Both the position numbers and the translations under genes were made by a program. A stretch of DNA of 64,000 bases from Conus ventricosus (Eukaryota; Mollusca; Gastropoda; Neogastropoda; Conidae), in assembly GCA_018398815.1 (NCBI GenBank), contig CM031622.1, positions 23,301,257 through 23,365,256 on the forward strand. Reading direction: 5' to 3'. The notes under the pieces were generated by a model that worked only from the letters and a program-made list of their open reading frames with translations, was not told the DNA's origin and did no database searches. Below, piece by piece: positions 1 to 64,000 of this stretch (position 1 is the first letter of the stretch; each line of letters begins with the position of its first letter).

Positions 1-1395
1 TAACCCTCGGACCCTTCACTAAAGGGCTTTGCCTGTCTTGGACCCCCCACCCCCCCTTGACCCCTTTCCCCGGGAGGGGCCCTTTTTGCCCCCGCACAAA
101 TTTTTGAAAAAACCATTTTCTCCGCTTGCCTATGCGTTTTACCCCGTTCAGTAAGTTGAAACAAACCGAAATGTATTCCCTGGCTTCGTTGCAGCCCACG
201 GCGGATGCAGTATAGACCTGGGAGATTTCCGATATTTCCAAGTTTCCGATAACCTCTGGACCTTTTTCACACCAGAGATTCGTTTGATCTCGCAGCTTTC
301 CGTAAGGAGTCTACCAGCTCCTCTGGCGTACAAGGCTTGTATGCCAAGCTCTGTTCCAAATTCCCATCCTATCAAAAAGTTTTCACTGACGGTTCCAAGT
401 CTGAGGATGGAGTGGCCTGTGCAGCCTACTGCCCTGGGCTCCTCTCAGATATTGTTGGAACATATACATTCAGATGCTTCTGTCTATTCTGCTGAACTTA
501 CTACTGCTCTAGTACTGCTTTGAAGATAATCTCCCATTCTTCGAGGAGGGACTTTCTGGTTCTGTCGGATTCGCTGTCGCTTTGGAGGCCATAGCTGGCC
601 GCAACCTTCAGCATCCAGAACTTTTACTTTTTTTTTGAACTTTTTAGCAAGTTGAAGCGGACGTTACAACATTACTCTTGCTTGGTTCCTGGCCATGGTT
701 GCATCGGCGGGAACGAAATGGTTGATCGTTTAGCCAAGAACGCCACAAGAGAGAAACTGTCCAACACTTATATCCCCTGCTCAGATGTGAAACCCAAAAT
801 TAACGATTATGTGAGAGACCCTCTGGCAGGAGGATTGGAACACACAGACGAATAACAAACTCTTTCAGATCCGTCCAAACCTTAAAGACTTCCTCCCATC
901 TACGTCGGGTGGTCGTAAAGAGGAAACGGTTCTGTGCCGGCTGCACACCGCCATTCGTATTTTACCCATTTTCTATTCTTTACCTTTTAAAGAGTGAAGA
1001 AGCTCCGTGGTGCATTCCATGTCATGCACCACTCACAATGAAACTTGTTCTTTAGAATGGTTGGGGGGGACTTGCACGATGTGAGACACAAACATTTACA
1101 GCGAGTCATGAAGAACCAGTTCAGGGAAGACCCGCCTGACGTGCTCCTTGGGTTATTTGAGGAGAAATTAACATATTTCATCTGATTTGAGATATTACGT
1201 AAAGAAGATTTTAAACAAAGTTTCTGTTCGTTTGTAGACGATGTCATTTAACGAATGTGTTGGAAAGGTATTTTTTTTTTTTTTTTTTTTTTTGCGGGGG
1301 TTGGGGGGGGGGACGGTGGAGGTGAATTAACTGGTGACAAGCCCTGATGTGGGCCCTCTGCGGTTGTCTGGGCTATAAGCAACATTATCTAATAT
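1..1395 (+). mobile_element. I/Nimb-like non-LTR retrotransposon, copy A (3' fragment)
   Basis: This is the 3' part of the non-LTR family that recurs five times in the window (A-E). It aligns by eye with the end of the reverse transcriptase, the RNase H domain and the 3' UTR of the full-length copy at 4013-10007. It ends with the family's 3' signature GGCTATAAGCAACATTATCT. The 5' end lies outside the window. The first 120 bases are C-rich and noisy but still follow the family. A C-terminal RNase H plus a TATCT-type tail points to the I/Nimb group; the clade is an inference from domain order. No intact frame remains. Confidence 0.8.
640..860 (+). pseudogene. RNase H domain remnant of copy A
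   Basis: One readable stretch contains VPGHGCIGGNEMVDRLAKNA, followed by a conserved tail with NDYVRD. The PGH, GNE and D-x-LAK pattern is the C-terminal part of the RNase H fold found at the end of ORF2 in I-group LINEs, where it degrades template RNA during reverse transcription. Upstream and downstream parts fall in other frames because of one-base indels. The same segment recurs near 2630-2780, 9320-9480, 42960-43130 and 45420-45620. Confidence 0.7.
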
Positions 1396-3343
1396 TTCCC
1401 GTAACTGGAAGCCTGTACCCGAGTGTCCACGCAGGCTCCAACTTTGCGTAGATAAAATCCATCGGTGGGGGCGGATGAAAACGGTTTTCAAACTTCTGCT
1501 TACAATGAAGCGAAAAAACCCAGTGTAATCACTTCCATAATTTCCGTCCAGTTTTTTTTCCAGATCCGGAACATCAAGCAGAAATCACCCATTCCAGCAG
1601 TTAAAGAGGGCCAAATTTCTGGGAGTCTTTTTTGACACAACACTTACTTTCTCAGTCAGCCATATTTAAAAAACCTCAAAACAGCTTTGCCAAAAGGCAC
1701 TGAAATATTCTGCGGTCGTAGCACACAGACTCGACTGGGGCGCTGATAGAAAATTTGTTTCACCTCACAGAGCCCTGGTCCGTTCCAAACTGGACTAAAA
1801 CGGTTTTGTGCTGTGTACGGCTCCGCAATATCATCTACCTCAAACTCTTGACCCTATCCACCATCAGGCTTCGCACTGTCTTGGAGCGTTCCGCCGCACA
1901 CTACCCCCCTGTGTACAGCCTGAACGCAGAGGCAGGTGAACCTTACACTGCCAACCGAAGGCTGGAAACTGTCTTTGATTATTACATCCGACTGTTCTCA
2001 GAACCGCAGAATCCTGCCTATGACTGTGTTTTGACCCCTCCGTTCCAAAGTAAGTTTGAAACAAACCCAAATTATTCCGCCCGTTTGGGCTTCTGTAAGC
2101 AGCCTCAACGTGCGGAGCAGGTATATACCTGGGAGTAGTTTTTTCCGATTTTTTTTTCCAAGTTTCCGATTAACCTCCATGGAGACCTATTCTTTCACAC
2201 CAGAGATTCGTTTTGATCTCGCAGCTTTCCCGAAAGGATTCCTAACCAGCTCTCTGCGAACAAGCTTTGTATGCCAAGCTCTGTTCCCAAATTCCCATCC
2301 TATCAAAAAGTTTTCACGACGGTTCCAAGTCTGAGATGGAGTGGCCTTGCAGCCTACTGCCACCTGGGGCTCCTTCTCAGATATTGTTGGAACATAGCAT
2401 CAGATGCTTCTTGTCTATTCAGCTGAACTTACTGCTCTAGTACTCAGGCTTTTGAAGATAATCTCCCTCCCATTCTTCGAGGAGGGACCTTCTGGGTTCT
2501 GTCGGATCCGCTGTCGGCTTGGAGCATATAGCTGGCCGCAACCTTCAGCATCCAGAACTTTTACTTTTTTTTGAACTTTTTAGCAAGTTTGAAGGCGGAC
2601 GGATTACAAAAACATTACTCTTGCTTTGGGTTCCTGGCACATGTTGGCATCGGCGGGAACGAAATGTTGATCGTTGTAGCCAGAACGCCACAAAGAGAAA
2701 CTGTCCAACACTTATATCCCCTGCTCAGAATGTGAAACCCAAAAATTAACTGATTATGTGAGAGACCTCTGCAGGAGGATTGAACACACAGACAATAACA
2801 AACTCTTTCAGAACCCGTCCAAACCTTAAAGAAGACTTCCTCCCATCTAACGTCGGGTGGTCGTAAGAAGGAAGAAACGGTTCTCTGTGGCCCGCGCACA
2901 CCCGCCATTCCGTATTTTAAACCCATTCTACCTTTAAAAGAGTGAAGAAGCTCACGTGGTGCATTCCAAGACATGCACCACTCACAATGGGAAAACATGT
3001 TCATAGAGTGTTGGGACTTGCCCGATGTGAGACCGAAACATTTTTACAGCGAGTCCATGAAGAACCAGTTCAGGGATGTCCCCGCCTGACGTGATCCTGG
3101 ATTTTGGGAAAATTTACATTTTTCATCTGGAATTGAGATTTAACTGAAGAAAGGATTTTTAACAAAGTTTCCTGTTCGTTTGTAGACATGGTCAATATAA
3201 CGAAGATGATGTGAAGTTGTTTTTTTTTTTTTTTTTTTTTTTAAATGACTTGGTGAGTTGATTTTAAACGTGGTGACAGCCCGTATGTGGCCCTCGGATC
3301 TGCGTCGGCTGGGCTATAAGCAGGACATTATCTTATCTTATCA
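1396..3343 (+). mobile_element. I/Nimb-like non-LTR retrotransposon, copy B (5'-truncated)
   Basis: Copy B begins abruptly just downstream of the reverse-transcriptase active-site region (ACTGGAAGCCTGTACCCGAG, compare 8143-8163). It runs through the RT thumb, RNase H and 3' UTR to a TTATCTTATCTTATC tail. Such 5' truncation is typical of target-primed reverse transcription. It follows copy A directly, so it either inserted in A's tail or the two form a tandem pair. Its 3' end abuts the left LTR of the gypsy-type element about 109 bases inside that LTR. All frames are broken. Confidence 0.75.
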
Positions 3344-4011
3344 TGTGGTGCGGTTTTGCTCCTTGGTGTAGTCAGCTCACGTTCGGTTTGCTTTCTCTCT
3401 CTCTCTACATCTCTAATTCCACAGCCCGTGCTAATTCATCCGCAGGTTCACGGGTGGCCTGGGACCTTCTCTCGAACCGTGCTGTCTAACGGCCTCTCGA
3501 CTGTTCGTTTAACCTGTCCACGTGCTTCATTCTTTTAGTTTGAAAGTATGCACCAACTCTTGTGACTAGCGTGGCATTTGGCCCGCCATCCGCTGAAGGA
3601 GGAGGTTTAGCTCTTCACTCGAGCGGAAGATGTCTCTGTCTCTGGGAGCGCCGCCTCCGGTCTTGGTTCTTCAACCGTATCGTCGAAGTCAGTCGGGGTA
3701 TCATCTCAATTCCTACAGTCGGCCTGGTACGGAGAAGGAAGGGGATACATCACTTCTTCTTTTCCGCATCTGGCTCTGTCCTCTCGACTGGACAGAGGGC
3801 AGAGAGAGGTCGTTTGAACAACCCGCTTCTTCGGGGTCCAAAAACCCACGGGTAGACGGTAAGCATCAGTTTCTGGTTTTGTTTGTTTTGGTTTGTTGTT
3901 GGTTAGCCGCTTAATCTTCTCTTTTGCGCAATTTTCTGTTTGTTTGCCAAAATTGTAAAAGAAATATTGTTTGAGTACCTTTTCTCTGTTAATTCAATCT
4001 TTAAACCTGGC

Positions 4012-4173
4012 CCTCCGGGGGGGTTGCGACCTTGTCGTGTCGGAGGGTTTGCGTGGTCCAGTGATCTCCCTTAGGATTTGCTGCGGGGGCATCAATACTT
4101 GCGATAGGGCTGTTTTTTTCACACGGCGTCTAGGCCTGAGAAGTCAAGATGCGTGTGTTGGCCTAAGCGAAAC
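4012..4173 (+). ncRNA. Candidate HDV-like self-cleaving ribozyme at 5' end of copy C
   Basis: A nested double-pseudoknot layout can be drawn. P1 is CCTCCG (4012-4017) with CGGAGG (4041-4046). P2 is GTTGCG (4023-4028) with the segment after CTAAG (CGAAAC here, CGTAAC in copy E). P3 is a short ACC/GGT helix around a loop of about 7 bases, with one G missing in this copy. CTAAG at 4163-4167 would be the J4/2 strand holding the catalytic C. HDV-like ribozymes are known at 5' ends of several non-LTR retrotransposons, where they free the element RNA from upstream transcript. The P4 arm of more than 100 bases is not resolved, so this is a candidate only. Confidence 0.4.
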
Positions 4174-4979
4174 GGGTAAGGAGTTTTATCCCCTTGTAGG
4201 GCTTCCCATTCACTAGCTAAGGGTGAGGATCCTGACTAAGAGTAACCCACCTTTCTCCTTGTGTCTGGTGGGCTGCCTCCCTTATTTGGCCCTTTACTAT
4301 CTTCGTCTCCCATCAGTCCTTCTTTCCCACACCTTTACTCCTCTGTGGTCTACCTCAGAACCCCCGAAAGCCGAGCGGATGCGACCTGTACGAGAGGGAA
4401 TGAGATCCTGGTGATTGAGAGGCCAGCGCCTCTCACACATCACTTTGGCTCGGAACCTCACCTAGACCGGGAGTACACTTGTCCCGGGTGGACTAATCGG
4501 CTCCCCTTCTTGGGGCTGGGGTCAAGACGACAGTTCCCCTACTGGCCAAGTTAACCCTGCAGTGGCTCAGCTCTCTGTCCCCGGGAGTCAGCATGATCAG
4601 GGGGATAGTTGGTAGTTTCTGTTTGTCGCATATCTCTCCCCGAAGCCTGGAAGGGGTCTAGACAATGGTTTCTTCTAGCCCTTTGGGCCCCTTTTTGGAC
4701 TCCAAGGTGGGTGGGTAAGGGAGAGATGACATAAAATACAATACATCATGGCTTTTTCAAAAACAATCCCCCCAAAAAAGAGAATCTGCATCCCCTATTT
4801 CAGGGAATTTTGATTTCAGATAGAGATTCCGATATGGAGGTTCGACAGAGGACAGGACTGGGCTTCCTGCTCGTGATGGAAGGGACGGAGCAAGGAAGAC
4901 CCCTTTCAGCTCTGAGCCCTTTTGCCATACAAAGGCTTTTCAAGCTTTAGCAGGTGACCCTCGGTCCAACAAGAGGGTT

Positions 4980-5690
4980 GAGGAATGGTTCATTCTATTC
5001 AGTGTAAATCACCAAAACAATCTGAACCGACAGCTGAAGGCAAAGAAACTTGTGGAACAGGGAGAATCAGGTAACTCCCACAAACATTAAAACTCATCAA
5101 AAGGCGAGATTCGCTGCAGGGATTTATCTGGTGTATCAGAGGGCAGAAATTACGACGGATCTTGGCACCCAGGGTGTGGACGGAGGGCGCAGGTGACAGT
5201 AAAGAAAGGTTCAGAGAGGGTGGCCACCAACAAGACCCTCTTTCGACCTTCTGCAACCCTGTGCTGCCTCCGTATCATCAAAGTTGGTTACTGAATGTTC
5301 ATGTCAGTTATATGTTCCGTCCCCGCTGAGGTGTTCAGGTGCCCAGAAGTTGGCCATGACAGGGACCGCTGTTCAGGGCAAGAGGTCTGAGGGTTTACTG
5401 CAAGCAACCCATGATGGGGCCGAGTCAGATCCGGCACATTGAGCTGAACTGCGGTGGCAACCATCCCTCCTCTTCACAAACTGCCCACATTGGATTCAGG
5501 AATCGCTATACAAAGAATTCCCAAAAAAAAAAAAAACTTGGGAAAAGAAGATCCTCCTTTTCCGAAGCCCGCACGCAGGTGTGGGCAGTTCAGTACAGCC
5601 TCCGACCATTCTTCAATATGCATCGGCCTAAGAAAGTTCCTACAGTTACAACCGGTCCAGTCTGTACGTCAGACTGATAACTTTACGTTT
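4980..5690 (+). pseudogene. ORF1 (Gag-like, zinc-knuckle) remnant of copy C
   Basis: ORF1 of this LINE type encodes an RNA-binding protein that packages element RNA. A zinc-knuckle signature is readable as LNCGGNHPSSS (about 5440-5475), with a Lys/Glu-rich tail and a Ser/Thr-rich C-terminus after it. The same protein region occurs in copies D (near 34440-35520) and E (near 38450-39420). The coding frame is split by several indels, including a long A run at 5523-5534. The start codon could not be set. Confidence 0.6.
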
Positions 5691-6117
5691 TTCGAAAACA
5701 TTGCAAGTACGATCGTCCCGATCTGGTGAAAGCAAGTCACCACCATTCCCAACCAAAGTGACTGCCCCTGTGAGGCAAAAATCCGCCACCCCCTCCATAC
5801 TGCCCAGCAGTCTACAACATTACTGCTGCTGGGCAATTAAAAAACCCAGCAATTCCCACCTCGAACTCCTCTGTCAGTGCCCGTGCTGGCAAGGGAGTTC
5901 AAACCCAGTGGTGGTAGATGGGGAGATAAGGAAAACCTCCACCTCTCCCAAATCCAGACCTCCTTATTCTTTTTTCTTACACCAGTTGCAAGTCTGCCGC
6001 AGGTCTGACGACAACAACAGTCCAGTACATACCTCAAATAAATTTAACACCTTACGCAGGGCGGGGGACAGACTTTGAAGAGGAGATACCTGATCTCTCT
6101 CCATCTTTCGCCTCTCA

Positions 6118-9100
6118 CCATGGATAATACAATATTCTTGGAATATCCGTGGACTAAAATTTCCAACTTTGAGAGCTGCAGTTTTTTGCCAACTTATAAA
6201 ACTTCCGTCGAGTCTGTGTCAGAAACTCAAATTCTAAGCCAGACAGACCTTTACTCTTTCCTGCTTAATATTCTTTCAAATCCTGCACAACCATCCCACG
6301 TTGGGATGGTCGGTGTTAGAGAGCGGTGTTGCCCTTCTCATACAACAAAACTCTACTGTATAGTCCTGTCGCTCTGTCTACCTCCTTCCAAGCTGTTTGC
6401 TGCGAGAGTCACTCTCCACAAGACTGTAGACAATCTGTTTCTCGTTATTTACCTCCTTCTGTCCCGGTTTTGTCGTCAGGACCTTGTCAGTCGATAGAGA
6501 ACTCCCCTCGACCTTTTTTGCTGTTGGGTGACTTTAACGTCACAACCCTCTTTGGGTAGTACCGTTTCGTCATCCAGAGGTCTGCTGATGAGGATGTCCT
6601 TTCGATTTGGAATTTGTGTTGGCTGAACGACGAGCCAACGGTCCTCCATTCTTCCACAGGTTCACTTTCGGTTGAGAGGGGCGGTTTGTGACCCTCGCTG
6701 GTCCCAGACTATGAGTGGTCTGTCCATGACGATCTGCAAACGGAAGTGACCATTTCCCGTCCCTTCTACAACCTGTAAAACCTGAAACACTCTCTGTCTC
6801 TCAGCATTTAATTATAAGAAAGCAAAACTGGACTATTTGCAGCCCACTATTTCCAAGGAGTTTCCAGACATACTGATTTTGCTCAGAGTCCTGACCCAGC
6901 TGAATCACTGACTAATACTAATGATTAAATTGCTAAAGCCTGTATTCAGTGTCTTCGACAAACTTCAAATGCCCTAAAAACACCTGGTTTGATTCGAATG
7001 CCAAACAAATTCCAAAAGTAGAAAACGGGCCCCAGCGTCAGGTATCCCAACGACCTTCGGGTCCCAACCTCGACCCTCAAAACTCCGTGCTAACTAAGAC
7101 ACACTTTTAAAATCAGTAAAGTCGTGCCTGAGAAGCCTTCTGCTCCAGGTCTACATCAAAAAACTTCTAAAAAAAGTGTGAACACTTCATTAAGAAAATC
7201 ATAGGGAAGAACACAACCTGTCCCACGTGAACCATCTCAAGTTTTTGGATTCTTTAATAACAGAGAAGAAAGCAGTTAGCTAACCTGCTTGCTTCAAACC
7301 TTTGAAAAGAATACCTCCTCTCCTAATAAATCATCCTCGGGGGGGGGGCAAAAACAAAGCCCTAAAAGAAATATTCACCCTGCAACTTTCATCCGACAAC
7401 ATGGAAGACTACAATCTTCCGTTCACGTTAAACAGCTGCAATCTGCCTTACCTCTGCAAGCGAGTTCCACTCAGGTCTAGATGAAATTTCATATCAACTG
7501 TTGAAACATCCTTCCGCAAGAAGTGTCTGAAGATACTGCTACACAGTATATAACCATTTGTGGACTTCAGGTTGCTTCCGTCCCTCCCTCTAGCGGAAAG
7601 CCCTCATTATTCCCATCCCCAATACCTGGAAAAGATCTTTCTAATCCTTCAATTACCCGTCCCATTGCTTATACCAGCTGTGTTTGTAAATTAATGGTAA
7701 AATGGTCAATGCGAGGCTCATGTGGAACTTGAAACCGATGCATTTTGGCGAAAGACAGTGTGGTTTCCGCAAACATCGTAGTACATTGACCATTTGATTC
7801 CGACTTGGAATCTACCCTTAGACTCTTTTGTTGACAGACAGCATGCAGTGCAATTTCTTCGACTTTGTAAAAGGCCTACGATACCACCTGGAAAGTCCGG
7901 GATACTTCATGATCCCACTATCTGGGTTTTCGAGGACATCTTCCTCATTTTATTCAAAATTTTGGCAGAACGACAGTTTCAGGTCCGGTTGCACCACTCC
8001 ACTGAGTCCCGAGCAAGTTGGGTGATGCCACAGGGTGCATCTCTGTCTCCTGCCCTCTTTAGTAATAAAATCAACAACATTGTTAAATCAGTATCAGCAG
8101 GTTCAGACTGCTCATTGTTTGTGGATGATTTTGCTTGTCTACCAACTGGAAGCCTGTACCCCGAGTCCTCCAGCGCAGCTCCATCTTTGCGTAGATAAAA
8201 TCATCGTTGGGCGGTTGAAAACGTTTCACCTTTTCAGCTACAAAAACCCAGTGTATCACTTCATAATTTCCGTCAGTCTTTTTCCAGATACCGGAACTTC
8301 AGTAGGGGGAAATCTCCCATTCATCTGTTCAAGAGGCCAATTTCTGGGAGTCATTTTTGACCAAAAACTTAACTTTCTCGAGCAGCCAAAATTAACAACC
8401 TCAAAACTGACTTGCCAAAAGGCACAGAATATTCTGTGGGTCGGAGCACACACACCGACAGTGTGCGCTGATAAGAAAACTTGTTTGCACCTCTAGCAGA
8501 CCCTGGTCCGTTCTAAACTGGACTACGGTTGTGCTGTGTACGGCACCGCAAATCATCTCCTCAAACTCTTGGACCCTATCCACCATCAAGGCTTCGTCTC
8601 TGTCTTGGCGCATTCCGCACCAACCCCAGTGTACAGCCTGTACCAGAGGCAGGTGAACTTCACTGTCCAATCGCAGGCCGAAACTGTCTTTGAATTATTA
8701 CATCGACTGTTCTCAGAACCGCAGAATCCTGCCATATGACTGTGTTTTTGACCTTCCGTCCAAATAAGTTTGGAAATAACCCAAATGAAATCCGCCGTAT
8801 TGGCGGGCATCGTATGCAGCCTCACGTGCGGAATGCAGTATAGACCAGGGAAAATTTCCGATTTTCAAGTTTCCGATCAACCTCCATGGACCTTTTCACA
8901 CCAGAGATTCGTTTTGATCTCGCAGCTTTCCGGTACAGGATCTACCAGCTGCTCTGGCGTACAGGCTTTGTAAGCCGACTCGTTCCAAATTCCCATCCTA
9001 AAAAACAAGTTTTCACTGACTGTTCAAGTCTGAGGATGAGTGGCCTGTGCACCTACTTGCCCTGGGGCTCCTCTCAGATATTGTTGGAACATATAACATT

Positions 9101-9520
9101 CAGACTTCTGTCCTATACTGCTGAACTTACTCTTCTATTACTGCTTTGAAGATAATCCTCCCATTCTTCGAGGAGGGACCTTTCTGGTTCTGTCGGGTAT
9201 TCGCTGTCAGTCTTTGAGGCCATAGCTGCCGCAACCTTCACATCCAGAACTTTTACTGTGTTGTATTTGGACTTTTAGCAAGTTTGAAGGCGGACAGTTA
9301 CAACATTACTCTTGCTGGGTTTCCTGCATGTTGGCATCGCGGGAACGAAATGGTAATCGTTTAGCCAAGAACGCCACAAGAGAGAAACTGTCCAACACTT
9401 ATATCCACTGCTCAGAAGTGAAACCCAAAATTAAACGATTCTGTGAGAGACCTTGCCGGAGGATTGGAACACACAGACGAATAACAAATCTTTCTTATCC
9501 GTCCAAACCATAAAGACTTC
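6118..9520 (+). pseudogene. ORF2 (endonuclease-RT-RNase H) remnant of copy C
   Basis: The N-terminal region from 6118 contains an apurinic-type endonuclease start (W-N-I-R-G-L at about 6145), a later VALQET-like stretch and a LLGDFN motif near 6520. Reverse transcriptase follows, with MPQGASLSPALF at about 8024-8062 and the active-site box LFVDDFACL at about 8116-8143. RNase H lies near 8880-9480 with G-N-E and LAKNATREK. Together these would nick target DNA, copy the RNA and remove template. Frames are interrupted throughout, so no functional protein is predicted from this copy as written. Domain identity is firm; exact limits are approximate. Confidence 0.75.
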
Positions 9521-10289
9521 CTCCCAACTACTCGGGTGGTCGTAAAGAGGAAACGGTTTCAGTGCCGGCTGCACACCGGCCCCCATTTCGAATTTACCCC
9601 ATTCTTACCTTTTAAAGATTGAAGAAGATTCCGTGGTGCATTCCATTCATGCACCACTCACAAGGAAACATTTTCTTTAGAGTGTTGGGACTTGCACGAT
9701 GTAGACACAAACATTTTACACGATTCCATGAAGATCCTGTTCAGGGATGTCCCGCCTGATGTGATCCTTGGGTTTTTGAGAGAAATTAACAATTTTTCCT
9801 CTGATTGAGATTTTATACGGAAGAAGGATTTTTAACAAAGGGTCCGGTAGGCGTGTAGTACGATGTCATTTAACGATATGTGTTAAAGTTTATTTTTTTT
9901 TTTTTTTTTAATTGACTGGTGAGTGATTTTAACGAGGTGACAGCCCTGATGTGGCCGCCCTCTGCGTCGCCTGGCTATAAGCAACTATTATCTTCTCTTA
10001 TCTTGATACTTTAACCTGGCCATCCAAAATTATACCCAAAATTCTTTCCCCCTTTTATGCATCTCGTGATGCGGTCAATCGTGGGGATGGGAGAGAACCT
10101 GGTGATTCAGGGTCGGTACTTGCTTAGGTCTCGCTCTTTCCGCGCCCTGTCACATTCACCGACGCTTATCATCTTCGAGCCACCGTCTGTTTGTGTGTGC
10201 AAGAGAACGATTTTATGTTGCGAGCGTGCTACGCATGATTTGTCGTTCGAATGCGTGGTTGGAGATTGTGATTAATTTTTGAAATGGGC

Positions 10290-10296
10290 TATAAAA
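10290..10296 (+). promoter_or_regulatory. TATA-like box in left LTR
   Basis: TATAAAA occurs in GGCTATAAAATGTGACAATT and is conserved at the matching place in the right LTR (18416-18422). It is a plausible core promoter for the LTR element. It is inferred from motif and position only. Confidence 0.45.
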
Positions 10297-10734
10297 TGTG
10301 ACAATTAAGCCTTGAATTATTATTTGCAAATGTGTGGCAGTTATAAAGCGATGGTGCTGTGTTGGTTTATTTCCTAAGAAAGGAAATTGTTAAACGATGA
10401 GAGAAGGTGAGATAATTCATAGTGGTTTTATAGCCTGTGATTTAATGCAGTCTTTTACCTGCTTCGTGTGAAAAGACTTTATACAAGAACATTCTGATTT
10501 ATGGGTTACTGTGTTATGCTCAGTTCTGTGTTGAGCTGGGTGTTGTTGGTGTATTTAGTAGACCTCCCCCTCGCCCATCATGCGAGTGGCTGTTTAGTAT
10601 TTAACAGCATGAGTCAGATTTTACAGACGGCGGGTTCCAGTGGCCCTTCCTTCCCTCCCTTTCTTCTCTCCTCCCACTAACTTTTTTCCCACCTCCCTGG
10701 GGCTTCACCCTGAGCCTGGACTGGTTTGGTGCCA

Positions 10735-10945
10735 CGCGTCTGTTGGGGCCAACGCTCTGGTTGGGGCCACGCCACTGGTTGGGACCGCAGACTGGTTTGG
10801 TGCCAACGGCTCTGGCTGGGGCGACGCTCTGGTCGGGACCAGATGCGACTGGTTGGTGGCCACGCTCTGGTTGGGCCACGCTCTGGTTGGTACCCGCGCG
10901 CTGGAAGGGACCACGCACTGTTGGACCACGTACTGGTAGGAAAAG
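10735..10945 (+). repeat. Short tandem repeat inside left LTR
   Basis: About a dozen imperfect units of roughly 17 bases carry the core CCACGCTCTGGTTGGG. The same array is present in the right LTR (18850-19045) with a different arrangement of units. It lies between the TATA-like box and AATAAA, so it would be transcribed if these are used. Translations of this array give Gly/Trp- or Pro/Gln-rich frames on both strands that I regard as non-coding. Confidence 0.75.
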
Positions 10946-11404
10946 CCCGTGGTGTTTGACGCGCCGTCCCTGATCCCCGTCCAGGACCTCCAGTAAAAAC
11001 TCCACGTATTCCCCCCCCTGGACGCGCTCTCACTGTCTGCTTGGTGCGTGTCAAAGGTGTCGCCTTGAACGACTCTCTTCAAGAACCGACGCCGTTTGGA
11101 GCACCTAGTGCGACAGGTGCTCCAGTAACTTTTGGAGAGGCCATTGGGTGTGAAGGCACTCCAATGGTGAGAAAGGGATGGAAGCTGGAAATGTTTATTT
11201 ATAATTGTGTATAAGTCATATTGTTTTCGAAATTTTGTGAATGAGATAGTGTACGTCGTATGGTGAAATTTTATTTAATAATGTGCATGCTGTGTGTGTT
11301 GGGGAATGCATACTTGTTGTATGCGTGTGTTGAAATGCTTGATTTTGATTGTCATTTTAATGATGTGTTGAATGCTTATTTATGACTATGTATGTGTTGG
11401 TGTG

Positions 11405-11410
11405 AATAAA
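11405..11410 (+). terminator. AATAAA polyadenylation signal in left LTR
   Basis: AATAAA is followed by a GT/T-rich stretch and is matched by AATAAA at 19530-19535 in the right LTR. It fits a polyadenylation signal near the R/U5 border. Confidence 0.45.
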
Positions 11411-11533
11411 GGGTGTTGTTATCGTAATCTTTATTGTGTGGTCTCTTGCGGGGCGTTGTGAGGTCAGTCACTCCCTTCACTCCCACCTAGAACCGATCTG
11501 TCAGGGCAGACCACAGGGGTCGTCGGACATTTG

Positions 11534-11550
11534 TGGGGGCTCGTCCGGAT
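11534..11550 (+). promoter_or_regulatory. Primer-binding site, tRNA-Pro type
   Basis: TGGGGGCTCGTCCGGAT begins a few bases after the LTR-terminal ACA. It matches the complement of the 3' end of tRNA-Pro except for one missing G in the GGG run. Minus-strand DNA synthesis would start here. Confidence 0.8.
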
Positions 11551-12690
11551 GGTGAAGGGCTCTTGACTGTCTGGACTCGTTCGGCAGAGTACCTGTTAGT
11601 TTCGTCTGTTTTGTATATGTTTAGTCAGTTCGACGTGTTTGTTCGTGGGTGGTTGGTGGTGACTCTATGTGAAGGATCTTTTTGTGAGCCTGAGGAACAT
11701 CCGTTGTGACTCGGGGGTCGAGGTGAGACCAGGGGAGAGACGACCCGCGACCAGCTCTACCTCCTCCTTATCGCCGGGTGCCTTACGCATACGGGCCGAA
11801 GTCTTGCCTTTCTGTGCCGGCTCAGTCTCAATCCTGTTTGTAGTTAGCCAGTTTTTTTTGGATTTTTTCCCGGGTGTTATTGAGTACAGGGGGTTTTATC
11901 GGACGTTAGTGTCCCTTTTTTTTTCCTCTCTCCGGATTCCGTCTGCCAGTGTGATTTTTTTTTCTCCGTCAGTCACCCCACCGCACAGTGCTCGTGCGTG
12001 GAGCGCGGTGTTGCCAAGTGGGGGCACCGACATAGTTTTTTTTTTTTTTTTTTTTTTTTTTTCGGTGAGCCCCACACACCTGTTGGCTTGGTGCTGTGGA
12101 AGCGCGTGTTGCCAGAGTTTGAGGCAGCCGGAACTTGACCGTACTCACACTACACACGCACACCCATACCCACATATACACACACCCCTAAAATATTTGT
12201 TTTTTTAATTGGAATCGTCCTTTCCCCTTCCGCCTATTTGAAACCACGTAGGATATTGTTGTCAAGGCAACGTCCGTGCTGTGGTGTGGCGACGCGTGCG
12301 TCGAAGAAGAAAGGAATTCCAAATGTTGTCCCCCTACTATTAGTACACAGTACTTTTTCGACTACAGTAACTTCTACTTATTCCAGTGCTGTAGCAGATA
12401 GTCCATGAGTACTTTTACTACCTCTTCGCTAAGGATCTTCCCTGTCGAGACCCCCGACTGTCACTTCCGCTCGAAGCGTCAGAGCATAGCGAAGCACCTG
12501 TGGGCTTCTGTGATCGCAGAAACCAAAGCCCTCTCTTCTCCATGCTCCCCTCGTAAGGAGTAATCCCCGGGGACTTTCCCATGGGAAAGCCGAGACCCAA
12601 GGGACGGGTCAAACGGATCGAACGGTCATCCTCCCAGGTTCGGGAGTGGTGAATCCCTTCCCAGGACATCACCTCTGGTGCTGCTGTTTT
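11551..12690 (+). other. Leader of the LTR element
   Basis: No protein domain was recognised between the primer site and Gag. The stretch holds several T runs (longest 12037-12062) and a short CA-rich patch near 12145-12185. A 179-codon frame at 11669-12208 is low-complexity Ser/Phe-rich and crosses the T run, so I do not call it a gene. Confidence 0.5.
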
Positions 12691-13790
12691 TGAGCGACAG
12701 CGACAGTGAGATGAGGCCCTCCGTAGGAAGAGGCTGCTAGACAGAGCCCAGCGTAGGGAAGATCTGCTAACAGGAGGCCCACGCATGAAGAGGCTGCTAG
12801 GCAGGAAGCTCTGCGTAGGGAAGAGGCTGTCCGACAGGAAGCCCTCCGACGGGAGGAGTTAGCTCTGCGCAGAGAGGAGCTGCTCAGCGTAGGGAGGAGG
12901 AAACACAGCGTAGGTAGGAGTGAAAATCGGCGTAGGGGAAGAGGCAGCTCTTCGCAAGTAGAGCTGCCAGACAGGAAGATCGCGAAGGGAGGAGGCTGCC
13001 AGGCAGGAAGCACTCCGTCGGAAGAGTTTGATCAGCGAAGGAGGAGATGGAACAACTCCTTTCGCGGCCTCCCGCCCTCTGGAAATCAGGGGGTTTGATC
13101 GACCACAAGAGATTAGAGTTTAAGAGGCCCAAAGAAAAAGCTTCCAGAGTCAGACCTAGAGAGGACATTGGATATGTTCTTAGAGCATTTTGACAAGTTG
13201 CTAGTTCATATAACCAATTGCCTGAGGAACAAAAGCTATGCACCTTTTTTTCTGGATTATCTGGTCTAGCAAGGGAGTTTTGTGCTCACACTAAATGAAG
13301 CGCGCTTATGCAGACAAGCAGTTGGCTCTGCGTAAGCGTTTCACCTTACCCCAGAAGACGTACAGGAGGAAATTCAGTCCATGAAGAAGAAAAACGACCG
13401 AGACCTTCGTGCAGTTTGGTGATAGTCGTGCCAAAACGCTTAGGGTACGGCGTCATTGGCTAAGTTGGAGCTGAGGAATATGAGTCCTAATTGAACAGCT
13501 CCACCAACACTGTGACCCCAAGTTGATGATCCCGGATTAGGCGAGACAGCACCTCAGGAACTCGCGGCTGCGAATCATACCGTCTAGCAGTGTTTGCTGT
13601 AAGCTCGCAGGCCTTATTGGCATCGCCCAGATACGGAGAGAAGCCCTCACAGATTTAGTGCATAAGGCGCCGACAACTGCTAGCTGGGTGAACTAGGCAG
13701 GCAAGTTCATCGGGGAATTTCAGCGCCCCGACTGTGTTTTGTCTTGGTGGTCGTTCCTGGCCACATTAGGAAAGATTGTCCTAAAGCCCG
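12690..13790 (+). pseudogene. Gag remnant with coiled coil and zinc knuckle
   Basis: The region 12700-13060 is built of imperfect short repeats encoding Glu/Arg/Ala-rich sequence in one frame, which suggests a long coiled coil. A capsid-like stretch near 13120-13420 follows, with LEHFDKL in one frame and LPEEQKLCTFFSGLSGLARE in another. A zinc-knuckle end, GHIRKDCPK, is readable at 13759-13785; its first cysteines are disturbed. Gag would form the particle that packages element RNA. Frames change several times, so the protein is broken as written. Confidence 0.6.
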
Positions 13791-13839
13791 CTGGTAGTCG
13801 TGGGGCTAGTCCTTTCCAACGTCCCTCGTGCCTCGCAAA

Positions 13840-14147
13840 CAGTGGTTCCATCCCACTTCTGGTGATTCAGATGCCCATGGTGTCGCCTCGGTTGTTTGGT
13901 TCTCCTTGGTCGACACCATCAGCAGGGATTCGGGAGCATCAACGCTTCTTTGTTGATAAGGATTTGTTTCCCCTGAGCCCTGGCGGGGCGCTAGTTATGA
14001 TGTGTGCGGTTGAGCTGGTTTTACTCCACCCTCCTTTCCTGTACTTCATTCCTACTCCACCCCTACTTCGTGGCGAAGTATGGGCATCCGCGGTGGAGCG
14101 ACCAATGTATTCCCTTCTCATAGGGAAAACTGTCACCTTTGCGGACT
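13840..14147 (+). pseudogene. Possible aspartic protease remnant
   Basis: Between the zinc knuckle and integrase, YSLLIGKTVTFAD (14108-14146) resembles the LLIG segment near the end of retroelement aspartic proteases. No clear D-T/S-G active site was found in any frame, so the catalytic part is either lost or unreadable. The position fits a Gag-protease-integrase order. Confidence 0.35.
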
Positions 14148-14429
14148 GACGCAGTCAGTCCGTGCAACGGATCGGCCCGTACATGCGTGTTGGGAGTTAC
14201 TCACATCGCCAAAATGCTAAGAAGCAGGAACAGGAATTGCGTCCCGTTCTACAGCCGATCACTGACGAGGTTTCTGGCCAGGGCTGATCCAGCAACCATG
14301 TCCGTCTTCAGGCCAGGACTTGGATGTCCAACGCCTGCGACAACTGGTCGATCGTCCCGCTCAGTCTGCCCGACCGCCAAGTTGAGCATCAAGACTCCAC
14401 AAGGGATCCTCTTAAGATTTGTCACGTCA

Positions 14430-15540
14430 GGCAGATCGTGTGCCAAAGCAGCCTTGTTGTTCCCAAAGCTTGAGAGAATCTGTTCTCCAGCAGCCCCCGA
14501 TTCCCCCTGGCAGGTCATAGGGCTCCAAGCGGACTCTCGAGCGATCCAGCAGGACCTTCATTGCCAGGAGTGACTCACAGTTAGGCCATAAAACCTGCCA
14601 AGCAGTTTGCGATGTACTGTCACCTCAAAACGGAAACGCCTAAGGGTCCGCTTGAAGCGTGTCCTTAGGGTCAGTGCCCTCTGGGTTGGTGGAGCCATTC
14701 AGCAATGGTCGGTGTCGACCTGGTGGGACCCATTCAGCCACTATCCGAACCGCGGTCACCGCTACTCCTTGGTAGTGGTGGACTATGCGACTCGGTACCC
14801 CAAGGGCTTTCCCGCTTAGGACTACGACCACCCCTACTGTAGCTGAAGCACTCTGCAAGATATGGATGCGCAACTGGGCGTGCCAAGAAATCCTTTCGGA
14901 CCAGGGGACCCAGTTTCTGCCGAAGTCCTGGCAGGAGGTTAACACTCTCTCAATATTCATCACGGAAACAACGTCACCCTATCATGCGTCAGAGCCAATG
15001 GTCTTGACGAGCGTTCAATGGGCACGAAGAAGCATATTTTGCGTCGCCTATGTCAGAGGCAACCACGTGAGTGGGAACGATTCCTTCTCTGTACTGTTCG
15101 CCTGCAGGGAGGTATCCAACAGGAAAGCATGATGGCGGTTTTCCCCGTTGACTCCTGTATGCAGAACAAGCGAGGACACCACCAACATCCGAAGCAGATG
15201 TGGGACCCACGTGATGTGGAACAACTGTCAAGGAGGAGACTCGATATGTGGCGATTTACCGCACCGCATCGCTGACACTTGCCAGCTGCTCAGCAACAAT
15301 TGCAGTCGGCAAAACCAATACAAGCTTTGTACGACCGACCGCAGTGTTGAACGTGGTTTGAGCCCGGAGGTGATGAGGTGTTGACTTCTCCTTCCCCAAA
15401 AGAAGAACAAGCTGCGCTTGCTTGGCATGGTCCGTTCGTGTCTGCAGTCGGTGGGTGACAGGACTACCGGATTCGTTGCGTGGGAAGGAAACGCCTGTAA
15501 TCACGCCAACCTCCTGAAGGGCTACGTGCGACGAACGCAG
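14430..15540 (+). pseudogene. Integrase remnant, placed upstream of RT
   Basis: The N-terminal zinc-binding region is recognisable near 14430-14600 (LVVPK, then GSKRTLER). The catalytic core shows VGVDLVGP (14708-14731) with the first Asp, LVVVDYATRYP (about 14770-14802), SDQGTQF (about 14898-14918) with the second Asp, and SPYHA followed by DERSMGT, with the likely Glu at about 15008. A C-terminal region follows, with LAWHGPF near 15417. The enzyme would insert element DNA in the host chromosome. Frames are interrupted. The position before the RT is the notable point. Confidence 0.75.
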
Positions 15541-15699
15541 GCCAGCAGGTTACACACCCCTGTCGTTGTAGCAGTGGCATGAGCAGCGCCGGTGTCGGTG
15601 GCTCAAGAACCTCCCCCTACTTGATCCTCTCGCGAGGAAGAGTCTGGCAGATGATTTGCTTCGGTTCTAACCTCTCCTCAGTACACAGACTGACAACTG

Positions 15700-16570
15700 C
15701 ACAGCTTGTGCCAGAGTTCCAGACGTGCTCACAGATCGGCCCCACACAGTACCCATGGCGAGTGGTACACTGGCATTTACCACCGAACCCCAAATAGGGT
15801 CAAACAATACCCTCGGCCTCACTCTCAGCGTCTGTTATCCAGCAGGAGTTCAGGCCATGTTGAGGTTGGGGTCATTGAACTGCGAGTTTCTCCGTACTCA
15901 GCCCCCATCCTTCTGGTAAAGAAAAGAAGATTGCAAAAATGAGGTTCTGCGTCCTATTTTTCGTCGGGCTGAATAAGGTTCTCCGGTTTGATGCTCAACC
16001 TATGCCGGATGTCCGACCAAATCTATCTTCGCTCAGCTGAGTCGGGCCAACTATTCTCCGAAGTTCGCTCTCGCATAAGGGAACGGCAGATCCCATGCGC
16101 AAGAGGACACACCCAAAACGCATCACGAACGCCTGAAGACATTCCAGTGGAACGTGATGCCTTTTGCCTCAAAACTGCTGGAGCAATTTCAGTTCTCGCG
16201 TCATGACGACAATTTGCATCTCCCTCTCGATACGCAAGATCTGAAACAATATTCAAGGACGAACCTTGCTACACAGACTCAGTAGATGGAGCTCGCACGT
16301 TTTCGCTCCTACGACGTCTGTTCTTCTTCGTCTTCGGCGAGGTTAATTGTCCGGCCCGTCTTCCCAATGTCGCTTGGTTCAGGACGAGATTTTCCTTTCT
16401 GGGGCATCAATTCAGCGGGGTTTGATTGCTATCTGAGGAAGACAAGGTGGACCAAAGTGCAGCGCCAAACTCCCTGGTACCAAAAGGGAATTGGCGGTCA
16501 TCCTTGGACTTGCGGATACTCCGCAATTTCATTCATGATCTTTGCAAAAGTTTGCCTTTGCCCTCACTGA
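15700..16570 (+). pseudogene. Ty3/gypsy-type reverse transcriptase remnant
   Basis: Recognisable gypsy-type RT blocks occur in order: YSAPILLVKK (about 15895-15925), a disturbed catalytic A box (KFALA where K-F-D-L is usual, about 16060), FQWNVMPF (about 16145-16168), and a disturbed Y-x-D-D region (QYSRT at about 16240), then GRDFPFWG near 16380. Both catalytic boxes are altered as written, so this copy is not expected to work. Identity rests on block order and the MPF motif. Confidence 0.72.
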
Positions 16571-16689
16571 CCAGAAGCGAAAGTGAAGAAGCCAGAACGG
16601 TCTATTGTGGGGGGGATGAATTGCCAACAGGCTTTTTGACGCCTTGAAGACGCCCTCCACTACTTCGCCCAGTATTGCTTCTCCCCAGA

Positions 16690-17050
16690 TCCTAGTCTCC
16701 CTTTTGTCCGTGCGGACTGATGCATCTGCGTGGATTGGGCTGTGTTGCTGCAAGATCAGGGTATGGACTCCAACCGCTTGCTTATTCGAGAAAAAACTCA
16801 CTGACGCCCGAGACTAATACCACACGATTGAGCAAAGTGTTTAGGATGGCAGTCTGTGGGGCATCAGGAAGTTTATACCCCTACTTGTACGGCCGTGAGT
16901 TTGTGCTGGAAGCGATCAACATCCTCTCCAGTACCTGGACCGATCCGGCCAGTCAGTCGTCGACTCATGGGTTGGGCAGTGTGATCTGCAGATCATGCGT
17001 TCAACTTTCACGTCATATTCAAGGGATCCTGTAATACGATGCTGACTATC
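16690..17050 (+). pseudogene. RNase H and tether region of the LTR element
   Basis: RTDASAWIGL at 16712-16741 carries the first RNase H Asp. It is followed by FEKKLTDA, YGREFVLE (about 16891-16914), a LQYLDRS stretch and DADYL near 17042, the usual RNase H string in gypsy-type elements. No integrase follows before the polypurine tract, consistent with integrase being upstream. The 17060-17411 stretch has no recognised domain. Confidence 0.7.
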
Positions 17051-17411
17051 TACCGATCTCCGTTGAGTCAGCACATAGGAAAATAGTCAGAGGGACATTC
17101 CCCACACCAAAGGTCATATTCCCCTTTTGTCTCTGTATCAGGTAGTAGAGACAGTTTTCACTTCAGTGGATGTTAACGATAATGAATCAACCTATGGTTC
17201 CGTAGATTGTTACTATCATGGTTGGAGAAGTTCGCTTAGTTGTTGATAAAGTATATTAAGTATTTCTCGGTGTGATTCTATCGTAGAATGTATTGTATTT
17301 GATTTTATCGTTACACTGTCGATCACCAGAGAGTTTGTGTCGGTCCCAATGTAATGTGATTTGCACATGCGTCAAGTTCAAAAGCACTGTATCTCAGAGA
17401 AACAGATGCTT

Positions 17412-17422
17412 AAGAAGGGGGG
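17412..17422 (+). promoter_or_regulatory. Polypurine tract
   Basis: AAGAAGGGGGG is followed by TT and then TGTCCACG, the start of the right LTR. It is the classical plus-strand primer arrangement and fixes the LTR start at 17425. Confidence 0.75.
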
Positions 17423-18415
17423 TTTGTCCACGAGTTGTCACGAGGCCTACACGTTCGACCCAACTGAGGTGGCGAATTATTCATTTTGTTTATTATCGTT
17501 GTTGTTGTCCACTGTCCGTCCCTTAGTGCGGCTTGTGGTTGCGGTGATGCACCTGTTAGTTCAGCTCACGTTCGTTTTCTTTCTCTTCTCACTCTCTCTC
17601 TAATTCCACTGCCCGTGCATTCATCCTGCCAGTTCACGGGTGTCTGTTACCGTTCTCTCGAACTTTGCTGTCTATCGGCCTCTCGCCTGTCTTTTTACCT
17701 GTGCACGTGCTCATTCTTTTAGTTTGAAGTAACGTGCTCACTCGTGACGTGCGTGGCCATGTTGCCGCCATCGCTAGGGAGGTTTCGCTCTTCCACCGAG
17801 CGGAAGAAGTCTCTGGGACGCCTTGCTCCTGTCTTGGTTCCTCACCGTATCGGCGAGGACAGTTCGTATCTTCAATCCTACAGTCGGCCTGTAGGAGAGG
17901 GACATCACTTCTTCTTTTCGCATCTGCGCCTCTGTCCTCTCGACGGACGAGAGGCAGAGAGAGTCGTCTTGACCCGCCTCTTCGGGTCACCCACGGTAGC
18001 TGGTAAGCATCATTTCGTGTTTGTTTGTTTTGGGTTAGGTTGTTGTTAGCCGCCTATTCATCTCTTTAGCGCAATTTCTTTTGTTTGCAAAATTGTAAAA
18101 GGAAATATTGTTTGAGACCTTTTCTTCGGTTAATTCAACTTTAACCTGGCCATCCTAAATCATACCACAATTCTTTTCCCCTGTTATGCATCTCGTGATG
18201 CGGTAGTCCGTGGGATGGGAGAGAACCTGGGTGATTCAGGGTTGGTACTTGCTTGTCTCGCTCGTTTCCGCCCCTGTCACACTCACCGACTCTTATCCTT
18301 CGCCACCGTCTTTTGTGTGTGCAAGGATAACGAGTTTTTTATGATGCGAGCGTTCGTAACGCATGATTTGTCCGGTCGATGCGTGTTTGAAGATTTGTGT
18401 TATTTTGAAATGTGC

Positions 18416-18422
18416 TATAAAA
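18416..18422 (+). promoter_or_regulatory. TATA-like box in right LTR
   Basis: TATAAAA in GTGCTATAAAATGTGAC is the counterpart of the left-LTR box at 10290. Confidence 0.4.
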
Positions 18423-18849
18423 TGTGACAATTAATCCATTGAATTATATTTGCAAATGGGTGGCAGATATAAAGCGATGGCCCTGGGTTGGTTTATTTCC
18501 TAAAAAGAACTTGTTAAACGTGAGTGAGAGAAGGGTGAAGATATTCATATTGGGGTTTTGTATAGCCTGGTGATGAATGCAGTCTTTTACACTGCTTTCG
18601 TGTGAAAAGACTTTAACGAACATTCCTGATTTATTGGTTTACTGTGTTAATGCTCAGTCTGTTTGAGCTGGTGTTGTTGTGTTATTTAGTAGACTCCCCT
18701 GCCCATCATGTAGTGGCTGTTAGGATTTACACATGATCAGATTGTACTGACGGCGGGGTTTCCAGTGCCCTTCCTTCCCTCCCTTTCTTTCTCTCCTCCC
18801 AGCTACTTTTTTTTCCCTCCTCCCTGGGCTTCACCCGAGCCTTGACTGG

Positions 18850-19045
18850 TTGTGCCACGCGCTGTTGGGGCCACACGCTCAGGTTGGGCCACGCTCTGGG
18901 TTGGGACCGCAGACTGGTGGGTGCCCACGCGCTGGCCCTGGGCGCTCGCTTGGTCGGACCTGGCGGACAGGATTGGTGCCACGCTCTGGTGGGGCCACGC
19001 GTCTGGTTGGTACCGCTAGCTGGTTGGGACCACGCAACAAGTCGG
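18850..19045 (+). repeat. Short tandem repeat inside right LTR
   Basis: Imperfect units with the core CCACGCTCTGGTTGGG correspond to the array at 10735-10945. Unit number and order differ between the two LTRs. Confidence 0.7.
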
Positions 19046-19529
19046 GAACCCAACTTCTTGGTAGAAAAGCCCGTGTTTTGACCGGTCCTGGACCCCTGAT
19101 CCCCTCCCAGGACCTCCAGTAAAAACGCCACGTTTACCCCCCCCCAGGACCGCTCTTCACAGTCCCTGCTTGCGTGGTCAAGGTGTCACCTTGAACGACT
19201 CCTCTTCAAGAACCGACCCGTTTGGAGCACCTTAGTGCGACGGGGTGCTCCCAAGTAGACTTGAGAGGGCAGGGAGTGAAGGCACTCCATGGTGTGAAAA
19301 GGATGGAGCTGGAAATGTTTATTTATAATTGTGTATATGTCATATGTGTTTTGAAATGTTGTGATTGTGATTGTTACGTCGTATGGTGGAAATGTTTTAA
19401 TATAATTGGCATGCTGGTTGGGGTGTTGGGGGAATGCATAATTGTGTGGATGTCGTGGTGAAATGCTTGATTGTGATTGGTGCATGTTGTTTGAGTTGAA
19501 GCTTATTGATGACTATGTATGTTGGTGTG

Positions 19530-19535
19530 AATAAA
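19530..19535 (+). terminator. AATAAA polyadenylation signal in right LTR
   Basis: AATAAA is followed by a GT-rich stretch, and its position matches the left LTR signal. It is the expected 3' processing signal for the element transcript. Confidence 0.45.
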
Positions 19536-19657
19536 TGGGGTGTTGTAATCGTAATCTTTATTGGTGGTCTCTTGCGGACGTTGAGGTCAGTCACTCCCTT
19601 CACTCCAACCTAGAACCGCTCCTGTCAGGGCAGACTCTAGGTCGGTCCGTGACAGAG

Positions 19658-19736
19658 TCTGACATGGTAAGTATAACTACCAACAGGGAGAATATACAAA
19701 CTCCCCGATTTTGGCGTCATATACTTTACCATGTCA
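19658..19736. repeat. Inverted repeat at the low-coordinate edge of the DIRS-like element
   Basis: TGACATGGTAAGTATA (from 19660) faces TATACTTTACCATGTCA (19720-19736) across about 40 bases. The forward arm recurs at 26429-26453 with one extra A. Confidence 0.6.
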
Positions 19737-19749
19737 ACCAAGCAGAATT

Positions 19750-20044
19750 CAAAGAATTGGAGGAGGGCTTAGTGCCCTAATGGTTCTTGGGGTTAGCAGA
19801 GGAATAGATATGGCTGCGTTAGCCGAAAAGAAGTCCCTAGAACCATCAGCCCTGGTCATGCGGACACCCCTAAAATAAGGCTTATGAAGGGATTTTCCGG
19901 ATGCCAGTAGGCTGCCTCGAGGATGTGGTGCAAGAGGACAGAGCGCTGAAGCGCTGTGCAAGTGGCCAGCGCCCTGCCCTCATGGGCCCGGGGAGATAAG
20001 ACGGGGAGATCCTTATACGCCTGGGCGTAGGCCGATCTGTCCAT
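19750..20044 (-). pseudogene. Tyrosine recombinase-like C-terminus
   Basis: The minus-strand frame reads AHEGRALATCTALQRSV, then ILEAAYWHPENPFIS, then in a neighbouring frame LYFRGVRMTRADGS. This resembles the last third of DIRS-type tyrosine recombinases: an AHD-x-RA box with a catalytic Arg, the AA-x-W-x-S helix, and a region ending in YLRDV where the nucleophilic Tyr lies. A frameshift separates the last part, and the W-x-x-x-N segment is altered. It would join circular element DNA to the chromosome without a target duplication. The family call is by motif memory. Confidence 0.5.
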
Positions 20045-20632
20045 CTTGGAAGCATCTAGATAGGACTGGGAGGAGCGCCTGGGTGCGCGGGTTCCCAGTA
20101 GCCCCGAATGGAGCCAGCTGAGAGCCCTAACGAAGAAGATAGGAGAGATAGGAACTACCTATCTGAAAATTGGAAGCCAGATGGAGGAAAAGAGATGAGC
20201 CAGAAGGCCATCTCTCCCTTGGAAAAGGGCTCACCCTGTGGGGGATTGGGAATGGAGGGAAGGCGTATGTTGAACATAATGTTTTGGGGATCCTAACAAC
20301 GAGTACTGCTTACCTTGACCCCAAGATCCTGAAACTTTCCTGACATGTCGATTGCCTGAGCACCGACGGGAAAATGGCGGATGTAAGTATCGCGTCTTCA
20401 CGCGAAACGAGACTATACAAAACTAGGACGAGACCTTGGGAAAATCAATACTTCAAGGCGAGTGTCGTCTGCTACGCTAGGGCCGTTAGTTGGAACCCAT
20501 TACGAACATATTTCAGGGTAAGTACGACCGCTTCCCAGATTTTCTGGAACCCCGATCTTGCCAGGCGAGAAGTAGGTAGTGTCAGTGAGATGGGAGTATA
20601 AGGATGGAGTTTCCCATGGGAGACTCCCCCAG

Positions 20633-21085
20633 TCACCTTAGGGACTGTGTCTGCTGGCCGAACCGAATATTCTGGTAGGATTGTTTCGGTTTCGGCCTAG
20701 AGGGGATATTAGGGCGCTTGGCGGGCAGTGCCTTAAGCGCCGGGGGGCGAGAGGACCGTGCCAGCACGGCAACTCTAGCTACCAACAGGCAGTAGTGGCT
20801 CCTGGCTGCGCTGTCCGCCGCAGCTGAAAGGTGATGCGAGATCCTGTTGACCAGGTGTCGCATAAATGGGTCGCTGAACAAGAGAGAGTCCGTCTCCTGG
20901 TGTGTCTCGGAGCCAGGGTCCGATGACAGTGGGACGGCGCCGTCCTCCTCCGGCTTGCGCACCCCTGGTGCGAGTTGCCGGACCTTCCCAGATGGAGGTG
21001 AGGGACTGTGGGGCGATGATCCTGGGTTTAGATCGCTGGGCAGGGGGCGGCTCAGTGATGTCAGTGAAAGAAAGGACATTGTCAC
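20633..21085 (-). pseudogene. Gag-like fragment of the DIRS-like element
   Basis: An open minus-strand frame of 150 codons ends upstream exactly where the short hAT element begins, so the original frame was probably longer and was cut by that insertion. It is Pro/Ser-rich at the start, then has SLLFSDPFMRHLVNRISHHL and an Ala/Arg-rich stretch, then a basic Pro/Lys-rich end. This layout resembles DIRS Gag-like proteins, but I do not recognise a firm domain. It could also be an unrelated fragment. Confidence 0.35.
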
Positions 21086-21910
21086 AGACCTGCCTACCCT
21101 TTCCGTAATCGTCCGTAATTTTACGGAAATTAACCCCCCATTACGGAGGTACGATTTTCCGTGCGAAATTACGGAAAAGAAAAATTGAAAAACTACGCAA
21201 GTTTCAGACTCGAAAAATTGTCGACTGCTAGACCTTTCCGAGACCGCAGAGTAACTTCCCTTGACTCAAGCCGAAACCACAGATGGTTCGGAACTTGCGA
21301 TTGGTCAGTGTGGTGCTGTGGGCCAACACGACACGCCATCACATCTGTGCGCGCCATTCGAAGCTTTTTGTTCAGCCATTGTAAGACAAAGTTTCAACCG
21401 ATTTTTTTGCGGCGATTGTGAAAATGGCGGAGAAATCTTCTAAACGTTTGCATGAAACCGATGACGAGGGTTCGAAAACCACTGTGCCACAACGGAAGAA
21501 GGCGAAGAAGCAAGTGTTCCGAAGTAAATACACGCGGACTTGGCCTTGTCATGGACCTGGATTTGTATACTCATTTCTGCTCGGTGTGCAATTCAGACTT
21601 CTCCATCGGACATGGGGGAGCAAATGACTGCAAGCGCCATATCTCGGGGAAAATGCAAAAAAGAGACAGCTGCGAGTGCCTCCAGTCAGAAGATCACATC
21701 GTTGTTTACGAAATCCAGCGAGCAGCCGTCAGACCCACACACGGAAGATCACCAACGCAGAAAGACTGTTGTGTGAGCTGATCTGCGAAAACAACTTGTC
21801 CCTGAGCTGTGCTGACAAGATAGTGGCGAAAATGAAAAGGTCCTTTTCATTTTCGCCACTATCTTGTCAGCACAGCTCAGGGACACACACACACACATTT
21901 TTTTTTTTTT

Positions 21911-21942
<32 letters not shown>

Positions 21943-22328
21943 GTACATTAGGTTCTTCATCAGTGGTGTCATCTGTGGTGACTGCTGTGTAAGTTACAAA
22001 CTGTCAAGTATATCACCTTTGAATTGACCTGAAACTCCTGTCCTGAGTCCGTCATCTGCCAACAACCCAAGGTATTTTAATTCTGCTATGTTGTTTTTGT
22101 CCTTTTATTTACTGGTTATATTTTTTGCGTTAAAATGATAAAAATGTGAGTTGATTTTGTACGACATAATAGTTCAATGTTAAAAGTGAATTGGAGTTCT
22201 TTTTACACAATATTTGTTCAAACACGCCGTGTATTAACGACGTCCGTAGGGAATAACTAAGGAAATGCAAAATTACTGAAAATAACAAGTGTTATTACTG
22301 ATGAGCACAACAAGTAGCATGGACTCTG
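21085..22328 (+). mobile_element. Short hAT derivative, copy 1
   Basis: It starts CAGACCTGCCTACCC and ends in a degraded copy of the inverse (CATGGACTCTG). Flanks TTGTCA and ATGTCA give a 6-base target duplication with one mismatch. It is nearly identical to copy 2 at 54685-55915. It encodes only the N-terminal part of a transposase: a basic stretch, then a BED-type zinc finger (FCSVCNSDFSIGHGG, then C-x2-H-x5-H), then TNAERLLCELICENNLSLS. After that it folds back on itself and ends in repeats. It lacks the catalytic region and must depend on a transposase supplied elsewhere. Confidence 0.82.
21799..21883. repeat. Perfect 42-base palindrome in hAT copy 1
   Basis: Arms 21799-21840 and 21842-21883 are exact reverse complements around a single T. 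The left arm is transposase coding sequence (ADKIVAKMKR). The right arm is followed by a CA repeat, a T run and a G run. Confidence 0.9.
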
Positions 22329-22499
22329 ATGTCAGAGGGATGGGGCGCTCCTCACAACCGTCAGGGCGCACCGTTCAGGTGAGCACATCGCAAATTAGGA
22401 GAAGTAATTCTTCCTCATCTTCAGCCTCATGTGGTCTTGTTCCATGTGCAGTGTTTGAGGTGAAAATCTTCGTCAGGAGCAACTTCAGGTTGCGTGTGT

Positions 22500-23600
22500 C
22501 CTACCCTGAGCCTAGCTGGTAAGTGGGTGAATGCGAGGCGGGTCCCACGTGCTCTATTTCGCTGCCCTGCTCGGTAGGAGGTGAACCCGTCCAGCCGCAT
22601 CGGGGACCGCGCCCTCGGTGGGAGACCATTGTCTGACCCCGTTGGATGAGGGCATTGGAGCCACAAACACCAGGGTGAGCTGGTCGAGTTTTGCTTGTTG
22701 AATATAAGCCACAGTGTCTCTTCTTTCGGGCATAGAGCCTAGGGTCCCGGGCGATTGAAGGTGGCTTTGCGTCCCTGGGATATGTGCAGATGTCCCCTGA
22801 GGACACCTGTACCCTCAGAAACACCAGGGGGGTATCCGATGTGTCCCTAGGCTTCATTCGAACCCGCCCCGGACGTGCACTAGCAGCCACAAACACGATC
22901 CTTTGTGTTGGGCATGGTGAGGGGCGCTTAGTGGTGGTGGGAGGACGCGGTAGTCTAGCCCCCTACCCGCAGAATGTGTGGATAAGGTCTGGCTTGCGGC
23001 TAAACCCGTGTTCCTTCCCCATATTGAAAAGTCAGGTAACCCTTGTCCCGCAGGTTATAACCGTCCCCCTTAGGAACGGGACCTCGTACGAATGCCCCAA
23101 TTTGGTAAGCCAATTACGTCGACTCCCCTACGTTCCTGTACCCCTAGGGGAATATGTTGTGGCGGTTCGATCGGGGTTGGTCGACGCCCTTTGTGCCTGG
23201 ACACGACCGGGCTCTTGGGCGCGGCGTGACCTCACGCGCCAGAATTAAGACACACGCCGAGGTCGTGCGACGGGTAGACCAAAATACTGCTTCCGGAGTC
23301 ATGCGCTTCCTTCCTCGAGCCCAGGTTTTGGCTGCACCTGATGCCCGGTGGGGCAGAGCGCTGTGAGTCCACGTATAAGTTCGGGGAGAAAAGTGAAACG
23401 TGGCCTCATCAAGGCTAGTGGCGGGTTGGAGATTCCCAACCCAGACTCCTCCACCCGTGCCTGGTCCGCGTGCTACGTCAAGGTTTCCCCAGGGCCGAGG
23501 GTCGCGTGACACAGCATGATTAGACAGAAGTCTCACTGCGCGTCGGAGCCATAGGGCAAGCCGTGCCAATCTGCTACGGGGGGAGGAGAGAATTTCGTGA
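22500..23600 (-). pseudogene. RT/RNase H-like fragments (DIRS-like)
   Basis: Read on the minus strand, YIQQAKLDQLTLVFVAPM (about 22712-22658) resembles the conserved LxLVAPxWPxQxWF segment downstream of RNase H in DIRS elements. Upstream, near 23130-23060, a TNPDRTATTYSPRGTGT stretch resembles the D-N-T-A-x-Y-I-N-x-Q-G-G-T box of RNase H. The frames are heavily interrupted, no RT active-site box was found, and the assignment rests on two short stretches. An open plus-strand frame at 22784-23248 has no recognisable domain and is treated as a shadow. Confidence 0.35.
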
Positions 23601-26428
23601 GAATATTTTGACTTGGATCACCCTTGATGGGCGCCGTTGCCCTTAGACTTTCTGGGCAGGTCAAAAGAGCGACATTTAGAAATTGGGCGTTCCGCATACC
23701 AGTAGCCTCGACGCATCTGCTCGAGTCCCGTCGACGGGTAGAGGAGGAAGGTCACGAGTACCCCTCCGCGAAAAGTCTCTCCATCTAACCCTGACCGTGA
23801 CTCTTCCATGAGAACGGATTGCTCTGGATCGAATCGACCTGGCGGGGTTCTCCAGGACTGGTGAGCGACTCTGAGTGTGAAGTGCTCGACCCGACGGTGT
23901 CCATCACCATTTGGCAATTGGAGGCAGAGCAAACCGCGGAGCACACTGATACACTAAAGGAGGAGACAAAAGGGTCGATCGAGAAGAAGTAAATTAATCT
24001 CGATCGTTCCGTATGGGTGGTTGTGTAAGGGAGTCGAGAAAATCGACAGAATCAAATCTCCTGAACTACCCGTACACACGGCCACCACCAGGTAGAATGT
24101 TGAGTAATGTAGATATTAATCGTGAACAGCTTATAGAAATTACTAACTTGTACTAGGCACAAAATTATCTAGCTACTAAATGGTATATTGTGTACTAGTA
24201 CGAAGATATGAGCACTACACCGTCAAATGTCAGACCCAGTACGAAGTACGGCCGTCAGAAGACAAAATGGGGGAAACACTACCAGACGAGGGAGAAAATT
24301 GGCGGCCGACTACCGGCCGAGTGTACGATCGTGGAAAATATACAAATGGGCCGTGTGCAGAGAAATACCGATGCAGTATGTCGAGGACATAGTTGCGATT
24401 AAGCTTGGGGCACAGAGCACGGAGACAGTGCCAGAAAAGCAAACTTGACCACAACTCACGAGAAGTAAACAAAGTCCGAGGGAAGAAAGTGAGATCTGTG
24501 GTGAAAAATGCACAAAATCGCTAGAGTACCGATATAACATGGGGTAATAATAAATGTGCACACGTTGTAGATCAAGAGAACGACGAGACACCCAATCATA
24601 AACGCAGTAGTAATTGATAAATGGGGGTATAATAAATGATTCCCCGAAGATGGAGTATGGCTGTGTCTAATGGCGGGATAAAAAACGGTCATACACACAA
24701 AACTCCCCTCCCTTTGTTGAGCAATGGATTGAAACCTGCTGTCTATACAGGGAAGTGTCCGCATGAGTATCAGCCGCATACGCAAAGAATAAGCAAGAAT
24801 TAAATGTGCACCACGGTTGTAGATCAAGATATCGTAGAGACACCTGATCTACCAGGAGTAATGTGTAATGAAGCAATAAATGTTACAATAGTGTACTAAT
24901 AATGTGCACACGTTGAGATCAAGAGATCGAAATAACACTCTCTCGAACCTGTCATCATGTAAATAATGTACAGGAAAATATAAACGCCCGGTGGAAGCCG
25001 GTACCTTTTGCCACACAAGGAGAATTCTGGCAGGCAATATGGCGGACCGCCAACCGTTCAGACACAATCCAATATGGCGGATCGATTGACCGGGAAGGAT
25101 TCGATCGCCGAGATTTGACGCCACTGGCCCGAGAGTAAAATACCCTGGTGTTCCTGTAATAATTGCTAAGGAGGTACTAAACCAATGTGCACCAGTTTGG
25201 TAGAAAGAAGAGATCGTAAGACGTTCATCACCTGTGATAAATTAGGTACTAAAAAGCAACATGTGCACCAAGTATGCATATCAAAAATCTTAAGTCACTC
25301 TAATCTACTGTAGTATATAGATAAAATAGTGCCAAAAATGTACAATAGATGTGGTCCTGTGGAAATCCCCGTACCGGCAAGCCATGTGCGATCGAAATTG
25401 CGCCATGCGGTGAGCAATATGGAGGAAAGCCGATCGTAGAGGAAAATCCAAGATGGCGGTCGAATGACCGTAGATTTAGTCAGCGAAAGAGAATCCTGCG
25501 CGAGAGTAAATCGACAACGCACTAGAAGTATATAAGGGGCGCGAAGGAGACTCCGTAAGAGTGAATGTTAGGATAACCAAGTTTATAAATGCTTAAAATT
25601 GATTGAACTGGAGATAGAAAGGCGAACTCTTCTCTTCGTCCTCTTCTATCATAAAACATGTCCACCATCCTATATTTGATGGTAGCAATGTGGGTACAAC
25701 CCCATCGACTGTAATAGACAGCGATCGAAGAAGACGATCAGGAGAAGAATTCAAGAGAAAACGAGGAGAAAATAATAGAGGAGGAAAACCTCCATAGCAG
25801 TGAAGCGGTACGAAGACCGCTGACTGACCACGCCGAACGTCGGACCCGAAATGGCGAGAATAAAGAAAGGAGGCTCGAGCGACCGAAGCGAAAAATCTTC
25901 GTCGATGTGAATGAACCGAGATGGCTATTGGGAATAAACCAACGAGCCGAGATCGATGAAATCCGGTGGAAATTGGGAAGAAAATAAACGTGAGAGTGGC
26001 CTGACGCTTACTGTAACAATACTACAAGGGTGACGCGTCCCCAAACCTGGCCCGCAGTAAGGGACGAATGGAGAACAAAATGGTGAAGAGATAGAGACGT
26101 GGCCTTCACGCCTAGAGCTTAAATTAATGAAATAAAATGCATCCAAAACCTCACGCGGCAAAGGTACCACAAAGGGTCGAACGTAAGCCACACAGAGCAA
26201 GAAAGAAGGCAGCACACAAGCAATCTCTACAAAAAACAGAATGATAGGCGAGACAGAGCATAAACCTGTCCTGTTAGGCGAGGAGGCCGAGGCTTGAAAT
26301 GAGGAACCGAAGTTTACACCGTATTCTTCCCTGCGGAAGTAGTGTGACGTCACGTTTATGGTCTATTACTGCAATTAGTCCACAAATAAATCTCGGCTGC
26401 AGATCTAACTAACGCCTAGTAATGCAAG
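23601..26428. other. Non-coding part with diverged direct repeats
   Basis: No gene was recognised. ATGTGCACACGTTG-type motifs followed by GATCAAGA recur near 24552, 24803, 24898, 25181 and 25259. A second unit with CAATATGGCGG or CAAGATGGCGG and a GATCG-rich tail recurs near 25035-25135 and 25410-25510. These look like diverged tandem repeats of a few hundred bases, possibly the leader or terminal region of the DIRS-like element. Confidence 0.4.
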
Positions 26429-26453
26429 GTCTGACATGGTAAAAGTATATGAC

Positions 26454-26718
26454 AGCCAAAAAGCAAGTATGAATTGCCCTGTTAGCGTAAAAACGAATAT
26501 ACAGGAATTGTTTTATTTGGTAATGTTCCATAAATGATGGTGTATCCCTGATTTTGGAGATTAATGTCCCGAAAGTAGGAAATTGGGTTGGGCAGCTCCG
26601 AAAAGTGTGAGGTTCAGCATATAAAGAGAAATAAAAGATTGCAGGTACTTTTGTTTCAGGACCGTGTTAAGTGCAGTGACAGACATGTAGTATTGTTTTG
26701 GCTGAGTGATGTGCAAAG
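26454..26718. other. AT-rich stretch, nothing recognised
   Basis: This is single-copy-looking sequence between the DIRS-like edge and a possible small exon. A TTTGTTTCAG acceptor-like site occurs near 26660. No domain or RNA gene was seen. Confidence 0.4.
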
Positions 26719-26834
26719 ATGATGGAATCGTGGTGCAAGGACACACGATTCCGAGCCATGACCCGATCTACTACAGACACACTGATTCTGTTACTACTAG
26801 CGCTACTCTCTGTGACCGCGCAAGCGTCAGCCAG
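26719..26834 (+). CDS. Possible signal-peptide exon (uncertain)
   Basis: The frame begins MMESWCKDTRF, has a second ATG at 26758, and continues MTRSTTDTLILLLLALLSV and then TAQASA. This is a textbook secretory signal shape: a short polar start, a leucine-rich core and small residues at a cleavage-like site. It runs straight into CCAG|GTTTAAG, a possible splice donor. It does not match any part of ZMYND8 that I know. It could be the first exon of a small gene nested in or upstream of the ZMYND8 locus, or chance. No downstream partner exon was recognised. Confidence 0.2.
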
Positions 26835-27300
26835 GTTTAAGTTCATTGTCTTTCAGCACTCACATCTAATCAAAACTGTTAGTGGAATTGGAGGGTCATA
26901 TGTATTATTGTGTTGATCCTTTTTCTAAATTGAATTTTCACACAACACATGTAAACAAGGTATGAGATGTAGGGTTACCGTAAATGTTCGGACTATAAGC
27001 CGCGACATTTTTTACTCCAGCTTATAAACCGCTGCGGCTTAAACAACGATGCAGCTATTTGCGATTTTTCCAATTCCAGGAGCAACACAACCGTCCTCTA
27101 TACATAGCTTCTCATAACTCACCATGTCCGGAGTTTAATGGTTCATTCGAAAATTATTTTCTATGATCTCCATGTTAAAGTAGGTATACTGTTTCACTTT
27201 GTTACAGTGTTAACAGGTCACTTTTATAAATCAAAGCATCACACACTTGAAGCATTCAGATCATTTGCTCAAGCACACACCCATGCTGAAAACGCAACGA

Positions 27301-27440
27301 AATGCCTACGATGCAGCTTTCAAGTTGAAGGTTATTGACCTGGCCATCGAAAAGGCAATGGAGCAGCTGCACACAGGAGCTTGGAATAAATGAATCGATG
27401 ATACGACGTTGGAGGAAGCAGCGTGGAGAATTGTCTTGTT
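27301..27440 (+). pseudogene. CENP-B/Brinker-type helix-turn-helix of the pogo-like element
   Basis: NAYDAAFKLKVIDLAIEK (27301-27354) continues, after a one-base shift, into ELGINESMIRRWRKQRGELS (27377-27436). This is the typical DNA-binding head of pogo-type transposases, which recognises the terminal repeats. The shift breaks the frame. A Lys-Lys-Thr-Thr-Lys stretch follows, as is common in this family. Confidence 0.7.
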
Positions 27441-27534
27441 GCAAGAAGACAACAAAGGCATTAGTAAGGCTGGACTGTGTGCTGCAGCAGACGACAGTGC
27501 AAGCGACGATGCAGCAGCGACTTTTACCTTGCCT

Positions 27535-27824
27535 CAAGAGGAAAGCGACAGTGAAAACGAGGCTGAAGTCAGTGGCAAGATGGCGAAGGAAGCGCTACTA
27601 TTTCTGTTCAACTCCGACACCGAAGAAGAAGACTTCAGCGGATTCAGTGGACAAGACAATGATGACATTGAATAAAGCTGATAATCCTCAAGAGGAAAGC
27701 GACAGTGAAAACAAGGCTGAAGTCAGTGACTAGATGGTGGAGGAGCGCTTCTATTTCTGTTCAACTCCGACACCGAAGAAGACGTCGGCAGATTCAGTGG
27801 ACAGGACGATGATGACATTGAATA
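27535..27824 (+). repeat. Tandemly duplicated acidic C-terminal tail
   Basis: The sequence for EESDSENEAEVSGKMAKEA through GQDNDDIE and a stop (27538-27675) is repeated, with changes, at 27700-27824. The period is about 160 bases, and the second copy has its own frameshift. Confidence 0.75.
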
Positions 27825-28181
27825 AAGGTGATAATCCTAAGGTTATGAGCTTTATTTTTGTTGTATATATCTGCGGCTTATAAACCAATGCAGCTTATTT
27901 GTGAAAAAAGTTCAGATTTTTAAAGAAATTTAGTGGGTGCGGCTTATGTACAGTGCGCTGAATAGACCGAACTTTACGGTACTTCTTTCTGATTTGCAAC
28001 CTCAACTGATTTGTTGTAATATTTGCACATGGTTATACACAACGTATGAAAAGTCAACAGTAATTGTTTTGAGATATATTGATTGACATAACAATATAAT
28101 CTCATTCAACAGAATGATTGATGTGACAATATATGTTATTCAGCAGAGCGATTGATGTAATGATATGATGTCGTTCAACAG

Positions 28182-28274
28182 AGTGAAGTGTTCCAGAAAC
28201 CGGTCAACATGGCCGAGCTTCCGTCTTACACTGATGTTATTGTCAATCCCATGGACTTCTCTATGATGGAAAAG
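28182..28274 (+). CDS. ZMYND8: ZMYND8-like exon: bromodomain, ZA-loop part
   Basis: The exon is 93 bases, phase 0 at both ends, between TTCAACAG and GTGGGT. It encodes SEVFQKPVNMAELPSYTDV and then IVNPMDFSMMEK. F-Q-K-P-V, the P-x-Y pair and N/H-P-M-D are hallmarks of the bromodomain ZA loop, which helps bind acetyl-lysine on histone tails in the nucleus. The upstream pyrimidine tract is weak, but 28181 is the only AG in reach with an open frame. The reading frame is intact. Confidence 0.85.
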
Positions 28275-28984
28275 GTGGGTGGTTTTGGGGCAGCTTGTCA
28301 ATTTGCTCATTAGGGCATTCACAACTGATAGGTGTTCATGTTCCTTTGACATGGGCTGAAATCGGATACTCGCTTGGTGTATGTGCATGAAAGGTTTTAT
28401 GCCACGTTTTGGCACATGTGCTTTGTTTCTTGGGATGGTTGGAGAGAGAATGAATTTGTGTTTCATTACCCACGGAACACCGATGTGCACTGTGGAATCT
28501 CATGTATGTGTCGTTCTCAGTGAGGAGAGAAAGTAAACAGTGTTTCAGTGCAGTGCCTCGGTGACTTTTCAGCGAGTTGAGAGAGAAGGAGGTGGTGAGA
28601 GGGGGAGTGATTTTCTGCAACTGAAAATTGATTAGTGGAGTGATTCAACTGAACAGTTTCCGGCTGCAAGAAAATGAGAGTAAATAAATAAGTTTGTGTG
28701 AAATCAAAGATTGGGTCTCTGACTGAGAGATGAACCAAACAGTTGTTCGGAGGGAAAGAAAAAGATGTATCAGATTTGATCAGTGCAAATTTGGTGAAGA
28801 AGGTTATCAGGGCACTGAATGATATGAGTGGTTTTTTTAAAACTGTGTGTAGACTTTAAAATGGTAACAAAAAACTTGGACCGCCAGTGTTGGGGGAAAC
28901 TTAACCAGGTTTTGTGTGGAGTCCCATTTAAAGAGAAAAGGTAACAGATTACGTCTTAAAATGGAAAAGTTAACAGGTTCGTCA
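28275..28984. other. Intron sequence, nothing recognised
   Basis: This is unique-looking intron sequence. Open minus-strand frames here have no recognisable domain and are not called. Confidence 0.5.
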
Positions 28985-29228
28985 AATAACATGAATTATT
29001 AAAAAGTATGAATGTCCAGTGTAATTGGGATGATAGATGAAGTACAGATTGGCTGTCCCAGTCCTTGATCGATAGGTTGATAAAGGTCTGTGACTGATCC
29101 CGGTCTTGAATGATAGTCGTTGAGAAAAAAGGTGAGGGACCTGTCCCGTCATGAACGATAGGTTGATAAAGCTGTTGACTGTCCGGTCTTGAACGATAGG
29201 TTGATAAAGGTGTGACTGTCCAGTCCTT
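28985..29228. repeat. 37-bp minisatellite, left block
   Basis: Several degraded units carry GATAGGTTGATAAAG and CTGTCC(G/A)GTCTTGAA. It is the same array as 46555-48345. The last unit stops at AGTCCTT, exactly where the hAT element begins. The earliest unit has the TAATTGGGATGATAG variant that dominates the far end of the right block. Confidence 0.8.
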
Positions 29229-29789
29229 CTGACCTGTTTACTCTACGTTTTGGGCGTTAGCAAACTTCACGATATTTATGGCACTTGTGGCTACGATTGC
29301 TACGCCATAAAAAGTAACTACGCTTTATGTTCATTTTCTGTCCGCATTTCTTGCTCGCGCCGATTCCCCAGGGCCGCGTCCAAGTTTCTTGTTTGTAACC
29401 CGATCCAAGTTTTTTTCTCGCCAGCAGTTTGACTGGTTCAAGTTTAAAGCACGCACGCCTAAGTTACTGCTTTCTTACACTGCCGCGCAGTCCGCTGTCG
29501 CGCTGAAATCGGCTCCTGCTAAACACAGCTCTTTGACCCACTTTCACGTCGAGTCAACGTCTCGCGTCGTGCCGTGTGTTTGTGCCTTTCCATCTGCAGA
29601 GGAATATTCCACTATGGAAAGCGGAAACTAGGCAGTTGTCGTGAAACAGAGGAATGGACAGGATGATTTGATATTGGATGGATGCTAGCGAGGACATTTT
29701 CTAAGAAGCAGTCAAAATCGGCAAAAAAAACAACGTAAAAAGCAGGACAGAAATTTACCAAAAGCATCATGACAGCCTTTACACCTGTC

Positions 29790-29935
29790 GGTTCCTTCAA
29801 GAGAGGAGCCGAGTTGCGCACGCTGCTCGATATTGCGACTCTCATTTTCAGTGAACAACGGCGGCCTTCATATGACTGCAAAAACCACGTTGGCACTCAG
29901 GCGCACAAACAACGTGCAGGTGTAAAGTGTGCAAG
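29790..29935 (+). pseudogene. BED-type zinc finger of the hAT transposase
   Basis: DCKNHVGTQAHKQRAGVKC is readable at 29874-29930, with the H-x5-H half of a BED finger. The cysteine half lies upstream around TGCTCGATATTGCGAC but is frame-disturbed. BED fingers bind the transposon ends. Position and pattern match the finger in the short hAT copies (DCKRHISGKMHKE). Confidence 0.55.
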
Positions 29936-30169
29936 CCAGTAATCATTTTTTGGCGTTCCGACGAAGCTTAAGGCAGGCCCCTCCAGTTCCAATCGACCGA
30001 CGATGTCACAAAAAGGCAGAAAGAAGCCATCTTGTGACGGCTGATCGTCGACGTCAAATTCTTTCTTGCATCAGCTGGGGGAGATTGGCAAAAGCCATAC
30101 AAGCTGTGTCCTGACTTAAAATCGCTGGAAGTAAATACGAGCTTTGTTTCTAGATATATGCACCAAACT

Positions 30170-31180
30170 GCCTCTGCTTCTCTCTCTTCTCTCTCTTTCT
30201 CTTCTCTCTCTCTCTCTCTCTCTCTCTCCCCCCCCCTCCTCTCCCCCTCTCGCTCTCACACACACCACAGTCACTTCGGATTACTCATTTATGTATACAC
30301 ACACAAAGAAGGCAATCTAAGAAAGAAGTGTAAGTAAATAGTTATGTTTTTGTTTCCCTTGAAGTTTCTTTTAAACACCACAAACACCACACAACACACA
30401 CGAACACAACACACCACACGCACTCGGAACACGCACACTCACTCACACACACACATGCACAACACACATGAACTACACACACAACATGACACACACGGCA
30501 CAACACACATAACATGCACCACACCACACACACACTCACACACACACAAGTTTTCTTTTAACACACACACTACACCAACACAACCACTTACACACACACA
30601 ACACACAAGTTTTCAATTCAACACACACACACACACTTTCACCCACACACACATGCTCCACACACACAAAACACACTTAACTCACAAACATGCACACACA
30701 CACACGTTGAACATATATACATACTCAACACATTGACATTCACACTCACATGACATAAATACACATGCATGACTAAACACATACACACACATACCCACAC
30801 ACACATGGGACTTATAATATAAAACACCATGCACACACCGCGTGACATAATATTTACACACGCCACAGGACATTTTTTACACACACACACACCATGCATA
30901 CTTACTCACATGACATACATACATACCTCAGTTACATACACACTTTTACACACACACACCACACACAGTTACACTCATACACAGTCACACACACCACAGT
31001 TTCACATACACAGTCCACACACACACAGTTACACACACATACCCACACACTGTCTTTACGCACACTCACACACACACACACACCACACACACACACACAC
31101 TCACATGTCATACATAATAACCACACACACACACAGTCACATACACACCAGTATACACTTACACACACTATGAACTTATT
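30170..31180. repeat. CT and CA microsatellite tract inside the hAT element
   Basis: A CT-rich run (30170-30260) is followed by about 800 bases of interrupted CA repeats (30370-31175). Long Thr/His- or Cys/Val-rich frames here on both strands are artefacts of the repeat. Confidence 0.9.
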
Positions 31181-31204
31181 ACTGTTGTAATTTTCTCGTT
31201 TTGT

Positions 31205-32640
31205 AGAATTCAGAGTGGCCGCAACAAGCGACCAGCCCTTGATTAAGGTGATGGCGCGAGAGGAGTCTGCAAGCATCGCTGAGCGGATGTTGAAAAAGGG
31301 TCCCTACACTGTTTCCACAGATGGCCTCCAACGACTTCTGGCTCTGGTACCAAACCCCCAGTTTCCAGTGGTTGTCTCGGACGATCAACAGAGAGATCTG
31401 CCTTGAAGAGTCACTGTTGTTGTCGCTCTTCCTGTTTGACAACGGACTGCTCTGGTAAGAAGTTCTCACTATGTTGAATACATTTGATTATATTCATTAT
31501 TGCATTGGTGTCCATGTTTTGAATTTACAGGAAGGTGTAGATTTTCGATGTGGAAGATGCAGCCTGCACAAAAGTGAGCCACAAATTGCCTAACTGTCAA
31601 CTTTCTTGGTTGTCAGGTTGCAAATACAGTAAGCCGGTGTTTGTGCAAGGTGCTCTTGTTATCTCCTCTACTCGTCTCTGTCTCTCTCTCTCTCTCTTTC
31701 TTCTCTCTCTCTCTTCTCTCGCTCTCTTTTGATTTCCGAGATCATCAATCCTAGGAACGATTGCGCCTGTGTTGATGTGTGTTGCAGGCCCGGGAAAACT
31801 TTGCCAATCTGCTGGTAGGCAGAGCTAGCCAACTGCTGCCTGCATTTCCTGGACCAACTGCCTCAGCCTTGGGTCGAGACAACGCCCCAGTGATGACCGG
31901 CAGAAAAAAAGGGGTGTTGTTTGCCTTCTGAAAGAGGAGCAGCCTGAGATCTACTTGTCTGGCCGCGCTGCACCATGCACATGGTGCACAATGCTGCAAA
32001 GAAGGGTATGACACCTGCCCTCCATAGAAAGCAGCCTTATTGACATTTTTTACTACTTTCGAAAAGAGGTCAGACCGCCAACAAAGATTCAAGGAGGCAT
32101 CCCGAAGAGATGTACGTCACAGGCATGATCAGAAACTGATCATAGCATGTCCAGCACCAGGTGGCCTGTGTAGCATCAGGAAGGCACTTCAAAGAATGAT
32201 AGCCAATGAGGATGACCTGAGTGATTTCTTTGGTCACGAGAAGAAGTCACATGGGGTCGGGCATCAGCTCATACGCAGCCCAGTATGGGCGATGGCATCT
32301 TCGTTTCGTCCAATCACCCACAAATAAATTTTTTCAGCCTCTTCTTAGCTCACACCTTCAAGGTTTTTGAGCCCATACCTGCTGTCTTACAGGAAGAAGG
32401 GACCATGATCCATAGAATGAGGAGGGACAATGCTGCGGTATGGTTAGTGCTCCTTTCACCAAGTTTGTCAAAGCCAAGTGTCTATGTACAAGGACTTGAG
32501 CGACTGTGGAATACCAAGCTGACTTACCAACCAGAAGGACGCAACTGTGAGATCGTCATTGGTAGTAAGATGCGACGAGCCCTTCCTGATGCCATAGAAG
32601 GCAAACACTGAAAGATCGAGAGAATCGCAGAAATTCTTCT
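31205..32640 (+). pseudogene. hAT transposase catalytic region (decayed)
   Basis: The order of blocks follows hAT transposases. KGPYTVSTDG holds the likely first catalytic Asp (31320-31322). A splice-like GTAAGA near 31455 follows, then GRDNAPVMTGRKKGV (31872-31916), then EKRSDRQQRFKEA and KALQRMIANEDDLSDFF (about 32185-32235), KPSVYVQGLERLWN (about 32476-32515) and IGSKMRRALPDAIEG (about 32558-32602). The enzyme would cut and paste the element. Stops and frameshifts occur between blocks, and some gaps could be introns. The third catalytic residue was not located. Confidence 0.65.
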
Positions 32641-32984
32641 GCTACGTGAAGAATTTCTTTGTGGTGGTCACGAATATCTGCTCAAGTGGTTCGCCTATTT
32701 CTGACCCACTTCTTTGCTTGTTGAGGTGGAGATGTCACCTGCAGGTGGTCCAAGTTCCACATGCCTAGGTTATTTCCTCCAGAAAAGTTCCCTTGGGTTT
32801 GCTGCAGAGAATGTGTCTGTGTATGATGTCTCAGACAGTCCATTTTCCAGTACCAGTCTACTGGACCATTTCATCATGCTGGTCTAAGGAGAAAAGCAGG
32901 AAAGAAGATGAGGATGGTCATCAGACGAGGAGGATGAGAATGGTTGAGGACAATTAAAGGAGAAGCACTGCGCTTGGTTCCATC

Positions 32985-33200
32985 TGGACAGTATCGGGTT
33001 GCTGCAGGAGGGGGCCTTTAGTGATTTGTCACTGGTGGTGAGGGATTTTAACAATGCCACAACAGCTCCGGGCACATTGTGGAGAGGATTTTCTCCTGTG
33101 TGCGGAAAGACAAAAAAAAAAAAAAAAAAAAACGAACAGGAGCCAGCCATGGCTGATGACACTCTGGACACGCCTTCTTGTGCGGTTGAAAGGGTCTAAG
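32985..33200 (+). pseudogene. hAT C-terminal dimerisation region
   Basis: GLLQEGAFSDLSLVVRDF is followed, after a frame change, by ERIFSCVRKDKK and then AMADDTLDT. ERxFS followed by R-K and a D-T-L block is the typical hAT C-terminal dimerisation motif. An A run at 33112-33131 disrupts the frame. Confidence 0.6.
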
Positions 33201-33429
33201 AAACGGCCTGTTGATGCTGTGGTGCCCTCACTTGGTTGCTTCGCTTAAGAAAGCTCAGAAGTGCTACTATCTGAGTCTGAAGAATAAAAATTCACAGTGG
33301 GACTGTTGATTGGATTAGGTGGTTGTGTAGGACTGAATTGTTCAAGGAGGAAGCTACATCAATGAACATTTTACCGTTTGTGTGCATCTATAGTTGCTCT
33401 TACAATATGGACACTTGTGAGAAAAAGAT

Positions 33430-33600
33430 CCCTACGGGGGGTTGGGACCGTGTCGTGGTCGGAGGGTTTTGCGTGGGTTCCTGTGATCCCTTAGGCTTTG
33501 CTGGCGGGGGGCATCATTACTTGGACGATAGGGCTGTTTTATTCACACTAGCTTCTAGGCCTGAGAGGTGCAGATGCTGTTTGGCCTAGCGTAAGTGTAA
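33430..33600 (+). ncRNA. Candidate HDV-like ribozyme at 5' end of copy D
   Basis: P1 is CCTACG (33431-33436) against CGGAGG (33460-33465), with one mismatch. P3 is ACC/GGT (33447-33458) around the loop. P2 is GTTGGG (33441-33446), altered relative to GTTGCG. The J4/2-P2' segment reads CCTAGCGTAAG (33585-33595) and seems to lack one A compared with copy E. It is the weakest of the three copies but has the same layout. Confidence 0.3.
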
Positions 33601-34439
33601 GGAGGTTGGAGTTGACTGCCCTCCCGGTTGGGGACTTCCCATGGCAGATAGGCTAAGGGTGAGATCCTGACTAAGAGTAACCGCCTTTCTACTTTTCTTG
33701 TTTTTCTGCCTCCCTTATTTGGCCCTTGTTCTATCTTCCGTCTCCCCTTCAAGTTCTTCTTTTCCACACTCCTTTTCCTGCTGTGGTATCCTTAAGATCC
33801 GCCGCGTTTGCCGTGCGGTGCGTCTGTGTCGGAGGGGGTATGAGATCCTGGTGATTGAGAGGCCAGCGCTCTCAACACATCACTTTGGCTCGGACCTCTC
33901 CTAGACGGGAGTACACTTTGGCCCGGGTGTACTAATCGGTCCCCTTCTTGGGGTATGGGTCAAGACGGGCAGTTCCCAGCTGGCCAATTAAACCCCTGCA
34001 GTGCTTCAGCTCTTTGTTCCCGGGAGATGCAGCATGATCAGGGGGAGGTGATAGGGTTGTTGCTTTGCTTGTCGTATGGTCTCTCCAGAAAGCCGGAAGG
34101 GGTCAAGACATTGGTGTCTTGGCCTGGCCCCTTAGTTGGTCTCAAATGGGGGGGGGGGGTGGGTGGGTAAGGGAGGATGATTACAATTAAAGTAAAATAT
34201 GACTTCTTCGAAAAAAACTACCCCCCCAAAAGAAGAGGAAGGACAGTATCCCCTATTTCAGGGGGGATTTTGAAACTGACAGTTGATCTGACGTGAGGTA
34301 AGACAGAAGACAGGTTTCGGGGCTTCCTGGCTCGTGGTGGAAGGGACAGAGCAGAAAGACACCCTTTTTCAGCTCTGAGCCCTTTTGCTGTCCAAAAGGG
34401 CTTTCATGGTATAGCAGGTGAACCTAGGTCCATAAAAAG

Positions 34440-35520
34440 CGGGTTGCAGGATGGTTCGTTTCTTGTTCAATGTCGATCACAGTGAAACAATTGAGAACAG
34501 CTGTTGAAAGCAATAAAATAGTGGATTGGGAGATCGGGTTTGACTCCCCATTTAAACAGTTATAGACATTCCCAAAGGTGTGTTGATGTGATTCGCTGCA
34601 GAGATCTTAGCGGGGTGTCTCAGAGGCAGAAATAAAAACGGAAACTGGCGTCCCAGGGTGTGACGGGAGGTTGCGCAGGGTGACAGTCAAGAAAGGTGCC
34701 AGAAGAGAGAGTGGCCTCCAAACACCCTTTTCTGACCTTCTGCAACCCTGTGCTGCCTCCGGGTCATCAAAGTGGCTACTGATTGTCGGGTTTCAGTTGT
34801 ACGTTCCCGTCCCCGTAGAGGTCTGCGTCCGATTGCCAGAAGTTTGGCCATGTCAGAGACCGTTGTTCTGTGGCAGGAGGTGTGTGGTATTTGCTGAAGG
34901 CGAACCCATGATGCGGCCGTATTGAAGATCCGGCACAGTGTGAACTGGATGTGCGACCATCCTCCTCTTCCACGGAATTGTCCCTCTGTTTGGATTCAGG
35001 TATCTGCAAATACAACAGGGTTAAGAACAGAAAAGAAGAATCTCCTTTTTTTGAAGCCCGCAAGCAGGTTGTGGGCAATCGCTCGCCGACAGCTTCTTCA
35101 TATGCTTCGGCCGTAACGAATGTTCCAAAACAGTCCAACTCTGGTCAGTCTGCTGTCAGATGATACTTTACGTTTTCGACCGAAAGACATTGCAAAGGAA
35201 GAAAAACTGTCAGCTCTGGTGAAGCAGTCACCACCTCTCACCCAAAGTGAGTTTGCCCCTGGTGTGGAGGCAAAAATCAGCCACCCCTCAGACTGCCCAG
35301 CAGTTCTACATACATCTGAGCGGGGCAGCATTAAAAAACCTGCACCCGACCTCGAACTCCTCTGTCCCAGTGCCCATGCGGGCAAGGGAGTTCAAACCCA
35401 GTGTGGAGATGGTGGAGGTAAAGAAGAACATAGAAACCTCCACACGGTCTCAAAACCCAGACCTTACTTCACTCGTAGCTCGTGGCAACGTCTTGCCAGC
35501 AGGTAGCACTGCAAGATAGT
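34440..35520 (+). pseudogene. ORF1 remnant of copy D
   Basis: The frame fragments are collinear with ORF1 of copies C and E: a region near 34660-34800 with a CATLCCL-like stretch, then a zinc-knuckle part near 34930-35000, then FFEARKQVVG and SPTASSYA (about 35049-35108), and an acidic-to-Ser/Pro-rich end. Indels split the frame. It would act as an RNA-binding chaperone in an intact element. Confidence 0.55.
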
Positions 35521-35609
35521 CCAGTGAAATTAAGCAACAAATTTTACAGCTTTAGCGGCTGAGGTTGAGGAAGGAGATGACCTGATCTCTTTCCTTGTCG
35601 ACCTCCTGC

Positions 35610-37184
35610 TCTTGGACAATTACAAAATATCCTTGGAATATCCGTGGTCTAAAATCCAATCTTTTTCGATGGCAGCTGCAGCTTCTGTGTCATCTATGAA
35701 TCCTTCTGCTGGCTCTTCAAGAAACCCAAATTCAAGCCAGAAGACCCTTTCACTCTTTCTGGCTTTAATATTTTTCAAAACCTGCCCCAACCTCCCCCCA
35801 CCATTCCACGTTGGGATGTCGGGCGGTGTTGCCCTTCTCCTTCATCAAAACTTTGTTGTATGTCCTGTCGATCTGTCTACCATCCTTCTGGGCTGTAGTG
35901 CGAGAGTCACTCTCCACAAGACTGTCACCATCTGTGCTTGTTTCTACCGCAAATCTAGTCCCGGTTTGTCGTCAGGATCCTTGTCAGTCTGTTAGGGGGA
36001 AACTTCCTCCGACCTTTTTTGCTGTTGTGGTGACTGTAAACGTGTCACAACCCTCTTTGGGTGTAGTACCGGTTCGTCATCCAGAGGTCTGCTGATTGAG
36101 GATGTCCTTTCGGATTTGGATTTGTGTTGTCTGAACGAGGATCTGCAACTTACCTCCATTCTTCCACAGGTTCCTTTTCATGTTTAGATTTGTCGGTTTT
36201 GTGACCCCTCGCTGGTCCTGGACGATGAGTGGTCTGTCCATGACGATTCTGCACGGAGAGGTGGCATTTCCCTGTCCTTCTACAACCTGTAATACTGAAC
36301 ACGTCTCTGTCTCTCAGCTTTAAATTATAAGAAAGGCAAAAATGGGATCTCTTTTGCAGCCACTGTTTCTAAGGAGTTCCAGGACACTGATTTTTTTCAG
36401 AGTCCTGACCCAGCTGAATCACTGTCTAACACTATGATTTTAATGTGCTTAAGCCTGTATTCCAGTGTCTTCCACGATATAAACTTTCACATGCCAAAAA
36501 CACCGGTTTCGATTCAGATGCCAACAAATTTCCAAAGTTAGAAAAACGGCTCAGCGTCAGGTTATACCAACGGCCTTCGGGTTCCCAACGCTCGAGCCCA
36601 TCAGAAAACTCCGTGCTAAATCAAAGACACACTTTTAAAAAAATCAGTAAAGTCGGTCCTGGGAGTAAGCTTCTGCCTCCAGGCTGACATCAAATAACTT
36701 CCAAGGGAGATAAAAGTGTGGAACTCTTTAAGAAAATCAAAGGGGGAAAGAACACCTGTCCCCACTGTGAAACCATTCTCAAGTTTTCGATCTTTAATAA
36801 CAGAGAAGAAAGCAGTTGCTTCTTATTGCTTGCTGCAAACCATTGAAAAAAAGAATTCTTTGCTTCTTCTATTGAAATCCGTACTTTTGTCAAAAAACAA
36901 AGCCCTTAAAGAAAATCACCCTGCAACTATAATCCGAACTACCAACTACATGAAGACTACCAATCTTCCTTTCACATATAAACGAGCTGAAATCTGGGCC
37001 ATACTCTCTTGCAGCGATTCCTCTCCAGGTATAGGATGACATTCATTATTCAAAACTATTGGAAAACATCTTCCGCTAAAAGTTAGGTCTGAACATCCTG
37101 TTACAGGTATACAACCAGTGTGGGGACTACAGGTTTGTTTCCACCCTCTTGGCCGGGCAGGAAAGCCCTCATTATTTCCCATCC
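35610..37184 (+). pseudogene. ORF2 5' half of copy D (endonuclease to early RT)
   Basis: The endonuclease domain starts near TGGAATATCCGTGG (35634-35647). SCLDLSVCDP-like and DDLHG-like stretches are collinear with copy C, and a VALL/FIKTLLYV stretch lies near 35820-35870. The sequence continues to the RT fingers and stops at ATTTCCCATCCCC, where copy E begins. Frames are broken. Confidence 0.6.
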
Positions 37185-37350
37185 CCTCCTGGGGGTTTGC
37201 GACCTTGTCGTGGGTGGAGGGTTTGCGTGAGGGTCCAGTGATCCCTTAGGCTTTGCTGGGGGGGGCATAATACTTGGAGATAGGCTGTTTTTTTCACACT
37301 GCTTCTAGGCTGAGAGGTGCAGATGCAGTGCTGTTTGGCCTAAGCGTAAC
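37185..37350 (+). ncRNA. Candidate HDV-like ribozyme at 5' end of copy E
   Basis: P1 is CCTCC (37185-37189) with GGAGG (37216-37220). P2 is TTTGCG (37196-37201) against CGTAAC (37345-37350), with one extra T in this copy. P3 is ACC/GGT with a loop around TTGTCGT. CTAAG (37340-37344) sits directly before P2', as J4/2 does in HDV-like folds. It is the best-preserved P2' of the three. P4 is long, with a possible GCAT/ATGC pairing. Confidence 0.42.
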
Positions 37351-37413
37351 GACGGTAAGGTGTTGCGGATGCCCCTGGTAGGGCTTCCCATGTCAGATGG
37401 CCTAAGGGTGAGG

Positions 37414-37645
37414 GATGCCAGGGGGGGGGGGCGGGAAGGAGGGGGGGGAGGGAGGGAGGGGGGGGGGGGGGGAGGGGGTGGGTGGGAGGAAGGGGGAGGC
37501 AGGGGGGGGGAGGAGGGGGGGGGGAGGGGATGGGGGGAGGGGGGAGGGGGGGGGGGGGGGATGGGAGGGGGGGGGGGGGGGATGGGGAGGGGGGCGGGGG
37601 GGGGGGGAGGGGGTGAAGGAGGGGAGGGGAGGAAGGGATGAGTGG
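37414..37645. repeat. G-rich low-complexity tract inside copy E 5' UTR
   Basis: About 230 bases of G with scattered A/T lie exactly between CTAAGGGTGAGG and ATCCTGACTAAGAG, which are adjacent in copies C and D. Gly-rich frames here are not genes. It is either a real expansion or a sequencing/assembly artefact. Confidence 0.85.
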
Positions 37646-38449
37646 CGGCGGGGGGATCCTGACTAAGAGTAACCCGGCCTTTCTCCTTTTTCTTGTTTTT
37701 GCCTCCCTTATTTGGCCCTTTTCTATCTTCGTCTCACCTTTAAGTCTTCTTTTCCACCACTCCTTTTCTCTCTGTGGTCTCCTTAAGATCCCGCCGCGTT
37801 TGCCGTGCGGTGCGTCCGAACCCTGTGTCGGAGGGGAATGAGATCCTGGTGATTGAGAGGGCCAGCGCTCTCAAACACATCATTTGGCTCGGACTCTCCT
37901 ATGCAGGGAGACACTTTGGCCCGGGTTACTATTCGGGCTCCCCCTTCTTGGGGGGTTGGTCAAGACGGGCAGTTCCCCAGCGGCCAAGTAACCCGTGCAC
38001 GTGCTAGCTCTCGCGTTCCGGGAGTTGGAGCATGATCAGGGGGGATTGGGTGGTTGCTGTTTGCTTGTCGTTAGTCTCTCCCGAAGCCTGGAAGGGCGGT
38101 CAAGACATTGGTTTCTTGGCCCTGGCCCCTTGTTGGGGACTCAAGGTGGGTGGGTAAGGGGTGCTATGAATCACCAATAAATAAATATGACTTCATTTAA
38201 AAAAAACTAACCCCCCCCCCAAAAGGAAGAGGAAGGCCGTATCCCCTATTTCAGGGATTTGAAAAAGACAGTGATTCTGTCTGTGAGGTAAAGACAGAGG
38301 ACAGGGTTTCTGGGCTTCCTGGCTCGTGGTGGAAAGGGACAGAGCAGGAAAGGACCCCTTTCAGCTCTGAGCCTTTTGCTGGCCAAAAGGCTTTCATGGG
38401 TATAGCAGGGTAACTAGGTCCATAAAACGCGGTTGAGGAAATGGTTCGT

Positions 38450-39420
38450 TTTCTTCTTTCAATGTTCGATCACAGAAGCATCCGACAGTTGCAGAAGGCC
38501 AAAAAACAAAAAAGCTGTGGTTTAGGGAGATCAGGGTGGTGACTCCCATAAGCAATTAAATTCATCCAAAGGTGTGATTAGATGCAGAGATCTGGCAGGT
38601 GTTTCAGCGGCGGAAATAAAACGGAGCTGGCGGTCCCAGGGTGTGTGGAGTTGCGCAGGGTGACGGTGAAAGAAGGGTTCAGAGAGAGTGGCCACCAACT
38701 CCCTCTTTCTGACCTTCTGCAACCCTGGCTGCCTCCGGTCATCAAGGTTGGGTTCCTAAATGTTCATGTTCAGCTCTATGTGCCGTCCCCGTGAGGTGCT
38801 TCAGGTTGCCAGAAGTTTGGCCATGTCAGGGACCGCTGTTCAGGGCAAAGAGGTATGCGGTGGTTTGCTGCAAGGCAACCCATGAGAGGGCCGTGTCAAG
38901 ATCGCACATTGTGCTAACTGCGTTGGCGACCATCCCTCCTCTTCAAGAAACTGTCCTCTATGGATTCAGGAATCCGCAATTCAAAGACTAAAGACTGAAA
39001 AGGAAAATTTCTTTTTGAGGCCGCAGCAGGTTGTGGGCAGTCAGACGCGACAGCCTCTTCCTATGCTTCGGCTGTAGGAAAGTTCCCACAAGTTTCCACA
39101 TCGATCCAGTCTCCGCTGTCAGACTGATGACTTTACGTTTTGAAGACACTGCAAGTACGAACTGTCAACTCTGGTGGAAGCAGGTCACCACCTCTCAACC
39201 CAAAATGATTGCCCCCCTGGTGAGGCCAAAAAAAATCCGCCACCCCTCAGACTGCCCAGCAGTCTACAACATCTGTGCTGGGCAGATTAAAAAAAACGCA
39301 GTTCCCCCTCGAACTCCTCTGTCCAGTGCCCGTGCGGGCAAGGGAGTTCCACCCAGTGTGGTGATGGTGGTGGATAAGGAATAACCCTCACCATTCAAAT
39401 TCCAGACTCTCACCTTCTCC
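38450..39420 (+). pseudogene. ORF1 remnant of copy E
   Basis: It is collinear with ORF1 of copies C and D. CPEVWPCQGPLF-like and CANCVGDHPSSS-like fragments (about 38810-38945) show the zinc-knuckle region, and a Ser/Pro-rich C-terminal region follows to about 39380. Several one-base indels break the frame. Confidence 0.55.
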
Positions 39421-39576
39421 AAAACTCCCGGCCTTTGTCACCTGCGGGCAAGTCTGCCCAGCAGGTCCAAAGACCAACACAGTCAGTGAAACTACAAAAT
39501 AAAATTCACTCCATTGGCGGCAGATGTCTGATGAGGAGGATGACCTGAATCTTCTCTCTTTTCGCCCTCTGCACCA

Positions 39577-42500
39577 TGGATAGTACAATATTACATTGGA
39601 ATATCAGTGGATTAGAATTCCCAACTTTGTGGAGCCTGCAGCTTCTGTGTCAGTTATAAAACCCTCCGTCGTGGCTCTGCAGGAAACTCAAATTCAAAGC
39701 CAAGAAGACCTTACTCTTTCTGGCTTTATTATTCATTCAATACCTGACACAAACCATCCATGTGGGGACTGTCGGGCGGGGTTGCCCTTCTCCTACACAA
39801 AACTTTGCTGTATAGTCCTGTTCGATCTGTCTACCTCCTTCAGGCTGTTAGCTGCGAGAGTTCACCTCTCCACAAGTCTGGGACTCATCTGTTCTCTTTA
39901 TCTACCTCCTTCTGTCCCGGTTTGTCGGTCAGGACCTTGTCAGTCTGATAGGTGGAACTTCCTCGACCTTTTTTGTGGTTGGGTGACTTTAACGGTACAA
40001 TCTCTTTGGGGTTGTGCGGTACGTCACCCAGAGGTCTGCTGAATTGAGGTTGTCCTGTCAGACTTCGGATTGTGTTGCTCCCCTGAACGACGGATCTGCA
40101 CTTACCTCACTCTTCCACAGGTTCATTTCGTGTTTTGATTTGTCGGTTTGGGACCCCTCGCTTGGGCTGGACTATGAGTGGTCTGTCCTTGACGATCTGC
40201 ACGGAAGTGACATTTCCTGTCCTTCTACAACCTGTATTAAACTGATACGTCTCTGTCTCTCACATCTAGTTATAAAAAAGCAAACTGGGGATCTATCTTT
40301 GCAGCCCTATTTCAAAAAGGAATTCCAGGACACTGATTTTTTTTCAGAGTCCAGACCCAGCAGATCTTGACTAACACTCATGATCAAAAATGTGCTAAAG
40401 CCTGTATCAGTGCTTCTTCCGATAAACTTCAAATGCCCATAACACCCCGGGTTCGATTCAGACTGGCCAACAATTTTCCAAAGTTAGAAAAGGGCTCAGC
40501 GTCAGTATACTCGTACCAATCGGACCTCCCCTTGTTTTTTTATTGTCTGCGGTCCCAACGCTTCGAGCCATCCAGAAATCCGGGCTCTAAATCGAGACAC
40601 CACTTTTAAAATCAGTAAACGTCGGTCTGGGAGTAGCTCCCCTGCCTCCAGGCTGACATCAAAAACTTCTAAGAAAAAAGTGAGGGAACTCATTAGAAAA
40701 TCAAAGGGAAGAACACTGTCCACTGTGAACCATCTCATTTGTTCGGATTCTTTAATAAACTGAGAAGAAAGCAGTTCGCTAATCTGCTTGCTTCAACCTG
40801 AAAAGAATTCCTCCTCTTCTAAGCAAATCGGCCGACTTTTGTCAAAAAACAATGCCCTAAAGAAAAACACCCTGCCCACTTTTCATCCGACAAATGGAAG
40901 CTACAATCTTCCTTTCACATTAAACGAGCTGAAATCTGCCTCTACTCTCTTGCAGCCGAGTCCTCTCCAGGTATAGATGACATACATTATAAGATTGAAA
41001 ACATCTTCCGCAAGAAGGTCTGAAAATCATCCCTGTTACACCGGTATACAACCACGTGTGGACTACGGTTGCGTTCCACCCTCTTGGCGGAACCAGCCCT
41101 CTTTATTCCCATCCCCAAACTGGAAAAGATACTTTCTAATCATCGGAAATACCGTCCCATAGCCTTTGACCAGCTGTCTGTCGGTAAATTGATGGAAAAA
41201 AAACATGGTCAATGCTGGCTCATGGTGGAAAACTCGAAACCGATGGCCTTTTGGCCGAAAAGAACAGTGTGGTTTCCGCAAAAATCGTCGTACAGTTGAC
41301 CATTTTGATTGTCTGGAAATCTACACTTAGGAACGCTTTTTTAAACTGACAGCATGCAGTGGCAATTTTCTTTGACTTGGAGAGGCCTACGATACCTCTG
41401 GAAGTCGGGGATATTTCATGATCTCACGATCTGGGTTTTCGAGGTCATCTTCCGCTTTTTATTCAAAATTTTTTTGGCAGAACGGACAGTTTCAGGTCGG
41501 GTTGGCACACTCTCTCTGATGTCCACGTGCAGGAGTGGGGTGTTCTCAGGGGAGATACTTATCTCTGCCCTCTTTAGTATTAAGATCAACAACATTGTTC
41601 AATCAGTTCAGCAGGTTCAGACTGCTCATTGTTTGTGGATGATTTGCTGTCCTACGCAAACTGGAAGCCTGTACCCGAGAGCACGTGGTCCAGCGCAGGC
41701 TTTCAGCTTTGCGTAGATAAATCCATCGGTGGGCGGATATGGGGAAAAAGGTTTCACCTTTTCTGCTACAAAAACCAGTGGTTTTCACTTCCATAATTTC
41801 CGTCAGTTTTTTCCAGATCCGGGAAACTTCAAGTTAGGGAAATCTCCCATTCCAGCTGTTTAAAGAGGCCAAATTTCTGGGAGTTCATTTTTGACCAAAA
41901 CTTAACTTTCTCAGCCATATTCAGAACCTCAAAACTGCTTGCCAAAGGCACTGAATATTCTGCGGGGTCGTAGCACAAAACGACTGGGGCGCTGATAAGA
42001 AAACTTTGTTGCCACCTCTACAGGCCCTGGCCGCTTCCTAACATCTCGACTACGGTTGTGTGTGTTCGGCTCCGCAAGATCATCTTACCTCAAACTTTGG
42101 ACCCTATCCACCATTCAAGGGCTTGTCGCTGTCTTGGAGCGTTCCCGCACCACCCCTGTGTACAAGCCTGTACGCAGAGGCAGGGTGAACCTTCACTGTC
42201 CAAACCGCCAGGCTGTAAAATGTCTTTGAATTATTCTTCCGACTGTTTCTCTCAGGAAACCGCAGAATCCTGCATATGACTGTGTTTTTGACCTCCGTTC
42301 CAAAGTAAGTTTGAAAACAAACCGAAAGTATTCGCCGTTTGGGCTTCGGAAAGCAGCCTCACGTGCGGATTGCAGGTATAGACCTGGGAGTAGTTTCCGT
42401 TTTTTCCAAGTTTCCGGATCAACCCCATGGACCTTTTTCAACACCAGAGATTCGTTTGATCTCGCAGCTTTCCGTAAGGCCGTCTACCAGCTTCTCTGGC

Positions 42501-43300
42501 GTACCAAGGCTTTGTATGCCGAAGCCTGTTCCAAATTCCATCCTATCAAAAAAGGTTTTCCACTGGACGGTTCAAGTCTGAGGTGGAAGTGGCTGTGCAG
42601 CCTACTGCCCTGGCGGCTCCTTTCAGATATTGTGGTCTCCCCCCCACATATAACCAACCCCCCCCCTCTGATGCTTCTGTCTATTAGCTGAAACTTACTG
42701 CTCTAGTACTGGCTTTGAAGATAATCTTCCCATTCTTCGAGGAGGGACTTTCTGGTTCTGTCGGATGGCTGTCAGGCTTTGGATGCCATAGCTGGCCGCA
42801 ACCTTCAGCATCCAGAACTTTATACTTTTTATTGAACTTTTTAGCAAGTTGTGGCGGCCCCCCCCCCCCCCACCGCCCCCCGCCTCCCCCCCCCCCCCCC
42901 CCTCCCCCCACACCCATCCCCCCACCCCCATCCCACCCCCCCTCACCCCCTCTTGCTAGCGGTCCTGGCCCATGTTGCATCGGCGGGACGAAATGGATTT
43001 GATCGTTTAGGCCAAGAACGCCCACGAAGAGAGAAAACTGTCCACACTTATATCCCTTGCTCAGAAATTTGTGAAACCCAAAATTAACGATTATGTGAGA
43101 GACTCTGGCAGGGGATTTTTGGACCACTCAGACGAATAACAAACTCTTTCGATCCGCCAAACCTTAAAGACTTCCTCCCATCTACGTCGGGTGGTCGTAA
43201 AGAGGGAACGGTTCTTTGCCGCTGCACACCGGCCATTCGTATTTTACCATTCTTACTTTTAAAGAGGGAAGAAGCTCGTGGCCCCCCCCCTGCATCCATG
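39577..43300 (+). pseudogene. ORF2 remnant of copy E (endonuclease-RT-RNase H)
   Basis: LHWNISGL (about 39590-39613) opens the endonuclease. VVALQETQIQSQ (about 39670-39706) contains the catalytic Glu region. Later parts include YEWSVLDDLHGSD (about 40173-40210). RT contains FSIKINNIVQS (about 41573-41605) and, in another frame, LFVDDLLSY (about 41631-41657). The RNase H segment is interrupted by a C-rich tract at 42852-42955 and resumes near GTCCTGGCCCATG. Domain order is complete; the frame is not. Confidence 0.7.
42852..42955. repeat. C-rich low-complexity tract in RNase H of copy E
   Basis: About 100 bases, mostly C, replace the short AGGCGGACGGTTACAAC segment present in the other copies. 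Smaller C runs occur at 42639-42664 and 43281-43289, also only in E. Confidence 0.85.
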
Positions 43301-43549
43301 TCATGCACCACTCCAATGAAACATGTTCTTTTAGAGTGTTGGGACTCTGTGCAGATGTGGAGACACAAACATTTTACAGCGGGAGTCCTTGCAGGTCCTG
43401 TTCAGGAATGTCCCGCCATGACGTGATCCTTGATTTTGAGAGAAAATTAACATTTTTCATCTGATTTGAGATTGTACGGAAGAGGATTTTTAAAAAGTTT
43501 ATGGTTCGTTTGTAGACGATGTTCATTTAACGAGATGTGTGAAAAGTTG

Positions 43550-43583
<34 letters not shown>

Positions 43584-43675
43584 TTGACTGGTGAGTTGAT
43601 TTTAACGTTGGTGACAGCCCTGATGTGGCCGCTGCGGTCGGTGGGCTATAAAGCAACATTATCTTATCTTATCTT

Positions 43676-45731
43676 ATTCCCATCCCCAAACTGGAAAAAG
43701 ATCTTCTAAATCCATTAACTACCCGTCCCATAGCTTTGACAGCTGTGTCTGTAAATGATGGAAAAAACATGTGTCATGCCTAGGCTTCATGTGGAAAACT
43801 CGATACGATGGCCTTTTGGCGAAAGACAGTGTGGTTTCCGCAACATCGTAGTCAGTTGACCATTTGATCCGTCTGGCTCGTAACTCTACGGAACCGCTTT
43901 TTTAAACAGGACCCGCTTTGCAGACTGGCAATTTTTCTTGACTTGGAGAAGGCCTATGATACCACCTCGGACAGTCGGGGATACTTCATGCTCTCCACGA
44001 TCTGGGGTTTTCGAGGTCAATCTTCGCTTTGTATTCAAAATTTTTTGGCAGAACGACTGTATCGGTCCGGGTTAGGCACCACTTCTCTGATGTCACGAGC
44101 AGGAGTTGGGTGTTCCACCAGGGGAGCATACTATTCCCTGCCCTCTTTAGTATTAAGATCAACAACATTGTTCATTCAGTTCAGCAGGGTTCAGGAATGC
44201 CTCATTGTTGTGGATGGATTTTGCTGTCTACGCACTGGAAGCCTGTACCCGAGTGTCCAGGCAGGTCCAGCTTTGGTAGATAAAATCCATCGGAGGGCGG
44301 ATTGATGAGAAAACGGTTTCCCTTTTTCTGCTACAAAAACCCAGTGTTATTCACTTCCATAATTTCCGTCAGTTTTTTCCGATCCGGAACTTCAAGTAGG
44401 GGAATCTCCCATTCCAGCGGTTAAAGAGGCCAAATTTCTGCGGAGTCAATTTTTGACCAAAACTTAACTTTCTCAGCCATATTAAAAACCTCAAAACTCT
44501 GCTTGCCAAAAGGCACAGATGAATTCATTCTGTGGGTCGTAGCACACACCGACGGGGCGCTGATAAGAAACTTTGTTGCACTCTAACAGAGCCCTGGTCC
44601 GTTCCAAACTGGACGACGGTTGTGCTTGTACGGCTCCGCCAAGATCATTCTTACTCAAAACTCTTGCGACCCTACCCACCATCAAGGGCTTCGTTCTCTG
44701 TCTTGGAGCGTTCCGCACACCCTGTGTACACGCCGGTACGCAGAGGCAGGTGAACCTTCACTGTCCAACCGCCAGGCTGAAACTGTCTTTGATTATTTAC
44801 ATCCGAATGTTCTCAGAACCGCAGAATCCTGCCTATGACTGTGTTTTTGACCTCCGTTCAAAGTAAGTTTGAAACAAACCCGAACTGTATTCCGCCGTTT
44901 GGGCTTCGTATGCCGCCTCACGTGCGGCATGCAGGCTATAGACTGGGAGATAGTTTCCGAATTTTTCAAGTTTCCGGATACAACCTCCAGGAACTTTTTC
45001 ACACCAGAGATTCGTTTTGATCTCGCAGCTTTCGGTAAGGAGTCTACCAGCTCTCTGGGAGTAACCAAGGCTTTGGTTATGCGAGCCTCTGTTCCAAATT
45101 CCCATCCTATCAAAAAGTTTTCACTGACGGTTCCAGTCTGAGGATTGGAGTGGCCTGTGCAGCCTACTGCCCTGGGGCTCCTTCTTCAGATATTGTTGGG
45201 AACATATCAATTTCCGATGCTTCTGTCTATTCTGCTGACTTACTGCTTAGTACTGGCTTTGAAGATAATCTCACATTCTTCAAAGAGGGATTTCTGGTTC
45301 TGTCGGATTCGCTGTCAGCTTTGGACAGCCCATCGCTGCCGCAACCTTCAGCATCCAGAACTTTTGCATTTCTTTGAACTTTTTAGCAAGGGGGGAAAAG
45401 CGGGACGGTTACCAACATTATCTTGCTTGGGTTCCTGGTTCATCGTGGCATGGCAGGGAACGAAATGGGTGATCGTGTTTTAGCCAAGGAAGCCATCAAG
45501 AGAGAAAATGTCCAAATTTATATCCCCTGTTCAGATGTGAACCCAAAAATTAACGATTATGTGAGAGACCTCTGGCAGGAGGATTGGAACACACAGACGA
45601 GTAACAAACTCTTTCAGATCCGTCCAAACCTTAAGGACTTCCTCCCATCCACGTCGGGGGTCGTAAAGAGGAAACGGTTCTGTGCCGGCTGCACACCAGC
45701 CATTCGTATTTTACCCATGCTTACCTTTTAA
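43676..45731 (+). pseudogene. ORF2 3' half of copy D (RT to RNase H)
   Basis: Copy D's RT resumes with a KLEKDLLNPLTTRPIALT-like stretch and the FSIKINNIVHSVQQ block (about 44143-44186). The active-site box is damaged (TTGTTGTGGATGGATTTTGC, 44203-44222). RNase H is clear in an open frame at 45423-45731: GMAGNEMGDRVLAKEAIKRE, then NDYVRDLW, then RKRFCAGCTPAIRIL. The last part, with C-A-G-C-x-P, is a cysteine-bearing tail seen in the other copies. The stop at 45729 ends the open frame. Confidence 0.65.
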
Positions 45732-46118
45732 AGAGTGAAGAAGCTCCGTGGTGCATTCCATGTCATGCGCCACTCACAATGAAACATGTTCTTTTAGAGT
45801 GTTGGGACTTGCACGATGTGAGACACAAACATTTTACAGCGGAGTCCATGAAGATCCTGTTCAGGGATCTCCCGCCTGATGTGATCCTTCAGTTTTTGAG
45901 AGAGATTAGCATTTTTCATCTGATTTAAGATTTTACGGAAGAAAGATTTTTAACAAAGTTTCTGGTGCGTTTGTAGACGATGTCATTTAATGAGATGTAT
46001 GAAAGTGTTTTTTTTTTTTTTTTTTTTTAATGACTGTTGAGTTGATTTTAACATGGTGACAGCCCTGATATGGCCCTTTGCGGTCGGCTGGGCTATAAGC
46101 AACATATCTTATCTTATC

Positions 46119-46541
46119 TTGTGAAAAAGATTGAATACGGTCATAGTAGTACTATATAGTAATATCAAAATATCATCAACTGGTTACCTCAAAAAACGGA
46201 TTGCTCAAAACAATTATTTAGTCCCCTAAATTTCGAGGTAACCGATTTCCACTGTATATATATATGGGAAGAAAAGAAAAAAAGACAATATTTTGACTTC
46301 ATGCAGAAAGACACTTTAGCCTGTCAAAGACATATGTAGAGGACATTATTTTTACCTTAGAATGCAGGAAAAGCGTCAGCGGCCGGGCTCCGCCCCGGAC
46401 CCCGCTGGGGAGCTTACAGCGCTCCCCTAGACCCCCTAGACTGTTGGGGGCTTCGGCCCTGCGGGCCTCGCATTTGCTACTACTTTTCATACCCCTGCTA
46501 CTATTTTTGGCTATCTCAGCTACTCCAAGACTCTTTGGGGG
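46119..46541 (+). other. 3' subterminal part of the hAT element
   Basis: After the copy D tail, the hAT sequence resumes. It holds a GGTTACCTC...GAGGTAACC hairpin (about 46181-46250), then a GC-rich block with several fold-backs (46371-46480, for example CCGGGCTCCGCCCCGG), then TACTATTTTTGGC before the terminal repeat. No coding sequence was recognised. Confidence 0.55.
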
Positions 46542-46554
46542 GTAAACAGGTCTG

Positions 46555-48345
46555 AGTCTTGAACGATAGGTTGATAAAGGTGTGACTGTCCAGTCTTGAA
46601 TGATAGGTTGATAAAGCTGTGACTGTCCGGTCTTGAACGATAGGTTGATAAAGCTGTGACTGTCCGGTCTTGAACGATAGGTTAATAAAGCTGTGACTGT
46701 CCGGTCTTGAACGATAGGTTGATAAAAGTGTGACTGTCCAGTCTTGAACGATAGGTTGATAAAGGTGTGACTGTCCAGTCTTGAATGATAGGTTGATAAA
46801 GCTGTGACTGTCCAGTCAGGAACGAAAGGTTGATAAAGCTGTGACTGTCCGGTCTTGAACGATAGGTTGATAAAGCTGTGACCTTCCGGTCTTGAACGAT
46901 AGGTTGATAAAGTGTGACTGTCCAGTCAGGAACGATAGGTTGATAAAGCTGTGACTGTCCGGTCTTAGCGATAGGTTGATAAAGCTGTGACTGTCCAGTC
47001 TTAACGATAGGTTGATAAAGGTGTGACTGTTCTGTCATGAACGATAGGTTGATAAAGGTGTGACTGTTCTGTCATGAACGATAGGTTGATAAAGGTGTGA
47101 CTGTCCTGTCTTGAACGATAGGTTGATAAAGCTGTGACTGTCCGGTCTTGAACGATAGGTTGATAAAAGTGTGACTGTCCAGTCTTGAACGATAGGTTGA
47201 TAAAGGTGTGACTGTCCAGTCTTGAATGATAGGTTGATAAAGCTGTGACTGTCCAGTCAGGAACGAAAGGTTGATAAAGCTGTGACTGTCCGGTCTTGAA
47301 CGATAGGTTGATAAAGCTGTGACCTTCCGGTCTTGAACGATAGGTTGATAAAGGTGTGACTGTCCAGTCAGGAACGATAGGTTGATAAAGCTGTGACTGT
47401 CCGGTCTTAGCGATAGGTTGATAAAGCTGTGACTGTCCAGTCTTAACGATAGGTTGATAAAGGTGTGACTGTTCTGTCATGAACGATAGGTTGATAAAGG
47501 TGTGACTGTTCTGTCATGAACGATAGGTTGATAAAGGTGTGACTGTCCTGTCTTGAACGATAGGTTGATAAAGCTGTGACTGTCCGGTCTTGAACGATAG
47601 GTTGATAAAGCTGTGACTGTCCGGTCTTGAATGATAGGACTGTCTGGTCTTGAACGATAGGTTGATAAAGGTGTGACTGTCCGGTCTTGAACGATAGGAC
47701 TGTCTGGTCTTGAATGATTGGTTGATACTCTGACACTTGATAAAGGTGTTACTGTCCAGTATAATTAGGATGATAGGTTGATACAGGTGTTACTGTCCAG
47801 TATAATTAGGACGATAGGTTGATAAAGGTGTGACTGTCCAGTATAATCGGGACGATAGGTTGATACAGGTGTTACTGTCCAGTATAATTGGGACGATAGG
47901 TTGATGAAGGTGTTGATACAGGTGTTACTGTCCAGTATAATTGGGACGATAGGTTGATAAGATAAAAGTGTGACTGTCCAGTATAATTAGGACGATAAGT
48001 TGATAAAAGTGTGACTGTCCAGTATAATTGGGACGATAGGTTGATAAAGGTGTTACTGTCCAGTATAATTCGGACAATAAGTTGATAAAGGTGGGACTGT
48101 CCAGTCAGGAACGATAGGCTGATAACACGTGTGACTGACCAGTCTAGTTGAGAATATATGTTGATGAAGGTGTGACTGACCAGTCTAATTGGGACGATAG
48201 GTTGATAAGAGTGTGACTGCCCCGTCTGAGACGACAGGTTGATAAAGGTGTGACCGTCTAGTCTGAGATGATAGGTTAATACAGGTGTTACTGTCCAGTC
48301 TGGGATGATAGGTTGATGTAAATGTCTGGGATGATAGCTTGAGAT
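46555..48345. repeat. 37-bp minisatellite, right block with higher-order repeat
   Basis: About 48 units carry GATAGGTTGATAAAG and TGTGACTGTCC. Two consecutive 12-unit blocks (about 46720-47160 and 47161-47600) repeat the same series of variants with an offset of 441-442 bases. After about 47750 the units switch to a TATAATTGGGACGATAG variant. The minus strand is open for long stretches because three 37-base units make 37 codons. I regard these frames as non-coding. Confidence 0.92.
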
Positions 48346-48427
48346 CGATTCCTTCTTGAAGACTGTACAATAGTTCACAGTGTGTTCCAGTACTCTAAGG
48401 ATATCCTTTTTACCGCTTTGTTTTCAG

Positions 48428-48515
48428 AACATCAAGAAAAAGGAGTACGGATGTACGGAAGCCTTCCTTAGTGATGCCAAATGGATCCTCCATAACTGCA
48501 TCATCTACAATGGCT
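48428..48515 (+). CDS. ZMYND8: ZMYND8-like exon: bromodomain, helix A-B part
   Basis: The exon lies between TTTTCAG and GTGAGT, entering at phase 0 and ending with one base of a split codon. It encodes [18 protein letters not shown] and then [17 protein letters not shown] is the bromodomain signature whose Asn contacts acetyl-lysine. The frame is intact and agrees in phase with the next exon at 60339. It lies only about 80 bases downstream of the 37-bp minisatellite. Confidence 0.9.
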
Positions 48516-48629
48516 GTGAGTACAAAGTCTTAAAATGAGATTCCCCGGTATCAGTCAAGTTACAGTTTGAGGTCAAGACCTTGATATGAAATAAGAACAG
48601 ACAAGTATAACTGCTCTGCCTCTGGAGTC

Positions 48630-49070
48630 ATGTCTTGTAATGCGCGATATGTTAAAGGCAAATCTTTTCTTTGCATTCAGAAATGTGTGGACGTTTTCAC
48701 CAAGAAAATGGGTGTGTCTGTGCGTTCTGAGGACATTCAGATCGCTCACCGTGCAGGGAGACCGAGGGGAACGACGGTGGACGGGGACCACAGCAAACCA
48801 AGACCCATTCTTCTTCGTTTTTTCTCCAGGCAAAAAAAGTCTGAAGTTATACACAATAGAAAGAAACTTAAACAAACTGGCATATCAGTCAACGAGGACT
48901 TGACCATGGCGAACTATAAACTTTTAAAGCAAGCAGCCAACCATTCTGCAATAATGTCAGCCTGGTCAACCAACGGAAAACTGATCGCTAAGCTGAAGAA
49001 TGGTGTTACTACGCGACTGACAGTAGGTACTGATCTCAATCAACAGATACAACCAAAAATGAATCCTTGA
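48630..49070 (+). pseudogene. LINE ORF1-like fragment with open frame (146 codons)
   Basis: An uninterrupted frame encodes a protein with SEDIQIAHRAGRPRG, then PRPILLRFFSRQKKSE, then KLKQTGISVNEDLTMANYKL and ending in AWSTNGKLIAKLKNG. This is the RNA-binding RRM-like and C-terminal part of ORF1 proteins from L1-like LINEs, which coat element RNA. The N-terminal coiled coil is absent, so it is a fragment, although no stop or frameshift occurs. It starts 114 bases after the bromodomain exon in the same orientation. No matching ORF2 follows. It could be a recent fragment or an exonised piece. Confidence 0.6.
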
Positions 49071-49079
49071 AAAACCCAT

Positions 49080-49123
49080 AGAGTCTGGCATACAGATGGA
49101 CAGATAGACATCTCTCTCTCTCA

Positions 49124-49157
<34 letters not shown>

Positions 49158-49683
49158 CGCTTGTCTACAAATACACACGCGTACGAAGACACATGCACAC
49201 CGTTGCGCGTGCACAAAAGCAGGCACACACATACGCACACATTGTCAGCATAGAGTATGTTTGTAGGTATTTTGATGTACCTGTAGGCGCCGTAGTTTGT
49301 GTCAGTACATTTCGTTATAGATGATGCATTGTGGGGGGGGGGGGGGGGGGGGGGGAAGAAAATCAACCACTGTATCTTTAAGGTGACTCTTAGAAGAATT
49401 TCCTCCCAACCTCCAGTCTCAATGTATGTCTTTACACTGTAAGTTGGGCTGGGGACACTAGAATGATTCCTTTTTGATTCCTCTAATCTGTGGTTGGTTT
49501 GAATCTGTTAACTCATCTGTTTATTGATGTATTTTCCATTGGTGACTTGTGTGCACTGGGTGTTTGCCAACAGTAGGTATGTGTCTGTATTTTGACATGA
49601 TTCTGATTAGTGCCAGTCTTCTACCAAAGTTTAAAAACACAACGAGCTCGGACACAACACGCGCGCGCGCACACACACACATG
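49080..49683. other. Intron with microsatellites
   Basis: It contains a CT run (49110-49157), CA-rich patches and a G run (49327-49354). No gene was recognised. Confidence 0.8.
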
Positions 49684-50025
49684 CACACTGACTTGATCAG
49701 ATTTTGTGGTGTGTGTGGGTTGTTTTTTTTTTGTTTGTTTGTTTTTTTTTTCAATTTTTTTTATATTTTTTTTTGTAAAGGTTTTCCAGAAAGTGTCCAG
49801 AACAAAGTTTTTTGTTGTTGTTGTTGTTTTCTAAGTAGGTTTCTAATTTTAAGGTAATCTTTTTGCATTCCCTGTTGGAAACTTTGTCATTGGTTTGTGT
49901 CTTTTTCCCGCTGTAAATATGTTGTTTAGACTATGTCATGCAAAACAGTTTAAGATTACCTTTGATACATCAGCAGTTTGTAAATTATGAAACCTATTTA
50001 CCTTTTTTCACCTGCTCTCTGTCTC

Positions 50026-50056
<31 letters not shown>

Positions 50057-50075
50057 ACCCCTCTCTCTCTCCTCT

Positions 50076-50113
<38 letters not shown>

Positions 50114-50472
50114 GTTTATCTCTCCTGGAAATGGTTGTCCTTTTTTAAATATCAGTGGAGAGTACCCCTTCTCGCTTTGAGCGAGGGCAGCATTTTCTTT
50201 TCTTTCTCTTTTTCAGTATTTTTGAGTTCCAGCGGTTAGGTGATTTCCTTAGATGTGTATGTGTATAATGAATATTTCTGGGAACAACAATATGAGATGG
50301 GACTGTGGGTAAAGTTGGAACACACACGCTGTGCGCGCGAGCGCGCGCGGTGTGCGCCCCACAAGATGTAAATGAAATTGGGTCAAATGAATGTATAAGG
50401 TTTTGCATGTGATAGGGAAGAGAAGTTTTCATTTTCTTTTTTCCCCCTTTCCTCTGTCTGTCTGTCTGTCGG

Positions 50473-50522
<50 letters not shown>

Positions 50523-50732
50523 CGCTCTCGCTCTCTCTCTCTCTCCTTTTCTCTCTCCTCTCTCTCTCTCTCTCTCTCTTCCCCTTCTGTCTTATTTGTA
50601 GTGGAAATCATACTACAGTTTGGGGGGGGGGAGGGGGGGCAGAGGGGAGAGCAGGATAGATGTGTTGATACACGAACAGATCGTGCGCGCGTGCCCACAC
50701 ACACACACACACACTCTCTCTCTCTTTCTGTC

Positions 50733-50780
<48 letters not shown>

Positions 50781-51540
50781 TCACACACTTACAGCGCGCG
50801 CGCACGCACGCCGCACGCACACACACACACGTACACTGACTTGATCAGTTTTGTGGTGGTTTTCTTAAGGGTTCTCAAGAAGTGTCCAGAACAAAGGTTT
50901 TTTTTTGTTTTGTTTCGTTTTTGTTTTTTGTTTTGTTGTTGTTGTTTTTTCTAAGTTAGGTTTCTGATTTTAAGGTAATCTGTTGCATTCCATATTGGAA
51001 ATTTTGTCATTGGTTTGTGTCTTTTCCAGCTATGAATTTTTAATTTAGACTATGTTTATGCAAACAAATCTACGATTATCAGGGAATTTCATCTGTCAGA
51101 TATGTAAATTATGAACCTATTTTACCCTTTTCAGGTTGCTCTCTGTCTCTGTCTGTCTCTCTCTCTATCTCTTCTTGGTAATCTCTCATGGAAATGGTCG
51201 TTGTGTTTAAATATCAGTTGAGAATAGCCCTTCCGCTATGAGCGAGGGCAGCTTTTTTTGTATTCGCTTTTTCACGTAATGTTTTGATGTTTGGACGGTT
51301 TGGTGTGATTTCGCTTGGGTGTGTGTGTGTGTGACGAATGTGTTTAAGAACAACAATATGAGACTGGGACTGTGATAAAATTGGAACACACTACATATAC
51401 ACATGTGCGCGTGTGTGTATGCGCGCGCGCACGCGCGCGTGCACATGCACACGCAGGTGTGAGTGAAATTCGGTCAAATGAATCAATAAGGTTTTGCATG
51501 TGACAGGAAGAGGGAGTTGTTGTTTTTTTCTTTCCCCTGC
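49684..51540. repeat. Tandem duplication of about 1.15 kb in the intron
   Basis: Unit 1 (49684-50832) and unit 2 (50833-about 51540) start at the same ACTGACTTGATCAG sequence. They share, in order, GTGTCCAGAACAAAG, TTTTAAGGTAATCT, TTTGTCATTGGTTTGTGTC, GAGCGAGGGCAGC, AACAACAATATGAGA and AAGGTTTTGCATGTGA. Unit 2 is shorter because the CTGT/CT microsatellites between the blocks are smaller. Substitutions show the duplication is not an assembly copy. Confidence 0.8.
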
Positions 51541-52153
51541 ACTCTCTCCCTTTCTCTCCCTGTCTCTGCCTTCGTCTCTCTCTCTCTTCTCCCTCCTCTC
51601 TCTCTCTTTCTCTCTCTCTTTCTTTACACCTATACTTGTGTGTATCAAATTGATCTGAGCAATATTTTCCCAATTCCCCTCATTCCACCCCTTCTCCCAT
51701 CTATCTCGCTCTTTTATGTATCCCGCCACTACATCTCATCCCACCTACCTCCTGTTCTCCTTTTCCCCTACATTTGATACGCTGCTTCTGTAAACAGCTT
51801 CTTCTCTGTTGTTGGTGTGACTTTGACAGGTTAAGAGTTTTAGTATTGTATTTCATGCGTGATACTTTTCATTGAATCCCCTTTTTTTTTCTTTTTTTCT
51901 TTTTTTCTTTTTTTTTTTTGGTATTCATTATTAGCATGTTTTCCTTCAAGTGTATTTTTGTACTGATTTTTTGTGATGATTTAGTTTAGTCCATGTCGAA
52001 ATTGCTTTTTGGGGGTTTTTGTATTTCTTCTGTTACAAGTATGGGTTGCTAGATTGCTTACATTAATGGTTTGTCTACGATTGCCCTTGATATTTGTCAC
52101 ATGCCCAAAGTATTATTCTCTTCTCTCTCTCTCTTCTCCTCCCTCCTCTCTCC

Positions 52154-52187
<34 letters not shown>

Positions 52188-52239
52188 TCTCTCTCTTTCT
52201 GATATGGTTATAATTTATGGCTGATTTTTCTTTGTGTGT

Positions 52240-52270
<31 letters not shown>

Positions 52271-52347
52271 GTGTGAGTATTGTATATGTGTATGTATATG
52301 TGTATGTATATGCATGTGTGTATGTATATATATATATTATATATATG

Positions 52348-52398
<51 letters not shown>

Positions 52399-52841
52399 CG
52401 GAAGAAATGTTTGTCTCCCTTGACATGTATACATTATGTATGATGTGTATGTTTATGGAACGTAACGACTGAAATGGATGGACATGCAAGATTACTGATC
52501 ACTGTGTGCTTTTTTCAATACTGCATGTGTGCATTCTCCACAAACTGATGCGGCTTCACACACGCGCGCGCGCGCACGCGCGCTCACACACTGGATTCAT
52601 ACTGGTGTTTTTTGTTTGTTTGTTTTTTTATGTCTAAGTTTTCTTTAAGTGTGTGTGTGTGTGTGTTCTTGTTGTTGTTGTTGTGGTTGTTGGTGTGGTT
52701 GTTGTGTGTGGAAAATTTGGTCTGGTCCATTTGGCCGGTGTTTGGTGTCTTTCTTCGGTGTAAAGTTGTGATCTAATTGTGTAAACAAAACAGTCTACAG
52801 TACAGTAAATGATATCTGTCACTCATCTAAAAACATGAATA

Positions 52842-52892
<51 letters not shown>

Positions 52893-53013
52893 TGTGCTTC
52901 TGCGTTTGAAGTTTCGGTTCCTTTTCTTCAATGAAGATTCCTGTTGTACATCTGTGATTGAAAAAAAAAGTGAATCAGATGTCCCCTCCCCCTCCTTCCT
53001 TCCCCCCCTCTCC

Positions 53014-53070
<57 letters not shown>

Positions 53071-53308
53071 TTTTTGTTTTTGTTTGTTTTTTGTTTTTGT
53101 TTGTTTGCTTGTTAATTTCTTTGTTAACCATAGTTATGTGGAAACACATGCGCGCATCCCCTTTAAGTGCGCGCACTCGAAAATATGTCGACACGTGTAC
53201 AAACATTTAACTGTTGCTGTTGCGTACGCTGGCAACAGTATCTGTGAATGGTTTACAGTAAACTGTTTTGATTATTTTGCTTGGCAGGCAAAGATCTGCT
53301 GCTTCTAC
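51541..53308. other. Intron with many microsatellites
   Basis: CT runs (51541-51630, 52117-52150, 52845-52889), a T-rich stretch (51882-51919), a C run (52157-52185), GT/AT repeats (52233-52397), a CA/CG patch near 52557-52590 and a C run of more than 50 bases (53018-53070). No gene was recognised. Confidence 0.85.
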
Positions 53309-54048
53309 TTTCATAGCTGCCAACCCTTACGATTTTTTCGTAATTTTTACGATTCTGAGACAGATTACGAAATTACGACTTGTGCATTCATTTTCCGATT
53401 CTGAATTTTCGCCAAAAAAAAAAAAGCAACTGAATCAGTCCAAAGGCTTATCCACCTTTTAAAACCGGATGCATTGTAAAGCCAATTTGTTGATGCGCAT
53501 GCGCAGTCACCCTCTTCTTCCATCAAAATGGCGGACAAAACACCTTAGCACGGCGACTGTGTGGCAAAATCAGCTACCGGTGAAACTGAAACGAACAGAA
53601 CTTCCAAGTCAGAAGACCGCATGTCAGGTGAACATCTGCAGATAAAACATTCAAGGATTGAAGATGAGACAAACTAATTGAGCTGAGCATGTGAATTGTG
53701 ATGTATTCTTGTGTTGGACTGGCTATCAGCAAACAAGTTCGCAAACAAGTTCGCATGAAAGGAATGTAATCCACACTGATTTTGCTTGATTTTTTCTTCT
53801 GAAGTTTCCAAGGAGGGAATGTATAGTAAACCTAGAGAATTATCTTTCATTTTTGTTCCATTTCCATAATACTTAAAAGCTTTACAATCTTGCTGAAAAG
53901 TGCAAAGTTTACTGCTTGGAAATTAAAAATGCTTCAGCTTCAGGGGGCTGTGCCCCCTGACCCCCCCTTTTTTCGGGAGGGGGGTCACCCCCTCCCGAAC
54001 CCACCCCCCATTACTATTTCTGCATCTCTGAGGTTGGCAGCTATGAAA
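53309..54048. mobile_element. MITE with 17-base terminal inverted repeats
   Basis: TTTCATAGCTGCCAACC (53309-53325) is matched exactly by its inverse at 54032-54048. The inside is non-coding, with TTACGA/TCGTAA motifs at the left, an ATGCGCATGCGCA palindrome near 53496 and GC-rich fold-backs near the right end (53940-54005). No clear target duplication was found. Superfamily is unknown; subterminal features resemble the hAT elements here. Confidence 0.75.
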
Positions 54049-54684
54049 TTTTTCTTTTTGTGTCTATATAATGCACACACTCCTTTTGGGCTTCTAATTG
54101 AACTGGCTGCATATTGATCTATTTTATTGTCTTTTATTGGCATATTTAAGGTTTGATTTGTTCTTATAAATATGTATTTTTCTTTTTCTTGTCCTTTAAG
54201 ATTTTTTGTCTATTACGACTCTGTTGCTTTCTTTAAGGTGGATATATTTATTCTATGGTTTTCAATGTATATGACTAAAAGATTTGAAACGGGATGTTTT
54301 AGAAGAGAGTGTATGATTTTTAATTATTCATTTCAAACATTTGTTAATTATGGATAGTAATATATCTGTTATTTCAGTAAATTGTCAGGGCCTCAATAAT
54401 TCACAGAAAAGACGTGATGTCTTTCATTATTTGAGAAACAAAAACATTCAGTCGATTTTTTGCAAGATATGCATTTTGAGAAAAACGTGGAGCAATGTAT
54501 TGTAGCTGAATGGGGATACCAGGGATATTTTTCAAGTTTTGCATCAAATGCAAGAGGGGTCGCAATTTTGTTTAATAACAATTTTGAGTTTAAAATCAAA
54601 AGAGTCATTAAAGATAGTTCTGGAAATTATATAATTGTTCTAGCAGAAATTCAAAATAACAACTTCCTCTTCGTCAATATCTAT

Positions 54685-55915
54685 CAGACCTGCCTACCCT
54701 TCCGTAATCGTCCGTAATTTTACGGAAATTAACCCCCATTACGGAGGTACGATTTTCCGTGCGAAATTACGGAAAAGAAAATTGAAAAACTACGCAAATT
54801 TCAGACTCGAAAAATTGTCGACTGCTAGACCTTTCCGAGACCGCAGAGTAACTTCCCTTGACTCAAGCCGAAACCAGATGGTTCGGAACTTGCGATTGGT
54901 CAATGTGGTGCTGTGGGCCAACACGACACACCATCACATCTGTGCGCGCCATTCGAAGCTTTTTGTTCAGCCATTGTAAGACAAAGTTTCAACCGATTTT
55001 TTGCCGGCGATTGTGAAAATGGCGGAGAAATCTTCTAAACGTTTGCATGAAACCGATGACGAGGGTTCGAAAACCACTGTGCCACAACGGAAGAAGGCGA
55101 AGAAGCAAGTGTTCCGAAGTAAATACACGCGGACTTGGCCTTGTCATGGACCTGGATTTGTATACTCATTTCTGCTCGGTGTGCAATTCAGACTTCTCCA
55201 TCGGACATGGGGGAGCAAATGACTGCAAGCGCCATATCTCGGGGAAAATGCACAAAGAGACAGCTGCGAGTGCCTCCAGTCAGAAGATCACATCGTTGTT
55301 TACGAAATCCAGCGAGAGCAGCCGTCAGACCCACACACGGAAGATCACCAACGCAGAAAGACTGTTGTGTGAGCTGATCTGCGAAAACAACTTGTCCCTG
55401 AGCTTTGCTGACAAGATAGTGGCGAAAATGAAAAGGTCCTTTTCATTTTCGCCACTATCTTGTCAGCACAGTCAGGGACCACACACACACACATATATTT
55501 TTTTTTTTTTTTTTTTTGTGGGGGGGGGGGGGGGGGTTGTACATTGGGTTTCTTCATCAGTGGTGTCATCTGTGGTGTACTGCTGTGTAAGTTACAAACT
55601 GTCAAGTATATCACCTTTAAATTTGACCTGAAACTCCTGTCCTGAGTCCGTCATCTGCCATCACCCCAAGGATTTTAATTCTGCTTTGTTGTTTTTGTTC
55701 CTTTTTTTACTGTTTATATTTTTGTTAAAATGTTAAAAATGTATTGGGGGTTTTGTACACATTATTTGTTCAATGTTAAAATGTAGTTGGAGTTTTTACA
55801 CATTTGTTCAAAAACGCCGTGTATTACGCGTCCGTGGAATTACTGAAGGAAATGCAAAATTACTGAAAATCTCTGTGGTTATTACTGATGAGCACACATG
55901 AGGTAGGCAGGTCTG
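54685..55915 (+). mobile_element. Short hAT derivative, copy 2
   Basis: It starts CAGACCTGCCTACC and ends with its exact inverse GGTAGGCAGGTCTG. The flanking ATCTAT (54679-54684 and 55916-55921) is a perfect 6-base duplication, confirmed because removing the element restores the LINE coding sequence VNIYGPN. It carries the same truncated transposase as copy 1, better preserved: an open frame at 55047-55631 reads FCSVCNSDFSIGHGG, DCKRHISGKMHKE and TNAERLLCELICENN. No catalytic domain is present. Confidence 0.9.
55395..55478. repeat. Near-perfect 42-base palindrome in hAT copy 2
   Basis: The arms 55395-55436 and 55438-55478 match except for one substitution and one missing base, around a single T. 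It is the same structure as in copy 1, followed by CA, T and G runs. Confidence 0.88.
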
Positions 55916-56979
55916 ATCTATGGACCAAACAGAGATTATCCGGAGTTCTATGATAACCTAAAAACAGAAGATTAATGACATAAACATTGAAAATATAGTA
56001 ATGGCCGGGGATTTTAATCTGGTTCTGCAGCCTGAGAAGGATTACTATAATTACAAACATGTAAACAATCCCAAAGCGAAAGAAGTAGTTGAAACAATGA
56101 TTGAACTTAGAGCTTAATGACATCTGGAGAGATTTAAACCCGGAATGTCTCCGTTACACATGGAGAAGAGCCAACCCTTTTAACAGGCCCGGTTAGATTT
56201 TTTTCTCATTTCAGATTCAGTTGTTTCATTTGTAAATGACGCAGATTTTGAATGTGGATATAGAACCGTTCATTCTGCAATTTCACTAAGCCTTAAATGT
56301 AAAGAAACTGTCAAGCATCATACCTTCTGGAAATTGAATGTATCCCTTTTAAAGATAAAGAATATATGCATGAAATAAATATGGAGATTGAAAAAGTCAA
56401 AAAAGAAAATATACAGTAAATGCGGTTGAAAAGACACTGGAATGAAAATACACAGCTTTCGTCCCAGATGATGTCTTCCTCGATTTTTGCTGATGAAACT
56501 TAGATCAAAAACAATTGCATATGCTACAATGAAGAAAAAAAATTGGCAGATGAAGAGAGGCACTAGAAGAGGATATGCGAAAAACTGGAGAAAGTTGAAA
56601 AGAAAACGGGAGAGACATATTAATAATGGAAATGAAGAAAGAACAATTAAGACATATTCGTGAAAAACGAATGGAAGGGTTTTAAATTAAGGTCCAGGGC
56701 TAGATGGGTAGCTGATGGGGAGAAGTTAGTAAATTTTTTTTGCAATTTAGAAAAGCGACACTATGTTAGTAAAAACATGGCTAGACTCATAGTTTCAGCA
56801 AGAAAAAATTTGATAGACCAGAAAGATATCATCCAAGAAGTGCAGAGATTTTATGAATCATTATATGCGAATCTGTAGTTAATGACTGTGAGATAACTTA
56901 GTGAATGATATCCCTTGTATAAACGAAACAGACGCAGAAAGATTAGAGGGGGAAATAACGTTGAAGAAGCTCCATATGT

Positions 56980-57760
56980 TCTGAGTAAAATAAAAAATAA
57001 TAAAAGTCCAGGCACAGACGGCTTTAGTGCAGAATTCTTTAAAGTTTTTTGGGAAAGAAATTAGGTGGATTTGTTATAAGAGCACTTAAATGCGAGTTTC
57101 AGAAAAGGATAGCTATCTTGTGTACAGAGAAAAGGGAATTTAATAACTTCTATCCCTAAAGGTGATAAACCAAGGCAATACATAAAAAACTGAGAACCTA
57201 TCTCACTTTTAAATGTGATTTATAAAATAGGATCATCCGGGTATAGCAAATCGGTTAAAGCAAGTTCTACCAAATATAATTGATGAAGATCAAACAGGGT
57301 TTATCAAAAATAGATATATTGGAGATAATTTAAGATTGATATATGATATGATAGCTTTCTAGACAAACATATCTACCGGATTGCTTCTGAATATAGATTT
57401 TGAAAAGGCTTTCGATTCGATAAACTGGAACTTTATGTTTAAAGTACTGAAAGCATTTGGTTTTCAAATGATATATGTAGATGGATAGGTACTTTTTATA
57501 AAAATATTTAATCATGTTTTAATTGTAAATGGTCAGGTTTCGGATTGGTTTTTAAAAATTTAAAAGAGGCTGCAGAAAAGGAAAACCCTCTATCCCCTTA
57601 TATATTTTGTGTTATGTGTAGAAATATTGGCTATTATGGTCAGACAAAATTTCCCAATATCCATGGGATCTCAGTCAAAAATGTTGAACACAAGATTTCT
57701 CAGTACGCTGATGATACAGAATTCTTACTTGCGGAGATAGGGTTCTTTTGAAAACTGTAT
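56980..57760 (+). pseudogene. Reverse transcriptase of the L1/Tx1-like ORF2
   Basis: SPGTDGFSAEFFKVF (57005-57049), IPKGDKPRQYIKN (about 57151-57190) and DEDQTGFIKNRYIGDNLRLIYD (in pieces, 57283-57350) precede [15 protein letters not shown] (about 57390-57433). ENPLSPYIF (about 57580-57606) stands where GDPLSPYIF is usual. The active-site box is SQYADDTEFLL (57698-57730), with both aspartates present. Frameshifts separate the blocks. Confidence 0.78.
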
Positions 57761-57779
57761 AGATGTTCTTGTTTAGGTT

Positions 57780-59180
57780 TGGTTCTGTGTCAGGCCTTCA
57801 TATGAATGTAGGAAAAACTAATGTCGTTTGGCTGGGAAGTGAGAAAAATTCGAAATCCGTTATATGGAACACTTAGGTAGGGAATGGAATCCATCTAAAT
57901 TCTGAGTTTTAGGAATGTGGTTCACTAAGACCTGAAAGAATGTGTAGATAAATTACTCGGAAAGACTAGAGTTGTCAAACACTTATTCAAAATATGGGTA
58001 AAACGACAGTAAACACCCCTCGGTAGGGTAGCAATATTAAAATCTCTTATCCTCTCAAAGTTGACAACACCTCTGGTTACTATTACCAAACCCACCAGAC
58101 ATATTTTTTAAAACATGTCAACAGGCTTGTTTAAATTTGTTTGGAATAAAAAAACCAGATAAGATTAACCGAAAAACTGCACATAAAAGTATAAAAGATG
58201 GCGGCATTGGTCTTCCTGAACTAAAAACTTTTGTTTTATCTCTGAAGCTGTCCTGGATACGTAAGCTGAGATGTCAACTCATAGATGGCGAAATATTCTG
58301 TTGGTTTTAAACTTTCCCAAGGGTCGTTATGAAAAAAATATGGCCGAATTCGTTTTCCAAATTCACTAAGTATAATCAGTTTTGGGCTGAAGTTCTTGAT
58401 GCGTATAAGTTTTTTTATTACAAGTGTTCCCCCCAAAAATCCACTGAACTTCTTGCCGAACCATTATGCCTAATAAGCGATTTCAAATCGGAAAGAAGTG
58501 CATTGTATCGAAAAAACTAAGCAGCAAAGATATCAAATGTCTCGCCCACTCTTTTGATGACAAAGGAAATTTTTGCCGCATGCACTTTTTACAGAAAATA
58601 TAATGTAAATATTGATTTGTCACTTTTTCTGGCTTTAAATCGACTATAATGGACTATATAAAACGTCTGGTATCACTATAAAAAACGAAAAAAAAGTACA
58701 TAAAATCATCATTGTGCTTTAAACATCTTTTCGCTATAAATAAAAGGGTCCAAGTTGTATTTTGATATCATCATTTCGAATAATCCTAAGCCAAATGTTG
58801 TGATAAATGGGACATGAAATTGTTGATGCAAAATGATTAGAAATCCTGTTTTTTGCACGCGCATAAGATCGTGATGTAAAAGGGTGCAGTGGTTTCAACT
58901 GAAAATATTACACAGGGGTTATGCACAAATGTTGTTTTAAAGGAGATTGAATTGTTGAAAGTAATAAAATGTAGTTTTTGCAGCACATCCAAAGATAGCA
59001 TTGACCATATGTTTTGGGAAAAGTCACCATGTACAAATTTTTTTGAATGCTCTCATTGGCTTAATGAAAGAAAATGTTTGATGCTGAAAATGTCCTTTTG
59101 CAGAAGTATCGTACGATTTGGTTATGACAATCGATTGTGGGTGCACCGTCTTTTACTTTTAAAACTATTTGCGACTTTGT
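57780..59180 (+). pseudogene. C-terminal region of the L1/Tx1-like ORF2
   Basis: The blocks HMNVGKTNVVWLGSEK (about 57801-57850), a DKINRKTAHKSIKDGGIGLPEL stretch (about 58157-58220), KIWPNSFSKFTKYNQFW and finally CSFCSTSKDSIDHMFW (about 58972-59020) follow L1-clade order. The last is the cysteine/histidine motif C-x2-C-x7-H typical of the clade end. An open frame at 58889-59182 covers it. Confidence 0.65.
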
Positions 59181-59521
59181 AAAATAAACAACACCTGCCA
59201 CAAATACAAGTATTCATAAACAAATTAAAATTTAGATTACAAAATGAGGAACATATTGCATATTTGAAATTAAACCGCAGATTTTTTTACCCGATGGGTG
59301 GCATACAGACCCTTGATGGATTTCTGTTTAACATTTATAACCCCTTTTTTCTTTCTTTTTTTTTCAAAAACAAGTTGCAACTAAAGATTTAAAAGTGTAG
59401 ATGAAGTGTGTAAATGAACACTTTTTTGTGCATTATTAGAGGCCTGAAATTTTTAAAATTTTGCCAAACATAATGATGTGAAAACTCCCTGTCAGCATGA
59501 TTTTTCTTGATACATCCACCG

Positions 59522-59552
<31 letters not shown>

Positions 59553-59725
59553 CTCTCTCCTTTTCTCTCTCTCTGTCGTATTAGATAATGTTTGCATGAA
59601 TTTGTGAATTCACTTGTTTGGGGTGATTTCTTTCTTTCTTTATTTCTTTATGTACATTGGTCTTCCCTGTATATTATACATGTTGGAATGCAAATTAAAA
59701 AAAAGGTTTAAAAAAAAAAAAACTT

Positions 59726-60338
59726 TTCTGGCCGGGATATTGCTTGTTTCATTTTTCATTATATTGTGTCAAAACTGTTATGTTATTCCCCCTCGAGAAA
59801 CTTTTTTTTTACTGTTTTTTACTCTTGTTTACTTCTTTTGTGCGGTAAGCTTGTCTTTTTGTTGTTAAAAAAGAAGCAGAGTTGCTATTTGTAGTATTTA
59901 CTTGACGTTTGTTTTTGTACTCCCCGTTCTTATAGAACAGGGAGTACTTAAGAATGGGAAGGAAGAAATGCTGTCTGTCTGTCCATCCGTGGTCAAAATG
60001 TGTTCCGCTTGCTCCAGACAAAACTTGTGGACCGATCTTTCTGAAAATTTATAGGTATGTTCATTATGGGTCACGGATGATGCCTGATGTTTTATTTCAC
60101 TAGAATAGCCGTTACTAATGGCTATAAATGATCATTTAAAAAAATCCAGTCAGATAAGGGAAATAACCACCGTACTGTCGGTTTTTTTCTTCCACTAACT
60201 GGAAATTGTCTCCTCTGTCTGGCACTGTGCAGGGAGTATGTTTATATGCTTTGCATCTTGTTAGTTTGGGTTTTTTGACCGTTTTTGTTCAGTAACAGTA
60301 ATGAGATGAATAATTTCTCTGCGTTGGTTTGTTGACAG
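59726..60338. other. Intron sequence, nothing recognised
   Basis: AT-rich intron with a short inverted pair ACTCCCCGTTCT...AGAACAGGGAGT (about 59919-59946). It leads into the acceptor GTTGACAG. Confidence 0.6.
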
Positions 60339-60393
60339 TGCACCACAAGCTGACAGGTATTGCAAGGAACGTTGTAAGAGCTGTAAACATGAG
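60339..60393 (+). CDS. ZMYND8: ZMYND8-like exon: bromodomain C-helix
   Basis: The first two bases join the single base left by the previous exon, giving LHHKLTGIARNVVRAVNM. This aligns without gaps to the G-N-H-K-L-T-Q-I-A-K helix region of ZMYND8. Ending at the GTTAGT donor leaves two extra bases, out of phase with the next exon. One missing G (ATGAG for ATGGAG) would fix this and give the expected length. An alternative GTAAGA donor at 60374 keeps the frame but drops seven residues of the helix. I favour a one-base error. Confidence 0.82.
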
Positions 60394-61039
60394 GTTAGTT
60401 ATCCCCTGTCTTGTTCATACACATCAGTAAATTTCCCTGCATCCAAAACCATAACATTGTTTTCATTTTTTATTTATGTGTGCTCATCCAGACAATGTTA
60501 TTCTGGGAACAACAAGTGTGGGTTTTGGGGCTCTGACGTCTTGATTGTTGACGGCCATATAGTGTGTGATTGGTTTCCTAAGTCAGTGATAAAAAAAAAG
60601 TTGGAGGTGGCCAGTGTGGGGCCTCTGCTGACTGCTTTCTTCACCCCCCGGATGGGGGTCATGAGAAGTACTGGCTGTTTACTTTCCGAACAGGCTTGGT
60701 TCCGGTCACTGTGTTCAAAATTGCCGTTTTGCATCGTAAACTATCCATGTCAAATTGCTACCCCTTTTAAAAACCCAAAAAATGTGCTAAGTGTTGGTGT
60801 GTTTTGTGGTCCAGTTTCATGGTTAACCTCTCCTGTATGCACTTGCCTGTGCTTACTTACGCCGAAAGTCTGTGGCAAGAGAAGTATCTCCGTAATTTGA
60901 ACATGGTTACCCAATTTGAAAATTAATTTAAAAGAGAGGAAAGGATATAATGAAATGAAATAATTTTTAAAATTCCTACGAATGTATATGTTGCTATATG
61001 ATAAGTCTGAAGAATGTCACATAAGCCATTTATGTGTGT

Positions 61040-61070
<31 letters not shown>

Positions 61071-62866
61071 GGGGGGGGGGGATTTTCTTTTCAAAAACTT
61101 TCTTTTGTTTTGTTCATCATATCTATAAAGTCATCCCAATTCAAATCTAGGTCACTCTCAGCTTCATTACCCTGCACTTTTCACTAAGTTATATGCTGTA
61201 AATCCTACAAATCGGCTCTATCTTCATCACTAAATACCATGATAGAATGCCAGAATCAAGGTTAGCCATGGTGAAAAACAGTCTTCGACCACAAAACTTT
61301 AAAAATCGTAACTCAAGAACTACGGCATGTATTGAGTCACGGTTTGTTGCAAACGGAAGTGGATTGTAAAAGGAAAAAGGAAGTCACAATCTCGCGAGAC
61401 TTCCTTTTCTATGAGAAACATAGCGGTGCCCATTGTTGCCATGTGTTTTACTGGGCGCTGGCAGGTGCTCAGCCTTTAGGCAGTGTGATTTCGGTCGGCA
61501 CCAGCGGGCGCATGCTTGTCAAGAGAGTTGAGGCAGAACAAAGACAGTGAGAAAAGAGACCCCAAATATTTGGCCCAGCTTCATGGTGAAGGCAGAGCAA
61601 AGTTAAAAGAGCAAAGACACCCCTGCTGTTTGGCTCAATTTCATGGTTAAGGCAAAGCGAAGACAATGAGCAAAGACACCCGAATGTGTAGCTGCTCACT
61701 TTTACAGTCTTGGCAGTGGTTTTGTGCAAGACATCATCTTTCACAGGCATGATTCTTTCTGAATTATACTGGGTATCAGAATAAAGGATTGGACTCCATA
61801 TTAAACTCCTCTTGAATCAGATCTGTGTTGACCATTTTGCGAACGAAAGATGATAGGTGAAATGTGAGAGGTCTGACAGCAGGTGATTGTCTCAGCCCTG
61901 CTTTCTCCTCCATCCCTGTGACAACCACGGCACAGGCGTTGATGCAGCTGTCAAGGTGAATTACACACAGGCAGACAGCAGCTGCCTTCTACCCAAGAGT
62001 GCACAAGGCTCTGGCCATAGCTGCCGCTGTGTTTTCATCATTCAGTGCACCGACACAGGTGTTGGCGACAGCCCTGTGATATTCAGAGAACCTTCCATGA
62101 ATCATGAGTAAAGGGACTTCTGTTCTATCAGGGCTGACGATTTCTGGCAGATGTGTGTAATACAGCTCTCTCCACTGTCAATTCATCCCTTGTAAACTAC
62201 TGCCTGCTTCTCTTGTTCTGAATTCTTCAAATACGGTACCTTAGGTGACCCCAGCATGGGGATTTTTGTTACACTTGCTTTGGCTGTATATTTTATGTCC
62301 AACTCGTACACAAAATGGCCTGAGGCCAAGCAGAGGTGTCGGAGTACTGCTGACGAAAAGAACTGAACTTGGCTAGAGTAAACTCGTTAGTCATAGGCAT
62401 GCTATAGTTGTACATGGTACGTCTTATAAGCAAACAACGACAATGATAGAAGAGCAAGGATGGAATCATAGGAGCTGATGAATAGGTCAGGTTAAGGTTT
62501 AGGCCATGGACTATCTGGCAGCCTTGTAGCAATCGGTATAGATCTGTCATCTGTGTCACTTGCAGTCTTGTTCTTTTTTCTCCATGCTGATTAATTGCAT
62601 GCTTTTCCCTATGATTCCTCTTTCTCAATAACCTTTCCTACGATGACAGGATGATTGGGGTTTTGTTTGTTTGTTTTTGTTTTGTTCATTCTTTGCAGAA
62701 TCTGGTACTACGATGACTTGTCAGGGAAACTGAAAATCACATTGGGAGTTGGGATGGGTTTATTGTTCCAAATGTAGTGTTTGTTTTTGGGGAGTACATT
62801 TGTCAGAAGACTGTCCCAATAACTTGAGCTAATGAGACATGATTGTTGTTGTTGTTGTTGTTCCAG
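60394..62866. other. Intron with small repeats
   Basis: A GT run followed by a G run lies at 61036-61081. AAAAGGAAGTC...GACTTCCTTTT forms a hairpin near 61372-61408. Three imperfect units of about 60 bases with GGCAAAGC(A/G)AAGACA and TTTGGC(C/T)CA(A/G) lie at 61530-61690. No gene was recognised. Confidence 0.7.
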
Positions 62867-62946
62867 ATGGCCGAGATAGAGGTGTGTCCACAGTGCTACA
62901 AGCATTCCTGTATTCTGGGAGAAGGAAATGGTTCATTGAGCCATGC
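62867..62946 (+). CDS. ZMYND8: ZMYND8-like exon: end of bromodomain and Cys-rich linker
   Basis: The exon lies between a GTT-repeat plus TTCCAG acceptor and a GTAAGC donor. It opens MAEIEVCPQCYKHSCILG in phase 0. The end reads RRKWFIEPC in a different phase, matching the WFCEPC segment of ZMYND8 that immediately precedes the PWWP domain. One base is therefore missing in the middle (exon length 80, expected 81 or 78). Given the strong conservation on both sides, this is more likely a consensus error than a real break. Confidence 0.82.
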
Positions 62947-63194
62947 GTAAGCATTTCATTTTTCATCCTCTTTTTCTGGGCAGGCACACTTCCTTGTGCA
63001 CGCACAGTAAGCATGATTGTGATAGTGTCCCTTGTCAAGTAAAGACCTATTTGATAGTAGCAGTAGGGACAGCCTTGCTAACCATAAGTTTCCTGTGGAT
63101 GCCGTTACTGAAATCATCTCTCTAGTTTGTCTGTGTGTCATCTAACCACCATCGTGCAGCGGAGGTGCTCCCAGAAACATGTGCAAGGTTACAT
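62947..63194. other. Start of next intron
   Basis: Unique-looking sequence. No further exon was found before the minisatellite. The PWWP exon must lie downstream of the window. Confidence 0.6.
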
Positions 63195-64000
63195 GACCCC
63201 ATTTGATGTTTCACTGAAACGTCTGACTCCACTTGATGTTTCACTGAACTGTCCGACTCCACTTTGTGCTTCACTGAACTGTTTGACTCCATGTTATGCT
63301 TCACTGAACTGTTTGACTCCACGTTATGCTTCACTGAACTGCTTGACTCCACGTTATGTTTCACTGAACTGCTTGACTCCACGTTATGTTTCACTGAACT
63401 GTTTGACTCCACGTTATGCTTCACTGAACTGTTTGACTCCACGTTATGCTTCACTGAACTGTCTGACTACACTTGATGTTTCACTGAATTGTCTGACTCC
63501 ACGTTATGTTTCACTGAACTGTCTGACTCCAATTTTTGTTTCACTGAACCGTCTGACTCCACATTATGTTTCACTGAACCGTCTGATTTCACTTTGTTTC
63601 ACTGAACCGTCTGATTCCACTTCATGTTTCACTGAACCATCTGACTCCACTTTTTGTTTCACTGAACCGTCTGACTCCACATTATGTTTCACTGAACCGT
63701 CTGATTTCACTTTGTTTCACTGAACAATCTGACTCCACTTCAAGTTTCACTGAACCATCTGACTCCACTTTATGTTTCACTGAACAGTCTAACTCCACTT
63801 TATGTTTCACTGAACTGTCTGACTCCACTTTATGTTTCACTGAACAGTCTGACTCCACTTTATGTTTCACTGAACTGTCTGACTCAGCATTATGTTTCAC
63901 TGAACCGTCTGACTCGCTTTATGTTTCACTGAACAACTGACTCCACTTTATGTTTCACTGAACTGTCTGACTCCACTGTATGTTTCACTGAACTGTCCAA
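63195..64000. repeat. 30-bp minisatellite, continuing past the window
   Basis: About 27 units carry GTTTCACTGAACTGTCTGAC and CCACTTTATG. Because 30 is a multiple of three, both strands stay open for long stretches. These give repeated VSLNCLTP-type or SVKHNVES-type peptides that I do not regard as proteins. Units drift in sequence along the array, and some have lost a few bases. Confidence 0.93.

Follow-up and report, generated by a model that had tools for sequence, protein, structure and literature searches.

Three copies of a LINE in a 64,000-nt stretch of Conus ventricosus DNA (the window, meaning here this whole stretch) raise the question of whether the element begins with a self-cleaving RNA and, if so, of which strand closes its fold. 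The initial annotation of the window placed a possible HDV-like ribozyme at the exact 5' end of these copies, designated C, D and E (copies elsewhere in the genome are named by locus, L0xx). This proposal is partly supported, but the 3' strand of the ribozyme is probably not the one originally put forward. Two candidate strands, each composed of J4/2 followed by P2', must be distinguished: the upstream strand, CTAAG-CGTAAC, is that of the initial annotation and occupies consensus positions 150–160, and the downstream strand, CTAAG-A-GTAACCC, occupies positions 227–239. In the reading we consider probable, the first ~242 nt of the LINE encode an HDV-like self-cleaving ribozyme that uses the downstream strand, with the C at 4236 as the candidate catalytic residue.

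The material for comparison came from the parent genome (3.52 Gb in 12740 contigs). When the first 301 bases of copy C served as the query of a DNA search, 2000 first-look candidates were obtained, and all 40 of those scored matched; copy E as the query returned 1656 candidates, again with 40/40 of the scored ones matching. From the 39 matches besides copy C itself, a young set of 27 copies (L002–L028) was assembled. A further set of 24 units was obtained from 23 of 39 upstream stretches, fetched at places found by a DNA search with a relative, L041, which gave at least 40 places. These comprise 16 of 20 stretches and 7 of 19, with L070 giving two units; left out were L063, in which only the last 46 nt matched, and 15 stretches without a match. 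All 12 places compared from the L041 search belong to the same LINE family, at 94–98% over the main segment. Because the further units are 90.9–99.2% identical to the young sequence, some of them are also young. An apparently divergent copy at L029:1224 (74%) was excluded as evolutionary evidence, being a homopolymer smear that looks like a noisy gap fill.

The predicted cleavage falls just before the first base of P1. Copy C extends from 4011 to ~10008, copy D from 33430 to ~46118 and copy E, which is nested in copy D, from 37184 to ~43675; each is flanked by an approximate target duplication, whose 3' members are as follows.

10009 to 10019, + strand: target duplication 3' of copy C, CTTTAACCTGG, compared with CTTTAAACCTGG before 4011
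43676 to 43684, + strand: target duplication 3' of copy E, inside copy D; short, about 9–14 nt
46119 to 46131, + strand: target duplication 3' of copy D, TTGTGAAAAAGAT, compared with TTGTGAGAAAAAGAT before 33430

In the young copies the 5' flanks are unrelated to one another and the start is sharp at CCC in 27/27. The base preceding CCTCCG is C in all 27; one base further 5' the copies differ, as they do still further upstream. The element therefore starts with CCCTCCG, and P1 has 7 bp. Thus P1 does lie at the element boundary, as had been claimed, and the helix CCTCCG/CGGAGG does pair there, but it carries one more C at its 5' side, and the true start of copy C is one base before the 4012 originally given. 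The starts are 4011 in C, 33430 in D and 37184 in E, and read CCCTCCG in the young copies and CCCTACG in D. In C, E and L037 the target also continues with C, which leaves the assignment of the first C or Cs ambiguous. The boundary is unambiguous in L070 on contig C14, a copy inside another copy, where the duplication AGTAACCCGCCT and then CCCTCCG stand at the left and TTCTCC follows the 3' end. Ten fetched starts were checked for target duplications. At L033 the tail is immediately followed by an exact duplication of 12 nt; at L037 an exact repeat of 22 nt exists but stands ~120 nt past the tail motif; microsatellites surround L036 and L038; and an 8-nt repeat at L032 was taken as chance. No target duplication was found at five of the ten starts, several of these stretches ending before a 3' end.

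The two head-to-tail ribozyme units of L070 were considered as tandem 5' monomers and rejected in favor of an ordinary nested insertion, because the inner 3' end is followed by AGTAACCCGCCT and then by the remaining outer 5' UTR. Such self-nesting occurs both in the window, where copy E (37184–43684) sits in copy D, and in L070, which lies 243 nt into another copy. Two more fragments, matching the 3' region of this LINE (137–1396 and 1403–3345; span 137–3345), lie upstream of copy C, and copy E is interrupted by low-complexity G-rich and C-rich stretches (37414–37653 and ~42850–42950) that look like assembly or read noise and not like part of the LINE.

The proposed ribozyme, aligned to the genome copies, comprises the following features in copy C, with the counterparts in D and E given last.

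4011 to 4248, + strand: whole proposed ribozyme of copy C (consensus 1–239)
4011 to 4017, + strand: P1 5' strand CCCTCCG; cleavage is predicted immediately 5' of 4011, where the duplication ends
4021 to 4027, + strand: P2 5' strand GGGTTGC (TTGC and the last bases of a variable G run), predicted to pair with GTAACCC
4029 to 4040, + strand: P3 ACC, L3 TTGTCGT and P3' GT, with one G missing in copy C
4041 to 4047, + strand: P1' CGGAGGG; P1 pairs 7/7 in 21/24 further units
4048 to 4235, + strand: P1.1 partner, J1.1/4 and a large predicted P4 domain (consensus 38–226), with a long-range helix GGGGCATCAA/TTGATGCCCC whose 3' arm is decayed in copy C
4163 to 4173, + strand: upstream strand, J4/2 CTAAG plus P2' (CGAAAC in copy C), now placed inside P4 and possibly a competing strand
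4236 to 4241, + strand: preferred J4/2 CTAAGA with the candidate catalytic C at 4236; this C, with the two A positions that follow it, is unchanged in 24/24 further units
4242 to 4248, + strand: preferred P2' GTAACCC; GTAACC is intact in 24/24 further units, as it is in copies C, D and E
33430 to 33682, + strand: ribozyme of copy D, CCCTACG ... CTAAGAGTAACC, with a P1 mismatch, G rather than T as the first L3 base and a broken upstream strand
37184 to 37675, + strand: ribozyme of copy E, with a ~240-nt G-rich insert at 37414–37653 and the downstream strand CTAAGAGTAACCC at 37663–37675

In the young sequence the order is CCCTCCG - G run - TTGCG - ACC - TTGTCGT - GGT - CGGAGGG. P1 (CCCTCCG/CGGAGGG, 7 bp) stands directly at the predicted cleavage site and P1' directly follows P3'; this core, with its 3-bp P3 and 7-nt L3, is exact in 25/27 young copies. 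Copies C, D and E do share the arrangement of P1, P2, P3, L3 and P1' that the initial annotation described, each with small defects as it also stated. P3 is intact in all 24 further units. In the HDV-like fold, a trans G-U pair is placed at positions 1 and 6 of L3; in the further units the first L3 base is U in 24/24 and the sixth is G in 22/24. Such a U-G pair in L3 is described for HDV-like ribozymes (PMC3774820, PMC3386971). The two units in which this G has become A may be inactive, because a change of the same kind in the R2 ribozyme of Nasonia left no detectable cleavage (PMC3774820). P1.1 would comprise one pair at best, between the L3 G and base 38, which is C in 12/24 and U in 12/24 (either can pair); at its second position the consensus has U-U.

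On the strand that closes the pseudoknot, the original proposal needs revision. The downstream strand, located at 4236–4248 in C, 33671–33682 in D and 37663–37675 in E, lies ~77 nt 3' of the upstream strand and beyond the range that the initial annotation covered. That annotation had CTAAG directly before P2' in all three copies; this is the case in E, which alone carries CTAAGCGTAAC, but C reads CTAAG-CGAAAC and D reads CTAG-CGTAAG. The upstream P2 likewise stood in part: CGTAAC pairs fully with GTTGCG in the young consensus, but 7/24 further units break one or more of these six pairs, three of them through CGAAAC. The sequence CTAAGCGTAAC of the upstream strand is kept in 18/24 units, its P2' being changed in the other 6. 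The CGAAAC change, U157A, is common to L062, L072 and L089, and appears to mark a subfamily whose members have transposed; three other changes in this strand (G156A), situated within a CpG, may be plain decay. In the downstream P2, GTAACCC pairs with GGGTTGC after one extra A, and the six core pairs are intact in 22/24 further units as aligned; L062 misses only through gap placement in a shortened C run, and L066 fails in both models. The C and A positions cannot choose between the strands, because they are kept in 24/24 units in each (C227/A229/A230 and C150/A152/A153). An argument from the near-duplication of CTAAG-GTAAC was likewise set aside, since a near-duplicate 11-mer occurs in 66/300 shuffles and the duplication by itself means little.

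The P4 domain provides a second comparison of the two models. The long-range helix GGGGCATCAA/TTGATGCCCC has at least 9 bp in 24/24 further units and 10 bp in 21/24; a perfect helix of at least 10 bp with a loop of at least 60 arose in 26/2000 shuffles. This helix cannot simply coexist with the upstream P2'. In the downstream model P4 comprises ~185 nt, for which RNAalifold (18 rows) gives -54.3 versus -44.7 (sd 4.5) for 100 column shuffles; as a single sequence the z score is only -1.1. The ~110-nt P4 of the upstream model folds worse than shuffles (z +2.1), with an RNAalifold value of -17.9 versus -20.7 (sd 3.5). Over 249 nt, crude additive energies come to -92.6 (downstream model), -92.1 (plain nested fold) and -69.4 (upstream model); over 165 nt the upstream model has -47.2 versus -55.5 for the plain fold. 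At the P2/P3 junction of the downstream model, a G and an A are opposed and unpaired. No two-sided changes that keep pairing were found in P1, P2 or P4; of the 63 predicted P4 pairs, 38 are invariant in 18 rows and 25 vary, several of them breaking; covariation gave nothing either way because every readable copy belongs to one young family. Shared variable columns among 17 rows number 6/88 in positions 1–88, 13/81 in 89–169 and 2/73 in 170–242, and further 3' they number 5/68 in 243–310 and 2/60 in 311–370. As variable columns are also few beyond 242, conservation alone cannot mark the end of the ribozyme.

The foremost alternative is that the ribozyme is real and uses the upstream strand, with CTAAG at 150, P2' CGUAAC at 155–160 and a ~110-nt P4, the downstream CTAAG being incidental or a later competitor. 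This strand forms six uninterrupted P2 pairs adjoining P3 in the young consensus, keeps its C and A positions in 24/24 further units, would emerge first in transcription and has the geometry for which the strict pattern search described below found no chance matches. Against it stand the changed P2' and broken pairs among the further units, including the U157A shared by three of them, the loss of this P2' in copies C and D, the P4 that folds worse than its shuffles, and the 9–10 bp long-range helix, which the upstream model needs to be absent or present as a further pseudoknot. We therefore regard use of the upstream strand as unlikely and, from these models and counts, prefer the downstream strand, to a moderate degree.

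Whether there is a ribozyme at all was addressed by chance tests and model searches. The strict descriptor demands P1, J1/2, P2, P3, the U and G of L3 (a rule set after the sequence had been seen) and C-N-A-A-R followed directly by P2'; this is the upstream-strand geometry, and the descriptor covers that strand only, the downstream strand having one extra A. It matches the young consensus via the upstream strand and has 0 matches in 1.28 Mb of dinucleotide-shuffled window sequence; there are 4 matches in shuffles when the L3 rule is dropped and 90 when one P1 mismatch is allowed as well. The strict descriptor has no match in the window, copies C, D and E failing because each has defects. With L3 and J4/2 left free, 3/2000 shuffles of the consensus show the P1/P3 module right at the 5' end. 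A looser scan for the 5' module over both strands of 158,577 bases of fetched loci gave 37 matches, of which 35 belong to the same LINE family and 2 lie in one viral contig. Of the searches that the initial annotation had suggested, the descriptor matches the young consensus, but an Rfam search, HDV-like models included, gave no match at the 5' ends of the LINE copies or with a young copy alone. Rfam HDV-like models can miss divergent members. Elsewhere in the window there is one weak match to drz-agam-2-2 (38207–38266, minus strand, 17.7 bits, E 2.8).

These results also bear on a second alternative, according to which the RNA is not a ribozyme: the conserved 5' end would serve as a promoter or structured leader, its HDV-like pattern amounting to a G/C-rich hairpin plus features present by chance. 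The absence of both covariation (18 rows) and an Rfam match (LINE 5' ends), the plain nested fold with its equal energy and the frequency of near-duplicate 11-mers in shuffles are all consistent with such an explanation. The combination is rare at an exact 5' end, however, as the module and descriptor counts indicate, and the U and G of L3 and the C-N-A-A before P2' are kept; we hold this alternative to be improbable, more so than use of the upstream strand. Least probable, and doubtful on present models, is that a single P1/P3/L3 core can use either of two catalytic strands, CTAAG-CGTAAC at 150 or CTAAG-AGTAACC at 227, the first cutting early in transcription and the intervening domain later handing P2 to the second, as a timed switch between processing of the LINE RNA and its translation or packaging.

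The sequence itself, a sharp element boundary, flanking target duplications and conserved strands are what is shown; from these we infer a fold, a catalytic activity and a role for the ribozyme with the downstream strand. The RNA would form a nested double pseudoknot in which P1 (CCCUCCG/CGGAGGG) is followed by a short G-rich J1/2, by P2 (GGUUGC paired with the downstream GUAACC), by P3 (ACC/GGU) with its 7-nt L3, by a weak P1.1 formed from the L3 G and the base after P1', by the ~185-nt P4 and by J4/2 (CUAAG/CUAAC) with the catalytic C at 4236. RNA polymerase entering the LINE from outside would produce a longer read-through transcript; the ribozyme would cut this RNA just before CCCUCCG, yielding an element RNA with an exact first base; and reverse transcription reaching that base would cause each new LINE copy to start there.

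One copy, L038, has open frames for an ORF1 of 368 aa and an ORF2 of 1246 aa, the latter with Exo_endo_phos, RVT_1 and RNase_H domains. LINEs of the I superfamily (Nimb or Ingi group) have an ORF2 with endonuclease, reverse transcriptase and RNase H, and the domain set of this one copy fits that superfamily. In a survey of gastropod LINEs, Nimbus and Ingi are both placed within the I superfamily (PMC11203168). Of 2578 relatives, the 120 listed are 47–75% identical and indicate that related LINE families exist; those nearest among the named ones come from Nymphon striatum and Plakobranchus ocellatus and bear the name 'jockey'. Viral contigs yielded no relative by protein, and their four pattern matches are all unrelated. 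Five loci in bacterial genome contigs, presumably contaminants, encode relatives; none has an HDV-like Rfam match, and L041, a LINE in a Solemya symbiont assembly, is the only one with sequence 5' of ORF1, starting within the 5' UTR. A 68-nt block situated further 3' in the 5' UTR (L041:56–123 versus L038:609–674) is 73.5% alike in the two (E 2.2e-5) and is possibly a second conserved RNA element.

The predicted fold resembles the R2 ribozymes of animals, which also lie at a LINE 5' end and for which a P1 of 6–7 bp, a P2 of at least 5 bp, a highly variable P4, a J1/4 of 0–2 nt and few fixed nucleotides besides the catalytic C are described (PMC3774820). R2 resides in 28S genes and its ribozyme often cleaves inside rRNA (PMC3774820), whereas here cleavage is predicted at the first base of the LINE, with unrelated flanks; the endonuclease, reverse transcriptase and RNase H domains of ORF2 also set this LINE apart from R2. 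The R4, L1 and RTE ribozymes are reported to cleave at the 5' junction (PMC3774820), and the same role in 5'-end processing is described for Drosophila R2 (PMC3774820) and L1Tc (PMC4035085). A parallel in element type is L1Tc/ingi of trypanosomatids, a LINE with endonuclease, reverse transcriptase and RNase H whose 5'-terminal HDV-like ribozyme (Pr77) cleaves just upstream of itself, the downstream RNA being proposed to switch fold (PMC4035085). That ribozyme is contained in a 77-nt element (PMC4035085), whereas the one predicted here comprises ~242 nt with a very large P4. The mosquito ribozyme drz-Agam-2-1 likewise combines an HDV-like core with a large added domain, but its extra domain is in J1/2 (PMC4908430), which here has 2–3 nt, the bulk lying in P4. 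In the open literature, a scope outside which most subscription papers fall so that absence is unproven, no report was found of a ribozyme in a Nimb/Nimbus LINE, and none of the papers listed names, in its title or opening abstract lines, an HDV-like one in such a mollusc or gastropod LINE; the word ribozyme is absent from the main text of the gastropod survey (PMC11203168).

If the RNA cleaves as predicted, this would explain how a LINE of which many copies have full 5' ends keeps an exact start with no promoter at its first base, and would add an apparent animal I-superfamily LINE to R2, R4, L1, RTE and L1Tc/ingi as carriers of HDV-like ribozymes; its ~185-nt P4 would test how far the HDV fold stretches. 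The window carries other repeats as well. A 1.2-kb repeat is present at 21085–22309 and 54685–55896 with 94% identity between the two, and an ORF within it (55017–55631) encodes zinc-finger-like cysteines, with no Pfam match at 0.001. Two minisatellites are also present, one of 37-bp units at 46451–47781 and one of 30-bp units at 63117–63975.
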